Shown: positions 1-64,000 of the stretch, in pieces | Numbering within the stretch: position 1 is the first letter of the stretch | Layout: every line of letters begins with the position of its first letter | Assembly: GCA_015654695.1 (NCBI GenBank) | Contig: JAATGJ010000180.1 | Span: 1 to 64,000, forward strand | DNA from: Chitinophagales bacterium | Lineage (GTDB): Bacteria > Bacteroidota > Bacteroidia > Chitinophagales > Chitinophagaceae | Length of the DNA stretch: 64,000 nucleotides | Direction: 5' to 3' | Translations under genes and position numbers: made by a program | Notes under the pieces: generated by a model | The model's input: only the letters and a program-made list of their open reading frames with translations | Databases searched by the model: none | What the model was told of the DNA's origin: nothing

Positions 1-55
1 ATATGGGTGGTTCTAACGAACTGCCCGTTTTTATTTATAATTTAGTCGGACAATA

Positions 56-730
56 GTGAAAAAATATATATTTCCAATTGTCAAAAAGCAAGGACTCGTA
101 CCAATTAGTGCAGACGATGTAATTGCTCCAGGTGATAACTGGATGGCCAAAATATCAGCCCTTATAAGTAGAGCAGAATTTATAGTAATTGATATTGCGA
201 CAAAAAACACAATGTTTGAATTGGGGCTAGTCATGAATCAGAAGAAATTGCAAACGAGAGTTTTAATTATCAAAGCGGAAAATTCCCCTTTGCCTACTGA
301 CTTAAATAATTTGGTATTTATAACAAGAGCAGACGACCCATTTGAAAATATTGATATCATCTCTGAACAGATAGACAATTGGTTTAGGCTGGCACTTGAA
401 CCCCTAAAGACGACTTATGATGAAGAACCAAGAAGATTATTAAACAAGAAAGAATATAAGGCGGCGGTTATTTCTGCAATGACACTTCTTGAAGTTCACA
501 TCAGACAACGTCTAGAAATAATAAAAGAAACAACGTTAAGAACAAAGCCCCTTCCGACACTTTTTAATTTAGCAGTGGAAAATCAAATTATAAATGACCA
601 GCAGTATTTAAATATAAGAGAATGGTCGGACACAAGAAATAAGCTGGTACATACAAAGTCAACCGTGACAGCTAACGATGCAAAGAAAATTGTAAAGGGC
701 GTTTATGAGATATTAGGAGTAATTGGGTAG
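56..730 (+). CDS. NDT/TIR-like domain fused to HEPN domain; possible defence protein, 5' end uncertain
   Basis: The protein has 224 residues from a GTG at 56. Residues 13-60 resemble the nucleoside 2-deoxyribosyltransferase/TIR-like fold: GLVPISADD, then the strand FIVIDIA and KNTMFELGL, with Asp46, Asn51 and Glu55 where these families place nucleotide-binding and catalytic residues. Residues about 120-224 are helical and contain RNKLVH (Arg194 to His199), which fits the RX4-6H motif of HEPN domains. HEPN domains are often RNases in toxin-antitoxin and antiphage systems. The domain calls are by eye. The first beta strand expected of the fold is missing, because the frame is closed by stops at 14-16 and 38-40. 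The gene may therefore start at the GTG, start upstream in another frame through a frameshift, or be 5'-truncated. The DNA is visibly AT-richer than the region after 1.7 kb, which would fit acquisition. A role in defence is inference. Confidence 0.6.
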   Translation: MKKYIFPIVKKQGLVPISADDVIAPGDNWMAKISALISRAEFIVIDIATKNTMFELGLVMNQKKLQTRVLIIKAENSPLPTDLNNLVFITRADDPFENIDIISEQIDNWFRLALEPLKTTYDEEPRRLLNKKEYKAAVISAMTLLEVHIRQRLEIIKETTLRTKPLPTLFNLAVENQIINDQQYLNIREWSDTRNKLVHTKSTVTANDAKKIVKGVYEILGVIG

Positions 731-1038
731 AGACGAGCAACAAAGCGCTAACATTAAGTTTTCCCGCTATGCTGGCTGAATAAATCCTCATCTTTGTTAT
801 CAGCGGCAGTTCCAGCAAACAGAATTCTATTTGGCTTTTGTTCTTATCTTCATCATCAGAAATTCTATTGGGTGGCAGTTCTGGGCCGGATGTATAAATT
901 CAAGCACAGCAGCAAGCCCTACCAGTAGTACACACTCTTTCATTTCAGTAATTTTCTGTACCACGCAGTATCCACTTGACTACTTATTAATTTGCATCTC
1001 TGGTAAAATAAATAATAATTTTAATAACATAAGGAAAT
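731..1038. other. Gene-free stretch between two AT-rich accessory genes
   Basis: No convincing gene lies here. An open frame at 831-1085 on the plus strand has no recognisable composition or motif and overlaps the next gene. A minus-strand frame of about 38 codons starts near 943 and is equally unsupported. Just after the first gene, CGCTAACATTA (about 747-757) and TTTGTTATCAGCGG (about 794-807) flank a 36-base interval, and CCGCT/AGCGG can pair across it. This loosely recalls an integron-type recombination site, but the box sequences do not match the attC consensus well. Confidence 0.35.
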
Positions 1039-1605
1039 ATGAAGCAAATATTGCAGTTAGCTTTTACAGTAATTACTATTTCTAATATATTTTTTAGTTG
1101 CAGTACAGATCCGCTTAATAACAATAGCAATTGCGATTCCCCTGCTTATAATAATATTTTTGGACAAATTGTTGGAACCTCCACATATGATCAAATTAAA
1201 ACTTTATTTGGCGCAGAGGGAGATAATTTTAGAAATGATTATAACGGCACAGATTTGACCAAATTCTACAAATGGTATCCGTGTTCTGGTGGAAACAATT
1301 ATTTCATTGAATGTTGGTTTATGAATGGCAAACTCATTTTGTCTCATAAAACAATAAAAAACAATTCTTGTAGTAACAATATTTCAAGTCAAACTTTTCA
1401 ATCTATATCAAATGGAATGACTCACGCTGAAGTCAAAGCAATACTAAGTGATGAAGGCGATAATTTTAGAAATGATTACTATTATCCAGCTTCAAACGAA
1501 AAAATAAAATTTTATCGTTTTTATAATTGCGCAGATCAGTCAAAATACATTGAGGTTTGGTTTTATACAGGCATTGGAGCAAATTTGATTACAAAGAATT
1601 TCTAG
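1039..1605 (+). CDS. Putative lipoprotein with two tandem GDNFRNDY repeats (BamE/BLIP-like)
   Basis: The 188-residue protein begins with a lipoprotein signal peptide. Its hydrophobic segment is followed by FFSC, so lipidation at Cys21 is likely. The mature part is an internal duplication. Unit one runs from about residue 44 (IVGTSTYDQIKTLFG) to about 105, and unit two from about residue 124 (SNGMTHAEVKAIL) to the end. Both units carry the identical octapeptide GDNFRNDY followed by an aromatic-rich strand region (FYKWYPC, FYRFYNC) and ECWF/EVWF. The pattern of a short helix, a glycine turn and a beta sheet, present twice, resembles the SmpA/BamE superfamily. That superfamily includes beta-lactamase inhibitor protein (BLIP), which also has two tandem units. 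This resemblance is an inference from pattern, not a family match. The gene is AT-rich and probably accessory. The next gene, on the same strand 152 bases downstream, encodes a beta-lactamase-fold hydrolase. Confidence 0.7.
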   Translation: MKQILQLAFTVITISNIFFSCSTDPLNNNSNCDSPAYNNIFGQIVGTSTYDQIKTLFGAEGDNFRNDYNGTDLTKFYKWYPCSGGNNYFIECWFMNGKLILSHKTIKNNSCSNNISSQTFQSISNGMTHAEVKAILSDEGDNFRNDYYYPASNEKIKFYRFYNCADQSKYIEVWFYTGIGANLITKNF

Positions 1606-1757
1606 TAAAAATTAACCAACCGATGCAGAGCACAATATGCGACTCAAACATTTTGAAAAATGACGACCTAAATTATTTAAGTTCAGCTGAGGGAAAAGAG
1701 AAAAGACTGAGATAATAAACTAAAAAAATTACTTTCATACACTAAACTTTCTGGCTT

Positions 1758-3185
1758 ATGAAAAAGCTCCTGACCGGTATTGTTTTATTCTTGTTTGTAC
1801 AGAAATCATTCACGCAATCCAATGACTACACAGATGCGTTCCGGTTAATCAATTCCTGGATAGAGGCACAAAGAGATTATTCGGACATACCTTCCATCTC
1901 TGTTGCCATAGTGAAAGATCAGCAAACCATCTGGAGTAAGGCATACGGAATGGCTAACAATGACAGCAAAGTTGCAGCTACCACCAATACAGTTTACAGC
2001 ATTTGTTCTATATCCAAACTCTTTACTTCGGTTGCCATCATGCAATTGTATGATGCCGGCAAACTCCGCCTTGATGATAATATTGAAACTATTCTCCCCC
2101 ATTACACCCTTAAACAACAATACAAAGAAAGTGGCCCTGTTACCCTTCGCTCCCTGTTAACGCATTCTTCAGGTTTGCCACGCGAATCAGACTATCCATA
2201 CTGGACAAGCCCGGATTTTCCATTCCCTTCACAAGCGCAATTGAACTCTAAATTAAGTGAACAACAAACCCTGTACCCTTCATCAACCTATTTTCAGTAT
2301 AGTAATTTAGGAATGGCATTGCTCGGAGAGGTAGTTGAAAAAATTTCCGGGCAATCGTATGATACGTATGTGGAGGAGAATATCCTGAAACCATTGAGGC
2401 TAACCTCCACCCGTACTTACATTCCTAAAGAAGAATGGGGAACAAAAATGGCCATTGGATATGGAGCTACCAAACGGGAGGGACCACGGGACAAGGTTAA
2501 TTTATTTGATGCAAAAGGTATTACGGCAGCGGCTGGATTTTCTTCAAATGTGGAAGACCTGGCCAGGTTTGCTTCATGGCAATTCAGGTTGCTAAACAAC
2601 GGAGGTACTGAGATACTTAAATCCTCTACGCTAAAAGAAATGCATCGTGTTCAATGGGCAGATCCTGATTGGAAAACATACTGGGGACTCGGTTTCAGTG
2701 TCAGTCAACAGGATGGTATCACTATTGTCGGCCATGGAGGCTCTTGTCCCGGCTATCGGACTACACTGCAGCTTGATCCCAAAGAAAAAATGGCTTACAC
2801 CGTGATGATAAATGCCGGTGGAGAAAGCCCGGAGCTTTTTGCGAAAGAGATCCGTGAGATCATCTCCAAAATACCAAAAACGACAGGCCCTAAAAGTATT
2901 ATTAACCTGGAACAATATTCGGGTACTTACACATCACAACCATGGGGTTCAGAAAAAATTGTTACCCCCTGGTATGGAAATTTAGTGATGTTGAACCTGC
3001 CTGCTGACAATCCTGACGAAGCCATGATCGTACTCCAGCATGTTTCAGGAGATACATTTAAAAGAGTGCGTAAGGACAGAACGCTTGCAGAAGAAATCAA
3101 ATTTGAAAAGGACAATTCCGGGAAAGTGATTAAGATTTTACAGCATAGCAATTATTCAACCAGGATAATTTTAGACAAGAAATAA
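1758..3185 (+). CDS. Secreted serine hydrolase of the beta-lactamase (class C/PBP) family
   Basis: The protein has 475 residues and an N-terminal signal peptide that probably ends at FTQS (about residue 20), so it is periplasmic or exported. All three motifs of the beta-lactamase/penicillin-binding-protein fold are visible: SISK with Ser84 and Lys87 (SxxK nucleophile and base), YSN at 181-183, and HGGSCPG replacing the KTG triad. The hydrophobic helix after SxxK and the LLTHSSGLP segment are typical of PF00144 members such as esterases, D-aminopeptidases and AmpC-like enzymes. A further 100 residues at the C-terminus form a probable lipocalin-like beta domain. The substrate cannot be told from sequence. 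Known relatives include peptidases acting on D-amino-acid peptides and esterases. It ends 60 bases before the convergent thiolase gene. Confidence 0.9.
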   Translation: MKKLLTGIVLFLFVQKSFTQSNDYTDAFRLINSWIEAQRDYSDIPSISVAIVKDQQTIWSKAYGMANNDSKVAATTNTVYSICSISKLFTSVAIMQLYDAGKLRLDDNIETILPHYTLKQQYKESGPVTLRSLLTHSSGLPRESDYPYWTSPDFPFPSQAQLNSKLSEQQTLYPSSTYFQYSNLGMALLGEVVEKISGQSYDTYVEENILKPLRLTSTRTYIPKEEWGTKMAIGYGATKREGPRDKVNLFDAKGITAAAGFSSNVEDLARFASWQFRLLNNGGTEILKSSTLKEMHRVQWADPDWKTYWGLGFSVSQQDGITIVGHGGSCPGYRTTLQLDPKEKMAYTVMINAGGESPELFAKEIREIISKIPKTTGPKSIINLEQYSGTYTSQPWGSEKIVTPWYGNLVMLNLPADNPDEAMIVLQHVSGDTFKRVRKDRTLAEEIKFEKDNSGKVIKILQHSNYSTRIILDKK

Positions 3186-3245
3186 AGCCTGGCTTCAAAA
3201 GCATGAAAAATGCCCCGGGTCAGAATTATATACTCCATTAAAAGT

Positions 3246-4424
3246 TTACTGAATATTCTCGATCACACCCGCAATACCCTGGCCGCCACCCACGCAAGCC
3301 GTTACCATTCCATATTTTTTATTCAACCTTTTCATATCATTTAATACCTGTACCGTAAGCTTGCAACCAGTACAACCAAGCGGATGACCTAATGCAATAG
3401 CGCCACCATTGATATTTACCCTCGCAGGATCCAAACCGGCTTCGCGGATAACAGCCAGCGCCTGTGATGCAAAAGCTTCATTCAATTCGACCAGGTCAAT
3501 ATCATTTACGTTCATATTGACCTGCTTCAACGCTTTGGGAATAGCCGCCACAGGGCCGATACCCATGATACGCGGATGTACACCCGCAGATGCACAAGCC
3601 ACCAATCTTCCGATAGGTTTTAATCCTAACTCATTTACCATCTTCTCCCCCATTACAATAACAAATGCAGCGCCATCGGATGTTTGGGATGAGTTACCTG
3701 CCGTCACCACACCACCTGCGGCAAATGCAGGTTTAAGTTTTGACAAGACTTCAACAGATGTATCGGCTCTCGGGCCTTCATCGGTATCCACTACATAATT
3801 TCTTTTTTGCTTCTTCCCTTTTTCATCCACATATATTTCTTCTACATTCACGGGGAGAATACCGCTTTTGAAATAACCGCTCTTGATAGCGTTAATAGCT
3901 TTCTGATGAGAATGATAGGAAAACTCATCCTGATCTACACGGCTTACCTTGTATTCTTTTGCCACTGCTTCCGCCGTTAATCCCATACTGAGATAATAAT
4001 CAGGATCTTCCTTAGCAATAGAATAAGCAGGGACTGTTTTCCATCCAGCCGTGGGAACCAGGCTCATACTTTCCGTACCGCCAGCAACAATACATTCCGC
4101 CATGCCCATTCTTATTTTAGCCGTAGCTATTGCAATGGATTCCAAACCGGATGCGCAATAACGGTTGACAGTGACACCCGGCACATCAAAACCAAGAGCG
4201 CGGGCAGAAATGATCCTGCCAAACTGCAAACCCTGCTCCGCTTCGGGTACAGCATTACCAACGATAACATCGTCCACTCTTTTTGCTTCAAGTTGTGGCA
4301 CTGATGCCATCAGCCCTTTGATCACATCAACGGCCAGGTCATCAGGGCGATAAAAACGGAAAGCGCCACGTTTGGCTTTACCTACTGCTGACCGGAAACC
4401 GGCTACTATATATGCTTCCTGCAT
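3246..4424 (-). CDS. Thiolase family acetyl-CoA acyltransferase
   Basis: The 392-residue protein has the usual thiolase length. It catalyses either thiolytic cleavage of 3-ketoacyl-CoA (beta-oxidation) or condensation of acetyl-CoA. The catalytic triad is complete: Cys90 in NRYCASGLE, His347 in ALGHPLGCTG, and Cys377 in ACVGGGQG. The N-terminal start EAYIVAGFRSAVGKAKRGAF matches FadA-like enzymes. A role in fatty-acid beta-oxidation is more likely than PHB synthesis, but no FadB-type hydroxyacyl-CoA dehydrogenase lies beside it, so the pathway remains inferred. It is a cytoplasmic single gene, convergent with the serine hydrolase and divergent from pyrD. Confidence 0.93.
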   Translation of the reverse strand: MQEAYIVAGFRSAVGKAKRGAFRFYRPDDLAVDVIKGLMASVPQLEAKRVDDVIVGNAVPEAEQGLQFGRIISARALGFDVPGVTVNRYCASGLESIAIATAKIRMGMAECIVAGGTESMSLVPTAGWKTVPAYSIAKEDPDYYLSMGLTAEAVAKEYKVSRVDQDEFSYHSHQKAINAIKSGYFKSGILPVNVEEIYVDEKGKKQKRNYVVDTDEGPRADTSVEVLSKLKPAFAAGGVVTAGNSSQTSDGAAFVIVMGEKMVNELGLKPIGRLVACASAGVHPRIMGIGPVAAIPKALKQVNMNVNDIDLVELNEAFASQALAVIREAGLDPARVNINGGAIALGHPLGCTGCKLTVQVLNDMKRLNKKYGMVTACVGGGQGIAGVIENIQ

Positions 4425-4445
4425 AGAGAAAAGTTTTACTCCCAG

Positions 4446-4461
4446 TCCGCCAGTTGGCGGA
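4446..4461. repeat. Short hairpin TCCGCCA-GT-TGGCGGA
   Basis: Two 7-base arms (4446-4452 and 4455-4461) form a compact inverted repeat in the thiolase-pyrD divergent intergenic region. It could be a small dispersed palindrome or an operator. No second exact copy was noticed in this window. Confidence 0.35.
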
Positions 4462-4622
4462 GAGTTAGGGAAGATTATTGTTGATTGATGATTCTTCGTC
4501 TTTCATACCACCTGTACATTTCATTTTCTACATAAAGAACTGATTTGGTTGTTTATGCAACTTTCGATACCAAAATTAAGTTCTCCTCCTATTACAACCA
4601 AATACATCTCTCAAAGTTCGTT

Positions 4623-4630
4623 TATCTTCG
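4623..4630 (+). promoter_or_regulatory. Probable pyrD -7 promoter element (TATCTTCG)
   Basis: This matches the Bacteroidota consensus TAnnTTTG in seven of eight positions. The pyrD ATG lies only 10 bases after the element, so the transcript would be nearly leaderless. The identical octamer precedes pheT (11554-11561). Confidence 0.5.
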
Positions 4631-4639
4631 CAGGCCAGT

Positions 4640-5701
4640 ATGTATAAGGTTATCCGCAACATTCTTTTCCTCTTTCCTCCCGAGTGGGTGCATTATTTCT
4701 CCATGAATTGTCTCAGGTTCCTGTGCGGCATTGGATGTAAAAAAATCATCGCCGCTTCGTTCAGGCCAGCGCCAGTGAGTGGTGAGTGGTCGGTAGCTGG
4801 TCTGAAACTTAAAAACCCTGTTGGGCTTGGAGCAGGTTTTGATAAAAATGCAAAATACATGAGGGAACTGGAGGCCCTGGGTTTTGGTTTTATAGAAATT
4901 GGCACAGTAACTCCATTGCCGCAGGTGGGAAATGATAAACCAAGACTATTCCGTTTGCCTGAAGATAAAGCGCTGATCAACCGGATGGGTTTTAATAATG
5001 ATGGCGTTAAATTAATTACAGGAAGATTGAATACCTGGAGGAACAGGCGACAAGCGACAGGCAACGGGCAACCGCTCATTATCGGTGGTAATATTGGTAA
5101 GAATAAAGTAACACCAAACGACGAGGCGTGGAAAGATTACGAGATCTGTTTTAAGGAATTGCACCCGTACGTAGATTATTTTGTCGTAAATGTAAGTTCG
5201 CCGAATACACCGGGTTTGAGAGAACTGCAGGAAAAGGAATCATTGAGAAAAATATTAGTTCACCTGCAGATGATCAATAATGGCAAAGCAGAAGCGAAAC
5301 CTATATTTTTAAAAATAGCCCCGGACCTTACCACTGAACAGGTAAATGATGTAATTGATCTTGCATTGGAAATTAAGCTGGATGGATTGGTCGCTACTAA
5401 TACAACAACAAGCCGTGAGCATTTAGCTACGAGCTACGGGCAAATACAAAAGATCGGTGCTGGCGGGCTCAGCGGCTTACCTTTAAAGAATAGAAGTACT
5501 GAAATAGTAAAATATATTTGCCAGAAAACTAAGGGAGAAATTCCGGTTATTGCGTCGGGTGGTATTTTTAACGGCGATGATGCCAGGGAAAAACTGGATG
5601 CAGGCGCAGCATTAGTACAGGTATGGACGGGTTTTATTTATGAGGGACCGGGAATAGTGAAAAATATTTGCAGAGAACTTGCAATACACAATAGAGAATA
5701 A
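4640..5701 (+). CDS. pyrD: Quinone-dependent dihydroorotate dehydrogenase (class 2)
   Basis: The 353-residue FMN enzyme oxidises dihydroorotate to orotate in pyrimidine synthesis and passes electrons to membrane quinone. Hallmarks are the N-terminal helical membrane-docking extension (residues 1-40), GLGAGFDKNAK, EIGTVTPLPQ, NRMGFNN, and VSSPNTPGLR carrying the class 2 catalytic serine. ATNTTTSRE, GAGGLSGLPL and the C-terminal phosphate-binding stretches IASGGIF and VQVWTGFIYEGP complete the picture. Class 2 is supported by the extension and by the serine base in place of the cysteine of class 1. It is transcribed alone from a promoter immediately upstream, and terC follows 48 bases later. 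Confidence 0.96.
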   Translation: MYKVIRNILFLFPPEWVHYFSMNCLRFLCGIGCKKIIAASFRPAPVSGEWSVAGLKLKNPVGLGAGFDKNAKYMRELEALGFGFIEIGTVTPLPQVGNDKPRLFRLPEDKALINRMGFNNDGVKLITGRLNTWRNRRQATGNGQPLIIGGNIGKNKVTPNDEAWKDYEICFKELHPYVDYFVVNVSSPNTPGLRELQEKESLRKILVHLQMINNGKAEAKPIFLKIAPDLTTEQVNDVIDLALEIKLDGLVATNTTTSREHLATSYGQIQKIGAGGLSGLPLKNRSTEIVKYICQKTKGEIPVIASGGIFNGDDAREKLDAGAALVQVWTGFIYEGPGIVKNICRELAIHNRE

Positions 5702-5749
5702 GGAATGGACAAAATATTCAATATAACAATATTCAATCTTCAATAAAGA

Positions 5750-6559
5750 ATGGAACATCTTTTTACCAGTGAAAGTATTATCAGTTTTTTTATTCTTGTT
5801 GTATTAGAAGTAGTACTTGGTATTGACAATGTCATCTTCGTGAGCATTATCATGAACCGGCTTCCAAAAAAGGATCAGAAGAAGGCAAGGCGGTTCTGGA
5901 TGATCACCGGTATCATCGTCCGTAGTTTATTATTAATGGGACTGGGATGGCTGCTTTCACAAAAAGGAAAATATATTATACCCGAAAGCTGGTTTGGTAA
6001 AGGCTTTGATCTTGCCAGTTTAGTCATGCTTGGCGGAGGGATTTTCCTGATCTATAAATCAGTAATGGAGATACACCATAAACTGGAAGGTGAAGACCCG
6101 AATATTTCTTCGCAAAAGAAAAAACCGATCAGTCTGCCGCAGGCTCTTGGACAGATACTGCTGATAGATGCAGTATTTTCTTTTGACAGCATCATTACCG
6201 CAGGCGGCACGGCGAAATATGTGGAGATCATGATCGCCGCCGTGGTAATCGCTATGACCATTATGTTTTTATTCAGTCCCAGAATTTCCTCGTTTGTTCA
6301 CGAGCACCCTACCATCAAGATGCTGGCCCTTTCTTTCCTGGTAATGATCGGTCTCAGCCTGATCGTTGAAGGCTGGGATAGTGAAGCCGCCCATCAATTG
6401 CATCTTAAAAATTATATCTACTTCGGCATGGCTTTTTCGTTTATTGTCGAATTGCTGAATATGACTATGAAGAAAAGGCAGGCCAGGCGGCATGTGGTCA
6501 AATTAAACGAGCCGATACTGCAGGAAGAAGAGGAGAACAGATCGGACATGGCAAAATAA
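5750..6559 (+). CDS. TerC family integral membrane protein
   Basis: The 269-residue protein has about seven hydrophobic segments. It carries both TerC acidic motifs inside membrane helices: LEVVLGIDNVIF near the N-terminus and LIDAVFSFDSII near residue 145. TerC proteins are linked to tellurite resistance and, in characterised members such as Alx and MeeF/MeeY, to manganese export. Metallation of exported proteins is a reported role. The cytoplasmic loop HHKLEGEDPNISSQKKK and the charged tail are typical. No tellurite-resistance operon partners (terA, B, D) are nearby, so a general metal-efflux role is more likely than dedicated tellurite resistance. No yybP-like riboswitch was recognised in the 48-base spacer after pyrD. 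Confidence 0.88.
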   Translation: MEHLFTSESIISFFILVVLEVVLGIDNVIFVSIIMNRLPKKDQKKARRFWMITGIIVRSLLLMGLGWLLSQKGKYIIPESWFGKGFDLASLVMLGGGIFLIYKSVMEIHHKLEGEDPNISSQKKKPISLPQALGQILLIDAVFSFDSIITAGGTAKYVEIMIAAVVIAMTIMFLFSPRISSFVHEHPTIKMLALSFLVMIGLSLIVEGWDSEAAHQLHLKNYIYFGMAFSFIVELLNMTMKKRQARRHVVKLNEPILQEEEENRSDMAK

Positions 6560-6573
6560 ACTAACGGGCAAGC

Positions 6574-7287
6574 TCAGGTAAATTTCAGTATAGTAGCCGC
6601 CACCACTCCTGCCGTCTCTGTTCTCAGTCTTGTTTCACCTAATGATACAGGGATAAATTGTTGCTGTAGTGCAAGATCAATTTCTTTTTGCGAAAAATCA
6701 CCTTCGGGGCCAATGAGGATAATGGAAGTTGATCCCGCTTTTGGCGGGAGTAAAGTTGAAAGGCTGACCTTGCTGCCGGTTTCATCGCAATGAGCTATAA
6801 ACTTTTGTTCAGCTTTGTTTTGCAACACTGCCTCATTAAAAACTACGGGTTCATGCAAGACCGGCAACCAGCATTGCTGGCTTTGCAACATAGCGCTGAT
6901 GCAGATTCCTTTCATCCTGTCATACCTGAATTTTTCTCTGATCGTTCTTTCGCAGATCAGCGGGATAATTTCTGTGACGCCGATCTCCGTTGCTTTTTCT
7001 AAAAACCATTCAAAGCGGCTGGTATTTTTTATAAGCGAGATAGCAATCGTAACCTTTTGGGCTGCTTGTTTCCTGTAGCTTGCGTCTTGTACCTTAACCA
7101 GGCAATGCTTTTTATGACATTCCAGGATATGCCCGGTTGCCAGGTTGCCTTTCCCATCTGTCAGTTGCAGTTTCTCTTCCGGCTTCATCCGCAATACCTG
7201 TACTATATGGTAGGAGGTATCTTCATCCAGTACAATTTCTTTTTGAGAAGGATCCAATTGTTCGATATAAAAATAGGAAAGTGACAT
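6574..7287 (-). CDS. rsmE: 16S rRNA (uracil1498-N3)-methyltransferase
   Basis: The 237-residue SPOUT-fold enzyme methylates U1498 in the decoding centre of 16S rRNA using S-adenosylmethionine. An N-terminal PUA-like RNA-binding region spans residues 1-70 (VLDEDTSYHIVQVLRMK). The trefoil-knot SAM site lies at the C-terminus: LIGPEGDFSQKEI, then VSLGETRLRTETAGVVA. EKATEIGV in the middle is also diagnostic. It ends 15 bases from the convergent terC stop. It lies downstream of dnaB on the same strand, but a terminator between them argues for separate transcription. Confidence 0.95.
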   Translation of the reverse strand: MSLSYFYIEQLDPSQKEIVLDEDTSYHIVQVLRMKPEEKLQLTDGKGNLATGHILECHKKHCLVKVQDASYRKQAAQKVTIAISLIKNTSRFEWFLEKATEIGVTEIIPLICERTIREKFRYDRMKGICISAMLQSQQCWLPVLHEPVVFNEAVLQNKAEQKFIAHCDETGSKVSLSTLLPPKAGSTSIILIGPEGDFSQKEIDLALQQQFIPVSLGETRLRTETAGVVAATILKFT

Positions 7288-7320
7288 TTACTATTACAAT
7301 ATGTTATAAAAATAAGATAA

Positions 7321-7348
7321 ATAAAAAAGCTCCGTAAAAACGAAGCTT
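7321..7348 (-). terminator. Rho-independent terminator of dnaB
   Basis: Read on the minus strand, AAGCT and CGT arms (7344-7348, 7340-7342) pair with 7333-7335 and 7327-7331 around a four-base loop with one mismatch. The hairpin is followed by a T-rich tract (TTTTTTAT). It lies 35 bases past the dnaB stop. Confidence 0.75.
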
Positions 7349-7382
7349 CGATTATTGTCTAGGTTAAAGTGAGACAAAATTA

Positions 7383-8951
7383 TCAGAACGGATCATCGGA
7401 ATTATCATCAGGCCCGATATCATTCATCTTGCTGCCGGTCTGGATGTATAATTTTTCCCCGCCACCGCTGTCTTCTACCGGCCGCCACCCACCGGCAGGC
7501 AAACCAATGCTGCTATAGGGATCATCATCCCAGCTAACAAATTTCTGGATATGCAACAATGCTTTCAGTTTTACTGTTTCCAGCGTACCATTACGGTGCT
7601 TGGCGATCTTTACTTCTGTCAACCCTTTGGTATTTTCTCCGTCCGCATTCGTCGTTACATCATAATACTCGGGACGATACAGGAACATTACCATATCCGC
7701 ATCCTGTTCGATAGCACCCGATTCCCGAAGATCACTCAGTTGCGGAACACGGCTTCCTTCTTTAGCACCGCGTTGTTCTACCGCACGGCTTAACTGTGAT
7801 AAGGCAATGATCGGTATATTCAATTCTTTGGATAATGCTTTCAGGTTTCTTGAAATATTGCTGATCTCCTGCTCACGGTTACCATTTCGGTTGTTTTCAC
7901 TGGTGCCGCTCATCAGTTGCAGGTAGTCAATAATGACCATCCCGATATTATGTTTATTTTTTAAACGACGGCACTTGGCCCTCAATTCAAAAATGTTCAA
8001 AGCAGGAGTATCATCAATATATAACGGGGCTTGCGCCAATCGCTGGATACCTCTTGCATAGAGTTGTTTCATCTCATGTTCTTCCAGTTTACCTCTTGCG
8101 ATCTTTTCCAGCCATATTTCACTTTCCGCAGACAGGATACGCTGTACCAATTGTCCGGCGCTCATTTCTAAAGAAAACAATGCAACGGGTGTTGGCTTGG
8201 TTGGATGCATTACAGCGTTACGGGCAAGGTTCAAAGCAAAAGCTGTTTTACCTACCGCAGGGCGGGCGGCGAGTATAATAAGATCCGTATTCTGCCAGCC
8301 GTATGTAACACGGTCTAATGCAGCATACCCGCTCGGTACCCCTGTTACATCTTCATTCTTATGACGCAGGTCTTCTATCCGCTGAATAGTTTTTACCAAT
8401 ACAGAATCTATGGTATCAAAATTCTTGCGCAGGTGATTATTGGTGATCTCAAACAATTTGCTTTCGGCATCATCCAGTAGATCAAATACGTCTGCTGAAT
8501 CTTCGTACGCATCGCCAATGATCTCACCGCTGATACGTATCAGTTCCCTCTGAATAAATTTCTGCAGAATAATTCTTGCGTGGGCTTCAATATGCGCAGA
8601 TGATACAACGGCATTAGTAAGTTTGGTAACATAATAAGGGCCGCCCACCATTTCCAGTTCTTCTTTGAAACGGAGTTCCTCCGCTACTGTCAAAATATCT
8701 ATCGGCTGGCTTTTATTCGCCAGGCTTTGCATGGCTTTAAAGATGCGTTGGTGCGCTTCTACATAAAAACATTCGGGTTTTAATATCTCGATAACGGCGT
8801 CAAAAGCGTTTTTCTCCAGCATGATGGCACCCAGTACTGCTTCTTCCAGGTCTTTTGCCTGCGGCGGCACTTTGCCATATACCATTGTTCCCAAATCAAG
8901 CGAAGATCTCCTTTTCTGTTTCCTGTCTTTGTTAATATTAGTCAAGTCCAT
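7383..8951 (-). CDS. dnaB: Replicative DNA helicase DnaB
   Basis: The 522-residue hexameric 5'-3' helicase unwinds DNA at the replication fork and interacts with primase. The N-terminal DnaB domain starts after a basic tail (VPPQAKDLEEAVLGAIM). The RecA-like ATPase core has Walker A ARPAVGKTAF, Walker B MVIIDYLQLM, the H4 region LSQLSRAVEQR and the arginine-finger region KHRNGTLETVKL. No intein is present. The C-terminal 50 residues form an acidic, glycine-rich tail ending DDNSDDPF. The gene is monocistronic, with a terminator on its 3' side. A perfect DnaA-box-like TTATCCACA lies about 200 bases upstream. Confidence 0.97.
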   Translation of the reverse strand: MDLTNINKDRKQKRRSSLDLGTMVYGKVPPQAKDLEEAVLGAIMLEKNAFDAVIEILKPECFYVEAHQRIFKAMQSLANKSQPIDILTVAEELRFKEELEMVGGPYYVTKLTNAVVSSAHIEAHARIILQKFIQRELIRISGEIIGDAYEDSADVFDLLDDAESKLFEITNNHLRKNFDTIDSVLVKTIQRIEDLRHKNEDVTGVPSGYAALDRVTYGWQNTDLIILAARPAVGKTAFALNLARNAVMHPTKPTPVALFSLEMSAGQLVQRILSAESEIWLEKIARGKLEEHEMKQLYARGIQRLAQAPLYIDDTPALNIFELRAKCRRLKNKHNIGMVIIDYLQLMSGTSENNRNGNREQEISNISRNLKALSKELNIPIIALSQLSRAVEQRGAKEGSRVPQLSDLRESGAIEQDADMVMFLYRPEYYDVTTNADGENTKGLTEVKIAKHRNGTLETVKLKALLHIQKFVSWDDDPYSSIGLPAGGWRPVEDSGGGEKLYIQTGSKMNDIGPDDNSDDPF

Positions 8952-9414
8952 CGTTCAGTAATAGCGATAAAGGGTTAAACCATCAGTTATTCACCAATGA
9001 CCTGGGTTAGTATTCCGTCTTGATGTAAGAAATTAGTACTTCTTTGTTAGGCGAATGGTCCCGTCAGTCAGAAAGGCGAAATAAGCGGCAAATGATCTAT
9101 CAAAAAAATTTTTCTTTCTGCACCTTTTTTTCACCCTGAAATACCGGTTATCCACAAACGGTTTTTATACTTACTATCACTGGTCCCCCTACAATCTACT
9201 TATAAATACCGGTAGTTTCTTTATAAAGATGAGCACAAAGGGGGATAAGTTTTTCACATATGATTAAACTCATATTACTCATAAAGAGCTGGTTAAATAA
9301 AAGCCTTTATCTCCGGCACAATAAACAGGAATTCGCAGAGTTATTACTAACAGCGTTCTTTTACAACTCATACCAATAGCTGCAAACGGAGATCAAACAA
9401 TTAAAACCTGGATT
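8952..9414. other. AT-rich intergenic region upstream of dnaB with a DnaA-box-like site
   Basis: There is no gene here. It must hold the dnaB promoter on the minus strand and the promoter of the gene at 9415. A perfect DnaA consensus nonamer TTATCCACA occurs at 9148-9156, beside a run of A/T (9100-9130). A weaker inverted GGGGGATAA occurs at about 9241-9249. One strong box is too little to call a replication origin. Confidence 0.5.
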
Positions 9415-9924
9415 ATGAAGACAATGAAAAACAGCAGCCGCCCGCGTCCTGTTCTTTCGCAGGCGCAAAACAACTCCACCAGGTGGATCGGTCATTTAAA
9501 AACTGACCCCACCGACCATTTTGCCGGACAAACATTTATCTGCCCCGCCGAAGGACAATTGGACAATATCCAATTGTACTCCGTTGCCGTGCAGTATCCC
9601 GGTGATGTAGTTCTTACCCTGCATGAATTTGATGCTGGTTCCAAAAAATGGGGCCCTTCTATCGGTAATGCCACATTGAAAATACAAAAAGATGATGGCG
9701 CCAAATGGATACAGTTTGGACTACCGCCGGTAGCGCTGCACAAAGACAGTACCTACGGCTTTCGGGTGCAAACCCATAAGGCCATGATAGCTCTTGGTGA
9801 AGCAGCAACAGGAACCGAACAACCTTTTACATTTGGCCACGAGTGGAACGGAGATTCAAAAAACGAAAGAGGATATTATTATTCATACTTCAGCCTTGCT
9901 TTTAAGGTGGAATTATGTGCATAG
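9415..9924 (+). CDS. Hypothetical protein, predicted beta-sandwich, unknown function
   Basis: The 169-residue protein has no signal peptide and no membrane segment. I do not recognise the family. The sequence alternates short hydrophobic strands with glycine/aspartate turns, for example HFAGQTFICPAEGQLD, DVVLTLHEFD, STYGFRVQTH and YYYSYFSLAFKVEL. This pattern is what a jelly-roll or carbohydrate-binding-like domain gives. The motif GQTFICP followed by QLDNIQLYS recalls exported proteins that wrap a ligand, yet the N-terminus MKTMKNSSRPRPVLSQ is basic and polar. It is followed by a hairpin terminator and then by another accessory gene with the same orientation. Confidence 0.7.
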   Translation: MKTMKNSSRPRPVLSQAQNNSTRWIGHLKTDPTDHFAGQTFICPAEGQLDNIQLYSVAVQYPGDVVLTLHEFDAGSKKWGPSIGNATLKIQKDDGAKWIQFGLPPVALHKDSTYGFRVQTHKAMIALGEAATGTEQPFTFGHEWNGDSKNERGYYYSYFSLAFKVELCA

Positions 9925-9947
9925 CATTGTAAAGACTATGAAGAACT

Positions 9948-9976
9948 AAAGAACCCCGCTTATGGCAGGGTTCTTT
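9948..9976 (+). terminator. Hairpin after the 9415 gene
   Basis: A nine-base perfect stem AAAGAACCC/GGGTTCTTT (9948-9956 and 9968-9976) has an 11-base loop and begins 24 bases after the stop. There is no strong T-run behind it. The remaining 250 bases up to the next gene hold nothing else that I recognise. Confidence 0.6.
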
Positions 9977-10225
9977 GCTTTGGTAAAAAAATTCTCCCTC
10001 TTTATTGTAGTTTCATTTCTTCTTTTTAAATTGCTGGTATCTTCTTCAACCTTATCAAGACTCTTCCCTGTTTAAGATTTCTGATTAGTAATACTCCATT
10101 TTAGTGATAAGGTGTGCTTTTGGGCGTACCCGTGAAAGAACCGTATAAGGTTTTGTCTCCGGCATTGCAATCATCAAATGCCAGGGTTATTGAGTTTATT
10201 TTAAAAACCACATAAATCTAATACA

Positions 10226-11269
10226 ATGGGTACACTAAGAATTCATGGCACAATTGATCTGATTCAATTTTGGCCAAAAGGTTCGTCTGATGCAGACACC
10301 ACAAAAATAAAACTCGTAGTGGGCGCAAATTCTTTTGAATACAAAAAAGAAGGCGCAGCTTCATTTAAAAAAACAAATGCATTTAAAGGTGCTAAATCAA
10401 GAGGTACGATAACCGCCGATGTGATAAAAACAAGCGCCGCCACGGGATTACAAACCATTACTGTCAGGCTCCAGGGAGTTGACGCCCCCGAACTTCATTT
10501 CAGAGCTGCGCCACTCAAAACAAGCAGTGCAGTATCGGCTGAAATGAGAAAGAACTATAATGCGATTAATAAAGAACGAAGACAAAATCTTGCAGAAACA
10601 GCAACGTTTGAATTAGCAAAACATTTAAAACAATTTGCCAATGCAAATGGCATCATCACGGCAGTATTTGAAACCGAAGTTGACAGCCCGGCGGACGCAA
10701 TAGATACCTATGGCCGTTTTGTAGGTAATATCAATATCGGCGCACATAATATTAATGTATGGCTGGTTGAAAATGGCTGGGGGCATCCTGCTTTTTATAC
10801 TTCCATGTCAATAGATGAAATCAATGTTGTCCTCAATGCCTGGAAGAAGGGGAAAAAGAAAGTGGGGCGCACAGGCAAGCATCTTTCAAAAGATGCCGGT
10901 GATTTTGACTGGAATCTTATATACCGCGAGCCTAAAGCAGGTGTTGTCATTCCTTTTACTTCAGGAGAGGATAAGGGAAAAGTGCTGATGCCGAAGATAT
11001 TTCGCAGACAGGTGGCATGGCTGGTATCGAAAAAAGCAAAAGTAATTCCCGCTGGAACGGGCTTTAAAACATACCTGAAGAAAAAACCTGACCAACTGGT
11101 CTTGCTGAATGATTTCCTTGCCAATACACTTAATTCGGCCACGGTTTTATCGCTTGATGAATTTGTTGATGCCAATAATAAAATTTTAAAAGATCCCGAA
11201 GAACTGGTTTTTAAAGAAAAAGCCGGTACTCTCGTAAATGCACAGGGAAATAAAATAACAACCTGGTGA
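10226..11269 (+). CDS. Staphylococcal-nuclease-like (thermonuclease family) protein
   Basis: The 347-residue protein has an SNase core in the middle. RLQGVDAPE gives the catalytic arginine, the calcium-binding aspartate and the catalytic glutamate with exactly the spacing of Staphylococcus nuclease (Arg35, Asp40, Glu43). DTYGRFVGNI supplies the counterpart of Arg87. VWLVENGWGHPAFYT matches the helix and strand that follow the core. The N-terminal 70 residues (RIHGTIDLIQFWPKGSSDADT) act as the first strands of the OB fold with a long insertion. About 130 C-terminal residues are unassigned. No signal peptide is visible, which is unusual because most bacterial SNases are exported. The activity as a Ca2+-dependent DNA/RNA endonuclease is inferred from the intact triad. 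Confidence 0.8.
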   Translation: MGTLRIHGTIDLIQFWPKGSSDADTTKIKLVVGANSFEYKKEGAASFKKTNAFKGAKSRGTITADVIKTSAATGLQTITVRLQGVDAPELHFRAAPLKTSSAVSAEMRKNYNAINKERRQNLAETATFELAKHLKQFANANGIITAVFETEVDSPADAIDTYGRFVGNINIGAHNINVWLVENGWGHPAFYTSMSIDEINVVLNAWKKGKKKVGRTGKHLSKDAGDFDWNLIYREPKAGVVIPFTSGEDKGKVLMPKIFRRQVAWLVSKKAKVIPAGTGFKTYLKKKPDQLVLLNDFLANTLNSATVLSLDEFVDANNKILKDPEELVFKEKAGTLVNAQGNKITTW

Positions 11270-11553
11270 AATGGAAGAGTGGTTAAATAATAAAACTATC
11301 ATTCCCAATTGCGCCCGGGATAAGACCTGGCAACGGAAATAGTGTATTCCCTGCCTGTCGTGCAAAAGTACTTTGGGATTATATGAATTCTCACCCTGGT
11401 TTATTGGAGCTGTAATATAATCCTGTAAATATGGACCACTAACAAAGCTTTTATAAAGTACTATTAAAAACATATTGTTTAAAAGATCAGATGGATTCTT
11501 TGGCAACTTTTAAAACCGGGAACGATGCCTGAATTCACTCGGTCTCCTTTCGT
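11270..11553. other. Intergenic region before pheT, no gene recognised
   Basis: Together with the pheT promoter and leader, this makes a 317-base gap. A minus-strand open frame across it has no recognisable sequence and runs into the nuclease gene. No hairpin with a T-run was found. Confidence 0.45.
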
Positions 11554-11561
11554 TATCTTCG
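11554..11561 (+). promoter_or_regulatory. Probable pheT -7 promoter element (TATCTTCG)
   Basis: This is the same octamer as before pyrD and is close to TAnnTTTG. It sits 25 bases before the pheT ATG. Confidence 0.5.
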
Positions 11562-11586
11562 CTGCCAATAAAAGCAGCAAGCGAAC

Positions 11587-14013
11587 ATGACGATCTCTTA
11601 TAAATGGCTGAGTGAATACCTGCCTGTAGTGGTTGACCCGGAAAGATTAAGCCGTATCCTTACTTCTATTGGTCTTGAAGTAGAAAGCCTTTCAAAATAC
11701 GAAGAAGTAAAAGGTGCCCTGGAAGGGCTGGTGATTGGTGAAATACTCAGTACGGAAAAACATCCCAATGCAGATAAACTAACATTAACCAAAGTAAATA
11801 TTGGCAACGGCAGTACGCTATCAATTGTATGCGGCGCGCCCAATGTAGCCGCCGGGCAAAAAGTAATAGTGGCCCCTGTTGGAACTACTATCTATCCCAT
11901 AACCGGTGATCCGCTAACCATGAAACTGGCGAAGATTCGTGGTGAAGAAAGCCAGGGAATGATCTGTGCGGAAGATGAGATTGGACTGGGAACATCTCAT
12001 GCCGGTATTTTAGTTTTGCCCGAAAATGTAAAAGCCGGAACAGCCGCTATTGAATATTTCAAACCTTATACTGACTGGATATACGAAATAGGCCTTACTC
12101 CTAACCGCATGGATGCGATGAGCCACTGGGGAGTAGCAAGAGATGTATGCGCTTATTTGACACACCATGATAAAAAAGATATTAAAGCAAAGCTGCCAAA
12201 TGCCAATAGTTTCAAAGTGGACAATACATCTCTTACTATTGATGTAAAAGTAGAAAATACAAAAGCCTGCCCGAGATTTAGTGGAGTGAGCATTGCTGAT
12301 ATCACTATCGCTCCGTCGCCAAAATGGCTGCAGGAAAAACTGAAAGCGATCGGGTTGCGGCCAATTAATAATATCGTTGACATTACCAACTATATTCAGC
12401 ATGAGACAGGGCAACCTCTGCATGCGTATGATAGTAATGCTATTACAGGCAATACTATCGTCGTAAAAAATTATCCTGAAGGAACCATCTTTGTTACACT
12501 TGACGAAAAAGAAAGAAAGTTAAGTGCAGAAGACCTGGTGGTTGGCAATTCAAAAGAAGGAATGTGTATTGCCGGAGTATTTGGCGGATTACATAGCGGT
12601 GTAACGGAAAAAACAAAAAACATCTTTCTTGAAGCGGCCTGTTTCGATCCTATTATCACACGCAAGACTTCTTTCCGTCATGGATTGAGGACAGATGCGG
12701 CCAGCCGTTTTGAAAAAGGAACAGATATTTCTGCAACGGTGAATGTATTGAAAAGAGCCGCACTGCTTATTAAAGAAATTTGTGGTGGTGAGGTCGCATC
12801 CGAAGTAGTTGACATTTACCCGGCACCAAAAGAGAAAACACAAGTAGCGATCAAGTATCATTACCTGAAAAAATTAAGCGGCAAAAATTATCACCCGGAT
12901 GCTGTGAAGGATATTCTGGCCGGTCTCGGTTTTGACATAATAAAAGAAGGCATTGATGAGTTGCGGGTAGCCGTACCTTATCACAAGCCGGATATCAGTT
13001 TGCCTGCCGATATCGTAGAAGAAGTTTTACGGATTGACGGCCTGGACAATATTGATATCCCGGATGCCATTACTATTACACCGTCTGTTGAAGAAAATTA
13101 TGCTGCTGAAATATACAAAGAGAAAGTAGCTAATTACCTGGTGGGTCTTGGCTTTAATGAGATACTGACCAATTCCATCACCAATTCAGCTTATTTCACC
13201 GAAGAAGAATTGGTATCAACCGTAAAGATGCTGAACAATCTCAGTGCGGAGCTGAACGTTATGCGGCCTTCTATGCTGGAGACAGGACTGGAAGCCATTG
13301 CACATAACCTGAACCGGAAAAACAATGACCTGAAGTTTTTTGAATTTGGAAAAACCTATAGGACCGATGGGTCAGGCAACTACCAGGAAACCTGGCACCT
13401 TTGCTTATACCTCACCGGCAATAACCATGAAGATGGCTGGAGAAAGAAATCTTCCCTCTTTGATTTTTATGTATTAAAAGGTATCATCCGGAACACATTA
13501 CATTCCCTTGGCTTACCTGTTGATTCCTTTGAAACATCTGATCATTCAAAATTTGAAAATGGCCTGCAGGGAAATACCAAAGGGGACACAATAGTGCAGG
13601 CGGGCATCGTTGATAAAAGGATACTGAACCGTTTCGCCATCAAACAACCTGTATTCTTCGCTGATCTCAACTGGGAACTATTGGTAAAAAAGGCTACTGA
13701 TCACAAGCCAGTGGTACATGAGATACCTAAGTTCCCGGCGGTACACAGGGACCTGGCATTAATAGTACCCAAACAACTGCAATATGAAGAAGTAGAAAAG
13801 ACAGTGGATAAGATTCGGCTAAATAAACTCCGGGACATGAAGTTGTTCGATATTTTTGAAAGTGAAAAACTTGGAGCGGATAAAAAATCACTGGCGGTCA
13901 GCTTTACTTTCCTGGATGAAGAAAAAACGCTGACGGATAAAGAGATTGATGGCTGGATGAATAAGATCATGGCCAGTTTTGAAAAAGACCTGCAAGCGGA
14001 GATAAGAAAGTAA
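11587..14013 (+). CDS. pheT: Phenylalanine-tRNA ligase beta subunit
   Basis: The 808-residue protein is the beta chain of the alpha2-beta2 synthetase that charges tRNA-Phe. Domains in order are: B1 core (MTISYKWLSEYLP); EMAP/tRNA-binding domain from about residue 40 to 150 (LVIGEILSTEKHPNADKLTLTKVNIG); B3/B4 editing domain (about 210-400, with NNIVDITNYIQHETGQPLHAYD); B5 (about 410-490); catalytic-like core (about 500-690); and the C-terminal FDX-ACB anticodon-binding domain (about 715-808, EIPKFPAVHRDLALIVP). The alpha subunit gene is not in the window. The coiled-coil gene and zapA follow on the same strand, an arrangement I associate with Bacteroidota genomes. Confidence 0.97.
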   Translation: MTISYKWLSEYLPVVVDPERLSRILTSIGLEVESLSKYEEVKGALEGLVIGEILSTEKHPNADKLTLTKVNIGNGSTLSIVCGAPNVAAGQKVIVAPVGTTIYPITGDPLTMKLAKIRGEESQGMICAEDEIGLGTSHAGILVLPENVKAGTAAIEYFKPYTDWIYEIGLTPNRMDAMSHWGVARDVCAYLTHHDKKDIKAKLPNANSFKVDNTSLTIDVKVENTKACPRFSGVSIADITIAPSPKWLQEKLKAIGLRPINNIVDITNYIQHETGQPLHAYDSNAITGNTIVVKNYPEGTIFVTLDEKERKLSAEDLVVGNSKEGMCIAGVFGGLHSGVTEKTKNIFLEAACFDPIITRKTSFRHGLRTDAASRFEKGTDISATVNVLKRAALLIKEICGGEVASEVVDIYPAPKEKTQVAIKYHYLKKLSGKNYHPDAVKDILAGLGFDIIKEGIDELRVAVPYHKPDISLPADIVEEVLRIDGLDNIDIPDAITITPSVEENYAAEIYKEKVANYLVGLGFNEILTNSITNSAYFTEEELVSTVKMLNNLSAELNVMRPSMLETGLEAIAHNLNRKNNDLKFFEFGKTYRTDGSGNYQETWHLCLYLTGNNHEDGWRKKSSLFDFYVLKGIIRNTLHSLGLPVDSFETSDHSKFENGLQGNTKGDTIVQAGIVDKRILNRFAIKQPVFFADLNWELLVKKATDHKPVVHEIPKFPAVHRDLALIVPKQLQYEEVEKTVDKIRLNKLRDMKLFDIFESEKLGADKKSLAVSFTFLDEEKTLTDKEIDGWMNKIMASFEKDLQAEIRK

Positions 14014-14047
14014 ATGTAGATTTAATTAACCTGTTAATTCATAGTGC

Positions 14048-14335
14048 ATGACAGAAACAGAAGTTCAGTTAAAAAGAATTCATACCAAGCTGCAGCAATT
14101 ACTGAAGCAACATAGTGCGTTGCAAAAAGAGAACAGCCAGTTAAAAGAAGAATTACACAATGTAAAAAAACAAGCTGCCGCCCAGGATGAGAATACAGAA
14201 AGCCTTAAGCAACAGGTAGCTGTTTTAAAATACAGTAACGGAGATATGAATGAGGCTGATAAAAAAGAGTTTGAGAAGAAAATCAATTTGTACGTGAAGG
14301 AAATAGACCGTTGCATTGTCATGCTAAGTCAATAG
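14048..14335 (+). CDS. Small coiled-coil protein between pheT and zapA
   Basis: The 95-residue protein is almost entirely a heptad-patterned coiled coil rich in Lys, Glu and Gln (LKRIHTKLQQLLKQHSALQK, then LKEELHNVKKQAA). A C-terminal segment, FEKKINLYVKEIDRCIVML, resembles the dimer tail of small division-associated proteins. It begins 34 bases after pheT and lies upstream of zapA. A link to cell division is plausible by position and by its ZapB-like size, but it is not shown by any specific motif. Confidence 0.8.
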   Translation: MTETEVQLKRIHTKLQQLLKQHSALQKENSQLKEELHNVKKQAAAQDENTESLKQQVAVLKYSNGDMNEADKKEFEKKINLYVKEIDRCIVMLSQ

Positions 14336-14336
14336 G

Positions 14337-14597
14337 TCAAACCCTTTTTACAAGATTCATTTTCATTTCATCTTCACCCTGTGATAATTCGATGGTGTAC
14401 CTGCCATAAGGAAGGTCGTTTAACCCGGTCCAGGAAAATTGCTCATTTTCTTTTAAAATGTTTTTTTCCAGGGTGCTGCAAATACTGCCTTTATCATCTC
14501 TTAATACACCACGGAGAAAATTGCCGGTGCGGGCACTCAATTCAAGTTGCAATGCATCAATAAAATTTGATGGCTTGATTTTAGCGAACATGACCAT
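14337..14597 (-). CDS. Small conserved-looking hypothetical protein
   Basis: The 86-residue frame is on the minus strand, with its stop two bases from the preceding plus-strand stop. It may begin at the second Met (MFAKIKPSNF). Coding character is suggested by the amphipathic strand pattern LQLELSARTGNFLRGVLRDD and by a C-terminal GLNDLPYGRYTIELSQGEDE ending in MNLVKRV. That tail has the shape of a type IX secretion sorting-domain end (GxYxxxL), but no signal peptide is present, so it is probably cytoplasmic. I do not recognise a function. Confidence 0.55.
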   Translation of the reverse strand: MVMFAKIKPSNFIDALQLELSARTGNFLRGVLRDDKGSICSTLEKNILKENEQFSWTGLNDLPYGRYTIELSQGEDEMKMNLVKRV

Positions 14598-14721
14598 TAG
14601 CGTTTTGATTGTTAAAACGTTTTTTACAGGAAGAGGAAAGTCGTTGGGATTTTGACAGGATGAGTGGTTATAATTGTAAATTCAAAAACAAGATATTAAC
14701 AATTTTTCAACTTTGCAAATT

Positions 14722-15015
14722 ATGGAAGAATTAATTGCAGCTACAGTAGTCATTGGCGACAGAACTTATCGTATAAAAGTGGCCCGGGAGGATGAGGAAG
14801 TGGTTAGAAAAACTGTCAAAACCATCAATGATAAGATCATTGAATTCAAAACCCAGTTTGCCGGTAAGGACATGCAGGATTATATCGCCATGGTGCTGCT
14901 TTGGTTTGCTACAGACCGGGTGGCAAAAATGAAAACAGGGTATGATAATGACGCTATAGCCGGCCAACTGGGCCTGATTGAACAAATTTTAGATAACCAG
15001 TTGATTGGCAAATAG
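14722..15015 (+). CDS. zapA: Cell division protein ZapA
   Basis: The 97-residue FtsZ-ring regulator cross-links FtsZ filaments at midcell. The short N-terminal domain TVVIGDRTYRIKVAREDEEVV is followed by a long helix that forms a tetrameric coiled coil; this is the standard ZapA plan. I chose ATG 14722. The earlier TTG at 14713 lies inside CAACTTTG (14708-14715), a likely -7 promoter element, so translation from there is improbable. It sits downstream of the coiled-coil gene and upstream of rny, as part of a growth and division neighbourhood. Confidence 0.9.
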   Translation: MEELIAATVVIGDRTYRIKVAREDEEVVRKTVKTINDKIIEFKTQFAGKDMQDYIAMVLLWFATDRVAKMKTGYDNDAIAGQLGLIEQILDNQLIGK

Positions 15016-15157
15016 GTCAACTGCGGGTAACCAATTTTATTCATTAGCTCCCGTTTTGTATCTTCGCTAATTACCCGCCAAAAACGGGTACCTGCTTACA
15101 ATTTTATGATTTGCAGAACAAACGATACCATTTTGGAACACATTAAACAACACATTC

Positions 15158-16723
15158 ATGGATCCCCTTATACTATCTATAATAATAGGTGTAGCTGCTC
15201 TTGCCGCCGGGCTTGTAGCGGGTAAGCTTATTTTTGCCAAAGACACCCGCCAAAAAGTAGAAGCAGCTGAACTGCAATCGCAAACAATACTCAGGGAAGC
15301 CGAACTGAGGGCAGAGACTATCCGGAAAGAAAAAGAACTCGAAGCAAAGGAAAAATTTGTTCAGATGAAAGCGGCACACGATAAGGAAGTGCTGGACCGC
15401 AATCGGAAAATCAACGAAACCGAGAACCGTGCCCGTCAGAAAGAGCAGACTATTAACCAAAAAGAAGGCAGCCTTGAAAAGCAGCTAAAAGACAATGAAG
15501 CCATCAAAGAAACCCTGAACCGGCAAATTGAACTGGTTAATATTAAAAGAACAGAACTGGAAAAACACCAGGAAGAGCATATACAACGCCTGGAAAAAAT
15601 AGCCGGCCTTTCTGCCGACGAAGCAAAAAAACAACTGGTAGAAAGCCTGAAACATGAAGCTCAATCACAGGCGCTTGGCATTCAGCAGGAAATAATTGAA
15701 GATGCTAAGCTAAAGGCTAATAAAGAAGCAAGAAAGATCATCATTCAAACCATACAGCGCACAGCCGCAGAGCAGGCTATTGAAAACTCCATTACTGTTT
15801 TCAACCTGGAAAGTGATGAAATAAAAGGTCAGATCATTGGTCGTGAAGGCCGTAATATACGTGCTATAGAAGCCGCCACTGGTGTAGATCTTATTGTGGA
15901 TGACACTCCGGAAGCTATACTACTATCCTGCTTTGATCCGCTTCGCCGGGAAATTGCCCGTTTAAGTTTACAAAGATTGGTAGCCGATGGCCGCATTCAC
16001 CCTGCCCGTATCGAAGAGGTAGTGGAAAAAACCCGCAAGCAGATCGAAGAGCAGGTTATGGAAAATGGTGAAAGGGCTGTAATTGAACTTGGTATTCATG
16101 GTTTACATAAAGAGTTAGTGAGAATGGTAGGCCGTATGAGGTTTCGTTCTTCCTATGGACAAAACTTATTAATGCATAGCCGGGAAACTGCTAATCTGTG
16201 TGCTACTATGGCGGCAGAACTAGGCCTGAACCCAAAACTCGCTAAACGGGCTGGCCTTTTACACGATATTGGTAAAGTGCCGGACGAAGAAAGTGAATTA
16301 AGCCACGCATTACTGGGAGCCAAGCTGGCTGAAAAATATGGCGAGAACCCTGCAGTAGTCAATGCCATTGGCGCTCACCACGATGAGATGGAAATGCAAT
16401 ATGTGATATCTCCGATAGTTCAGGCTTGTGATGCCATAAGTGGCGCCAGGCCCGGTGCACGTCGTGAGATCATGCAACAATACCTCCAGCGTATTAAAGA
16501 CCTTGAAAATCTTGCTATGGCTTATACTGGTGTGGAAAAGGCTTATGCCATCCAGGCTGGTCGTGAGTTAAGAGTGATTGTAGAGGCAGATAAAGTAACC
16601 GACCTTGATTCAGAGAAACTTTCATTTGAAATAGCCCAGAAGATACAGACCGAAATGACCTTCCCCGGCCAGATAAAAGTGACCGTTATACGTGAAAAAA
16701 GGACAGTGAATGTAGCGAGGTAA
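15158..16723 (+). CDS. rny: Ribonuclease Y
   Basis: The 521-residue membrane-anchored endoribonuclease initiates mRNA decay. One N-terminal transmembrane helix ([20 protein letters not shown]) is followed by a long charged coiled coil (about residues 30-200). The KH RNA-binding domain has [20 protein letters not shown]. The HD metal-dependent phosphodiesterase domain shows [12 protein letters not shown] and GAHHDEMEM. Length and order are canonical. The 142-base spacer after zapA contains TATCTTCG near 15058, a good -7 element, so rny probably has its own promoter. Confidence 0.96.
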
Positions 16724-16833
16724 CAAGTTAGAATTAGGGAGTGGAAATTAGGTACTTGGGTCTGCCGCTAAGATTTTTCAGATAAGACCTCAAATTCCTT
16801 AACTACTAATTCCCAATTCCAGAGTTTTCCCCT

Positions 16834-16841
16834 TACCTTTG
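16834..16841 (+). promoter_or_regulatory. rplS -7 promoter element (TACCTTTG)
   Basis: This is a perfect TAnnTTTG. It overlaps the in-frame TTG at 16839 and thereby rules that codon out as the rplS start. Confidence 0.65.
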
Positions 16842-16862
16842 CCATCCTTAAAATTTAGAGTT

Positions 16863-17231
16863 ATGAACGCCATCGAATTTGTACATGAGCAATTGTCTGG
16901 AAAAAAGGATTTCCCAAAATTCAAGGCTGGTGATAATGTTACCGTGAATTACAAGATCATTGAAGGTAATAAAGAAAGGATCCAGTCTTTTAAAGGCGAT
17001 GTAATCAAGAAACAGGGTACCGGTCACACGGCCAGCTTCACTGTACGCAAAATATCTGATAGCATAGGAGTAGAAAGAGTATTTCCTTTCTATTCTCCCA
17101 ACATTCAATCGGTAGTACTTAACAAAGCAGGTAATATACGCCGGGCCAAATTGTTTTACCAGCGCAAACGCAGTGGTAAGAGCGCCAGGATCAGGGAAAA
17201 ACGTATGGTGGTTTCCGCAGTTGCCCAGTAA
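16863..17231 (+). CDS. rplS: 50S ribosomal protein L19
   Basis: The 122-residue protein of the large subunit sits at the 30S-50S interface. The L19 signature is clear: FKAGDNVTVNYKIIEGNKER, FKGDVIKKQG, FTVRKISDSIGVERVFPFYS, and the basic C-terminal stretch RRAKLFYQRKRSGKSARIRE. The start is ATG 16863 (MNAIEFVHEQ), since the upstream TTG lies in the promoter. It is monocistronic, with a strong terminator 20 bases after the stop. Confidence 0.97.
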   Translation: MNAIEFVHEQLSGKKDFPKFKAGDNVTVNYKIIEGNKERIQSFKGDVIKKQGTGHTASFTVRKISDSIGVERVFPFYSPNIQSVVLNKAGNIRRAKLFYQRKRSGKSARIREKRMVVSAVAQ

Positions 17232-17251
17232 TAGTACTTACAATAAATTAT

Positions 17252-17285
17252 AAAAAGGCCCGGGCAATCCGGGCCTTTTTATTTA
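17252..17285 (+). terminator. Strong rho-independent terminator of rplS
   Basis: A 12-bp perfect stem (17252-17263 with 17269-17280; GC core GGCCCGG/CCGGGCC) has a five-base loop GCAAT. The T-rich arm TTTTT continues into ATTT. Confidence 0.92.
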
Positions 17286-17336
17286 ACGTTAGTTAATGTG
17301 CGGTTATTGGCCATCTATTTTACAAATACTAATTAC

Positions 17337-17344
17337 TATATTTG
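17337..17344 (+). promoter_or_regulatory. tatA -7 promoter element (TATATTTG)
   Basis: This is a perfect TAnnTTTG 18 bases before the tatA ATG. It overlaps an in-frame TTG that is therefore not a start. Confidence 0.65.
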
Positions 17345-17362
17345 ACCTTTAATCTTTCAATT

Positions 17363-17563
17363 ATGATACATCCTGTTTTACTTGGTATGCTCGGAACCAA
17401 TGAGATCATTATCATCCTGGTTATTGTTTTATTACTTTTCGGAGGAAAAAAGATACCAGAACTGATGAGAGGTTTGGGTAAAGGTGTTCGTGAGTTTAAT
17501 GATGCGAAGACTAATGTGAAAAGAGAAATTGAGGAAAACGCTAACGAGGTTAAAAATCCTTAA
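17363..17563 (+). CDS. tatA: Sec-independent (twin-arginine) translocase subunit TatA/TatE
   Basis: The 66-residue protein has one N-terminal membrane helix ([22 protein letters not shown]), the FGGKKIPEL hinge typical of TatA, and an amphipathic basic helix ([13 protein letters not shown]). TatA oligomers form the pore-like element that moves folded RR-signal proteins across the inner membrane. The start ATG 17363 is preferred because the earlier TTG lies in the promoter. Candidate clients with RR-type N-termini occur in this same window (TIM-barrel protein at 45551-46390, small subunit at 44908-45441). Confidence 0.94.
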
Positions 17564-17630
17564 GAAAGCAAGCTTCTTATAGCCCTTATTTTTTACTCTT
17601 TTCACTCACCGAAAACAAGAACTACTTCTT

Positions 17631-19073
17631 TTGTTTGAATTTTCTTCTATTGAGCAGTATCATGCCCGGCTGAACGAAGGAAAGGCTACCTGTTTACAGG
17701 CAGTTGAACATTATCTTCAGCAAATAGAAGCCAGGCAGCGTTTAAACGCATTCATTGAAGTTTATGCCGAAGAAGCTTTAGAAAAAGCCAGGGAACTTGA
17801 TAAAAAAAGAACCCGGGGTGATCGTATCGGCAAACTTCATGGAGTTGTGATAGGTCTCAAAGACGTTCTATGCTATAAAGACCATAAGCTTTCCGCATCT
17901 TCCGCTATTTTAAAAAATTTCACCGCAGTATATTCTTCAACGGCTGTTAAACGGCTGATAGCAGAAGAGGCTATTATCATCGGCAGTTGCAATTGTGACG
18001 AATTTGCCATGGGCTCTACCAATGAGAATTCAGTGTATGGCAAAGTGCTGAATGCACAGGATGAAACCAGGGTTCCGGGAGGATCATCAGGAGGATCGGC
18101 AGTAGCAGTTCAGGCTGGTTTATGTATGATTTCACTGGGAAGCGATACGGGGGGCTCTGTTCGTCAGCCTGCTGATTTTTGTGGTATCGTTGGTCTGAAA
18201 CCAACCTATGGTCGCATCTCCAGGTATGGTCTCATCGCCTATGCCTCTTCTTTTGACCAGATAGGTATTTTTGGAACTACTATTCCTGATGTCGCTTCGG
18301 CACTTGAAGTAATATCGGGCCATGATGAATACGACAGCACTGTATCTTCAAAACCAACCGAAGCTTATTCTGAACTTTCTTCATCAAAAAAAAAATACCG
18401 TATAGCTTATTTCAATGAAGCACTTGAACATCCGAGTATTGACCCGGAAATCAGTTCCGCTATAAAAGGTATTCTTGGTGAACTTAAAAATAATGGACAT
18501 GAGGTCAGTCCCGTAGAATTTGACCTGATGGACTATGTTGTTCCGGCTTACTATGTTCTTTCCACCGCCGAAGCGTCCTCCAATCTTTCGCGCTATGATG
18601 GGGTAAAATATGGCCATCGTACCCATCAGAAGGGTATTGATCTTACAGAGTTTTATAAACAATCCCGTTCAGAGGGTTTCGGTAAAGAAGTAAAAAGAAG
18701 GATCATGCTTGGAACGTTTGTTTTAAGCTCTGGGTATTATGATGCCTACTTTACCCGGGCTCAGAAAGTCAGGAGTTTATTAACAAAAAAAATACAACTG
18801 ATTTTCAACGACTTCGATTTTATATTACTCCCCACCTCTCCGGCTACCGCATTCAAAGCAGGTGAAAAAACCAGTGACCCTATAGCTATGTACCTCGCTG
18901 ACATTTATACCGTTATGGCAAACCTGGCCGGAATTCCCGCTATTTCTATTCCCCTTTTTAAGCATTCAAACGGGATGCCCTTCGGTCTCCAGGCTATGTC
19001 AAACCGCTTTAATGAGTTACCTTTGCTCCGCTTCTCTGATGAGCTGATGCAAGACTACAGAAAGCACCCTTAG
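17631..19073 (+). CDS. gatA: Aspartyl/glutamyl-tRNA(Asn/Gln) amidotransferase subunit A
   Basis: The 480-residue amidase-signature enzyme supplies ammonia for conversion of Glu-tRNA(Gln) to Gln-tRNA(Gln). The catalytic Lys-Ser-Ser triad is visible: GLKDVLCYKDH (Lys), PGGSSGGSAVAVQAG (cis-Ser), and GSDTGGSVRQPADFCG (nucleophile Ser). GLKPTYGRISRYGL is a further GatA hallmark. The frame begins with TTG at 17631 (LFEFSSIEQYHARL). No upstream ATG fits, so TTG initiation is likely. GatB and GatC are not in this window. Confidence 0.95.
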   Translation: MFEFSSIEQYHARLNEGKATCLQAVEHYLQQIEARQRLNAFIEVYAEEALEKARELDKKRTRGDRIGKLHGVVIGLKDVLCYKDHKLSASSAILKNFTAVYSSTAVKRLIAEEAIIIGSCNCDEFAMGSTNENSVYGKVLNAQDETRVPGGSSGGSAVAVQAGLCMISLGSDTGGSVRQPADFCGIVGLKPTYGRISRYGLIAYASSFDQIGIFGTTIPDVASALEVISGHDEYDSTVSSKPTEAYSELSSSKKKYRIAYFNEALEHPSIDPEISSAIKGILGELKNNGHEVSPVEFDLMDYVVPAYYVLSTAEASSNLSRYDGVKYGHRTHQKGIDLTEFYKQSRSEGFGKEVKRRIMLGTFVLSSGYYDAYFTRAQKVRSLLTKKIQLIFNDFDFILLPTSPATAFKAGEKTSDPIAMYLADIYTVMANLAGIPAISIPLFKHSNGMPFGLQAMSNRFNELPLLRFSDELMQDYRKHP

Positions 19074-19140
19074 ATTTTCCTGCCGTACAACTACCGACCG
19101 ATTAGTACCCGATTCGTGTAACTAAAAAATTCACACAGTG

Positions 19141-20205
19141 ATGCTAAGAAAAATTCTGCCAGTTGTTATTTGTTTATTTCTATTAAGTTTTGCCCATGTA
19201 GTCAGGGCTGAAGGCAACTATTTTGACACCCGTTTACCACTTTCCGATACGGCGGATAAAAAAGACTCCCTTAAAGAAGTAAATACCATAAATGACTCCA
19301 AGCAGGAGTTCAAAGACCTGTTCATAACCAATACCCTGTCAAACGGAATTACCATCGAACAGCTCAACCCCCAGGCTATCAGTTTTGTAGAAGATTATAT
19401 GGAAAAGTTTGGCAAAACAATGGAGGACATGAAGGATTGGGGCAGGCCTTATTTTAATATGATAGATGACATACTTACCCAGCATAATTTGCCCAAAGAA
19501 TTGAAATACCTGGCTGTTATTGAATCTCAGCTAAAAACAAATGCCCGCTCATGGGCGGGGGCGGTAGGCCCCTGGCAGTTCATGCCGGCTACTGCAAGAA
19601 ATATGGGCTTACGAATTGGAAAAAAATATGATGAGCGCAGGGATCTCAATAAAAGCAGCCATGCCGCATCAAAATACCTTACGAACCTGTTTGCGATATA
19701 TGGTGACTGGCTTTTAGTTATCGCAGCCTATAATGGCGGACCCGGAAAAGTGAATTCGGCTATCAAAAAAAGTGGCAGCAGGGATTTCTGGACCTTACAA
19801 AAGTACCTGCCTGCTGAATCAAGGAATCATGTAAAAAAATTCATTGCCACTCATTATATGATGGAAGGCCAGGGCGGCATTACTACTATTTCAAAAGATG
19901 AAGCAAGGTATATGTCTGTAAATACTGCTTTAAAGCCGGAAGAAACAGCCAATTCAAAAATACAATCCATTAGGGGCCGTTATAATTCACTGGTGATAGT
20001 AAAGCATATTACAATGGATATCGCTGCTTTTAATAAAATGAACCCGGATTTTGATAAGCTGATAGCTTCCAGCGGCAATTATGAATTACACCTTCCTGCA
20101 GAAAAAATGGAAGTCTTTCTTACAAAAAAGCCGGTAATCCTGAATGAATCAATGGAGTTATTACTGAACCCGGGGGGCATGGCAAAAGAAACTTCCAGCC
20201 TCTGA
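19141..20205 (+). CDS. Membrane-bound lytic murein transglycosylase (MltD-like, SLT domain)
   Basis: The 354-residue periplasmic enzyme has an N-terminal signal peptide (residues 1-24, LPVVICLFLLSFAHVVRA). The SLT catalytic domain spans about residues 110-250. AVIESQLKTNARSWAGAVGP supplies the catalytic glutamate and is followed by WQFMPATARNMGL. Further motifs are DERRDLNKSSHAASKYL and IAAYNGGPGKVNSAIKKSG. A degenerate LysM-like region may follow (HITMDIAAFNKMNPDF). It cleaves peptidoglycan glycan strands with formation of 1,6-anhydro-MurNAc. ATG 19141 is chosen over the preceding GTG. Its TGA stop abuts the stop of the convergent pabB gene with no bases between. Confidence 0.92.
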   Translation: MLRKILPVVICLFLLSFAHVVRAEGNYFDTRLPLSDTADKKDSLKEVNTINDSKQEFKDLFITNTLSNGITIEQLNPQAISFVEDYMEKFGKTMEDMKDWGRPYFNMIDDILTQHNLPKELKYLAVIESQLKTNARSWAGAVGPWQFMPATARNMGLRIGKKYDERRDLNKSSHAASKYLTNLFAIYGDWLLVIAAYNGGPGKVNSAIKKSGSRDFWTLQKYLPAESRNHVKKFIATHYMMEGQGGITTISKDEARYMSVNTALKPEETANSKIQSIRGRYNSLVIVKHITMDIAAFNKMNPDFDKLIASSGNYELHLPAEKMEVFLTKKPVILNESMELLLNPGGMAKETSSL

Positions 20206-21450
20206 TCAGTTATTGGAAAGAACATTCTTAATAGCCTCCGCCTTTAAAAGACATTCTTCCCATTCATTTTCAGGATCGCTGTAAAAAGTAATACCTGAAC
20301 CCGCCTGGAATGAAAGATAGGCCAGTGAAGCATTATACATTACACTTCGTATCACCACATTAAGATCAAAATTGCCTGCCGGAGAAATATAGCCAAGTGC
20401 GCCTGAAAAAATACCTCTTTTCGTCTTTTCATAACGCTCTATCAATTCTATTACTCTTTTTTTGGGGGCGCCTGTCATTGAACCCATCGGAAAAGTCGCC
20501 TTTATCATTTCGCTGAATGAAACACTCTTTCTTAGTTGCCCGCTTATCGTAGAGATCATCTGGTGTACCTGGGGAAAAGAATAGATGCCATATAGCTCAT
20601 CTACTTTTACCGTTCCTTCTTCGCATATCTTTGACAGATCATTTCTGACAAGATCAACTATCATCACATTCTCTGAACGATCCTTATCGCTATGCAATAG
20701 TTCTTTTTTACTTTTCTCATCCTCTTGCCTGTCATCCGGGATCCGCTTAGAAGTACCCTTGATGGGCTGGGATAAAATAGTATTTCCTTTTTTCATTAAA
20801 AACCTTTCAGGGCTGGCACAGATCAGCCACTTGTCACCTACCCTGTACAAAGCGGAAAAAGGATTGGGAGAAATATGGGCGAGCTTTTTATATACAAGTA
20901 CCGGATCTATTTCGACCTGTTCGGCATAAAACTCCTGGCAAAAATTGATCTCATAACAATCTCCCAGCAGGATATGCTTTTGCAATCGCCGTATGATGGA
21001 AAGATATTCTTCCTTTTGAATCCTGTTTTGAATAAAGGGGGTTGATTCTTTTTTTGTTATTGCTGAAGGAACTGCGTAAGAAGTGATGGCTTCAAATATC
21101 TCAGCCGGTTCATCTGCATCAATGATCATTTCTTTTTCATTCAACCGGATGATGATGGCAGGTTCAAAGAAAAAAAGATCAGGAAATTGGATATTGTCCG
21201 GGTGCAGTGAAAAAGATTCTTCCTGCTCATTCTTTAAGTCATAACTGAGATGACCAAACAGCCAGCTTCGTTTTTCATCAATGAAACGCTGTAACTGATC
21301 CAGTGCATCACCCGCGCCAGCCAGCAACTTTCTTTTGATGCCTGCGCCTGCTATACACTCCTGCGTATGCGGCTCGATATGATACTGGTGATTATCCAGG
21401 AAACAAAAAGTGTTGAACCGTTGTACCCAGTTCAACACTTTTTGTTTCAT
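20206..21450 (-). CDS. pabB: Aminodeoxychorismate synthase component I
   Basis: The protein has about 414 residues. It converts chorismate plus ammonia to 4-amino-4-deoxychorismate for folate synthesis. The chorismate-binding fold shows QPIKGTSKRIPDD, and its PIKGT lysine is the mark separating PabB from TrpE (PIAGT). VRNDLSKICEEGTVKV, FPMGSMTGAPKKRVIELIE and GIFSGALGYI also fit. FQAGSGITFYSDPENEWEE completes the active site. The frame is open up to a TTG at 21531, but ATG 21450 (MKQKVLNWVQ) is a more natural start. It lies directly behind the acidic-protein gene and is probably cotranscribed. PabA and PabC are not adjacent. Confidence 0.9.
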   Translation of the reverse strand: MKQKVLNWVQRFNTFCFLDNHQYHIEPHTQECIAGAGIKRKLLAGAGDALDQLQRFIDEKRSWLFGHLSYDLKNEQEESFSLHPDNIQFPDLFFFEPAIIIRLNEKEMIIDADEPAEIFEAITSYAVPSAITKKESTPFIQNRIQKEEYLSIIRRLQKHILLGDCYEINFCQEFYAEQVEIDPVLVYKKLAHISPNPFSALYRVGDKWLICASPERFLMKKGNTILSQPIKGTSKRIPDDRQEDEKSKKELLHSDKDRSENVMIVDLVRNDLSKICEEGTVKVDELYGIYSFPQVHQMISTISGQLRKSVSFSEMIKATFPMGSMTGAPKKRVIELIERYEKTKRGIFSGALGYISPAGNFDLNVVIRSVMYNASLAYLSFQAGSGITFYSDPENEWEECLLKAEAIKNVLSNN

Positions 21451-21531
21451 CTTCCCGAAATCATGCACGGGAAAGGAATTAGTGAGAATAGTGTTGTTCA
21501 ATATATATGATATATGAACGAATAAATTCAA

Positions 21532-21975
21532 TTAGTAATCATCGTTATCATCACCATCAAGGTCATCCCCCCCGTCAAACAGATCCTTGAACTCATCATC
21601 CACTTTAAAATCATCTTCTTCCTCAACGCCTTTTTTACCTGCAGGGCCAACAGCTTTTTTCCCTTTTGATTTGGGCACGTCGAATTCTTCGAAGTCAGGA
21701 TCCCATTCTTCCTCTTCTTCTACTTTATCCCATTCATCTACTGTGTCTTCTCCTGCATCATCATCATCGTCGTCATCTTTTCCTTTTTTTGCAGTAGCCC
21801 CTTTGGCTCCTTTTTTAGGAGCCGCTACTTCTGTCTCATCATCGTCAAGATCATCGTCATCATCTTCCTCCTCCTTTTTCTTAGGTTTGGGGGATGCTTT
21901 TTTTGCAGATTCTTTTTCGGATGAATCACCGGCTGTTCCAGCAGACTTTTTTTCTTTACCAGGTTTTGATGCCAT
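21532..21975 (-). CDS. Lysine/aspartate-rich acidic low-complexity protein
   Basis: The 147-residue protein is built of alternating Lys/Ala/Gly-rich and Asp/Glu-rich blocks, with a conserved-looking core EWDPDFEEFDVPKSKGKK and an acidic end FKVDDEFKDLFDGGDD. It is probably disordered and cytoplasmic, since there is no signal peptide. The charge pattern recalls the C-terminus of RNA polymerase delta-like or chaperone-like proteins, but I recognise no family. The complement strand is also open because of GAT/GAA repeats; that serine-rich shadow is not a gene. It precedes pabB and follows purA on the same strand. Confidence 0.8.
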   Translation of the reverse strand: MASKPGKEKKSAGTAGDSSEKESAKKASPKPKKKEEEDDDDDLDDDETEVAAPKKGAKGATAKKGKDDDDDDDAGEDTVDEWDKVEEEEEWDPDFEEFDVPKSKGKKAVGPAGKKGVEEEDDFKVDDEFKDLFDGGDDLDGDDNDDY

Positions 21976-22105
21976 ACTCAGATAGGGTTATTGGTGTAAA
22001 ATTTCAGCGAAGTTTTTAATTGACCAAATTTTTAAAAAAGTTTTTTTTATTTAGGACAGATATGAACATTTCGCAAAAAAATAAGGTCTTTTTGAAATTA
22101 ATCCA

Positions 22106-23368
22106 CTATATGCTGATTATCTGGTCCCGACCCGGCCCATTCGATATGTAATTTACGCTGACTCCCAGATATTGATTGATAAAATCTACATACGTCTTCA
22201 TAGTTTCAGGCAATTCTTCAAATGATTTCGCTGCACTGGTAGTTGTATTCCAGCCCGGAAAAGCTTTATATACGGGTTCTACCATCAACCTGTCAAGGCG
22301 GAAAGGAATTTCCCGGCTTTCCTTTCCGTTTACTTTATAATGGGTGCAAACTTCCAGGTGCTTAAAGGCATCCAGCACATCAGCTTTGGTCATCACGATC
22401 TTTGTAACCCCGTTTATCATGCATGCAAACTGCAGCGCCACCAGGTCTATCCATCCACAGCGGCGGGGCCGGCCGGTAGTAGCGCCAAATTCATTACCGA
22501 TCTTTCTCAATTCTTCTCCCGTCTCGTTTTCCAGTTCTGTAGGAAAAGGCCCGCTGCCAACCCTGGTGCAATAAGCCTTGGTCACACCTATCACATCCCT
22601 GATCTTTTGCGGGGCAATACCAAGACCGCTGCAAACACCCGCGGATATCGTATTTGACGAAGTGACAAAAGGGAAAGTGCCGAAATCTATATCCAGCATA
22701 CTGCCTTGCGCCCCTTCGGCCAATACTCTTTTACCAGCCTGTATTTGTTCATTGATAAAATATTCGCCATTGACAATATTCAATTGCTTCAAAAATTCCA
22801 GCGCTTCAAAAAATTCTTCTTCCCAGGCCGTAATATCCTCATCAAAAGAAAAATTGTCGAGTAGCCGCTGGTGCTTCAATCTAAGTTTGATATAAGCAGT
22901 CGTAAAATTTTTATCCAGCAGGTCGCCTACACGCAAACCATTTCGCCCCGTCTTATCCATATAGGCAGGCGCTATACCTTTCAGTGTGGAGCCTATCTTC
23001 TGATTGCCTTTGGATAATTCAGCGGCTTTATCCAATGCACGGTGGGTGGGAAGTATTATGTGCGTCCTTTCAGCGATAAAAAGATTTTTTCTCAGGTCCA
23101 CACCAAATGACGCCACGGTGTCACATTCTCTCTTTAAGGTTATCGGGTCAAGCACTACTCCATTACCGATCAGGTTCAATTTATTCTTTTGAAAAACGCC
23201 TGAAGGTATCTGGTGCAGCACTACTTTTTTATCCTCCACATACAAGGTATGCCCGGCATTGGGCCCACCCTGGAACCGGGCGACGACATCATAATCTTTA
23301 GCAAAATAATCTACGATCTTTCCTTTTCCTTCATCGCCCCACTGGAGGCCAAGAATTACATCAACCAT
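22106..23368 (-). CDS. purA: Adenylosuccinate synthetase
   Basis: The 420-residue enzyme joins IMP and aspartate using GTP, the first committed AMP step. The N-terminal GLQWGDEGKGKIVDYFAKD has the catalytic Asp and P-loop, and GPNAGHTLY holds the catalytic His. Additional signatures are GIAPAYMDKTGRNGLRVGDL, AEGAQGSMLDIDFGTFPFVT and ATTGRPRRCGWIDLVAL. Length and motifs are canonical. It is a cytoplasmic homodimer. Confidence 0.97.
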   Translation of the reverse strand: MVDVILGLQWGDEGKGKIVDYFAKDYDVVARFQGGPNAGHTLYVEDKKVVLHQIPSGVFQKNKLNLIGNGVVLDPITLKRECDTVASFGVDLRKNLFIAERTHIILPTHRALDKAAELSKGNQKIGSTLKGIAPAYMDKTGRNGLRVGDLLDKNFTTAYIKLRLKHQRLLDNFSFDEDITAWEEEFFEALEFLKQLNIVNGEYFINEQIQAGKRVLAEGAQGSMLDIDFGTFPFVTSSNTISAGVCSGLGIAPQKIRDVIGVTKAYCTRVGSGPFPTELENETGEELRKIGNEFGATTGRPRRCGWIDLVALQFACMINGVTKIVMTKADVLDAFKHLEVCTHYKVNGKESREIPFRLDRLMVEPVYKAFPGWNTTTSAAKSFEELPETMKTYVDFINQYLGVSVNYISNGPGRDQIISI

Positions 23369-23517
23369 GATATCTTAAAATTTATTTTGGGCCAAACGAC
23401 AGTACTACTATCATCGCCTGTTGCAGTTTACCCAGAGTGAAACGAAGGGCACACTTCATCGTTCAGTAATTCTATTGAACATATCAGAAAGGTCGTGCCC
23501 GCAATTGCGGTGGCAAA

Positions 23518-23570
23518 AATAAGCTCTAAGCAACGAAGCCACCGAATAAATCCGGCGGCTTCCGCTTATT
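23518..23570 (-). terminator. Long hairpin terminator behind the SprB-repeat gene
   Basis: Outer arms AATAAGC/GCTTATT (23518-23524 and 23564-23570) enclose GAAGCCaCCG/CGGcGGCTTC. T-runs occur on both strands, so it can act bidirectionally. It lies about 70 bases past the stop at 23640. Confidence 0.7.
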
Positions 23571-23639
23571 TTTTATACACGAAAAAAAGAATTTATCAAC
23601 GATTGATTAGTCCGGCCATTGGTTGTTTGACCAGCCTAT

Positions 23640-26600
23640 TTACCGGATTAATATCACCGACCCCTTTTTACTGATTAGCTTATTATCCATCGTCACACCT
23701 TCTGCCATCCACACATAAGCGCCGCTACCCTGTTCCATACCTCCAAACCGGCCATCCCATCCCTGGTTCAGCGTAGAGGTAGAATATAATAGCTGCCCCC
23801 ACCGGTTATATACCCTGAAGTAGTTCAGCTTCTTAATGCCAACCGGGAAAGGTACGAACACATCATTTTTACCATCCCCGTTGGGAGTAAACGCTGTCGC
23901 TACATAAATTTCAGGTCCTTTATATACGCGGATAGTAATAAAAGCTTCTCCCTGGCAACCTGCTGCGGTAGTAGTAGTAACCAGGTAAGTAACTACAGCA
24001 CCCTCAATGACAGGTGCAGTGGCAACCGGGTTGGGAATATTCGGATTATCCAGACCGTCAACTGGCGACCATAGATAAGAAGTACCTGCCGATGTTGCCA
24101 GTAATGGCACTTGTGCACCTGCATACACCACTGTGTCTGCCGGGTAAGTTGTCACCTGTATTGGAGGAGTAACAAACACCGTCACCTGGTCGGGTTTCAA
24201 TGAAGTACAACCGTTGATATCAGTTACACTCAAAGCGTATATTGTCGTTTGATCCGGAGTGGATATGGTGGTGATACCGCTCGTGCTACTCAAGTAAGTA
24301 GCCGGTGACCATGTATAAGTATAAGCCGGATCACCCACTGCCTGTAACTGGTAATTTTGTCCATAACAAATATCCCCATCAATCCCGGCATCAGGTACAG
24401 GTGCAGGCAATATAGTAACCAATATATCATCAGGAAGAGAACAACGACCTAAAGTCGCAATAACTGAATACAAAGTAGTGGTGGCAGGCTTTGCTTGCGG
24501 ATTAGCAATAGTATTGCTGCTAAGACCAGTCGCAGGTGTCCATAGAAATTGTGTTGCATTGGTTATAAGCTGCAATTGTACGGAATTGCCTTCGCAGACA
24601 GGTGCAGGATCAGCAGCCGGTGTCAGTGTCAGATTATTGGTAAGACCCACTGTAACTGCCGGAACAATGAAAGTGCAACCATTCGCATCCTTTACTGTCA
24701 CATTATTAAAAGTACCCGGAGCCACATTCAAAATAGCGGAAGACTGAAAATTTGTTCCGTTAGTAGAATACTGATAAGGCAATGTGCCGCCGGTTGCTGT
24801 TACGGTAATAGTACCATCATTGCCTCCATCACAGGTTGCATTCGCTGTGGTGGCTGTGGCGGCAAGTACAACAGGCTGCGTAACGTTTACATTATTTACC
24901 TGTACCGGGCAATTATTGATATCCCTGACATATACGGTATAAGGCCCGGCTCCAACAGAGAATGTATTACCGGGCTGAAATGTTACATTATCCAGGGAAT
25001 AAGAATAAGCCGAAGTGCCCCCGGTTGCTGTTACAGTAATTACACCGTTATTCTGTCCATTACATAAAACATTCTGTACAGTAGTTGCAGCAGCCAATTG
25101 CGTAGGATGACCCACCGTAATCATTGCCGTATTAGTACAACCCACAGCATCCCTGATATAAACAGTATAGGTATTTGCGGCAAGCCCGTTAAAGTTAGAG
25201 CTGGCCTGCCAGGTAATATTATTCAAAGAGAATTCTACAGGCGCTGTTGCATTGGCTGAAGCAGTTGCTGTTATACTTCCTGTAGTGGCGCCAAAACAGG
25301 TAGCATCAACTTTAGCAGGAGTAATTGTTATAGCCGCTCCCGGATTGACCGTAGCTGAGACAGGACTGCTTATACAACCTGCAGCATCTGTTACCACGAT
25401 ACTATATGTATTAGCAGTAAGCCCTGTGAAAGAAGTATTGGTTGCGCCGGTCTGCGTTGTCGTTCCGTTTAATACAAATGTATAAGGGCCTGCGCCATTG
25501 GCAGGTGTTACAGTTATTTGTCCGTTCGCAGCTCCATTACAGGTGGTCGGTACAGCAACAGCATTGGCTAATAAAGCAGATCCCTGGGCTACGTTGATAT
25601 TACTAAATGTACCTGTACAACCAATAGCATCCGTGACCACAATAGAATAAGTGGCGCCTGCTGCAAGACCGGCAAAGCTGGTAGTAGCAGCCCCGGTCTG
25701 TGTCGTTGTTCCATTTAATACAAATGTATAAGGGCTGGTACCATTGGTTGGCGTTATAGCAATACTTCCGTTGGTGGCGCCGGTACAGGAAGTACCGATC
25801 GGATTAATGTTAGCGGTTACTCCTGTTCCTGATACTACATTTACCAGTGGTAAAGTTGAGTTGCAACCATTCACATCCGTTACAACAATAGTATGAGATC
25901 CGGCAGCTATACCAGTATAGGTTGTTGTTGTAGCACCGGTTTGCGTTATCGTTCCGTCTAATACAAATGTATAAGGACCATTACCATTAGATGGTGTTAC
26001 AGTTATGCTTCCATTGTTTACACCCGGGCAAGCCGTAGCTACCGGTGTAACAACGGCAGCTAATACTGCACCCGCAGTTACATTCGCATTGTTTAAGGTG
26101 AACTGGCAACCATTCGCATCCGTGATTAACACAGTATGCGTACCCGAAGCAAGATTAGTGAATACTGTATTTGCTGCTCCTGTTTGTGTAGTTATCCCAT
26201 CCAGCAAAAATGTATAAGGAGCTGTTCCGCCAGTTCCGGGTGTTACTGTAATACTTCCATTGGCAGCACCAGAACAAGAAGTAGCAACAGAAGTATATGT
26301 AGCTGTAAAGCCTGCACTGGCAGTTACGTTCGCATTGTTTAAGGTGAACTGGCAACCATTCGCATCCGTGATTAACACAGTATGCGTACCTGAAGCCAGA
26401 TTGGTGAATGTTGTATTCGTTGCTCCGGTTTGGGTAGTCGCTCCATCTAATACAAATGTATAAGGACTCGTACCACCTGTTCCCGTTGTTACCGTAATGC
26501 TTCCGTTGGTAGCCCCGGTACATGAGCTGTTAATTGAAGTAAACGTGGCTGTAAATCCCGCACTGGCGGTTACGTTCGCATTGTTTAAAGTGAATTGGCA

Positions 26601-29600
26601 ACCATTCGCATCTGTGATAAAAACAGTATGCGTACCCGAAAGCAGATTGGTGAATGTTGTATTCGTTGCTCCGGTTTGGGTAGTCGCTCCATCCAGCACA
26701 AATGTATATGGTCCTGTACCGCCTGTTCCCGTGGTTACTGTAATGCTACCGTTAGTTGCGCCGGTACAAGAGCTGTTAATTGAAGTAAACGTAGCTGTGA
26801 ATCCCGCGCTGGCGGTTACGTTCGCATTGTTTAAGGTGAACTGGCAACCATTCGCATCCGTGATCAATACAGTATGCGTGCCTGAAGCAATATTATTAAA
26901 TATAGTATTCGTTGTGCCGGTTTGGGTAGTCGCTCCATCCAGCACAAATGTATATGGCCCTGTACCGCCTGTTCCCACGTTTACTGTAATACTTCCATTA
27001 GTAGCTCCCGTGCAAGTACTATTAGTTGAAGTAAATGTAGCTGTAAATCCCGCGCTGGCGGTTACGTGCGCGTTGTTTAATGTGAACTGGCAACCATTCG
27101 CATCCGTGATCAGCACAGTATGCGTACTTGAAGCAAGATTATTAAATATAGTATTTGTGGCACCGGTTTGGGTAGTTGTTCCATCTAACACAAATGTATA
27201 AGGCCCTGTACCACCTGTTCCTGTAGTTACTGTAATGCTTCCATTGGTAGCTCCTGTACAGGAACTGTTGGTTGAAGTAAATGTAGCTGTAAATCCACCT
27301 CCTGCTGTAACAGTAACAGGCAACGGAGTGACAGTAGTACACCCAATAGCATCCGTTATAGCTACAGTATGATTACCGGTTGCTACCCCGGTATAATTGG
27401 CAGCGGCACCTGTCTGAGTAGTTGTTCCATCTAATACGAATGTATAAGGCCCTGTTCCATTCGTTGGCGTCACCGCTATCGTTCCATTATTCACACCTGT
27501 ACAGGTAGTTGAGGTTGGAGTTAGTGTTGCTGTTAATCCTGTACCTGACGTCACGGTAACAGGAATATTGGCTGATGCACAACCTAAAGCATTTCTTATA
27601 ATGATAGTATGCGCCCCTGCGGATACATTAGTAAATACATTCGCAACTTGCGGAGCGCCTGCATCCAATGAATAAGTATAAGGACCAGTTCCATTGGTAG
27701 CCGTAGCGGTAATAGCTCCGTTATTGACACCCGGGCAGGATGTTGCAGTAGCGGTAGCAGTACCCGTAAGTACAGGACCAGCTATAACCGTTACAGGTAT
27801 TGGAGCCGACTGGCAACCAGCGGCATCGCTTACAACAACGGAATGTACCCCGGCTGCTATACCAGCGAAAACTGTCGTAGCGCCAGTCTGTATAACAGTT
27901 CCATCAAGAGTAAATGTATAAGGCGCTGTTCCGTTTGTTGGCGTTACAGTTATCGTTGCATTCGTTGCCCCGCTACATGATGTATTGATCGCGGTCGCAT
28001 TGGCCAATAATGCCGAACCCGGGTTTACTGTTACCGGTATGGGAGCTGAGATACAAAGGCCCGCTTCTCTTATTGTTGCTGTATAGTTGCCGGCAGCCAA
28101 ACCGGTAAAGACATTACTTGTTTGATAAGGACCCCCATTCAATGAATACTGGTAAGGCCCCGTTCCGCTGGTCGGCGTTATGGTTATACTTCCGTTGTTG
28201 ACGCCGGTACAGGCAGTAGGGGCTGCGGCGGCAGTACCTGTTACTGTACCAGTACCCTGCAATACAGTAACAGGATCAAGTTGTTTACTACACCCTGCAT
28301 TGTCAAGTGTGCTGATTGAATATGTACCTGGCGCCAGGTTAGAGAAAATATTATTAGTAGTGTAGAGGCCTCCGTTAATAGAGTATGTTATTGGGGGGGT
28401 GCCATTGGGTGGATTAACAGTTATATTGCCATTGCTTGCCCCTGGACAGGAAGTATTAATGACATTATAAGTAACAGTTAGTACGCCGGTGGGCACAATA
28501 GTAATTGGGAGGATGCTGCTGCAACCACCACTTGCATCAGTAACCGATATGGTGTAGTTGCCTGCAGTAAGCCCTGTAAATTGGTTAGTTGTCTGGCTGA
28601 TATTCCCGGGAGTAAGTACATAAGTGTAAGGAGCAATACCAGTACCCGCAGGTATTGTGATGGTAGCGGTGCCAGTACCTATAACACCACAATTAGTAGT
28701 TGTTACAGCAGCCGTCGCATTTAATGCGGTTGTTTTGTTTACTGTAATGGTATCAAGAATGACAATCTGGCTATTCACATTGTCACAAACAGTATACGTT
28801 GTTTTTATAACATACTGACCAGTAGTGGCAGCCGGGCAAAAGCCTGGGAAAGTTACATCCAGCAAACCGGCAGTAGTCGTAATAGTATCCCCTGCAACAA
28901 TAGGCGCGCCGGCTAAAGTTTGTAATTGGCAATTTACAAAACGGGAAATCGAACCCGATGGGGTAAACCTGTAAGCGGTATTATGTTCACTCCATAACGT
29001 GGCATTTTTTCCGGGTGCGGCTACTGCCTTGTCGCGGGCCCAGTTTTGAATACCTAAGATGGCCCTGTTTCCGGGAGGGAAGTTTGAAAAGCAAGTTTTA
29101 TTTTCAATAAAAACTTCTATAAGACCAGTTGATTCATAAACAACAATTTGAAAAGTAGTGGGTGCAGGGATAGAGCAACCGGGAACCCCAAAAACACCAA
29201 GATGATAAAAGCTTACAATAAGTCTGCGGAATGGGGCGGTACCTTCAAACCTCCATTCGATTTTCCTGTCCGCAGGACTTGATGCAACCTGGGGATCCAG
29301 ATCAGTAAATACTCCCATGATGGATGCCTTGGGGTAGTAAGGGGCATTGATATCACATTGCGCTCCCCCGGCATAGGGAATTGTTTCTGATATTTGCCAG
29401 GAATTTCCACAATCAGGAGGAGAAGCATTTGTTTCATCAAAGGTTACCAGGCCATTAGATCCTATCACAGCCTTTGTATATATAGAATCATAGAAACAAA
29501 AGCTAAAAGGCATATTAATTAAAGCGCTGTACAGATCATCTGCATAAACTTCTGTTATTTCATTTCCGGTTGGAGTGGTATAAGCAAACGGAGTGTACCC

Positions 29601-29798
29601 AATTGTGTTAATTGAATAATCTGATGATGATTTCAAATGGGGGACCCTAAATGGTTGAGTCACACAGTTTTCACCACAAGGAAGGTTGATAACAGTCCCA
29701 TTTAGCCCGGTATTAAAACCATTTTGTGCTGAAAGCGGGCCGGATAGAAAAAAAATGAAGATGACAATAACAAAAAGCCTTAACAAAGCAGATATCAT
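23640..29798 (-). CDS. Giant SprB-repeat surface protein with gliding-motility C-terminal domain
   Basis: The 2052-residue exported protein is likely moved to the cell surface by type IX secretion. The signal peptide is residues 1-24 (LFVIVIFIFFLSGPLSAQ). An N-terminal nidogen-like domain spans about 40-300 (NMPFSFCFYDSIYTKAVIGS, SIMGVFTDLDP). About 17 SprB-type repeats of 77-83 residues follow, each with a central (N/T)G(S/T)ITV, (G/A)PY(T/Q)(F/Y)(V/S)L(D/N)G and a conserved Cys pair around SCTGATNG and DANGC. Three Ig/PKD-like modules come next. The CHU_C domain ends it (ATAFTPNGDGKNDVFVPF, FRVYNRWGQLLYST, GWDGRFGG). SprB is the Flavobacterium gliding adhesin. A mere surface adhesin role is equally possible, as no other gld/spr genes are in the window. 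Confidence 0.93.
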   Translation of the reverse strand: MISALLRLFVIVIFIFFLSGPLSAQNGFNTGLNGTVINLPCGENCVTQPFRVPHLKSSSDYSINTIGYTPFAYTTPTGNEITEVYADDLYSALINMPFSFCFYDSIYTKAVIGSNGLVTFDETNASPPDCGNSWQISETIPYAGGAQCDINAPYYPKASIMGVFTDLDPQVASSPADRKIEWRFEGTAPFRRLIVSFYHLGVFGVPGCSIPAPTTFQIVVYESTGLIEVFIENKTCFSNFPPGNRAILGIQNWARDKAVAAPGKNATLWSEHNTAYRFTPSGSISRFVNCQLQTLAGAPIVAGDTITTTAGLLDVTFPGFCPAATTGQYVIKTTYTVCDNVNSQIVILDTITVNKTTALNATAAVTTTNCGVIGTGTATITIPAGTGIAPYTYVLTPGNISQTTNQFTGLTAGNYTISVTDASGGCSSILPITIVPTGVLTVTYNVINTSCPGASNGNITVNPPNGTPPITYSINGGLYTTNNIFSNLAPGTYSISTLDNAGCSKQLDPVTVLQGTGTVTGTAAAAPTACTGVNNGSITITPTSGTGPYQYSLNGGPYQTSNVFTGLAAGNYTATIREAGLCISAPIPVTVNPGSALLANATAINTSCSGATNATITVTPTNGTAPYTFTLDGTVIQTGATTVFAGIAAGVHSVVVSDAAGCQSAPIPVTVIAGPVLTGTATATATSCPGVNNGAITATATNGTGPYTYSLDAGAPQVANVFTNVSAGAHTIIIRNALGCASANIPVTVTSGTGLTATLTPTSTTCTGVNNGTIAVTPTNGTGPYTFVLDGTTTQTGAAANYTGVATGNHTVAITDAIGCTTVTPLPVTVTAGGGFTATFTSTNSSCTGATNGSITVTTGTGGTGPYTFVLDGTTTQTGATNTIFNNLASSTHTVLITDANGCQFTLNNAHVTASAGFTATFTSTNSTCTGATNGSITVNVGTGGTGPYTFVLDGATTQTGTTNTIFNNIASGTHTVLITDANGCQFTLNNANVTASAGFTATFTSINSSCTGATNGSITVTTGTGGTGPYTFVLDGATTQTGATNTTFTNLLSGTHTVFITDANGCQFTLNNANVTASAGFTATFTSINSSCTGATNGSITVTTGTGGTSPYTFVLDGATTQTGATNTTFTNLASGTHTVLITDANGCQFTLNNANVTASAGFTATYTSVATSCSGAANGSITVTPGTGGTAPYTFLLDGITTQTGAANTVFTNLASGTHTVLITDANGCQFTLNNANVTAGAVLAAVVTPVATACPGVNNGSITVTPSNGNGPYTFVLDGTITQTGATTTTYTGIAAGSHTIVVTDVNGCNSTLPLVNVVSGTGVTANINPIGTSCTGATNGSIAITPTNGTSPYTFVLNGTTTQTGAATTSFAGLAAGATYSIVVTDAIGCTGTFSNINVAQGSALLANAVAVPTTCNGAANGQITVTPANGAGPYTFVLNGTTTQTGATNTSFTGLTANTYSIVVTDAAGCISSPVSATVNPGAAITITPAKVDATCFGATTGSITATASANATAPVEFSLNNITWQASSNFNGLAANTYTVYIRDAVGCTNTAMITVGHPTQLAAATTVQNVLCNGQNNGVITVTATGGTSAYSYSLDNVTFQPGNTFSVGAGPYTVYVRDINNCPVQVNNVNVTQPVVLAATATTANATCDGGNDGTITVTATGGTLPYQYSTNGTNFQSSAILNVAPGTFNNVTVKDANGCTFIVPAVTVGLTNNLTLTPAADPAPVCEGNSVQLQLITNATQFLWTPATGLSSNTIANPQAKPATTTLYSVIATLGRCSLPDDILVTILPAPVPDAGIDGDICYGQNYQLQAVGDPAYTYTWSPATYLSSTSGITTISTPDQTTIYALSVTDINGCTSLKPDQVTVFVTPPIQVTTYPADTVVYAGAQVPLLATSAGTSYLWSPVDGLDNPNIPNPVATAPVIEGAVVTYLVTTTTAAGCQGEAFITIRVYKGPEIYVATAFTPNGDGKNDVFVPFPVGIKKLNYFRVYNRWGQLLYSTSTLNQGWDGRFGGMEQGSGAYVWMAEGVTMDNKLISKKGSVILIR
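26067..27293 (-). repeat. Five near-identical tandem repeats with 246-bp period inside the SprB-repeat gene
   Basis: SprB-type units 7-11 of the encoded protein have 82 residues each; the last has 81. The same word GGCAACCATT recurs at 26105, 26351, 26597, 26843 and 27089, exactly 246 bases apart. Flanking units are more diverged and vary in length, so this block is a recent expansion. Confidence 0.92.
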
Positions 29799-29926
29799 AA
29801 TTAGGGTAAATAGTTTTGGTGAAATAAGGCTGGCAACCTGGACAACAAGTTACAAAAAATATCAGTACAGGGAGAGCTAAATTGGCCGTGGACAAAAAAT
29901 GATTATCCTGCTTAATCGGTGGACTT

Positions 29927-32173
29927 TCAGGCAATATCCCCGGTATCATATCTTTCTACTGATTCAATGCCCGGCAGGCTTTTCAGGCTGGATAGTAATT
30001 CTTCGAGTTCATCTTTATCATGCACAAACACTTTGATCTTTCCCTCAAATAATCCTTCTTTGGCTTCTACGCTTAATGCGCTGATATTGATTTTCAATTC
30101 ACCCGAAATAAGGTTGGTGATCTTATGAATCACCCCCACATCATCCATGCCTACAATTTTCAAACCTGTAAGAAAAGAGATTTCCTTGTTCCTGGCCCAT
30201 TTTGTTTTCACTACCCTATGGCCATAGTTGGCCAGCAGCTTTGCCGCATTCGGGCAATTGGTACGGTGAATGGTAAGTCCTTTGCCGGTGGTAATAAATC
30301 CAAAAACATCATCCCCCGGAATAGGTTTGCAGCAATTGGCCAGATTATATACGATCTTATCGCTGCTTTCACCAAAAATGACCAGTTCTGTATCTTTTTT
30401 TGAGCTGCCACCCGGGTGATTAGGATTATACTCCGGCTTGGGATCAAATATCCTGATTGGCTTTGGCGCTTCTATCCTGTCGCCCATTACCGTAAATTCT
30501 TTCAGGTCTTTAAGGTCAATATTCTTTATGGCTACCTGGTAAAAAAGATCAACATGTGAAGGCAGCTTATACCAGTGCACCAGTTCATCAATATTATGCG
30601 GGTTCATGGATGCACCCATGCCTTCCAGTTTTCGCTGTACCGCATACTTACCTTCATCACCGATCTTTTTCTTTTCCTCTTTCAACGCATCCTTTATCCT
30701 TCCCTTTGCCTTGGCCGTTACTACAAAACCCAGCCAGTCTTCCGATGGCTTTTGCTTATTACTGGTAATGATCTCTATCTGGTCACCGCTCCGCAGTTTA
30801 TGACTGAGCGGAACTAATTTGTGGTTCACTTTGGCCCCGATGGTCTTGACACCAATAGCACTGTGAATAGCGAAAGCGAAATCCAGCGCCGTAGAACCAA
30901 TGGGCAGCATTTTTACATCCCCCTTGGGCGTATAAACATAAATTTCTTCGGCAAGAAAACTGGTTTTGAAATCCTGCAGAAAATCAATACTGTCCGTTTC
31001 CTGGCTGCTGATCACTTCCCGTATCTGCTGAAACCATTTGTCAAAACCGCTTTCATCTGTTGCCCCTTCTTTATATTTCCAGTGAGCTGCCAAACCTTTT
31101 TCAGCAATTTCATTCATTCGCTTCGTTCGTATCTGCACTTCCACCCACTTACCTTGCGGACCCATCACGGTGGTATGCAATGCTTCATAGCCATTGGATT
31201 TGGGATTGCTTAACCAGTCTCTTAACCGTTCAGGTGAAGGTGTATATTCATCCGTGATCATCGAATATACTTTCCAGCAGTCTTCTTTTTCTTTTTCCTG
31301 TGGTGAATCTAATATGACACGGATAGCAAACAGGTCATACACCTCTTCAAAATCCACCCCTTTCTTCTTCATTTTATTGGAAATGGAGTGTATGCTTTTG
31401 GGTCTTCCGTATATTTCAAAATTAAAATTGCCTTTTTCTAATTTCTCTTTTATAGGTTTAATGAATTCATTGATGTACTTGGATCGTTCTCTTTTTGTTT
31501 CCGCCAGTTTTTGAGCAATTTCCTTGTAAGTATCCGGCTCCATGTATTTCATGGCCAGGTCTTCCATCTCGGTTTTGATATTATACAATCCCATGCGATG
31601 GGCCAGCGGCGCATATACATATACCGTTTCCGAGGCTATCTTCAGTTGTTTTTCCCGCTTCATGCTTTCCAGCGTCCGCATATTATGCAACCGGTCTGCC
31701 AGTTTGATCAGTATCACACGGGGATCATCCGTCAGTGTCAGTAGTATTTTTTTAAAATTTTCCGCCTGCTGCGAAGCATTGACATCAATAACGTTGGATA
31801 TTTTAGTAAGACCATCTACTATCCTGGCAATTTCATTCCCAAATTCCTTTTCTACATCTTCCAGGGTAATGTCAGTATCCTCTACTGTGTCATGCATCAG
31901 TGCGCAAATGGTAGAGCGGACACCGAGTCCAATTTCTTCCACACAAATTTTGGCGACGGCAAGGGGATGGAGAATATAAGGTTCGCCGCTTTTTCGCCGC
32001 ATGGTCTTATGTGCATCAGCAGCCATTTCAAAAGCGGTACGGAGCAGGTCTTTATCACCGGGTTTTATTTTGGTTTTAAGGGACCGCAACAGGGAACGGT
32101 ATTCCCGCAGGATAAGTTTTCTTTCCTGCTCTTCATTCAAATTATATTTTGGTATCTGTGCTACAGTTTCCAT
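29927..32173 (-). CDS. Bifunctional (p)ppGpp synthetase/hydrolase (Rel/SpoT)
   Basis: The 748-residue protein controls the stringent alarmone. The N-terminal HD hydrolase domain has HPLAVAKICVEEIGL and LMHDTVEDTD, with an intact HD pair. LADRLHNMRTLESMKREKQ is the conserved segment that follows. The synthetase domain has GRPKSIHSISNKMKKKG and DLFAIRVIL. The TGS domain begins IYVYTPKGDVKMLPIGSTAL, and a C-terminal ACT domain covers about 670-745. Both catalytic halves look complete, so it should make and degrade (p)ppGpp. It starts 245 bases from the divergent tRNA-Leu and is followed on the same strand by the SprB-repeat gene. Confidence 0.95.
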   Translation of the reverse strand: METVAQIPKYNLNEEQERKLILREYRSLLRSLKTKIKPGDKDLLRTAFEMAADAHKTMRRKSGEPYILHPLAVAKICVEEIGLGVRSTICALMHDTVEDTDITLEDVEKEFGNEIARIVDGLTKISNVIDVNASQQAENFKKILLTLTDDPRVILIKLADRLHNMRTLESMKREKQLKIASETVYVYAPLAHRMGLYNIKTEMEDLAMKYMEPDTYKEIAQKLAETKRERSKYINEFIKPIKEKLEKGNFNFEIYGRPKSIHSISNKMKKKGVDFEEVYDLFAIRVILDSPQEKEKEDCWKVYSMITDEYTPSPERLRDWLSNPKSNGYEALHTTVMGPQGKWVEVQIRTKRMNEIAEKGLAAHWKYKEGATDESGFDKWFQQIREVISSQETDSIDFLQDFKTSFLAEEIYVYTPKGDVKMLPIGSTALDFAFAIHSAIGVKTIGAKVNHKLVPLSHKLRSGDQIEIITSNKQKPSEDWLGFVVTAKAKGRIKDALKEEKKKIGDEGKYAVQRKLEGMGASMNPHNIDELVHWYKLPSHVDLFYQVAIKNIDLKDLKEFTVMGDRIEAPKPIRIFDPKPEYNPNHPGGSSKKDTELVIFGESSDKIVYNLANCCKPIPGDDVFGFITTGKGLTIHRTNCPNAAKLLANYGHRVVKTKWARNKEISFLTGLKIVGMDDVGVIHKITNLISGELKINISALSVEAKEGLFEGKIKVFVHDKDELEELLSSLKSLPGIESVERYDTGDIA

Positions 32174-32330
32174 TCAAATATGTACCGGGACGAATTTACT
32201 GAATTTATATTGCCCTTACTCTCTAATAATGACAGCCGTATGATATATCTTTCGAAAATTATAAGCTGCTATTCTTTTCTTTATGCATTCACTTTATCTT
32301 TTTTGAATACTATTTTCCGTACAAATGCCC

Positions 32331-32338
32331 TACATTTG
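32331..32338 (+). promoter_or_regulatory. -7 promoter element of tRNA-Leu (TACATTTG)
   Basis: This is a perfect TAnnTTTG about 80 bases before the tRNA. tig may be cotranscribed. Confidence 0.55.
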
Positions 32339-32417
32339 CAACCCCTAAGAAGGTTATGATGTATGGCTTCGCGCTAAGAGTTTTGGCGCCTGCGGCTCAT
32401 ACTTCAGAGCCTGAAAT

Positions 32418-32503
32418 TCCGGATGTGGTGAAATTGGTAGACACGTCAGACTTAGGATCTGATGCCGTAAGGTATGGGGGTTCGAGTCCCTCCATCCGGA
32501 CCA
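32418..32503 (+). tRNA. tRNA-Leu (anticodon UAG)
   Basis: The 86-base class II tRNA has a 7-bp acceptor stem TCCGGAT/ATCCGGA and an encoded CCA end. The D-arm region contains AAATTGGTAGACAC. The anticodon stem-loop TCAGA-CTTAGGA-TCTGA has UAG at the centre. A variable arm (TGCCGTAAGGTA) and the T-loop TTCGAGT follow. Confidence 0.95.
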
Positions 32504-32506
32504 ACG

Positions 32507-32603
32507 GAATATCGAACAGAAGAACAAGGAATGACGAATTTAAGAAGTAAGCCGGGATGATAAACATCCATCTTTATTATTCGCTATTCCTTGTTCGATA
32601 TTC
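32507..32603. repeat. Long imperfect palindrome (REP-like) between tRNA-Leu and tig
   Basis: The left arm GAATATCGAACA...AACAAGGAAT...CGAAT (32507-32539) is the reverse complement of the right arm ATTCG..ATTCCTTGTTCGATATTC (32579-32603), with a short extra insert in the left arm. It lies directly after the tRNA 3' end and ends 18 bases before tig. It could be a mobile palindromic element or a processing/termination hairpin. Confidence 0.6.
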
Positions 32604-32621
32604 ATCATTCAAATTATATCT

Positions 32622-34025
32622 ATGGCAACAGTCACAAAAGAAAATATCGGTTTGCTGCACGAAAAGCTAACCGTGAAACTGGAAAAGACCGATTACCTGC
32701 CTTCTTTTGAAAAAGCACTGAAGGACTACAGTAAGAAAGCAAATATCCCCGGCTTTCGTAAAGGAATGGTACCTGCAGGTCTTATCAAAAAGATGTATGG
32801 CCCTTCCTTATTTACTGATGAAGTACTTCGTTCCGTTGACCGTGAACTGATCAGCTACCTGCAAAATGATAAGGTGGATATTTTCGCGCAGCCTCTTCCG
32901 CTGGAAACCGATATACGCCAACTGGATGTCAACAACCCTGCTGATTATACTTTTCATTTTGAAGTAGGCATGAAGCCGGAGTTTCAACTTCCTGATCTTG
33001 GCAAAGCGAATATCACTGAATACAAAGTGGTAATAACAGATGAAATGATCAACAATGAGATCGCCCGCCTGCAAAACCGGTACGGCAACATGAAAGATGA
33101 GGATACTGTGAACTCAGAAGAGAATGTGCTGAATGTAATTTTTTCTGAAGTAAATGAAAATGGAGAGGAGACAGAAGGTGGTATTACAAAAGACAATTCC
33201 TTATTGGTAAAATATTTCAAAGAAGATTTTCGCAGCAACCTGCTGGGTAAAGTGCTGAATGATTTTGTAATAGTGCAATTAGACAAAGCCTTTGACGAAA
33301 AAGAGCTGGATTTTATTCTCGGCGATCTTGGACTGGATAAAAATGATCCCGAAGCTTTGAAAAAACATTTTAAGATCCAGGTCACGAAGATCGGGATGCT
33401 GGAAAAGAAAGATATGAACGAAGAATTCTTCAGCCAGTTATATCCCGGCCAGGAAATAAAAACCGAAGCTGATTTTCGCAATAAGGTAAAAGAAGAAATA
33501 GGAGCTTACTGGACAAGCCAGGTAAGAAACCAGATTCATGACCAGGTATTTCACCAGTTGGTTGACCATACTGAAATTAAATTCCCGGAAGGCTTTTTGA
33601 AAAAATGGATGAAGACGCAGGGCAATGCTGCTTCAGAAGAACAACAGGCTGCGCCTAAATCAGAGGAAGAAGTAGAAAAAGAATTCCCGACTTTTCTCAA
33701 CCAGTTGAAATGGACATTGATCTCTGACAAAATTGTACAGGACAATGCCATCCAGGTTAATCCCGATGAGATCCGCCAATTTGCCAAACAGCAATTATTC
33801 GGCTATATGGGTGGCATGGGCAATGTGGCAGACGATCAGCCCTGGGTAAAAGAGTATGTAGAAAAAATGATGAAGGACAGGAAATTTGTTGAAGATGCAT
33901 ATAACCGCCTCCAGACACAAAAAATGTTTGAGTGGGCTGAAACGCAGGTGAAGCCGGCTGAAAAAGAGATCAGTGCGGAAGAGTTTACTAAAATGGTAGA
34001 GGCGCACCAGCACCATCATCATTAA
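32622..34025 (+). CDS. tig: Trigger factor, ribosome-associated chaperone/peptidyl-prolyl isomerase
   Basis: The 467-residue protein binds nascent chains at the ribosome exit. The N-terminal ribosome-binding domain includes SKKANIPGFRKGMVPAGLI. It is followed by the PPIase-like middle (about residues 150-250) and a helical C-terminal chaperone domain (TEADFRNKVKEEIGAYWTSQ). Overall similarity to proteobacterial trigger factor is modest, which is usual in Bacteroidota. It ends with the natural histidine-rich tail MVEAHQHHHH. The downstream order clpP1-clpP2-clpX matches the widespread tig-clpP-clpX neighbourhood. Confidence 0.92.
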   Translation: MATVTKENIGLLHEKLTVKLEKTDYLPSFEKALKDYSKKANIPGFRKGMVPAGLIKKMYGPSLFTDEVLRSVDRELISYLQNDKVDIFAQPLPLETDIRQLDVNNPADYTFHFEVGMKPEFQLPDLGKANITEYKVVITDEMINNEIARLQNRYGNMKDEDTVNSEENVLNVIFSEVNENGEETEGGITKDNSLLVKYFKEDFRSNLLGKVLNDFVIVQLDKAFDEKELDFILGDLGLDKNDPEALKKHFKIQVTKIGMLEKKDMNEEFFSQLYPGQEIKTEADFRNKVKEEIGAYWTSQVRNQIHDQVFHQLVDHTEIKFPEGFLKKWMKTQGNAASEEQQAAPKSEEEVEKEFPTFLNQLKWTLISDKIVQDNAIQVNPDEIRQFAKQQLFGYMGGMGNVADDQPWVKEYVEKMMKDRKFVEDAYNRLQTQKMFEWAETQVKPAEKEISAEEFTKMVEAHQHHHH

Positions 34026-34086
34026 CTTCTGCCATCGCCATGGCGGGAAATTTAGGCAGAAAAGTATTTCGTTTTATAAAAAATTC

Positions 34087-34120
34087 AACAGCAGGGACAC
34101 TCTTTGCTGTTTTTTATTTT
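34087..34120 (+). terminator. Terminator of tig
   Basis: The stem AACAGCA/TGCTGTT (34087-34093 and 34105-34111) is followed by TTTTTATTTTT. It lies 60 bases after the tig stop, behind a second small inverted repeat TTCTGCC/GGCAGAA (34027-34061). Confidence 0.78.
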
Positions 34121-34397
34121 TAATGCGAGAACCGGATTTCATTATTGCCATCTGTGCCGGACCGCTCCTGCGGTGAAAAAAATTGTAGTACAACATCTAC
34201 ATAGTGTTAAGTGATGATACTATTTTCTAAAATTTCCATTTGTCCTTCTTTTGCTACCAGAAACAAGTTGATATATCCCCCATTGTATCAAAACTATTGA
34301 CTGACCCTTTTACAAGCGCCTATTATCCGTATCCCATGAAACAACCCGGCTTAACCCTGAATCGGAATTATAGAATAGAATTGTAAACAAAAAAATA
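34121..34397. other. Intergenic region after tig, no gene seen
   Basis: With the terminator, this makes a 372-base gap. I see no open frame with coding character and no clear RNA fold. It should contain the promoter of the gene at 34398. Confidence 0.4.
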
Positions 34398-34829
34398 ATG
34401 GAAATTTACCAGGTTACAGAGATACCGGCTTTATCAAAAGATCCCACCCTTCACAGTATAGTGAATGATCTGATATATGAGGCAGCCCCTTTGGCGGTTC
34501 ACAACCGGAACTACATTGTTAATAATGTGCCTGCCGATCTGATGATGGAAGCCAATGGTACGATCATATCCTCTGTTTTAAGCAAGCTCTTTCATACCGC
34601 CATCCGTCATGCGCAAAACAGCGTTATACTTATTTCTGCGAAGGTGTATGGAATAACGGTCCTTGTGCAGGTCAAAAGCAAAGGCAATATCAGTCCTTCC
34701 TTACCGGAAGATCTCGGTCATGCCTCTTTGAAAGCCCGGAAGACCGGTGGTATTATTGAAATGGTCCTTTGTGAAAATGAACAGGCCTGTATAGCGTATT
34801 GCTTTCTGAATGTGGCGGGAGCTGCATAA
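34398..34829 (+). CDS. Small stand-alone GHKL (histidine-kinase ATPase)-like domain, degenerate
   Basis: The 143-residue protein has no signal peptide. Residues 50-125 follow the course of a histidine-kinase ATPase domain. ANGTIISSVLSKLFHTAIRH occupies the N-box position but lacks the usual Asn-x-x-x-Asn. ILISAKVYGITVLVQVKSKG is the strand pair leading to the G1 box, which here lacks the DxGxG motif. The C-terminal strand IEMVLCENEQACIAYCFLN matches the last strand of the fold. The missing residues suggest it does not bind ATP in the usual way. It may instead act as an anti-sigma or scaffold-like partner. The similarity is by pattern only. It sits alone between tig and clpP1. Confidence 0.6.
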   Translation: MEIYQVTEIPALSKDPTLHSIVNDLIYEAAPLAVHNRNYIVNNVPADLMMEANGTIISSVLSKLFHTAIRHAQNSVILISAKVYGITVLVQVKSKGNISPSLPEDLGHASLKARKTGGIIEMVLCENEQACIAYCFLNVAGAA

Positions 34830-34962
34830 TCAATTTCTATTTCCCATCTGCTTAATGTCATTTCGTCCTGAAATCATCCCTTCCTGACACCAATTTTGTG
34901 GTTTTGCCATTTGGACGGATATTTGATGAATTGAATTTCATCTAAAGACTAAAAGATCAACT

Positions 34963-35658
34963 ATGAGTTTTAATTCGGAATTTGAAAAATACGCTGTGAA
35001 GCATCGCGGCCTTTCCAGCAACACACTTCACGGCTATGCCTCGCAAATGGTAACCGGCCTTACCCCCAATATCATTGAAGAACGACCTATGAATGTAGCG
35101 GTGATGGATGTCTATAGCCGGCTGATGATGGACCGTATCATCTTCTTAGGCTATCCCATCAATGATGAAGTAGCCAATATCGTAACAGCGCAGTTGCTTT
35201 TCCTGGATTCTACCGACAGAACAAGGGATATCAATATGTACATTAACAGTCCGGGGGGCAGTGTTTATTCCGGCCTGGGTGTATATGATACGATGCAATA
35301 TGTAACACCAGATGTTGCTACTATATGTATTGGTATGGCCGCTTCTATGGCCTGCGTATTATTGGGAGCAGGCACTAATGGCAAAAGAGCTGCGTTGAAA
35401 CATGCCCGCATCATGATGCACCAGCCGAGTGGCGCCATTGGCGGACAGGCCAGTGACATCGAGATCACCGTTAATGAGATCAGGAAGCTGAAATCCGAAT
35501 TATATGAAGTGGTAAATTATCATTCCGGCAAACCGGTGACGCAGATCGAAAAAGATTTTGACCGTGATAAATGGATGACGGCTGTAGAGGCAAAAGAATA
35601 CGGACTGGTGGATGAAGTGTTGCTGACGAATCCGAGAAAAGTGAAGAAAGATAGTTAA
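34963..35658 (+). CDS. clpP: ATP-dependent Clp protease proteolytic subunit, copy 1
   Basis: The 231-residue serine protease forms heptameric rings that degrade substrates fed by ClpX. The catalytic triad is visible: Ser in IGMAASMACV, His in RIMMHQPSG, and Asp in the region KDFDRDKWMTAVEA. Also present are FLGYPINDEVAN and YINSPGGSVYSGLGVYDTM. The N-terminus is about 35 residues longer than E. coli ClpP and is likely a propeptide region. Note Ala-Cys after the active Ser-Met where many ClpPs have Gly-Ser or Gly-Ala. It is followed 116 bases later by a second clpP. Confidence 0.93.
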   Translation: MSFNSEFEKYAVKHRGLSSNTLHGYASQMVTGLTPNIIEERPMNVAVMDVYSRLMMDRIIFLGYPINDEVANIVTAQLLFLDSTDRTRDINMYINSPGGSVYSGLGVYDTMQYVTPDVATICIGMAASMACVLLGAGTNGKRAALKHARIMMHQPSGAIGGQASDIEITVNEIRKLKSELYEVVNYHSGKPVTQIEKDFDRDKWMTAVEAKEYGLVDEVLLTNPRKVKKDS

Positions 35659-35774
35659 GAGTTCAAGGAGGAAAGGAGAAAAAGATTTCTTGCAGGCTGG
35701 TGTCGCAATAAAACAAAAGCTAAACTAAGGAACCGAAGTTGGTAACCAAAAACAGAAACGAAAAACGAATCTTT

Positions 35775-36425
35775 ATGAACAGAAAGAATTTTTTATACAA
35801 CGATCCGATAGCTAGCGGATGGAGAGCTGATGACGAAGAGGAAGAAGAAAAAGAAGAGCAGCCTAAATCCGACCTCATGATGTTCAGCAAAAAGCTGGAA
35901 AAATATTTTTTTGAGACCCGCAGTGTTTATCTCTGGGGAGTAGTGGATGACAAAAGTGCTAAGGATATAGTAAGTAAACTATTGTTGCTGGATGCAGACA
36001 AGCCCGGAGAAGAGATCAAATTTTATATCAATAGCCCCGGCGGTGTAGTTACCAGCGGCATGGTGATGTATGATACCATGCAGATGATAAAAAGCCCGGT
36101 AAGTACTATTTGCATGGGTCTTGCCGCTTCGATGGGAAGTATCTTATTAAGCGGAGGGAAAAAAGGTAAACGATTCATCTATCCAAGCGGCGAAGTGATG
36201 ATCCATCAACCCTCTTTGGGCGGCTTTATACGCGGCGTGAGTACCGACCTGGAAATACAGGCCAAACAAACCAAACGGGTAAAAGATCTTGGCGCTAAGA
36301 TACTGGCTGACAACTGTGGCAAAACGGTAGAACAGATATTAAGAGACTTTGACCGGGACTACTGGATGGATGCCAAAGAAGCTATTGCTTATGGCATTGT
36401 TGACAAGTTGATAGACAAGCTTTAA
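35775..36425 (+). CDS. clpP: ATP-dependent Clp protease proteolytic subunit, copy 2
   Basis: The protein has 216 residues from ATG 35775 (MNRKNFLYNDPI); an in-frame TTG at 35739 is less likely. The triad is conserved: Ser in GLAASMGSILL, His in VMIHQPSLGG, Asp in DFDRDYWMDAKEA. A striking acidic stretch DDEEEEEKEEQ lies in the N-terminal 30 residues, where axial-loop/propeptide residues would be. Two divergent adjacent paralogues suggest a mixed ClpP1-ClpP2 tetradecamer, as known in Mycobacterium and Listeria. The mixed ring is inference. Confidence 0.92.
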   Translation: MNRKNFLYNDPIASGWRADDEEEEEKEEQPKSDLMMFSKKLEKYFFETRSVYLWGVVDDKSAKDIVSKLLLLDADKPGEEIKFYINSPGGVVTSGMVMYDTMQMIKSPVSTICMGLAASMGSILLSGGKKGKRFIYPSGEVMIHQPSLGGFIRGVSTDLEIQAKQTKRVKDLGAKILADNCGKTVEQILRDFDRDYWMDAKEAIAYGIVDKLIDKL

Positions 36426-36521
36426 TACATTGATTATTAGTTCGTAATACCCGGGCACGTAGTCCTACTATTATAAAATAATATATGTCTTAAAAAAGCT
36501 GTCCTTGTCAGCGTAGTTTGA

Positions 36522-36529
36522 TACTTTTG
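36522..36529 (+). promoter_or_regulatory. clpX -7 promoter element (TACTTTTG)
   Basis: This is a perfect TAnnTTTG 44 bases before the clpX ATG, so clpX can be transcribed apart from the clpP genes. Confidence 0.55.
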
Positions 36530-36573
36530 TGGTACGAACTGATTAGTATTCCTTCATTCTCCTTATATAACAT

Positions 36574-37818
36574 ATGGCTAAAAATCCATTGCATTGTTCT
36601 TTTTGTGGCCGTAACCGTGATGAAGTTAAAATTCTCATTGCCGGCCAGGAAGGTCATATCTGCGAAAACTGTGTAGAACATGCAAGGGAGATCATTGAGC
36701 AGGAACTGATGGTTCGTGACGAAAAGACACCTTCTTCTTTCAAGCTTACGGTAAAGAAACCTGTTGAGATCAAGAAATTTTTGGATGACTATGTCATCGG
36801 GCAGGATGAAGCTAAAAAAGTTTTGGCGGTCGCTGTTTACAATCACTACAAGCGTTTACAACAAAGAAATACTGATACCAGTACCAATAACGAAGTTGAA
36901 ATAGAGAAAAGCAATATCGTAATGGTAGGTGAAACCGGTACCGGCAAAACATTACTGGCAAAAAGTATCGCCCGGATGCTGAATGTTCCTTTTGCCATTG
37001 TAGATGCGACAGTATTTACTGAAGCCGGTTATGTAGGTGAAGATGTAGAAAGTATCCTTACCCGTTTGCTGCAGGTGTGTAATTATGATGTAAATGCTGC
37101 TGAACGTGGCATTGTCTATATAGATGAAATAGATAAGATAGCCCGGAAAGGTGATAATCCTTCCATCACCCGTGATGTAAGCGGTGAAGGCGTGCAGCAG
37201 GGTATGTTGAAATTATTAGAAGGTACTGATGTGTTGGTACCACCGCAGGGAGGCCGAAAACATCCCGAACAAAAACTCATCAAGATCAACACTCAGAATA
37301 TTCTTTTCATTTGTGGCGGTGCATTCGATGGCATAGATAAGATCATTGGCCGCCGGGTACACACAAATACAATTGGTTTCAATGTTGATAAAGAACAGCA
37401 GGAAAGTATGAAGAAAAACCTGCTCCGTTATATTACTGCCCAGGACCTTAAATCATTTGGCCTGATCCCTGAATTGCTGGGACGACTGCCGGTAGTTACG
37501 CATCTTGATCCGCTGGACGCCTCCACGCTCCGGCTGATACTAACAGAACCAAAGAATGCTTTGATAAAACAGTACAGGAAATTGTTTGAACTCGAAGGCA
37601 TTCAATTAAGCATTGAAGATGAGGTGCTGGATTTTATGGTAGAAAAAGCAATGGAATATAAATTAGGGGCAAGGGGTCTGCGTAGTATTTGCGAAGGCAT
37701 ATTGACAGACGCTATGTTTGAAATGCCTTCTTCCAAAGACACACACTTTAACCTGGATATAGATTATGCCAGGAGGAAGTTTGATAAGAGTAAGCTGAGC
37801 TTATTGAAAGTAGCATAG
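36574..37818 (+). CDS. clpX: ATP-dependent Clp protease ATP-binding subunit ClpX
   Basis: The 414-residue AAA+ unfoldase delivers substrates to ClpP. The N-terminal C4 zinc-binding domain is [12 protein letters not shown] plus [10 protein letters not shown]. Walker A is [10 protein letters not shown] and Walker B is [27 protein letters not shown] and GGRKHPEQ correspond to pore and sensor regions. The C-terminal domain ends [10 protein letters not shown]. Length and architecture are standard. The TAG stop is followed by a terminator. Confidence 0.97.
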
Positions 37819-37859
37819 ACCGCATTTCACATTGATGAAATGTTTGCAATGATATTTAT

Positions 37860-37885
37860 TGCCGGAAGCATTTTCCGGCATTTTT
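37860..37885 (+). terminator. Terminator of clpX
   Basis: A perfect 8-bp stem TGCCGGAA/TTCCGGCA (37860-37867 and 37873-37880) with a 5-base loop is followed by TTTTTATTTT. Confidence 0.9.
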
Positions 37886-37924
37886 ATTTTCCTACCTTCA
37901 AACTACAAATCATAAACTTTTTAT

Positions 37925-38068
37925 ATGCAGGAATTAATAGAAAAACTAAAAGCCGAGGCCGGCGTAACAGACGAGCAGGCTAAAAAAGCTATTGAAACTA
38001 TTAAAAATTATGTGGTCGAAAAATTTCCTATGCTGGAAGGAGCAGTAGGTAATCTATTTGGCAGTTAG
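37925..38068 (+). CDS. 47-residue mini-protein, amphipathic, unknown function
   Basis: An ATG at 37925 opens 47 codons ending TAG at 38066-38068. The sequence (MQELIEKLKAEAGVTDEQAK, then KAIETIKNYVVEKFPMLEGA, end VGNLFGS) is regular: two amphipathic helices with a VTDEQA turn, typical of small cytoplasmic helical-bundle proteins. The resemblance to the first helices of DUF2267/DUF2780-like folds is only suggestive. It follows the clpX terminator closely, so it has its own promoter, perhaps TACCTTCA at 37892-37899. Codon composition and charge periodicity favour a real gene. Confidence 0.72.
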   Translation: MQELIEKLKAEAGVTDEQAKKAIETIKNYVVEKFPMLEGAVGNLFGS

Positions 38069-38074
38069 CAGGTA

Positions 38075-38200
38075 TTAGCGGATCTGCTTGCACTTCTTCC
38101 CCCTGGGATTATTGGCTGCTTCAAAAGGAGTAATGGCCCTGCTGCAGGAATCCAGTATAATTAAGATAATCAGCGCCCAGATAAGGTTTCTTGTTTTCAT
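38075..38200 (-). CDS. 41-residue small lipoprotein
   Basis: An ATG at 38198-38200 (minus strand) opens 41 codons ending TAA. The N-terminus has two basic residues, a hydrophobic run (LIWALIILIIL) and the lipobox LDSC, so Cys19 should be lipidated. The mature peptide is only about 23 residues (CSRAITPFEAANNPRGKKCK plus QIR), basic, with a second Cys. I recall similar tiny lipoproteins in Chitinophagaceae but know no function. It is convergent with the 47-residue gene, with stop codons six bases apart. Confidence 0.68.
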   Translation of the reverse strand: MKTRNLIWALIILIILDSCSRAITPFEAANNPRGKKCKQIR

Positions 38201-38282
38201 TTGTTGGTTGGATTGTTCAGCGAATATAGATGGTTATCAATGAAAACAAGAAGATAAACCCCGCCTGAAATAACCGGAAATC

Positions 38283-38324
38283 AAAAGGTAAATTCACATA
38301 GTAACCATGTAAAATTTACCTTTT
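38283..38324 (-). terminator. Hairpin terminator at the end of the mannan locus
   Basis: A perfect 12-bp stem AAAAGGTAAATT/AATTTACCTTTT (38283-38294 and 38313-38324) contains an inner ACAT/ATGT stem. It lies 60 bases past the GH5 stop, and T-runs occur in either direction. Confidence 0.75.
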
Positions 38325-38385
38325 TGACGAATATTATTTGCACTATTCACCTGCAAGGTTTCAATTGCCGGGAAGAGGATGCTTT

Positions 38386-39348
38386 TTATTCATTTGCATT
38401 GTACTTTCTCAGGTATTCTCTTGTTTTTATTCCCGATTCTTTCAGATCGCTCTCTTTCCAGTTACCACCTGATGCAGCCGATTTTTTCAATACGGAGCAG
38501 CTCTCATCTTTATCTGAAACCGACCAGGTGATCCAGCTTAATCCCCTTGCTTCCATCCAGTCAATCCATTTTTGCCATTCTTCATAATTAAGCGGCCCGT
38601 CGCCGGAAGCTTCCATACCCGCAGATTCAGAAATGAATATGGCCAAGCCTTTTTGTATAGCTTCGTCCGTTCTGTCGCGAAGCCATTGCTTATGTGTAGC
38701 TGCATAAAAATGTACAGTGTACATAAGGTTAGCATATCCTTTTACCGGATCAGCCGCAGGTAATTGAATATCCTGGTCCCATCTCGGGCTGCCTACTAAA
38801 ATGATATTATCAGGATCAATCGCCCTGATCGTTTTTATCACTTCTTCTGAATAAGCTTTTACTTCCGGCCATGTTTCATAATCAGGTTCATTGAATACCT
38901 CATAGATCACATTGGGATACTTTCCGTATAGCGCCGCCATCTCCGAAAAAAAAGCTTTTGATTCCTTTAGATGAATATTGTGATCATGCCAGTCAATGAT
39001 AACATAAATACCTTCTTTGATAGCTGCATCAACAACTGCTTTTATTTTAGCCGCAGAACTTACCGGATTTTTTAAATACCCGCTATCGTTGAGTTCTATT
39101 CCCAATGCCGCTCTCACTACCGTGCATTTCCAGTCATCTTTTAACCATTTTACTGCGCCGGCATTATACATTCTCGGCCAGAGATTATGCCAGCCAAAAC
39201 TCATTCCTCTTAACAGTACTGGTTTGCCATCCCTGCCCACCAGTTTCGTTCCTTCTACTTTCAGAGCTCCATGTTTGTTCACTGGTTGTGTATTGGCAGC
39301 AATACAGGTAAACACCAATAATGATCCAATGATGATTTTTAACTTCAT
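38386..39348 (-). CDS. GH5-family endo-beta-glucanase/mannanase (cellulase), secreted
   Basis: The 320-residue protein has a signal peptide (residues 1-20, SLLVFTCIAANTQ). The clan GH-A barrel has the GH5 pattern: LLRGMSFGWHN near the start, VRAALGIE, then VIIDWHDHN. VIYEVFNEPDYETW has the acid/base Glu154, and VHFYAATHK follows. FISESAG has the nucleophile Glu241. LSWITWSVSDKDESCSVL closes the barrel. It looks like the subfamily of endoglucanases acting on beta-1,4-glucans. In this locus, glucomannan is a sensible substrate. It is the last gene of the minus-strand PUL, seven bases behind the GH26 gene. Confidence 0.9.
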   Translation of the reverse strand: MKLKIIIGSLLVFTCIAANTQPVNKHGALKVEGTKLVGRDGKPVLLRGMSFGWHNLWPRMYNAGAVKWLKDDWKCTVVRAALGIELNDSGYLKNPVSSAAKIKAVVDAAIKEGIYVIIDWHDHNIHLKESKAFFSEMAALYGKYPNVIYEVFNEPDYETWPEVKAYSEEVIKTIRAIDPDNIILVGSPRWDQDIQLPAADPVKGYANLMYTVHFYAATHKQWLRDRTDEAIQKGLAIFISESAGMEASGDGPLNYEEWQKWIDWMEARGLSWITWSVSDKDESCSVLKKSAASGGNWKESDLKESGIKTREYLRKYNANE

Positions 39349-39355
39349 GATGAAT

Positions 39356-40492
39356 TTATCTTTTAAGCTTATATATATCTTTCAGATCTTTTTCAAATAA
39401 TGTATAAGGATCATTATAGAATTTTATAAAATCCGCTTCACTCACTTGCCCGGGAAAAGGGGCATAATAATGTGTCGGGCTTCTTGCATCATTGCGCCAC
39501 ACCAATACATAACACAATTGCATACTGTCTGACCGGAGGGCTTTCAGCAATGTTTCTGTCCACCATGTTGTATTGGGTATTGATTCCAAACCTGTTTCAG
39601 TAAAAGCCGCCAGTTTACCTGCTTTCTTTGCATAATCAGAAACGATCTTTAATTTTTTTATGCCTGCCCCCAGGTTATACTTTCCATCGCGGCCAAAATC
39701 CCCATAGTTATCCATACCCACCATATCTACCCATTCGTCACCGGGATAGCGTTCTAAAAACGCCGCTTCCGTATTAAATCTATTATCCGGAGAAAATGCA
39801 TAGATGAAATTATGAACACCCAAACTATCCCTCAGGAAAGAAACGGTAAACCGCCAGAGCGATTTAAATTCATCCACCGTACAATGCGCCCTTCCCCACC
39901 AAAACCAGTCGCCATCAAACTCATGATAAGGACGGAATATCACCGGAACCAATTTGCCATCATTCCCTTTTATTGAGTTTGCCAGGTCAGCAACTGTGCG
40001 AAGGATCGTTTTGTATTTTTCATGATGCGAGCCACCCGGAATAATATATTTCACAGCAGCCGAAGCAGTAGAATCATTCCAATAAAAATTGGTTTTAGAA
40101 ACGGGATTATTAAAATGCCAGGCTATTGTGGTCACGCCTCCCCTGTTATACGTTTCAGCAATGTTCTTCCTTAATGCACCCTTTTCTTTTTCTATCATAG
40201 AATCCGGTATTCCTGACAGACCACTGAAGTCAACACCAATCACAGCGGGATGCGAGCCTGTTACCGATTTTACATCGCTTCTGTCCGGGTCGCCATACCA
40301 TCCATGGCCATATTGAGTAGCGTGCTGGTGACCGAAGAGTATCTGCTTTCCTGATAGTTTACCCAGGTTATAATATAAAGCCTTCGTCTCGTTAGTAGCA
40401 TTGGCGTCAATGATCGTATTCTTTCCTTTTTGAGAAAAAGATAGCATTGAAAATAATGTCAGCGATACAAGGACCGATAAATACTTTTTCAT
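39356..40492 (-). CDS. GH26 beta-mannanase (second copy)
   Basis: The 378-residue secreted enzyme (signal peptide to about residue 20) hydrolyses beta-1,4-mannosyl linkages. GH26 signatures are LFGHQHATQYG, TIAWHFNNP, and FRPYHEFDGDWFWWG with acid/base Glu191. EWVDMVGMDNYGD and FTETGLES with nucleophile Glu299 complete the set. It shares the plan of the GH26 at 57178-58341 but is clearly divergent in sequence (for instance FDGDW versus LNGSW after the acid/base). Different cell locations or product profiles are therefore likely. It is tightly packed between the esterase (9 bases) and GH5 (7 bases). Confidence 0.92.
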   Translation of the reverse strand: MKKYLSVLVSLTLFSMLSFSQKGKNTIIDANATNETKALYYNLGKLSGKQILFGHQHATQYGHGWYGDPDRSDVKSVTGSHPAVIGVDFSGLSGIPDSMIEKEKGALRKNIAETYNRGGVTTIAWHFNNPVSKTNFYWNDSTASAAVKYIIPGGSHHEKYKTILRTVADLANSIKGNDGKLVPVIFRPYHEFDGDWFWWGRAHCTVDEFKSLWRFTVSFLRDSLGVHNFIYAFSPDNRFNTEAAFLERYPGDEWVDMVGMDNYGDFGRDGKYNLGAGIKKLKIVSDYAKKAGKLAAFTETGLESIPNTTWWTETLLKALRSDSMQLCYVLVWRNDARSPTHYYAPFPGQVSEADFIKFYNDPYTLFEKDLKDIYKLKR

Positions 40493-40501
40493 TTCAGCAA
40501 A

Positions 40502-41374
40502 TCATTTGTTTAAATATCCATTATCCGATAACCAGTCAGCCATCCGTTGCGGCCATGTATTAATTGATTTTAGTGCTGACCGCTTACCCATATTAAATGC
40601 ATGTTTTCCCTGTGCATACAGGTGTACTTCTGTTTTCACATTCGCTTTTCTGTATAGCTGCAGCAATTTTACAACCGGCTCCGAACAACATTCATCATCA
40701 TTAGCAGCTACCATAAATAATGGCGGAGCATCTGGCCCGATTGTTTCAGGAACTGCCAAAGGACCCGGGTAAACTAATAAGAGAAAGCCGGGCTTTGATT
40801 GCTGTTTATCAATGCTGTCAGTTTTTAGCTGCTTTTCATCGGATGAATTAAACGCAACCCAGCCTGCCAGTTCACCACCAGCAGAAAAGCCCATTAAACC
40901 AATACGATTGGTATCTAAACTCCATGCAGCAGCCTGTTGCCTTACTATACGCATAGCCCGGCGGCCATCCTGTAATGCATGCTCTGGTTTGTATGGCGAA
41001 TTTTCTTCCCTGAACAACCTGTATTTTAAAACAAAAGCTGTTACGCCAATACTATTAAAATATTCCGCTGCATCCTGCCCTTCAGCAGTAATTACCAGTT
41101 GATTGTGCCCACCACCGGGGCAAATAATTACCGCTGAACCATTAACCTTTTCTCTTGGAGGCAGATAAACTGTCAACGAGGGATTATGAATATTTTTTAC
41201 CCACCAATCCTTCGCCTGCTCCGGTTCATTCTTCCGGTTTTCAAACCCGGGTGCGCCGCCAGCCCATAAATAAATCACCTGTTTTTTATCGTCCTGTTGT
41301 GACGGCACAGACTGGGCTGATAAAAAACAGGGCAATAACAGCGTTATAAAAATGAAATGATCTATTTTTTTCAT
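40502..41374 (-). CDS. Secreted alpha/beta-hydrolase esterase (probable acetyl esterase for hemicellulose)
   Basis: The 290-residue protein has a signal peptide (LLPCFLSAQSVPSQ). The fold shows the oxyanion motif CPGGGHNQLV and the nucleophile elbow GFSAGGELAGW. The acid is in AANDDECCSEP and the terminal His in AQGKHAFNMG. These match the xylan/mannan acetylesterase-like group of the BD-FAE/Axe family that starts LWAGGAPGFENRK. Removal of acetyl groups would open acetylated mannan to the two GH26 enzymes. The substrate is inferred from context. Confidence 0.85.
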   Translation of the reverse strand: MKKIDHFIFITLLLPCFLSAQSVPSQQDDKKQVIYLWAGGAPGFENRKNEPEQAKDWWVKNIHNPSLTVYLPPREKVNGSAVIICPGGGHNQLVITAEGQDAAEYFNSIGVTAFVLKYRLFREENSPYKPEHALQDGRRAMRIVRQQAAAWSLDTNRIGLMGFSAGGELAGWVAFNSSDEKQLKTDSIDKQQSKPGFLLLVYPGPLAVPETIGPDAPPLFMVAANDDECCSEPVVKLLQLYRKANVKTEVHLYAQGKHAFNMGKRSALKSINTWPQRMADWLSDNGYLNK

Positions 41375-41398
41375 GCGGGGTATGCTATAATGATTATT

Positions 41399-41506
41399 TT
41401 ATAACTTCCTGGTAATAGCTGACCAGCCACCATCACTCTGTATAGTAACCGTCAATTTATCTTTAGCAGAGATATTCCTTACTATCAACAATAAACTCTT
41501 CTTCAT
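41399..41506 (-). pseudogene. Possible C-terminal remnant of a glycoside hydrolase gene
   Basis: A 35-codon frame, starting ATG 41504-41506 and ending TAA, encodes a strand-rich peptide KDKLTVTIQSDGGWSAITRK between the PD40-protein and esterase genes. Glycoside hydrolases such as GH97 end with a similar GGxxA strand, so this may be a left-over 3' end after deletion. It could equally be chance. An in-frame TAA lies just upstream. Confidence 0.25.
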
Positions 41507-41558
41507 TACTTTTATTTACATTCATTAGATATCAAAAACATCCTCTTACCCTTTAGCT

Positions 41559-43088
41559 TTACTTAAAAGAACCGCTATTACTTACAAATGCAATGTGTTT
41601 ACTATCCGGGCTCCAGGATGGCGTATTGATAGTACCCTGCCCGCCATATAAATAAGCTATTACTTTTGGAGCGCCACCACCCGCAGGCATTAAACGCAGC
41701 ATGACCCGTTTATAAAAAGGATGATCACCAGGGGCGACAGTCGGCTGAAAAGAAAGTATTACCATCCATTTGCCATCCGGTGAAATATGCGGAAACCAGT
41801 TATTGTTTTCATCAAAAGTAATTTGCTCCTGCCCGCTGCCATCAGGTTTCATTCGCCAGATCTGCATCGTACCACTTTGCGTAGCATTGTAATAAATATA
41901 TTTCCCATCAGGGGAATACTCAGGCCCGTCTGCCAACCCGCTTTTATTAAAAGTTAATTGGACTTCAGGTCCGCCATTGATCGCTTTTTTATAAATATTA
42001 TAGGCAGGACTATTACTTACCCGCTGTGCCGTATATACCACTTCTTTTCCGTTAGGGCTCCAGCCGTGTAAATAAGATGGTGTACTGTCCGTAATGATTT
42101 TAGGTTCACCACCAGTAATGGGTAAATAATAAACAGTAGAACCACCGCCAGCCATACCATCACGATGACTGCTGATGGCCAGCATTTTTCCATCAAAAGA
42201 AATAACATGGTCATTATTGTTTCTTTTGGCATTGCCTGTATTCAATAGTTCAGGTGTACCGCCTTCCACCGGGATGGTATAAATAGAACCACCCTGGTTG
42301 AATAATAATTTTTTCCCATCGGTCGTCCAGTTGGGGGCTTCAAACCTGCCTGAGTCCTGGTAAATTATTTTCCGGTTGCCATCAAACACATTCATGATCT
42401 CCATACGGCTTGATAAAATACCATCCCGGTATCCATTATAGGTGTCCGGTACCGTTTTCTCTATTCTTACATTCCATGCCATGCCTTCTTCCTGCACATC
42501 AGCATTATGACTGCAAACGAATAATCCTGCTAACGCCTGATCGGGCATATCAATCATATCTGTTCTCCCTATTTCCTGCAAGGGTTCGCCGGGATTGGCG
42601 ATTCGCATAATGAATGTTTTGCCATTGCGTTCCAGTTGTATGATCTGTGCATTCTTTTTTATTGCAAATATTTCGTCCTGCGGGTCACGCATATAGGCGC
42701 CACGCAACCTTCTCCATTGAAGAACGGTTAATCCATCGCCATGCAGTACTGCGCTCATGTGCGCAGCATCATCCTGTTCAGATGCCCGGATCATCCAGCC
42801 AATTTTGCGATGAGGGTCTTTGCCCTCACCCAGCAGTTTTACATTAGCCGTTACAATAAAATCACCCTTGACTTTGCTGTAAGCATAATGAAATTCGTCA
42901 CGGTTGAACCAGATATTATATCCACCTCCTTTAATAGTATAAGCCTGCATGTCTTTATCATACGATACTGCGCCTTTGACTTTGGGGTTACCAATGTCTG
43001 CATGGTTTTGAAAAATACCGGCATCGTTTGATTGTGCCATAGATAAAAAAGAGGTGAATAATAAAAGTATAAGCAATTGATACTTCAT
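41559..43088 (-). CDS. Secreted ConA-like domain plus TolB/PD40 beta-propeller protein
   Basis: The protein has 509 residues with a signal peptide (residues 1-18, ending SMAQS). Residues 25-215 resemble a DUF1349/LamG-type concanavalin-like sandwich (YNIWFNRDEFHYAYSKVKGD, KIGWMIRASEQDDAAHMSAV). Residues about 235-505 form a propeller of WD40-like PD40 repeats: YSPDGKYIYYN, ISPDGKWMVIL, WSPDSKHIAFVS, FDGKMLAISSHRD. Propellers of this type serve as binding platforms or polysaccharide-lyase scaffolds. No catalytic residues could be assigned. The lectin-like domain suggests glycan binding within the PUL. Confidence 0.82.
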   Translation of the reverse strand: MKYQLLILLLFTSFLSMAQSNDAGIFQNHADIGNPKVKGAVSYDKDMQAYTIKGGGYNIWFNRDEFHYAYSKVKGDFIVTANVKLLGEGKDPHRKIGWMIRASEQDDAAHMSAVLHGDGLTVLQWRRLRGAYMRDPQDEIFAIKKNAQIIQLERNGKTFIMRIANPGEPLQEIGRTDMIDMPDQALAGLFVCSHNADVQEEGMAWNVRIEKTVPDTYNGYRDGILSSRMEIMNVFDGNRKIIYQDSGRFEAPNWTTDGKKLLFNQGGSIYTIPVEGGTPELLNTGNAKRNNNDHVISFDGKMLAISSHRDGMAGGGSTVYYLPITGGEPKIITDSTPSYLHGWSPNGKEVVYTAQRVSNSPAYNIYKKAINGGPEVQLTFNKSGLADGPEYSPDGKYIYYNATQSGTMQIWRMKPDGSGQEQITFDENNNWFPHISPDGKWMVILSFQPTVAPGDHPFYKRVMLRLMPAGGGAPKVIAYLYGGQGTINTPSWSPDSKHIAFVSNSGSFK

Positions 43089-43183
43089 AGCAAGCTATTT
43101 TGATGATGAATATTTTTGCGCTAAGACACAAAGAATACACAAAGAATGTTTCCTGAGTGAGTTTAATGTCTTTGCAGGATATT

Positions 43184-44890
43184 TTACAATTCGTTTTTCT
43201 TTAATAACTCTACCGCATGGTTAGCGGCCCTGGCGGTCATTGCCATATACGTCAGTGATGGATTTTGTGTTGATGTTGACGTCATGCAAGCGCCATCGGT
43301 AACAAACACATTCGGACATTCATGCAACTGGTGCCATCCATTCAGCAACGATGTTTTAGGATCATGCCCCATCCGCACTCCCCCCATTTCATGAATATCA
43401 AGGCCAGGCGCCTGTTTACTGTCTGATGCCTTAATATCCGTAAAGCCCGCCTTTTCATACATCTCCGTATATTGTTCCATAAAATCTTTGATCATCTTTT
43501 CATCATTATCATCGTAGGCCACAGAAAAATTTATCAATGGCATACCCCATTCATCTTTTTTATCTTTATCCAGCTTCACATAATTGGTTTCCTTCGGGAT
43601 AGTTTCTCCCATACAGGTAGAACCTACATTCCACGGGCCCATCGGGGCCGAAGTGTCCATTAGTTTATTTTTCAGTTCTTCGCCAAACAATCCCTGTCCA
43701 CTTCCCCCGCCACCGAAACGATTTGCATTAAAGGTAGTAGCATAACCCCGCAGAAAATCGGTTTCCTGTTTATGTACATTCCTGAAACGGGGAATATAAG
43801 CTCCCGTCGCACGGCTGCCTTCTGTTTTAGAATCAAGCATACCTTCATACTTTGCGGTAATCCTCGCCCGGTAGTTATGAAAGGCAAAATATTTTCCCAG
43901 CAAGCCACTATCATTGCCCAAACCATTAGGAAAACGTTTGGATGTTGAATTCAACAAAATAAGATTCGTATTAATAGCGCCTGCATTGACAAAAATAACC
44001 GGGGCGAAATATTCTGTTGCTTCCTTCGTAATGGCATCAATGATGCGAACACCGGTTGCTTTACCCTTTACTTCGTCATAAATAATAGAATGAACGACAG
44101 CATGAGTACGCATGGTTAAATTACCGGTCTTCTGCGCCCAGGGTATGGTAGTTGAGTTAGCATTGAAGTATCCGCCAAACGGGCAACCGCGCTGGCATAA
44201 ATTTCTTGCCTGGCATTGCGCCCTTCCCTGTTCTATATGTATGGGTTCCGGTTTTGTGATATGTGCGCAACGGGCATATATAACATGGCGATCTTTATAA
44301 TTTTTTGAAACAATGTCTTTAAAATGATTCTCCACGCAGGTAAGATCCCAGGCCGGTAAAAATTCTCCATCGGGCAATGTTTCCACTCCGTCCTTGTTCC
44401 CGCTGATACCCGCAAACTTTTCTACATAACTATACCAGGGAGCAAGATCCTTATAGCGTATAGGCCAGTCCACAGCGAAACCATCACGGGCAGGCCCTTC
44501 AAAATCAAAATCGCTCCAGCGTTGTGTTTGCCTGGCCCACATAATACTTTTACCACCTACCTGGTAACCACGTATCCAGTCAAAGGGTTTTTCCTGCACA
44601 TAAGGATGCTCATTATCCTTAACAAAAAAATGCATAGCATCTTCCTTAAATGCATAACAACGTGAGATCACCGGGTTGTCTTTCGCAATTTCATACGGCA
44701 CCTGCCCACGGTGTTTAAATTCCCACGGCAGCATACTGGTAGTAGGATAATCTTTGATATGCTTTACATCACGGCCACGTTCCAGCAATAAAGTTTTCAG
44801 TCCTTTTTCACAAAACTCTTTGGCAGCCCATCCGCCACTCATACCACTGCCTATCACTATAGCATCGAAAGTATTTTTATTGTCTCCCAT
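43184..44890 (-). CDS. GMC-family FAD-dependent sugar oxidoreductase, large subunit
   Basis: The 568-residue protein has the Rossmann FAD site IVIGSGMSGGWAAKEFCEKG at the N-terminus. QVGGKSIMWARQTQRW is the FAD-linked segment and CQRGCPFGGYFNA a Cys-rich loop. C-terminal HEMGGVRMGHDPK and CMTSTSTQNPSLTYMAMTAR carry the active-site His/Asn region. It belongs to the group comprising gluconate 2-dehydrogenase, sorbitol dehydrogenase and glucoside 3-dehydrogenase large subunits. It lacks a signal peptide and would be exported as a partner of the RR-signal small subunit encoded 17 bases upstream. The acceptor cytochrome c is not encoded here. Confidence 0.9.
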   Translation of the reverse strand: MGDNKNTFDAIVIGSGMSGGWAAKEFCEKGLKTLLLERGRDVKHIKDYPTTSMLPWEFKHRGQVPYEIAKDNPVISRCYAFKEDAMHFFVKDNEHPYVQEKPFDWIRGYQVGGKSIMWARQTQRWSDFDFEGPARDGFAVDWPIRYKDLAPWYSYVEKFAGISGNKDGVETLPDGEFLPAWDLTCVENHFKDIVSKNYKDRHVIYARCAHITKPEPIHIEQGRAQCQARNLCQRGCPFGGYFNANSTTIPWAQKTGNLTMRTHAVVHSIIYDEVKGKATGVRIIDAITKEATEYFAPVIFVNAGAINTNLILLNSTSKRFPNGLGNDSGLLGKYFAFHNYRARITAKYEGMLDSKTEGSRATGAYIPRFRNVHKQETDFLRGYATTFNANRFGGGGSGQGLFGEELKNKLMDTSAPMGPWNVGSTCMGETIPKETNYVKLDKDKKDEWGMPLINFSVAYDDNDEKMIKDFMEQYTEMYEKAGFTDIKASDSKQAPGLDIHEMGGVRMGHDPKTSLLNGWHQLHECPNVFVTDGACMTSTSTQNPSLTYMAMTARAANHAVELLKKNEL

Positions 44891-44907
44891 AATAGTTTAA
44901 TTTCTTA

Positions 44908-45441
44908 TCACGCATTTTTCACTGGTACACAACCTTTAAAATTGGGACCGGGTACCATTTTATATTTCCTTATATCTGTCATGTAATCTTTGGATGAGGT
45001 AAAACTTTGTACCGTGTAGCGTTTTACCGTTCCATAAAATTTCAGCGCATCTTCCGGTATATCCTGCTTCTTTTCCATTGATTGCAGCAGTTCATTTCTT
45101 TGTTGCGCAGAACATTTTACAAATGAACTGTTCCATTTCTTTTTACAGGCTTCTTCAAACAGTTTCATGCCTTCGGTAAATTTTTGCTGGTCTTCAGGAC
45201 TGGCGCAGTCATCCACCATGGTCAGTACAAATTCATGGGCTTTCAGGTCTTTTGCTCCAATGAAATTTTTTGTTTTGGGAATAATGGTTTCAGTTAGTTC
45301 CGCCAGCATCTGCTCCTGCGAACCAGTAACCGAAATGTTTTTTAGCGCAATAGTACTTTTGTCTTCGTGCACACAGGAGGGTATTAAACGGGCCCCTGCG
45401 GAAATGATCACCACATTACGTATAGCGGTTCGTCTGTTCAT
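44908..45441 (-). CDS. Gluconate 2-dehydrogenase subunit 3-like small subunit
   Basis: The 177-residue protein has a leader MNRRTAIRNVVIISAGARLI followed by PSC. It has the twin-arginine pair and an invariant-looking Cys23, so Tat export and lipid anchoring are plausible. The remainder is helical, with LTETIIPKTKNFIGAKDLKA and VDDCASPEDQQKF, as in PF13618 (gluconate_2-dh3). Such small subunits pair with GMC flavoproteins in FAD-dependent dehydrogenases, including glucoside 3-dehydrogenases. It is directly upstream of and cotranscribed with the GMC gene. Confidence 0.88.
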   Translation of the reverse strand: MNRRTAIRNVVIISAGARLIPSCVHEDKSTIALKNISVTGSQEQMLAELTETIIPKTKNFIGAKDLKAHEFVLTMVDDCASPEDQQKFTEGMKLFEEACKKKWNSSFVKCSAQQRNELLQSMEKKQDIPEDALKFYGTVKRYTVQSFTSSKDYMTDIRKYKMVPGPNFKGCVPVKNA

Positions 45442-45550
45442 ATAGCTGTCCTTGTCTTGAATAATGAATATACCATAATCGGATGATGTTTATTATCACC
45501 CGGTTGCTTTTGGCTGACAGGGTGATACAAGAGGATAAAATAGTACCAGT

Positions 45551-46390
45551 TTAGAATTTCAGTTTGCCTAAATAATCCATATTCTCCTTCATACTTTCAA
45601 AAGGGGTGCTTGCATATTCCTCCTGCTCCACAAAAAAATATTTCATCCCGGATTGCTTGCTGTGTTTCAGCATTTGCACAATATCCAAACCACCTTTGCC
45701 AAATTCGGTGCTATGCTTTTTTTCCATATTCATATCCTTCAGATGCCAGAGAGGAAAACGACCTTCAAAATTCTTAAAGTAGTCTAAGGGATTTTTACCG
45801 GCAACAATCACCCATCCCAGGTCCAGCTCCATGTGTACAAGACCTGCGTCGGTATTGTTTAATAACACATCATACAATACCTGGCCCTTATCGCTTTCAA
45901 ATTCGTACTCATGGTTATGATACCCGAATTTGAGGTTCAATTTTTTACAATCTTCCCCCGCTTTGTTAAATGTTTCAGCCACTTTTTTATAATTATCCGC
46001 CGTTTGTCCGCTGGTGGGCATGGTAGAACATATTACATACTCCTGCCCTGATTCAGCGGCTTCATTCATCGTTTGCTGCCACTTACTATCAATACGCACA
46101 TGGCCGCTGCGGAGTGTCATTCCCAGGTCAGCGCAGGCTTGTTTCATTTCCTTCGGTGTTAATCCATAATAATGTCCTTTCTCGCTTCTGGCAGATTCAA
46201 TCTGCTTAATACCCAGCGAAGCAATGCGTTGAAGCGTACCCCTTGCATCAGCCTGCATCTCTTTACGAAAAGTATATAACTGGACTCCTGTGTTCTTTAC
46301 CTTTTTAGAGGAATCAATAAATGAAGGCAGAAGCATAGAACCTATAGCTAAAGCGCTGGTGTCTATTAAAAAATCGCGGCGTGTTGGCAT
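45551..46390 (-). CDS. TIM-barrel sugar (phosphate) isomerase/epimerase, exported
   Basis: The 279-residue protein has a Tat-like leader TRRDFLIDTSALAIGSMLLP. The AP_endonuc_2/xylose-isomerase-like TIM barrel has metal-ligand segments FGYHNHEYEF, HMELDLGWV, FPLWHLKDMN and KYFFVEQEEY. The family includes hydroxypyruvate and tagatose epimerases and YcjR-type 3-keto-glycoside epimerases. Its export signal and its position behind the GMC/small-subunit pair argue for a role on oxidised sugars outside the cytoplasm. The exact reaction is unknown. Confidence 0.87.
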   Translation of the reverse strand: MPTRRDFLIDTSALAIGSMLLPSFIDSSKKVKNTGVQLYTFRKEMQADARGTLQRIASLGIKQIESARSEKGHYYGLTPKEMKQACADLGMTLRSGHVRIDSKWQQTMNEAAESGQEYVICSTMPTSGQTADNYKKVAETFNKAGEDCKKLNLKFGYHNHEYEFESDKGQVLYDVLLNNTDAGLVHMELDLGWVIVAGKNPLDYFKNFEGRFPLWHLKDMNMEKKHSTEFGKGGLDIVQMLKHSKQSGMKYFFVEQEEYASTPFESMKENMDYLGKLKF

Positions 46391-46430
46391 AAATTAATCA
46401 TTGATAATGGCAGGCAATTCTTTTATTTTA

Positions 46431-47447
46431 TTAACTCTTCAGTATTTTTTCAATTCCACTTAATTCATCTGTTGAAAATTCCAGGTTATTCAAACAAGCC
46501 AGGTTATCATCTAACTGTGCTACCGAACTGGCGCCAATCAATACAGTTGTAATACGTTTATCCTTGAGCAACCAGGCCAATGCCATTTGGGCCAATGATT
46601 GGTTACGCTGTTTTGCTATTTCATTCAATCGCTTTATCTGTTGTAATCTTTCTTCCGTTATCTCTGAAACTTTTAAAAAACCGTGAGATTTGGCGGCTCT
46701 TGAATTTTCAGGTATCCCTTTCAAATATTTGTTTGTTAACATTCCCTGCGCCAATGGCGAAAAAGGGATACAGCCAACACCGTATTCTTCCAGCACATCC
46801 AGTAAATTCTTATCACCAGGTGAAGTGATCTCTTCCACCCATCTTTCAAACATGGAATATTTTGGCTGATGAATCAGGCAGGGCGTTCCCAGTTGTTTTA
46901 AAATTTCAATCGCCTTTTTCGCTTCCGGCGCTTTGTAGTTGGAAATGCCTGCATATAAAGCCCGGCCGCTTCTTACCGCTGTATCCAGTGCCATCATCGT
47001 TTCTTCTAATGGCGTATCGGGATCGGGACGGTGAGAATAAAAAATATCCACATACTCCAGTTGCATCCGCTTCAGGCTCTGATCAAGGCTTGATAGCAAA
47101 TATTTACGGGATCCCCATTCACCATAAGGACCGGGCCACATATAATAACCCGCTTTGGAGGAAATGATCAGCTCATCGCGAAGATGGCCGGTGAAGTCCT
47201 GTTTGAGTATTTTTCCAAAATTTTCTTCTGCGCTGCCCGGGGCGGGGCCATAATTATTGGCGAGATCGAAATGAGTGATGCCACGGTCAAATGCACGGCG
47301 TATAATACTACGGCCATTTTCAAAATCATCTACCGAACCGAAATTGTGCCAGAGCCCCAGCGAAACAGCGGGGAGCAATACGCCACTCTTGCCACAACGA
47401 TTATAGAGCATGCTGGTATACCTGTCTTCTGAAGGAGTGTAAATCAT
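46431..47447 (-). CDS. Aldo/keto reductase (YghZ/GpR-like)
   Basis: The 338-residue NADPH-dependent reductase has the group-specific start MIYTPSEDRYTSMLYNRCGK. The tetrad is visible as FDLANNYGP (Asp and Tyr), IISSKAGYYMWPGPYGEWGS (Lys) and DIFYSHRPDPDTPLEE (His). The inserted WPGPYGEWGSRKY loop is characteristic of L-glyceraldehyde-3-phosphate reductases and potassium-channel beta-like AKRs. LIGASSVAQLDDNLAC is the cofactor-binding end. It is cytoplasmic. Its role in the PUL may be aldehyde or keto-sugar reduction, but it may also be a passenger. Confidence 0.9.
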   Translation of the reverse strand: MIYTPSEDRYTSMLYNRCGKSGVLLPAVSLGLWHNFGSVDDFENGRSIIRRAFDRGITHFDLANNYGPAPGSAEENFGKILKQDFTGHLRDELIISSKAGYYMWPGPYGEWGSRKYLLSSLDQSLKRMQLEYVDIFYSHRPDPDTPLEETMMALDTAVRSGRALYAGISNYKAPEAKKAIEILKQLGTPCLIHQPKYSMFERWVEEITSPGDKNLLDVLEEYGVGCIPFSPLAQGMLTNKYLKGIPENSRAAKSHGFLKVSEITEERLQQIKRLNEIAKQRNQSLAQMALAWLLKDKRITTVLIGASSVAQLDDNLACLNNLEFSTDELSGIEKILKS

Positions 47448-47505
47448 TTTATTTTTTTCTAAAGTTCAGTTGATTTGATGATTCAGCCAATACTTTTAAT
47501 ATTCT

Positions 47506-48654
47506 TTACCACTTCATCCGTTTCTTAATAAATGCAGTTAATTCACCCGCAATTAATTGGTGCTCTGCCAGATCAGGATGATGGTCACAACCATTATGAA
47601 ATTGCTTTGAAAAAAAATAACTGGTTATCTTTTTATCACCATTCTTATTCCTATTTCTTACTATGGCTGTTAATGTCTTTTTCATAAAAGCGGCTAACGT
47701 GGAATCGGCCATGGGTCTGGTTAAACAAAGAAGTGGCGCGTTGGGAGAAGACCCTCTGAGTGGTTTGAGATAAGCGATCTAGTTATTGCTGAAAGTGGTT
47801 GAATCCTGTATGCCGTCATTTTGTCCTAACCACATCGTAACTACATCCGGTTGGTATTGATGAAAATCCCCGGCGATGGTATCATTGCGCATACTGATCT
47901 TGTCAAACACCGGCGGCATGATAATATTCATATTGCAGCAACTGTGCATAAGCCCGATACCGGATACAGCTGATAAGTGATATTGCGCATTTAAAGCCCT
48001 TGCTGTAACAACACCATAACTCATATAAGCATTATGCTGATCCTGCCATACGCCTGTGCCGCAGGGAATAACAGTAGCATCGCTGCCTGTGCCGCAGGTG
48101 ATGGAGTTTCCGATGAATTCAATTTTCCTGGTAAGGGGATTTGAAAGCGGCAATAAATTCCCGCTGCATTGTAATCCTATAAATTCCAAATATCCGATAT
48201 TGGCTTCCGTGTTCTTTACAAAGGAAACATTGTGAATGGCAACCTTTGATGATAAATAAGGAGTAACATTTATTGTATCGGTTGCAGATTTTGTTTGCAA
48301 ACGATATGCTTTTCCATCAACTACCAGTTGATAGTAATTATGATTCTTGCCCCACAGCACTTCATCATTAATAATCAACCTGCAATCAGCTCCTGTGAAC
48401 CGAATAGAGATTGTGACACCCGGTTGCCAGAAGCGGGGTAGTTTCGGATTACTGAAATCAATGCGGCCCATGTATTGAATAAAAGAATTGTCAGCAGGAA
48501 AGAATTGTAGCGAGACTCTTCTTTGCGCATTTAGTGGTTTACCCCAAAAGAGGACAACCAGCATAATGCTGAATAGAATTACCAAACGCTGAATAGTGCG
48601 ACGCAACGAAAGCTGATAGCAGTAATGCAGCCAGGCCATAAATAATTTTATCAC
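47506..48654 (-). pseudogene. SGNH/CE2-type carbohydrate esterase, interrupted by one in-frame TAG
   Basis: A single frame of 382 codons is split by TAG at 47779-47781. The first 291 codons encode a signal segment (ILFSIMLVVLFWGKPLNA), a beta-sandwich domain and the SGNH core: FIGNSITCGTGSD (nucleophile Ser) and MWLGQNDGIQD (oxyanion Asn). After TAG the same frame continues for 90 codons (IAYLKPLRGSSPNA...) to CDHHPDLAEHQLIAGELTAF, which supplies the catalytic Asp/His block. Without readthrough the product lacks its Asp-His dyad and should be inactive. The family comprises acetylxylan/mannan esterases (CE2). The GTG start overlaps the GH3 stop. An ATG at 48639 is an alternative start. Confidence 0.85.
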
Positions 48655-50891
48655 TTATACGTAAACTTTGCTTTCTTACTACCGATTATGATTTCAAACT
48701 CCCCGGGCTCCGTAACAGTTTTTAATTGCGCGTTGACAAATGCAAGATCATTTTTATCAATAGTGAATGTCACTTTCTTCATTTCCCCGGCTTTGAGGCT
48801 GATCTTTTGAAAAGCTCTTAATCTTTTCATAGATGGAGTAATACTTGCATACAGGTCACGGGAATATAACTCCACTGTATGCTTGCCATCACGGCTGCCA
48901 ATATTTTTTACGGTAATACTTACAGTAAGTTTCGCAGTTCCTGTCAGCGTTGTATTGCTCAGCTGAAGATCGCCGTATTCAAACGTAGTGTAACTCAATC
49001 CGTGTCCAAACGCATAGAGCGGATCATAACCTGTACTGATATTATCATTGAACACTTCTCTTACTTCTTCCGTGGGTTTCCTGTCATACATGACAACCTC
49101 ACCCGTGCTGCGGGGATAACTGAATGGCAATAAGCCATCGGGATTATAATCACCGAACAGCACATCAGCTATAGCCTCAGCGGTTTTCTTTCCGCTCCAG
49201 TAAGCCATCAGTATGCCTTTCATCGCCGGTTCGATACTCGTGATGAAACGTGGCCTTCCTTCCGTCAATACCTATATCACAGGTTTGCCTGTAGCAGCAG
49301 CGGCTTTGGCCAATGCAAGCTGTTCATCCGGTAAAGCCAGTTCGCGGGTATTGCCGGGGCTTTCAGCATAAGCGTTTTCTCCAAGACACAAAACAATGAC
49401 ATCAGCGCCGGCAGCGGCAGTTGTTAATTTAGCTGCATCATAATTCACAGGATCATCAAATCCTTTTACTGTTGTGGTAGTTACATTCCCTGCGCCCACT
49501 TTATCTGTAATAGTTTGTAAAATAGTTTTACTGTCAGCAGGATACCATTGTTCATCCTTTCCCTGCCAGGTATAACTCCAGCAACCGTTTAATGCACTGA
49601 TGCTTTGTGCCGAGGGGCCCGCTACCAATACTTTTGTATTCTTTGATAAAGGCAAAGCATTATCCTTGTTCTTCAATAATGTCATGGCTTCATGCGCCGC
49701 ATTCAATGCCAGTGTTTGATATTCCGATTTACCGAAATTAGCTTTTGCAGCGGCCTCCGGGTATGGATTATCAAATAAACCGAGTTTGTATTTCAATACT
49801 AATATTCTTTTTACTGCATCATCAATACGGCTCATGGGTACTTCCTTCAATTTCACCGCTTCTACCAGCAAATCATAAAAAGAAAAATCAGATGGCACCA
49901 TGCTCATATCTATACCTGCATTGACAGCCATTACTACAGCCTGCCTGGGAGTAGAGGCTACATTATGCCTGTCATGCAGCCGTTTAATATCTTCCCAGTC
50001 GGTGACGATCACACCCTGGAATCCCAATTCTTTTCTTAATACATCTGTCAGCAAATACTTATCAGCATGAACCGGGATACCATTTATTTCACCGGAATTG
50101 ATCATGATACTAGATGATCCCGCTTTTACCGCTTCGCGGAATTGCGGCAGGTAATATTCACGCAATTCTATTTCCGGTATATAGGCGGGTGTCCTGTCTT
50201 TACCGGTTCTAGGTCCCGAATACGCGAGATAATGCTTCATACAACTGGCTACCGCAGTCAGGCTTTTCAGACCATCTTCTTCATACGCTTTTATGACAGC
50301 GGCGCCCATTGTTTTACCAATATAAACATCTTCGCCATAGGTTTCAGGAAACCGGGACCACAATGGCTGGCGGCCAATATCCAATACCGGTGCAAAATTC
50401 CAGCGAACACCCGATGCCCTTAGTTCTTTGGCAGTTGTTTTAGCAGCCATGATTGCCAGCTCAGGGTTTCTTGAGGCAGCAATACCAATATTTTGCGGAA
50501 ACAAAGTTGAATTGAGCGTATAAGTTTGCCCGTGCATTCCGTCAAGACCATAAATAACAGGAATTTTCTGTTTGGTATTTTTTGTTTCATCCTGTATCTG
50601 TGTGATAATGTTATGCCATTTATCAACAGTAAATGCATGAGCATTTACATTAAGTACAGAACCAACATGGTAATCAACCACGGCTTTTTTTAATGCGGCC
50701 GGGTCAATATTACCTTCCGTGTCGGCCCAGCCTCCTTTTGCAATGACTGCAATCGTCACCTGTGTCATTTGTCCTACTTTTTCTTCGAGGGTCATCTTTT
50801 TGAGAAGGGCATCCGCTTTTTGCTGATCCGTTTGTGCCGTTAACTGAACAGTATAACTGATAACCACGGACAGGAGGAGGAGTTTTTTCAT
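48651..50891 (-). pseudogene. GH3 beta-glycosidase (beta-glucosidase/mannosidase type), interrupted by one in-frame TAG
   Basis: A single frame of 746 codons from ATG 50891 is split by TAG at 49272-49274. The 539-codon N-part has a signal peptide (LLLLSVVISYTVQLTAQ), the GH3 barrel with GLDGMHGQTY and CMKHYLAYS, and the nucleophile Asp298 in GVIVTDWEDIKRLHD. It then enters the second alpha/beta domain, DVIVLCLGENAYAESPG. The frame breaks exactly in GKPVI-TAG-VLTEGRPRFI, where relatives have a hydrophobic residue (GKPVILVL). It resumes unchanged for 206 codons, including FSYPRSTGEV, YAFGHGLSYTTFEY and a fibronectin-like C-terminal domain. Unless TAG is read through or is an assembly error, the product is truncated and inactive. 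Confidence 0.88.
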
Positions 50892-51003
50892 AATAGCTGT
50901 ATTGAATCGTTGATTGATGGTGATTTGCAATTCTATTGGATGTACACAGTTTTCATTATCAAAAATACCGGGATAAAGAAAAGCTTTTGTATGTGTTTAT
51001 TAA

Positions 51004-52755
51004 TTATTTTTTATCAACTGCCATTATTATTGCGCCCCATGCAGGCACTGTTACCCGTATGCCATTGGCGGTAACCGCTGAACGGGCTTTAAGTGTGCTG
51101 TAATTTTCAGGACCGCCTGCAACCAAAGACGGGCCATTTCCATTCACCAGTACTTTCCTGGAAAACTCACCATTGTCATTACTTCCTTCCAGATTGTACC
51201 AGTAAAAACGGTTGCCCTTATAGAAATTTTTCATTTTCACTTCTACATTCGCCGGCGTTGCTGAAGCATTCACCAATGTGACATTTACCTGCCCGGAAGA
51301 GTAAGTGGATGAATAGGCTTTAATAGCAGCGCTGCCGGTTACCGTATTATTTACCAACCTGTCGCCTAACATTTTTTGAAAATAATACATATAATAAAAG
51401 CTTGGTCTTGGCGTCCATTTGCTGATTCCCGGCTCATCTCCAGGACTGAAAAGTCCGTGGTCATTCCCGTTTGACCACCCGTTCAGCAAATCCCAGCGGG
51501 CAGCCATACCATACTTATTTTTTAATGCCTCTCCCATTACCAATACAGCAAAAACCCCGCTGACGTTGGACACCTGTTGTTTTGAATCTTTCGCCCACAT
51601 ATTCCATTCATCCATCGCAATGGGTTTTACCGTAGCGCCATTTGCCTGCAAAGTCTGGGTTACATAATTGATCATCGTGCCGGGAACAGATAAAGCTGAT
51701 GACAAAACCACGGAAGCATTTGAGTTCTGATCGTACGGGGTAAAATAATTATGCACTACGTAAAAATCAGCTTTATTGTTGATGCCTGTCATCATACCTG
51801 TATTCCATGTTTTGATTGTGTTGGTTTGCCAGGGTTCAGGGGTAGGCCCCTCTACCGTAACCGCTCCAATATTAATTTGTTTACCGATTTCTGTTGCTGC
51901 TTTTTTCATTGAATCTGCAAATACTTTAAAATGCTGTGCATATAAAGCGCCGGTTAAAAATTCGGGCTGCCCATCCTGGTTTAAAGATGGGTCAATGCGA
52001 TAACCCCATTCCCAATTACCATAGTTCTCGTTACCAATTTCCCATAATTGAGTGCGGCCATTATCGTAGCGCACCCAGTCAGCGGCAAGATGGGCTGCGG
52101 CTGCCACAGGGTTGGCACTTGTTCCATACCTTGCATAACCATAATTGATGGTAATAATTCCCTTATTATTGGTTTGCTGCAACATTGTGTAATAATTATC
52201 TAATGAGCATTGCCAGTTATAATTTGTTCTGCCATAATTATATCCCGGTTCTTTCTTAATACCATTCTCATCGGTTATCATAGCGGGTGCGTCCGGCGGA
52301 TTAACCCCCTGTTGTGCATTCCAAAAATATACATCGCTGCTACTGCCGCCCGGAAAACGGATGATATGCGGATGCAGGTTAGTAACAGGATCTATAAACT
52401 TTGGGTCACCGGCTACCGGGCCCATCCACCAAACCGCATTATGGCCGAATTCAGATAGTGGTATTTTGGTAATGATAGAGGTAGCATCAACGGTTACAGT
52501 AATTCCTGCACTTGCAGGGATGTCTGCAGCATCATAAGCAGGTGGCATAAATGGTTTCGCTTGCCAGTCATCTAAAAAAAATCCGATAGTATTTGCGATA
52601 GGGGGATCTACACCTGGTACAATCGTTGTATCTCCGGGTACGGGAGGAGGCGGTGGCGGAGCGGGTGGTATTTCGCCACCATTATTTTTTTTACAACTTA
52701 AAGCAATAGTAATTACCAATAACCCTGCAAAACATTTTATTACAATATTTTTCAT
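51004..52755 (-). CDS. Clan GH-A glycoside hydrolase lipoprotein (GH51/GH30-like)
   Basis: The 583-residue protein has a lipoprotein leader ending ALSC (Cys21), followed by a proline-rich spacer (PPAPPPPPPVPG), which lifts the enzyme off the membrane. The barrel shows LWEIGNENYGNWEW with acid/base Glu243 in the Asn-Glu pair, and AMDEWNMWAKD with nucleophile Glu383. HPHIIRFPGGSSSDVYFW resembles the N-terminal strand of alpha-L-arabinofuranosidases. A C-terminal beta-sandwich covers about residues 490-583. GH51-like arabinofuranosidase is one option. An exo-acting beta-mannosidase or glucanase of a neighbouring GH-A family is another. The position after the phosphorylase/epimerase pair suggests trimming of mannan oligosaccharides or side chains. 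Confidence 0.75.
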   Translation of the reverse strand: MKNIVIKCFAGLLVITIALSCKKNNGGEIPPAPPPPPPVPGDTTIVPGVDPPIANTIGFFLDDWQAKPFMPPAYDAADIPASAGITVTVDATSIITKIPLSEFGHNAVWWMGPVAGDPKFIDPVTNLHPHIIRFPGGSSSDVYFWNAQQGVNPPDAPAMITDENGIKKEPGYNYGRTNYNWQCSLDNYYTMLQQTNNKGIITINYGYARYGTSANPVAAAAHLAADWVRYDNGRTQLWEIGNENYGNWEWGYRIDPSLNQDGQPEFLTGALYAQHFKVFADSMKKAATEIGKQINIGAVTVEGPTPEPWQTNTIKTWNTGMMTGINNKADFYVVHNYFTPYDQNSNASVVLSSALSVPGTMINYVTQTLQANGATVKPIAMDEWNMWAKDSKQQVSNVSGVFAVLVMGEALKNKYGMAARWDLLNGWSNGNDHGLFSPGDEPGISKWTPRPSFYYMYYFQKMLGDRLVNNTVTGSAAIKAYSSTYSSGQVNVTLVNASATPANVEVKMKNFYKGNRFYWYNLEGSNDNGEFSRKVLVNGNGPSLVAGGPENYSTLKARSAVTANGIRVTVPAWGAIIMAVDKK

Positions 52756-52773
52756 CTCACTGTTATTTTTTGC

Positions 52774-53973
52774 TTAAACGCGATTATAAATTTCCATACA
52801 GGCCCTGGCATTATGATAAGGACATTTCCAAAAACCGGCTTTTTCTTTCTGCATCAAAGAATAATCGGCATGAACACCCCAGAACCATTCTCCCTTGTTA
52901 TTATCTTTTATATATTTCTTTACAAATTCCCAGCTATTGAGGGAGTAATGTAAATATTTTTCGTTCCCTGTCAACTGGTAAGTATTCAAAAAACCAATCA
53001 TCGCTTCCGCCTGCGGCCATGAATGTTTTTCTTTTATCAAATGATCTTTGCCAGGATCGTACTCATACCAGAGGCCACCGTCGTTGTCTAATCCTTCCGC
53101 AGCCGCGTCAGCGATCCTGGTACTTAGTTCTTTGAAACGGCTTATGTAATTTGCATTCCCCGACACTTCAGCACATTGTAATAAAAGCCATGCTGCTTCA
53201 ATATCATGGCCATAAGAAACCAGCGATGATTTTACATTCCAGTACTCATCCATAAATAAATGAAGGTGATAAGTATGCGGATCTATAAAGTTTTGCTCAA
53301 AAACATCCAGCAGGTGTTTGATGCTTTCCAGCAGCTTTTTATCCGGCCAGGCGGAATACAGGTTGGCATACGCTTCAATAATATGCAAATGTGTATTCAT
53401 GGTCTTTTTTTCATTATCATCCTTTTCACTCAGCCGGAGATCGTCTATCAGTTTCCATCCCTGTGTGAAAGCTTCGAGATAGCCTCCGTTCTTTTTATCG
53501 AAACTATTTTTTTCAATATGATCAAAAAGATCTTTTGCCAGGTGCAGCGCAATTTTTTCACCTGACCCTTTATAATACTCTGTCAACCCATAGATGCAAA
53601 ACGCAAGACCGTATATTTGTTTTCTTCCATCCAGCATTGTTCCTTTGCTGTCCACCGACCAGTAAACGCCGCCATATCGCCGGTCAATAAAATGATCCAC
53701 GATATATTTATACGCTCTTGAAGCAACGGCAAGATAGGATGGTTGCTTATCCCTGGTATAGGCCGCCGAAAATGTCCACAGAATGCGGCTGGTCATTACT
53801 ACGCCTTTTGGGGCAGCGGGGTTAGCTATATTATCATTATCAAGACTGGCTAAAAAACCGCCGTTCTTATCATCCATTGTATTCTTCATCCAGAAATCCA
53901 GGATGGAAGACAGTTCACCGGATAATTCCCGGCTATATGCAGCGACAACAGGAGTAGTATCAGTTGCAGTCAT
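52774..53973 (-). CDS. AGE-family 2-epimerase (cellobiose/mannobiose 2-epimerase)
   Basis: The 399-residue alpha6/alpha6-barrel cytoplasmic enzyme epimerises the reducing-end sugar at C2. Key segments are SRILWTFSAAY, GGVYWSVDSKG, MNTHLHIIEAYANLY and YGHDIEAAWLL. EKHSWPQAEAMIGF and FWKCPYHNARACMEI complete the set. The conserved His residues match the catalytic ones of cellobiose 2-epimerase. It starts exactly where the GH130 phosphorylase ends. In Bacteroides fragilis the same pair converts beta-1,4-mannobiose to mannosyl-glucose and then phosphorolyses it. Mannobiose is therefore the inferred substrate. Confidence 0.93.
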   Translation of the reverse strand: MTATDTTPVVAAYSRELSGELSSILDFWMKNTMDDKNGGFLASLDNDNIANPAAPKGVVMTSRILWTFSAAYTRDKQPSYLAVASRAYKYIVDHFIDRRYGGVYWSVDSKGTMLDGRKQIYGLAFCIYGLTEYYKGSGEKIALHLAKDLFDHIEKNSFDKKNGGYLEAFTQGWKLIDDLRLSEKDDNEKKTMNTHLHIIEAYANLYSAWPDKKLLESIKHLLDVFEQNFIDPHTYHLHLFMDEYWNVKSSLVSYGHDIEAAWLLLQCAEVSGNANYISRFKELSTRIADAAAEGLDNDGGLWYEYDPGKDHLIKEKHSWPQAEAMIGFLNTYQLTGNEKYLHYSLNSWEFVKKYIKDNNKGEWFWGVHADYSLMQKEKAGFWKCPYHNARACMEIYNRV

Positions 53974-55194
53974 TTATTTTGATTGCTTATTGGCAGGTGA
54001 TGAAAGTATTGCCTGCAATAATGTATCAGACTGGTTTTTCTCAATGACCTGGTTCAGGGTCCTGACAGTCTCTGCTGAACTAAAACCATCCGCAGGAGTA
54101 TTCATTACATAATCCACTAACTGATCAACGGTTGAAGTAGCTACATGTAACCGTGTATCTGAAGATGCATAATATATATATACAAAGCCATTATCGTCCA
54201 GTATCCACCCATTGCTGAATAACACATTGGATACATCGCCAATTCTTTCGTCGCCTTCCGGCGCCATGAAATAGCCGGCAGGTTTATAGGTTACTTTAGT
54301 AACATCGTGCAGATCGGTCATGAACATATATAATACATAACGTAAACCTGCAGCCGTATTTCTTACCCCATGAGCCAGGTGAAGCCAGCCATGCTTTGTT
54401 TTAAGGGGTGCGGGTCCCAGGCCATTCTTGGCTTCATATACAGTATGATATTCTTTCGGATCAATGACGATCTCCTTATCTATTACCGCATTTTCCATAG
54501 AATTACTTAATCCAAAACCGATACCACCACCACTGCCTGCATTGATGAAACCATCCTGCGGCCTTGTATAGAAAGCATATTTACCATCTACAAATTCAGG
54601 ATGCAACACTACATTTCGCTGCTGGGGCGAAGGAGTAACGAGATCAGGCAACCGTTCCCATTGTACCATATCTCTTGTACGGGCTATACCACATTGCGCG
54701 ATAGCGGCTGACTGATCAGACGCAGGGGCCTGGGTATCCCTTCGTTCTGTACAAAATAAGCCATATATCCAGCCATCTTCATGCAATACTACCCGCATAT
54801 CGTAAATATTAGTATCAGGGTTACCTGTTTCGGGCATAGTAAGGGGGTAATCCCAGAAACGAAAATTATCAACGCCATTCGGGCTTTCAGCTACGGCAAA
54901 AAAAGATTTGCGGTCTGATGCTTCTACTCTTGCTATCAGCAGGTATTTATCATTCCATTTAATGGCTCCGGCGTTTAACACACCATTGATCCCAAAACGT
55001 TCCATTAATAAAGGATTGGTAGCCTTATTCAAATCATACCTCCAGAATAAAGGTGCATGCTGCGCTGTCAATACAGGATGATGATAGCGGTCAAATATCC
55101 CATTGCCAGTTTCTGCTTTCTGATTGGACTGGCTGAGCAGCAACTCCTGCTTTTTTTCCAATACAGTTAACCGGTTAAAAAAATCTCCGCTCAT
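53974..55194 (-). CDS. GH130 4-O-beta-D-mannosyl-D-glucose phosphorylase
   Basis: The 406-residue cytoplasmic enzyme cleaves mannosyl-glucose with phosphate to alpha-mannose-1-phosphate and glucose. The GH130 five-bladed propeller shows [20 protein letters not shown] and [35 protein letters not shown] has the catalytic Asp132, aligned within one residue of the B. fragilis enzyme's Asp131. [33 protein letters not shown] and [14 protein letters not shown] follow. The length and the C-terminal helix fit the GH130 subfamily 1 group. It lies between the symporter (13 bases) and the epimerase (0 bases) in a compact catabolic operon. Confidence 0.95.
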
Positions 55195-55207
55195 AAATGA
55201 TCCGTTT

Positions 55208-57064
55208 TTAATTTTCCAATTTATTCCACCATGTTCTTTTTAATATCAAAACAATTATCACCAGGATAAGTAGTGTTACCAGTAAGGGCAGTTTCATCCA
55301 CAGTACGATATACATAGGCAATAAGGTAAGGCAGCATTGCCCGAGGATACCCAGTACTACATTGAACATATCGAGTTTAAACCGCCTGTTTGGTTCAAAT
55401 GAAGGATCTTCCGCCATTACCAGTTCCTGTACCGGTTTCCAAAAACCCCAGGGTCTTACATTTTTATAAAATGATTTCAGGACATTCATATCTGTTGGTG
55501 GCGAAGCATACGTACCAATAAGACAACCCGCCAGCGATAAAACAAATAATACCGGCCACCAGTACAGGGGCAGGGCTTCCCTGATATAACCTTGCGCAAT
55601 TCCCCATTCGATCGCGTATGGCATTGCCAAAGCGCCGATTATACCCACGGCCATTCCCCAGAAGAATCCATTGGCATTAAAGCGCCACCAATACCATTTA
55701 AAACAATTGGCCGCCACATAGCCGCCGTACAATCCACCGACGATCCATTGTAAAATTTCATTTACATCATTGGCCAGAAAACCGAAGAATATGCCCACCG
55801 CTACCACTACTATACCCACGATATAATTCATCGAAATGACTTTCCTCGTGCTGGCAGCGGGGTTGATATACTTAAGATAAATGTCGTTGATAATATATGC
55901 CTGCGCCGCATTCAATGTTCCGCTGAATGTACCCATGAATGCCCCAAGCAGCCCTGTAAGCACCAGCCCTAATACACCTATTGGTAAAAAAGTATTGATC
56001 GTTGCCGGCAATACCCGTTCAAAATCAGTAACGCCATCCGGGCCTTTCAGGTAAAGCTGGTTATAATATAATAAAGCCAGCACGGTCAACCCGATAATCA
56101 TTGAATAACGGACAGGCAATAAAATAATGCTGACAAATCCTGTCATCTTACTTGCCTCCTTCGGACTGCGTGTACTCAATACTTTTTGCATATCATAGTT
56201 AGGTGCTGGTCCTGCCAGGGAAGCAAACACCCCTTTTAATAACATCATCATAAAAAAAGCGCCGAACAAACTGAATCCGTCAGAGGCGATCTTTTTATTG
56301 GCGTCTGCAGCTATCGCTGTCCAGTCAAGGTTAAGTTTCCAGCTAAAGAACGGATCATTCCAGCCTTTGGGTACATTAAGTGCTTGTCCCTGTAAATGCT
56401 GCATGGCTATTACCGCAATAGCGATACAGGCCACAGTCATGATCATATATTTTATCACATCCCCGGTTACTATACTATGCATACCGCCGATAATGGAATA
56501 AAACATGGCAAACAGCGTGAACACAATACCATAAAAATGAGGTACATATTTTTCTGAAAGGGCGAAGGGTACATATTCTTTTACCACATCCCAGGGAATA
56601 AACACCTGTATAAATTTTCCCAGGCCTACAAAGCCATACGCTAAAAATCCAAGGCAACTGATCAGGGCAAATGCGATAACAATTATATGTGACCCGGTCA
56701 CACCTTGTCCTTTTAATCCAAATCTTGTCTGCAGCCATTCCGCCCCTGTATTAGCATTACTGCGACGTAACCACTTACTCAAAAACATCATCATGAATAC
56801 CTGGTTAAATACAGGCCATAACCAGGGTATCCATATACTTTTTAACCCATACACAAAGCAAAGGGCTACCATCCACATGGTGCCGCTGATATCAAACATA
56901 TCGCTGGCATCGCTTAAACCCAGTTTATACCAGGGCAGGCTTTTACTTCCCAGCAGATAACTCTCCTTATTTACCCTCGCTTTTTTTCTATAGTACCAGC
57001 CTACCAATACCATCGTTATAAGGTATATAAGTACGATACTGATATCTATCGGGCTTAATCTCAT
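55208..57064 (-). CDS. Sodium:solute symporter (SSS family), probable mannobiose importer
   Basis: The 618-residue inner-membrane protein has about 14-15 hydrophobic helices. SSS features are [31 protein letters not shown]-like helix breaks, [19 protein letters not shown] and [20 protein letters not shown]. The last pattern, with its Ser/Thr residues, belongs to the sodium site. Genes of this type sit beside GH130 and the epimerase in the B. fragilis mannan operon, where the symporter is proposed to bring mannobiose into the cytoplasm. It starts 113 bases after the GH26 gene and may have its own transcript. Confidence 0.93.
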
Positions 57065-57177
57065 CTGCTGATTTTAATTTCCATTTCCGTATGTGGCGCT
57101 TCTTTGATTTAAAAGTGGTTGCAGGAAGAAGAATCAACCCGCAACCTTAGTTCTAACGATTGCTGCTTGTTAAACGA

Positions 57178-58341
57178 TCATTGATAGAGTTTTTCATCAT
57201 TTACATCTTTTTCAAAAAGCATTTTACCAGACTGATAGAACTTCACAAAATCGGCAACAGTCATGTGGCCTTTATAAGGAACATAATACTCAAACTGGCC
57301 ACCAGGTTTTTGGCCCGCATTCCGCCATCCTAATACATACGATATTTTATGCGCTGAAAGAACTTTCAAAAATGTACCGGTCCACCAGGTACTATCGGAA
57401 AGGTTGCCACCGAATTCTGTCAGCGCCGGAATCTTATTTTTTTCTGTAGCTATATCTTCCAGTGCTGAAAGCATTTTATCTATATCAGCAATAAATTTAT
57501 CATTAGGGCTGTTTCGCTGATAAATATCAAAACCAATTACATCTACCCATTCATCACCCGGATATTTTTGCAGGTATTCTTCCTTTGATGAAAAACGGTC
57601 TGTATTATATGCATATAAAAGATGGTGAAGCTTTTTTTCATTCCGGAGATAATTTACTGTAAACTGCCAGAGTTTTTTGTACTCATCGGGTGTACAGTTT
57701 TTACCGCCCCACCAAAACCAGCTCCCGTTTAATTCATGATAAGGCCGGAAAATAACCGGTATAAATTCGCCGCGGCTTCCTTTCAAACTGTTCATAAAAA
57801 CAGCGATTTTATCAAGCCAGGTTTTGAAAAAATCATGTTTGCCGCCCCCGGGTAAGATGGAAGCAACTGTTCCTTCAGCAGGATCCCATGCTGTTTTTCC
57901 TGTTAGCGGGTTATTGAGATGCCAGCTGATTGTTATCACACCTCCCCTGTCGTAGCCCTGCCGGATCAGTTGTTTCATTTTATCAAAAGGAACAGAATCC
58001 AGGTTGACGGTCTTATCCAGTTCTATATCTCCCAATTCCCACCCATATACTGCAGGATAGTCGCCGGTTACATCTTTGATATCACTTCTTCCTTCCTGGT
58101 ATTTCCATCCAACACCATAAGCCAGGTCATCCTGGTGACCAAACATTATTCCTTTGCTCAATTGCTTTTTTAAATTACGATACAGGTTAACTGTTTCTTT
58201 GGTTGCACTTCTGTCAGAGGGTAACTCCTGTACGCCAACCTGCCTGCGCTGTACAAATGTTTGCACAGTGTTTATATTCATTGCAAAAACAAAAGGAAAA
58301 AGAACTGCTATTTTATTCACATACTTCATCAATAAATACAA
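57178..58341 (-). CDS. GH26 beta-mannanase (first copy)
   Basis: The protein has 387 residues, or 383 if ATG 58329 (MKYVNKIAVLFPF) is used. An N-terminal signal-like segment ends near FAMNINTVQ. GH26 signatures are MFGHQDDLAYGVGW, ITISWHLNNPLTG, and VIFRPYHELNGSWFWWGG with acid/base Glu203. WVDVIGFDIYQRN and PALTEFGGNLSD with nucleophile Glu309 follow. The GH26 ManA of B. fragilis releases mannobiose, which would feed the epimerase/GH130 pair. It lies between the surface glycan-binding genes and the symporter. Confidence 0.93.
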   Translation of the reverse strand: MYLLMKYVNKIAVLFPFVFAMNINTVQTFVQRRQVGVQELPSDRSATKETVNLYRNLKKQLSKGIMFGHQDDLAYGVGWKYQEGRSDIKDVTGDYPAVYGWELGDIELDKTVNLDSVPFDKMKQLIRQGYDRGGVITISWHLNNPLTGKTAWDPAEGTVASILPGGGKHDFFKTWLDKIAVFMNSLKGSRGEFIPVIFRPYHELNGSWFWWGGKNCTPDEYKKLWQFTVNYLRNEKKLHHLLYAYNTDRFSSKEEYLQKYPGDEWVDVIGFDIYQRNSPNDKFIADIDKMLSALEDIATEKNKIPALTEFGGNLSDSTWWTGTFLKVLSAHKISYVLGWRNAGQKPGGQFEYYVPYKGHMTVADFVKFYQSGKMLFEKDVNDEKLYQ

Positions 58342-58487
58342 AACCCGGGGTTGAATCCAGCGTTAAAAAAAATGGTTCATTATCAAGATTGAAATGAACC
58401 AGTTCATAAATGATCACTGCTTATGAGAAAAAATTTCAGTTTATTCAATCTCCCGTCGTCCACATACAAAATAATTTAGTACCCGGT

Positions 58488-60047
58488 TTAATAAATGCCG
58501 AGGTTATCTACATAAATGGTAAAATCTACAGCACCGGCACCGTTATATTTTTTTATATATAAAAATCCTAATGTAGACACAGAAGAGATTTGACTTAAAG
58601 GAATCGTAAAATTGGTCCATTGACCTTCAACAATAGCTATTGTTTTACCATCCGTCTCATTAAATCCTATGTTTACGTTTTGACCACTGCTGCCGGCACC
58701 CCCATAAATAGCAACTTTCAAAGATGTATATCCCCCCAAAGGAATATTAGCGCCGCCTAATTGCAGCGGAACACCCCAATCGCCAACGTAACTAATCCTG
58801 CATGATTTAGAACCGGATTGCACAGGTGATGTATTATCTAAATCTTTTGTTCCGCCCCATCCACCGCCAATCCAACCATTCCACGCAGAAGTAATAGCAT
58901 CATCATAAAGTATTATTGGCGGAACAGAGGAACCAACAATTGCCAGGTCATTAGCGGACTTAACAGAAAGGGTAGAATTTTTCACATTCAACGTAAGCTT
59001 GCCGGTTACTGAACCTGCAGGCACTGCTACAACAAGCTGTGTTGCTGATTGACTGACAAAGGTGGTAACTGCAATTGGTACGCCTATAAATGCCGCAGAA
59101 GACACTAAATCAAGATTGGTACCGGTAATGGTAAGATTAGCTAATGGATCAACCGGGTTTGGTGTCATAGCAGTAATAGCAGGTAATACTACATCTAAAT
59201 CTGCTGTTGATACAGTCTGTACTCCCGATGCTGCTTCCAGTGTTACTTTACCTTTTGTTGTGCTTGCCGGTACTTTAACTACAAGTTGCGTAGCCGTTTG
59301 ACTAACAAAACTCGTAACGGCAGCCGAAACGCTTGTGAACATTATTTTTTTCACCAGGTCCAGGTTAGTACCTGTAATTGTCAGATCTGTCCCGTGTTTT
59401 GCCGGGTTCGGAGAAAAAGAAGTAGTAACAGGCAAAGTAACTTTTAATGTATCGGTAGTCTGTACTTTATCTGCATCAGTTCCTTCATAAGAAAGAACTA
59501 ACGGACCTGTTTCAGCATCAGCCGGCACTGTAACTACCAGTTGAGTAATTGTTCTGCTGACAAAGGTTGTAACAACCCTATCCCTGGCAAAAGTTACACT
59601 GTTTACCCAATTGAGATAATTACCGGCAATAGTAATGTTCTCACCGGGCCGGGCTTGTGCTGTAATAGACGTAACTGTACTTGCCACATTCAAGTTCAGG
59701 TGTGTCTTTGTCACGATATCACCATCCGGGGTTTTCAATGTGACAAAACCTTTCTCTGCGGCCGCCGGAACAATCAGCAGGATAAGTTCTGATGTGTGAG
59801 TCTTGAAATCCGCTTTCTCAATTGTTGCCGCTGCAGTACCTGTAAACTGGATAGCTGTAACCTTGTTAAGATTATTGCCAAAAAAACGCAGCGTATCACC
59901 GTGCTTTGCACCGGTAGGGCCAAAGCTTAGCAATACTACTTTGCCGGAATTTACATTATTATTGTCCTTATTACAGGAACTTATCACGCCGATTGACAAT
60001 ATAAAGCATGTGAATGCTATCAATGGGCTGTTAGATGTTTTAATCAT
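58488..60047 (-). CDS. IPT/TIG-repeat lipoprotein with C-terminal glycan-binding domain
   Basis: The 519-residue surface lipoprotein has a leader ending VISSC. Four IPT/TIG immunoglobulin-like domains follow (about residues 35-115, 118-205, 206-285 and 288-370). Each has the pattern TPNP-x-TDLTITGTNLDLV and FVSQTATQLVVKVPA. Residues 375-519 form a jelly-roll resembling CBM-type domains: WNGWIGGGWGGTKDLDNTSP and FTIPLSQISSVSTLGFLYIK. This is the layout of SusE/SusF-position surface glycan-binding proteins. It would capture mannan for the SusCD pair. The repeats are diverged at the DNA level. Confidence 0.88.
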   Translation of the reverse strand: MIKTSNSPLIAFTCFILSIGVISSCNKDNNNVNSGKVVLLSFGPTGAKHGDTLRFFGNNLNKVTAIQFTGTAAATIEKADFKTHTSELILLIVPAAAEKGFVTLKTPDGDIVTKTHLNLNVASTVTSITAQARPGENITIAGNYLNWVNSVTFARDRVVTTFVSRTITQLVVTVPADAETGPLVLSYEGTDADKVQTTDTLKVTLPVTTSFSPNPAKHGTDLTITGTNLDLVKKIMFTSVSAAVTSFVSQTATQLVVKVPASTTKGKVTLEAASGVQTVSTADLDVVLPAITAMTPNPVDPLANLTITGTNLDLVSSAAFIGVPIAVTTFVSQSATQLVVAVPAGSVTGKLTLNVKNSTLSVKSANDLAIVGSSVPPIILYDDAITSAWNGWIGGGWGGTKDLDNTSPVQSGSKSCRISYVGDWGVPLQLGGANIPLGGYTSLKVAIYGGAGSSGQNVNIGFNETDGKTIAIVEGQWTNFTIPLSQISSVSTLGFLYIKKYNGAGAVDFTIYVDNLGIY

Positions 60048-60076
60048 CGTTATAGTTTAAATACTTTACGTAATGT

Positions 60077-61231
60077 TTAATCAAGAACCTTTGGAACCAC
60101 CCTGAAATTATCAAAGGCAATGTCTGCATCCCAGTCGCCGGGGGCATGACCTAAAAGTAACCGGGTCCAATAGCCACTAGGATTTACCGTGGGTTTTACC
60201 CTATAGGTTGCAAACACCTCTTCTAATGGAATGACCACAGTTTGCCATTTGCCTTTTGTGTCATAAGGAGGATTCCATTTATATGCATCATTATCTTCAG
60301 CATTCAGGGCAAAATTTATTTTGACCACATTTGTATTGTAAGGTTTGAGTGTATTTACTTCAAACTTCAGATAGTAATCCTCAGGTTTTAAAATTGCCGC
60401 ATCAGGTATGTTTCTGCTGTGAACAGGCATAGCAGATGCAGGACCACCGGCTAATTCATTCCAGCTCCATGAGCCTAGTTGCTTTGTGAAACGAATATAA
60501 TTTCCGCTGATCTTGGGAGGATCGGTGGGTCCGGGAGTACTTACAACATAAGATGAATTCCACCAGCCTTCGTATGGATCACTGTTTAGAAAATGATTCC
60601 TGTCGTCCCTGAACCAGAAGTTGGATTTCGTTTCGCCAAAATTTGTTTTCACGATAACAGGGCCAACTTGTGCGCCCGCAGGTATCCTGACTTCAATCTC
60701 CTGATCTTTTAGCGATACTATTTCACCAACTACACCACCTGTAAATGTAACTGTGAGTGGTGCATAGAAGTAATTACCCCGTATAGTAGCAACCTCACCG
60801 TCATTTACAAATTCAGAAAGCATGTTGTTGACGACGGGTTTACTGATCTGTACCTGGAAATCATACAATAATGTTTTGCCGTTTTTAAAAACAATCTTCA
60901 GTTTGTTGTCAATAGCCAATGGAATTTGGGAAGGAACATTGACAATGATGGTTGTATTGGTAATATACGTAGGATTCAGGTTTGCTTTCTGGTCGTTAAA
61001 CCACATTTCTACAGCCCCGCCTAAATTTTCACCCATAATGGCAATCAGTTTTCCCTGTGCGGCTCCTATTAAAAGAGAGTCGGAAGAAACAGGATTGGTG
61101 ACCCTTACATACGTAATTCTTGGTTCCCCGCCACCACTGGTTGACTCTTTATCCTTATTACAGGATGTGACGATACTTCCCAATACAAATGCCATGGTAA
61201 ATAACAGTATCAGTTTATTTATATTTTTCAT
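60077..61231 (-). CDS. Surface glycan-binding lipoprotein (SGBP-B-like)
   Basis: The 384-residue lipoprotein has a leader ending SIVTSC (Cys24). Two IPT/TIG-like domains (about 38-195; AAQGKLIAIMGENLGGAVEM, EFVNDGEVATIRGNYFYAPL) precede a C-terminal beta-sandwich. That sandwich contains DPYEGWWNSSYVVSTP, LGSWSWNELAGGPAS and IAFDNFRVVPKV. Aromatic-rich ligand platforms like this occur in SGBP proteins downstream of susD in Bacteroidota PULs. It lies 36 bases after susD and 30 before the second IPT lipoprotein, clearly in the same operon. Confidence 0.9.
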   Translation of the reverse strand: MKNINKLILLFTMAFVLGSIVTSCNKDKESTSGGGEPRITYVRVTNPVSSDSLLIGAAQGKLIAIMGENLGGAVEMWFNDQKANLNPTYITNTTIIVNVPSQIPLAIDNKLKIVFKNGKTLLYDFQVQISKPVVNNMLSEFVNDGEVATIRGNYFYAPLTVTFTGGVVGEIVSLKDQEIEVRIPAGAQVGPVIVKTNFGETKSNFWFRDDRNHFLNSDPYEGWWNSSYVVSTPGPTDPPKISGNYIRFTKQLGSWSWNELAGGPASAMPVHSRNIPDAAILKPEDYYLKFEVNTLKPYNTNVVKINFALNAEDNDAYKWNPPYDTKGKWQTVVIPLEEVFATYRVKPTVNPSGYWTRLLLGHAPGDWDADIAFDNFRVVPKVLD

Positions 61232-61266
61232 TTGAACCTAATTTTATTAATACTATAAAAAATTGC

Positions 61267-62982
61267 TTATGGAAATTCAACAGCATCCCTGTTTAAGTTT
61301 GGCGCCAAACTGATTTCCGCTGATGGTATAGGCAGGCGGAAGTTGCCGGAGTTAGCGTTAATTTGTCTTTCAGTCGTATGCCAGGTTGTTTTCTTGAAAG
61401 TCCATTCCGTTGGATTGGGGAAAGCATCTGTTCTTATATTATAAAAACCCCTGTCCTGGCTATTGAGGATTTGATAGGCTTTTTGCGGATTGTAATAATG
61501 AAGGCTTACAAAATCGTACCATGCCAGGCTTTCAAACGCAAACTCAAGTATTCTTTCTTTAAATACATGATCAAACGTCAGAGGTGTAGGCGCACCTGAT
61601 ACAGGATCGGTTAATTGGCGTGCTGCCAATCCTGACCGGGTACGTACTTTGTTGTAGTACTCCAATGCAGTAGCGTCTGTGGTAGAAGTATTATTGCCAA
61701 TAACAGCTTCCACATAGATTAAATAAATTTCTGCCAAACGCATCATGTAAGTGTTATTAGGATAAGTTTGTTGCTGCGCCCCGCCTACATCCTCGGATTT
61801 TCCAACCACATATTTTTTGATATAGGCAAAATCGGGATCACTGCCTGTGTTCGGCACAATCAACTTTTGTTTGCCTGCAGGGTTTACAGCTATCGGAACT
61901 GTTTGTGTGATTTCGGGATAGCTGGCGCCTGGGAGCATAAAGGTTGCTTTTAACCGTGTATCAATCGTACGGCCTTTCAGCATGGTATCACCGGAAGCCT
62001 GAATTCCTTCGTATTGTGACAACATCCACCAGCTTGCACTCTTGTCGCCTCCCCAGCCATCACCATTCGCAATGTCGGGACTGAAATTGAGATAAGCGGG
62101 CATACTGTTTTGAACTCCCCATACTCCGGGTTGATACACCCATTGTAATTCGAAAAGGGATTCTTTGTTGTTATCGTAAGGAAACTTAAACAGGTTCTCA
62201 TAGCTTGACAATAATTGAGCGCCGCTACTGTTGATGACTCTTTGTGCGAAATATTTGGCACTATCCAAAAATTCCTGTTTCCTGGCATTTATACCAGTAG
62301 CTTCTACCCCGGCTCTTGTCAAATAAAACCTGGCCAGCATACCTTCTGCAGACCATTTCGTTATCCTGCCCGGTTGAGCAGCAGTTTCGGGAAGATCATT
62401 TGCCACGGCACGCATTTCACGGGTAATAAAACGCCAGATGCTGGGTATTGTGTTTTTCCTGAGCGTTGTATCTTTTAAGTAATCAAGATTATTAGTAATA
62501 ACCGGTACTTCACCCCAGTTCATTACAAGGTAACGGTAAGCCAGGGCTCTCATAAACCTGGCTTCAGCAATGGCCATTTTTTTTACTGATGGACTAACAC
62601 CTGCACCCGCATACGTATTAATGTTGACGATCGCCATATTGGATTGCGCAACAACATTAAAGAAAGCACGCCATGAAGAATTGTTTTCACCGTTTTCAGC
62701 AGTGGTATTAAACAATACATTGCCCCTGTCATTCCATGCAGAATATGCCGTTCCTGCCCTGAAATCCCCAAGATTGTAATAGGCCTTGTCATTATAATCA
62801 AACCAGACACGGTTGTATAAGGATGCTGTACCGGCCAATACCTGCTCGTCTGTTTTATAAAAGTTGGCGTCAACGATAGCGTCCGTTGGGGGCTTTTCCA
62901 AAAAATTTTTCTTACAACTTGCAAGAATCATGATTGGAATAACCAGTCCAACCAAATATTTTGTATAATGTATTTTATTCAT
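61267..62982 (-). CDS. SusD/RagB family nutrient-binding outer-membrane lipoprotein
   Basis: The 571-residue protein has leader LVIPIMILASC (Cys23), followed by KKNFLEKPPTDAIVDANFYK, the classic SusD N-terminus. TPR-like helices carry MAIAEARFMRALAYRYLVMN and GRITKWSAEGMLARFYL. The C-terminal EILEFAFESLAWYDFVSL-type segment reads FKERILEFAFESLAWYDFVS. It forms the lid of the SusCD transporter and binds mannan oligosaccharides by context. It starts 11 bases after the SusC stop. Confidence 0.96.
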   Translation of the reverse strand: MNKIHYTKYLVGLVIPIMILASCKKNFLEKPPTDAIVDANFYKTDEQVLAGTASLYNRVWFDYNDKAYYNLGDFRAGTAYSAWNDRGNVLFNTTAENGENNSSWRAFFNVVAQSNMAIVNINTYAGAGVSPSVKKMAIAEARFMRALAYRYLVMNWGEVPVITNNLDYLKDTTLRKNTIPSIWRFITREMRAVANDLPETAAQPGRITKWSAEGMLARFYLTRAGVEATGINARKQEFLDSAKYFAQRVINSSGAQLLSSYENLFKFPYDNNKESLFELQWVYQPGVWGVQNSMPAYLNFSPDIANGDGWGGDKSASWWMLSQYEGIQASGDTMLKGRTIDTRLKATFMLPGASYPEITQTVPIAVNPAGKQKLIVPNTGSDPDFAYIKKYVVGKSEDVGGAQQQTYPNNTYMMRLAEIYLIYVEAVIGNNTSTTDATALEYYNKVRTRSGLAARQLTDPVSGAPTPLTFDHVFKERILEFAFESLAWYDFVSLHYYNPQKAYQILNSQDRGFYNIRTDAFPNPTEWTFKKTTWHTTERQINANSGNFRLPIPSAEISLAPNLNRDAVEFP

Positions 62983-62993
62983 TTTTTACTTCT

Positions 62994-64000
62994 TTAAAAG
63001 TTTACATTCAAGCTAAAAGTATAGATAGGAGTCAAAGGATAACGACCATAATCCAGTCCTATCGCCTGGTTGAAGTTGGATGCATCTCTGCCAACATACG
63101 CTCCCACTTCCGGATCGAAGCCGGAATACCCGGTAATAGTAAAAAGGTTCTGGGCGCCCACGGTAGCACGAACTCCCCTGATTATTTTTTGCTTCCCGAT
63201 CAAAGACTGTGGCAGGTTATAACCTAAAGTAACATTCTTCAACCTGAGATAGGAACCATCCTCTACGTATTTATCAGTTATACGTGCATATGTTCCGTTT
63301 ACATCCGCACCGGTAATGATTCTTGGAACATTTGTCCCCGGGTTCAACAAATATGTTTTGCCGCTTCCATCTGTCGCTACTTTTGCATAATCCATAGCGC
63401 TGAGCATCATGTTACGGCCAAGGTTAATGTTATTCGGATTGGAGTTTTCCCATGCAATAAAGTTGTATATATCGTTTCCATAAGTACCTGTAACGAGGAT
63501 ATTCAGATCAAATCCTTTATAGCTGAATGTATTGGTAAAACCACCGAATAATTTAGGCCATGGATTGCCGATATATGTTTTGTCATTCACATCAATTATA
63601 TCATCCCCATTGATATCCCTGTACTTTACATCTCCTACCCAAATACCACCGCTTGCCTGTGTTGGGCGCCTTGCGCCGTTGTTGTCAACAGGCACAGCGC
63701 TATTATTGATCTCCTCAACTGATTGGAAAAGTCCATCCTGGATATAGCCTCTGAACAACCATGGCTGAAGGCCAATAGCAGAACGTTGTGTCCAGGGATC
63801 CTGCTGGTTGAGCCACCATGAACTTCGTTCAAAAAATGCAGCATCAGAATTCAACTCCTGGATAACACTTTTGAAATGTGAAAAATTCAGGTTCGATTCC
63901 CAGCGGAAGTTTTTCTTAATGATATTTGTTGTATTCAGACTAAAGCTCCAACCATTTGTTTTAAGATCACCGGCATTTACCATAGGTGGTTGTATGGAAG
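62994..64000 (-). CDS. SusC/RagA TonB-dependent receptor, C-terminal part (runs off the window)
   Basis: About 335 C-terminal residues are present, and the frame is open to the right edge, where it continues (SIQPPMVNAGD). The sequence is typical of the last beta-barrel strands of SusC: NAGDLKTNGWSFSLNTTN and FRWESNLNFSHFKSVIQELN. Later come GDVKYRDINGDDIIDVNDKT, IGNPWPKLFGGFTNTFSYKG and RLKNVTLGYNLPQSL. The end GFDPEVGAYVGRD is followed by PLTPIYTFSLNVNF with a terminal aromatic. The N-terminal carboxypeptidase-like domain, plug and TonB box lie outside the window. Confidence 0.95.
   Translation of the reverse strand, partial: SIQPPMVNAGDLKTNGWSFSLNTTNIIKKNFRWESNLNFSHFKSVIQELNSDAAFFERSSWWLNQQDPWTQRSAIGLQPWLFRGYIQDGLFQSVEEINNSAVPVDNNGARRPTQASGGIWVGDVKYRDINGDDIIDVNDKTYIGNPWPKLFGGFTNTFSYKGFDLNILVTGTYGNDIYNFIAWENSNPNNINLGRNMMLSAMDYAKVATDGSGKTYLLNPGTNVPRIITGADVNGTYARITDKYVEDGSYLRLKNVTLGYNLPQSLIGKQKIIRGVRATVGAQNLFTITGYSGFDPEVGAYVGRDASNFNQAIGLDYGRYPLTPIYTFSLNVNF

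Follow-up and report, generated by a model that had tools for sequence, protein, structure and literature searches.

Single in-frame TAG codons in adjacent esterase and GH3 genes of a Chitinophagales bacterium: assembly error and recent nonsense mutation as likelier readings than amber suppression

What does it mean when two genes that lie side by side are each cut by one in-frame TAG? In the 64,000-nucleotide stretch of Chitinophagales DNA analysed here (the window), a GH3 beta-glucosidase-like gene and an esterase gene are found in this state (Table 1). An earlier note on this DNA argued that two adjacent lesions of one kind are unlikely to arise independently by chance. As explanations it proposed either shared relaxation of selection after the first hit or amber suppression specific to these genes. 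A further reading is that the stops may be errors of the assembly itself, whose 187 contigs probably represent a metagenome bin.

Both interruptions are present as first described. Around the stop at 47779-47781 the minus strand reads ...DSTTFSNN-TAG-IAYLKPLRG...CDHHPDLAEH..., which confirms that the SGNH/CE2 esterase is cut between FSNN and IAYLKPL; its likely start is an ATG five codons inside the frame. When the stop is read through, the frame matches CE2_N (PF17996, 7.2e-22, 78.0 bits against a cut-off of 27.9) and Lipase_GDSL_2 (PF13472, 2.6e-08, 35.0 bits against 32.9), and can thus be assigned to the CE2-type SGNH acetylesterases. The score against the NCBIfam equivalog AxeC2 (101 bits, below the cut-off of 500) makes the esterase a distant relative only.

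Tyrosine stands at the interrupted site in 12 of 12 relatives in an alignment of 13 esterases, and in all 86 filtered homologous hits from the fetched loci that span the stop. These 86 hits, like the 22 for GH3 given below, are not independent genomes, since some loci duplicate each other. The site is encoded by TAT in 40 and TAC in 18 of 58 relatives, and TAG is one base change away.

A product ending at this stop would keep the serine of GNSITCG, which lies upstream, and would lose H359, which lies 3' of the TAG and is invariant (13 of 13 aligned esterases). We take both to be catalytic residues of the family. The loss of an Asp-His dyad (CDHHPD) had been claimed; this stands for the histidine but is not quite right for the aspartate, which is not invariant: position 357 is Asp in eight of the 13 esterases and Gly in the other five. 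The locus had also been described as otherwise intact. This is true of the scanned neighbouring frames, but not of the esterase, which has been altered, always within 30 residues of the stop, at four more of the columns that at least 90% of 58 homologues conserve.

The adjacent gene does bear a like lesion, at 49272-49274. Its read-through frame contains GH3 N, GH3 C and Fn3-like domains (PF00933 1.7e-71, PF01915 8.9e-43 and PF14310 8.6e-19, all over cut-off), and PF01915 (404-635) spans the TAG. Leucine occupies the site in ten of ten relatives and in 21 of 22 filtered hits, the remaining one having alanine. The commonest codons are CTG, TTG and CTT, with TTG in the sister genome G006 (L173); TAG is therefore a single base change only if the ancestral codon was TTG.

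Table 1. Features of the locus and other genes with supported in-frame stops. Positions are those of the window unless a handle (L) is given.
Feature	Position	Strand	Remarks
Second GH26	39356..40492	-	PF02156 4.7e-53
Aldo/keto reductase, intact, downstream neighbour	46431..47447	-	PF00248 6.3e-70
CE2-type SGNH acetylesterase frame, TAG-broken	47506..48654	-	382 codons
In-frame TAG, codon 292 of the CE2/SGNH esterase frame	47779..47781	-	Tyr in relatives
GH3 beta-glucosidase-like gene, TAG-broken, directly upstream of esterase	48651..50894	-	
In-frame TAG, codon 541 of the GH3 frame as translated	49272..49274	-	Leu in relatives
583-aa protein, no Pfam match	51004..52755	-	Homologues in 12 fetched relatives, at least 45% identity
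GlcNAc 2-epimerase family protein	52774..53973	-	PF07221 6.1e-44
GH130 beta-1,4-mannooligosaccharide phosphorylase	53974..55194	-	PF04041 1.7e-19
Sodium:solute symporter	55208..57064	-	PF00474 6.2e-25
GH26 beta-mannanase-like	57178..58341	-	PF02156 5.9e-53
Two TIG/IPT-domain proteins, second with surface glycan-binding domain	58488..61231	-	PF01833, PF18329
SusD-like protein	61267..62982	-	PF07980 2.9e-28
COX1, TAG	L123 1343		PF00115 45-522 spans residue 454
TonB receptor, TAA	L081 7704		
C92 peptidase, TAA	L094 5410		
Acyltransferase, TAA	L124 3850		
Mutator transposase, TGA	L077 5938		

By its gene content the surrounding locus is a beta-mannan utilisation locus, and the GlcNAc 2-epimerase family protein is, by context, probably a mannobiose 2-epimerase. 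If the lesions are real, the locus is one that is losing its deacetylase and glucosidase steps. In the 583-residue protein private changes number 39 over 226 conserved columns, where nine relatives have 0 to 13. This marks a divergent copy that may have been replaced or be a paralogue.

How far the pair stands out can be judged by how frequent in-frame stops are in this genome. Stops spanned by a Pfam domain or a homologue were sought in 1,775,017 of 5,422,596 bases, the window included, by combining a phase-aware Markov model with Pfam spans and homology. Seven were supported, three TAG, three TAA and one TGA; these counts are lower bounds from a design that favours TAG, since 62 TAA or TGA candidates with a nearby ATG were left unscanned. 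Random single-base changes would be expected to give shares of 0.32-0.38 for TAG, 0.40-0.47 for TAA and 0.21-0.22 for TGA. The search for other TAG-split genes that the earlier note had called for thus yielded one beyond the pair, COX1, together with the three TAA cases and the one TGA case. Further Pfam scans yielded nothing more than an HmuY frame (L283, TGA), which was ambiguous and was excluded from the count. The TAA frame break at position 21532 of the window does not count as a split gene, since PF00425 falls entirely on one side of it.

The reach of this search can be given for each step. Of 300 planted stops, 234 passed the model and the length filter, a figure that precedes shadow filtering and the Pfam step. 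The Pfam step of the first sample (91 candidates) scanned 13 of 15 TAG candidates (two of them the pair itself), 19 of the 28 TAA or TGA candidates with the next ATG 12 codons or more away, and none of the 48 with a nearer one. For the second sample (34 candidates) the corresponding numbers were 7 of 7, 12 of 13 and 0 of 14. Codon-usage scoring proved too weak, selecting no candidate and missing both known cases. When every stop-flanked frame was put through tblastn, shadow frames dominated the raw output, which was therefore filtered. Twelve filtered homology rows resulted for this genome, five of them supported (CE2, GH3, COX1, the TonB receptor and the acyltransferase). The other seven, all TAA (L128, L140, L141 twice, L151, and window positions 36339 and 39398), were set aside as a group as weak matches, gene ends or shadow frames. 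The same filter gave four raw rows, three TAA and one TGA, before the Pfam step in 276,443 bases of the sister genome G003.

A separate survey used homologues only and covered 60,026 codons at 50% identity or more. It found three supported internal stops, all TAG, and no frameshift. Window stops at 9492, 36544 and 36568 were judged in this survey to belong to a shadow frame and to sequence preceding a gene start.

Scaled to the whole genome, the seven cases correspond to about 21 lesions, uncorrected for misses. When 23 lesions were placed by simulation among an assumed 4,600 genes, the probability of at least one adjacent pair was about 0.11, and it ran from 0.04 to 0.29 over 15 to 40 lesions. 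The pair had moreover been selected by a reader seeking oddities. With seven supported stops of all three types in 1.78 Mb and a probability of this size, the pair is unremarkable as a coincidence, and the argument from improbability is not supported at the rate seen in a third of the genome. These are single in-frame stops of an ordinary kind. Like-looking stops in neighbouring genes invite a story of recoding, and caution is in order where the background holds all three stop types.

One member of that background bears on how such stops originate. In COX1 (CtaD-like; L123 893-2704, contig C51, minus strand), TAG replaces an invariant Trp and is the sole private difference at columns invariant in 11 relatives, none of the 382 other such columns being changed. 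This is the genome's only full-length COX1 hit, the other being a distant partial one on contig C17 that is probably cbb3-like. No internal stop was found in the full-length orthologues of 27 other genomes with a match. Two distant partial hits (G002 and G006) do contain a stop, and a search of 198 genomes (179 with a match) gave no other among the matches listed. A stop in a core gene that is otherwise unchanged at 382 invariant columns points to a base-level assembly error, since a miscall is more probable than that the cell has lost a core subunit of its oxidase. The COX1 case suggests that part of the in-frame-stop background is assembly error.

The esterase TAG may have arisen in the same way. 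There is about an even chance that it is a base-level error of the draft assembly, or a minor variant taken into the consensus, that results from locally poor read support. It would then be a single-base change of a Tyr codon in which the base is presumably miscalled, and the stops at the Leu codon of GH3 and the Trp codon of COX1 would have the same kind of origin. Were the esterase TAG real in the cell, it would act as an ordinary stop. A sequencing error, which the earlier note raised only as a point to check, is no less probable than a true pseudogene. Cooley and Wright (2024, PMC11017572) describe how low coverage creates spurious internal stops in assemblies, how low read quality raises internal stops more than frameshifts, and how the rate of spurious stops depends on coverage and assembler.

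Evidence for error can be found in the pattern of changes. Over the columns that at least 90% of 58 esterase homologues conserve, the esterase has five changes (residues 262, 292, 295, 303 and 313), and these all fall within 52 residues (262-313; P = 0.006 by permutation). All five are transversions, whereas 76 of 124 private nucleotide changes in six genes are transitions (P about 0.009). Together with the absence of frameshifts from the homologue survey, this cluster points to assembly error. Several observations argue the other way. Both tests are post hoc, and four of the 12 private nucleotide changes in the esterase are transitions. Comparable clustering also occurs in a symporter gene that is intact, where it takes in 11 of 96 invariant positions within 150 nt (esterase: 6 of 45), and one of 58 other esterases has an equal cluster at the protein level. 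Seven stops in 1.78 Mb is not obviously a high rate, and all the broken genes but COX1 have the accessory look expected of true pseudogenes. The same GH3 gene, finally, has been lost by deletion in a sister genome.

Real young nonsense mutations are nearly as likely as error. In the fuller version of this alternative both stops are real and very recent: GH3 would have been hit first, the esterase would have lost its translation or its usefulness, and a second hit would have followed. This course of events is a serious possibility, a little short of an even chance. In 11 of the 13 loci where both genes occur (12 if the frameshifted L173 is counted), GH3 and CE2 share a strand and stand no more than 100 nt apart. 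Such linkage, together with the loss of the same GH3 in a sister genome, makes the earlier idea of shared relaxation plausible. In that sister genome, G006, a 40-nt deletion shifts the frame of GH3 (L173 563-2760), so that loss of this gene does occur in the genus if the deletion is not itself an assembly fault. That deletion lies about 115 nt upstream of the TAG position seen here, and the first of the two resulting frames ends in a GTGA overlap with the second.

Apart from COX1, the remaining supported stops fit the same alternative, the affected genes coding for a TonB receptor, a peptidase, an acyltransferase and a transposase. One internal TAG each is also carried by two CE2 homologues (L206 4043 and L242 1342), both from other metagenome-assembled genomes. 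They are among 80 public loci kept of 584; of the 80, 46 come from metagenome-assembled genomes and 34 from others, and six other flagged stops in homologues sit close to where the alignment begins. Among 298 genomes searched within the order, 27, this one included, gave an esterase match, and one other match has internal stops (two TAA).

As to signs of decay, the esterase has private changes at 7 of 106 conserved columns, against 1 to 9 in ten relatives, and these are clustered near the stop at strongly conserved columns. A relative-rate count gives the esterase 14 changes in this lineage and 8 in the nearest relative, but the intact aldo/keto reductase matches this small excess with 11 against 6. 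No decay is seen in GH3, which has private changes at 4 of 354 conserved columns (1 to 22 in ten relatives), no excess upstream or downstream of its stop, and a relative-rate count of 22 against 44. The absence of frameshifts in the surveyed codons also tells against real nonsense mutations, and the COX1 stop is hard to explain by them.

A third explanation is amber suppression or programmed readthrough, by which TAG would be decoded as an amino acid and full-length proteins would be made. It can draw on the frames, which remain open and conserved past both TAGs, and on the homologue survey, in which all three supported stops were TAG. The chance of the latter under the expected shares is about 0.03-0.055, which is weak evidence and is offset by the TAA- and TGA-split genes. 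Other observations make this explanation very improbable. No tRNA with a CUA anticodon, the suppressor whose search the earlier note had suggested, was found among 53 genome-wide Rfam tRNA hits, for which 150 of 272 first-look candidates were scored. The 53 include one pseudo-tRNA, one tRNA-Pro read by eye and one partial at a contig end without an anticodon call. ARAGORN at default stringency, run on the tRNA loci and the sampled stretches, gave no CTA, TTA or TCA anticodon. With a lowered threshold two weak CTA places appeared (L143, and L028/L041, which are one place) among hundreds of weak calls; they were discounted as suppressors, neither being among the Rfam hits, and the TTA and TCA calls at this stringency were taken as no evidence. 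A small doubt attaches to the tRNA set, as contig gaps or the unscored candidates may hide further tRNA genes.

Two tRNA loci deserve description in their own right. Between tRNA-Thr and tRNA-Tyr lies a tRNA-like pseudogene (L050 3234-3303) whose 3' half, judged by eye, matches the adjacent tRNA-Thr. It was rejected as a suppressor, as its six-base anticodon loop lacks CTA and its acceptor stem, also judged by eye, is broken. On contig C120, about 19 tRNA genes (18 called by ARAGORN and one Pro by eye) are packed into 1.76 kb (L039 8945-10702). This cluster, which has an RNase H-like gene next to it and an RtcB RNA ligase gene about 5 kb away, looks like a mobile tRNA array.

Termination at TAG, by contrast with what suppression would need, appears normal. 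RF1 is present (prfA, 498 bits against a cut-off of 423), as is RF2 (435 bits against 370). Among 590 long open reading frames in the first 1.375 Mb sampled, TAG closes 108 (18%, a few TAG-split genes being counted within them), TAA 338 and TGA 144. A similar share is seen in 0.276 Mb of the sister G003, where TAG closes 23 of 127. The residues replaced at the three TAG sites are Tyr in CE2, Leu in GH3 and Trp in COX1, not one amino acid, and the stops are missing from the compared relatives, so that no conserved readthrough site is seen. With RF1 present, no CUA tRNA found in these searches, TAG serving as an ordinary terminator and different residues replaced, suppression or reassignment is not supported, and the proposal of amber suppression specific to these genes is set aside. 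Inefficient UAG readthrough by an ordinary near-cognate tRNA despite RF1, giving low levels of full-length esterase, GH3 protein and COX1, is a similarly far-fetched prospect.

Several known systems can be compared with the pair. In-frame TAG codons in open frames are a feature of TAG recoding in Crassvirales phages and of amber suppression systems, and the same is seen here. Unlike in those systems, TAG is in normal terminal use here, RF1 is present and the tRNA searches found no suppressor; a search of viral contigs found no relative.

The closer likeness is to the nonsense pseudogenes of draft genomes, whether spurious or true, as PMC11017572 presents them: a single internal stop in an otherwise open and conserved frame. 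The stops described here differ in being known from the assembled sequence.

The gene content also has published counterparts. The beta-mannan loci of Bacteroides cellulosilyticus (PMC13276840), Muricauda (PMC9860051) and Roseburia intestinalis (PMC6385246) combine GH26 and GH130 with epimerase, GH3 or acetylesterase genes, as does this locus, and those of R. intestinalis contain two GH3 genes and a CE2. Unlike in these loci as there described, the GH3 and CE2 frames of the locus analysed here are interrupted by TAG.
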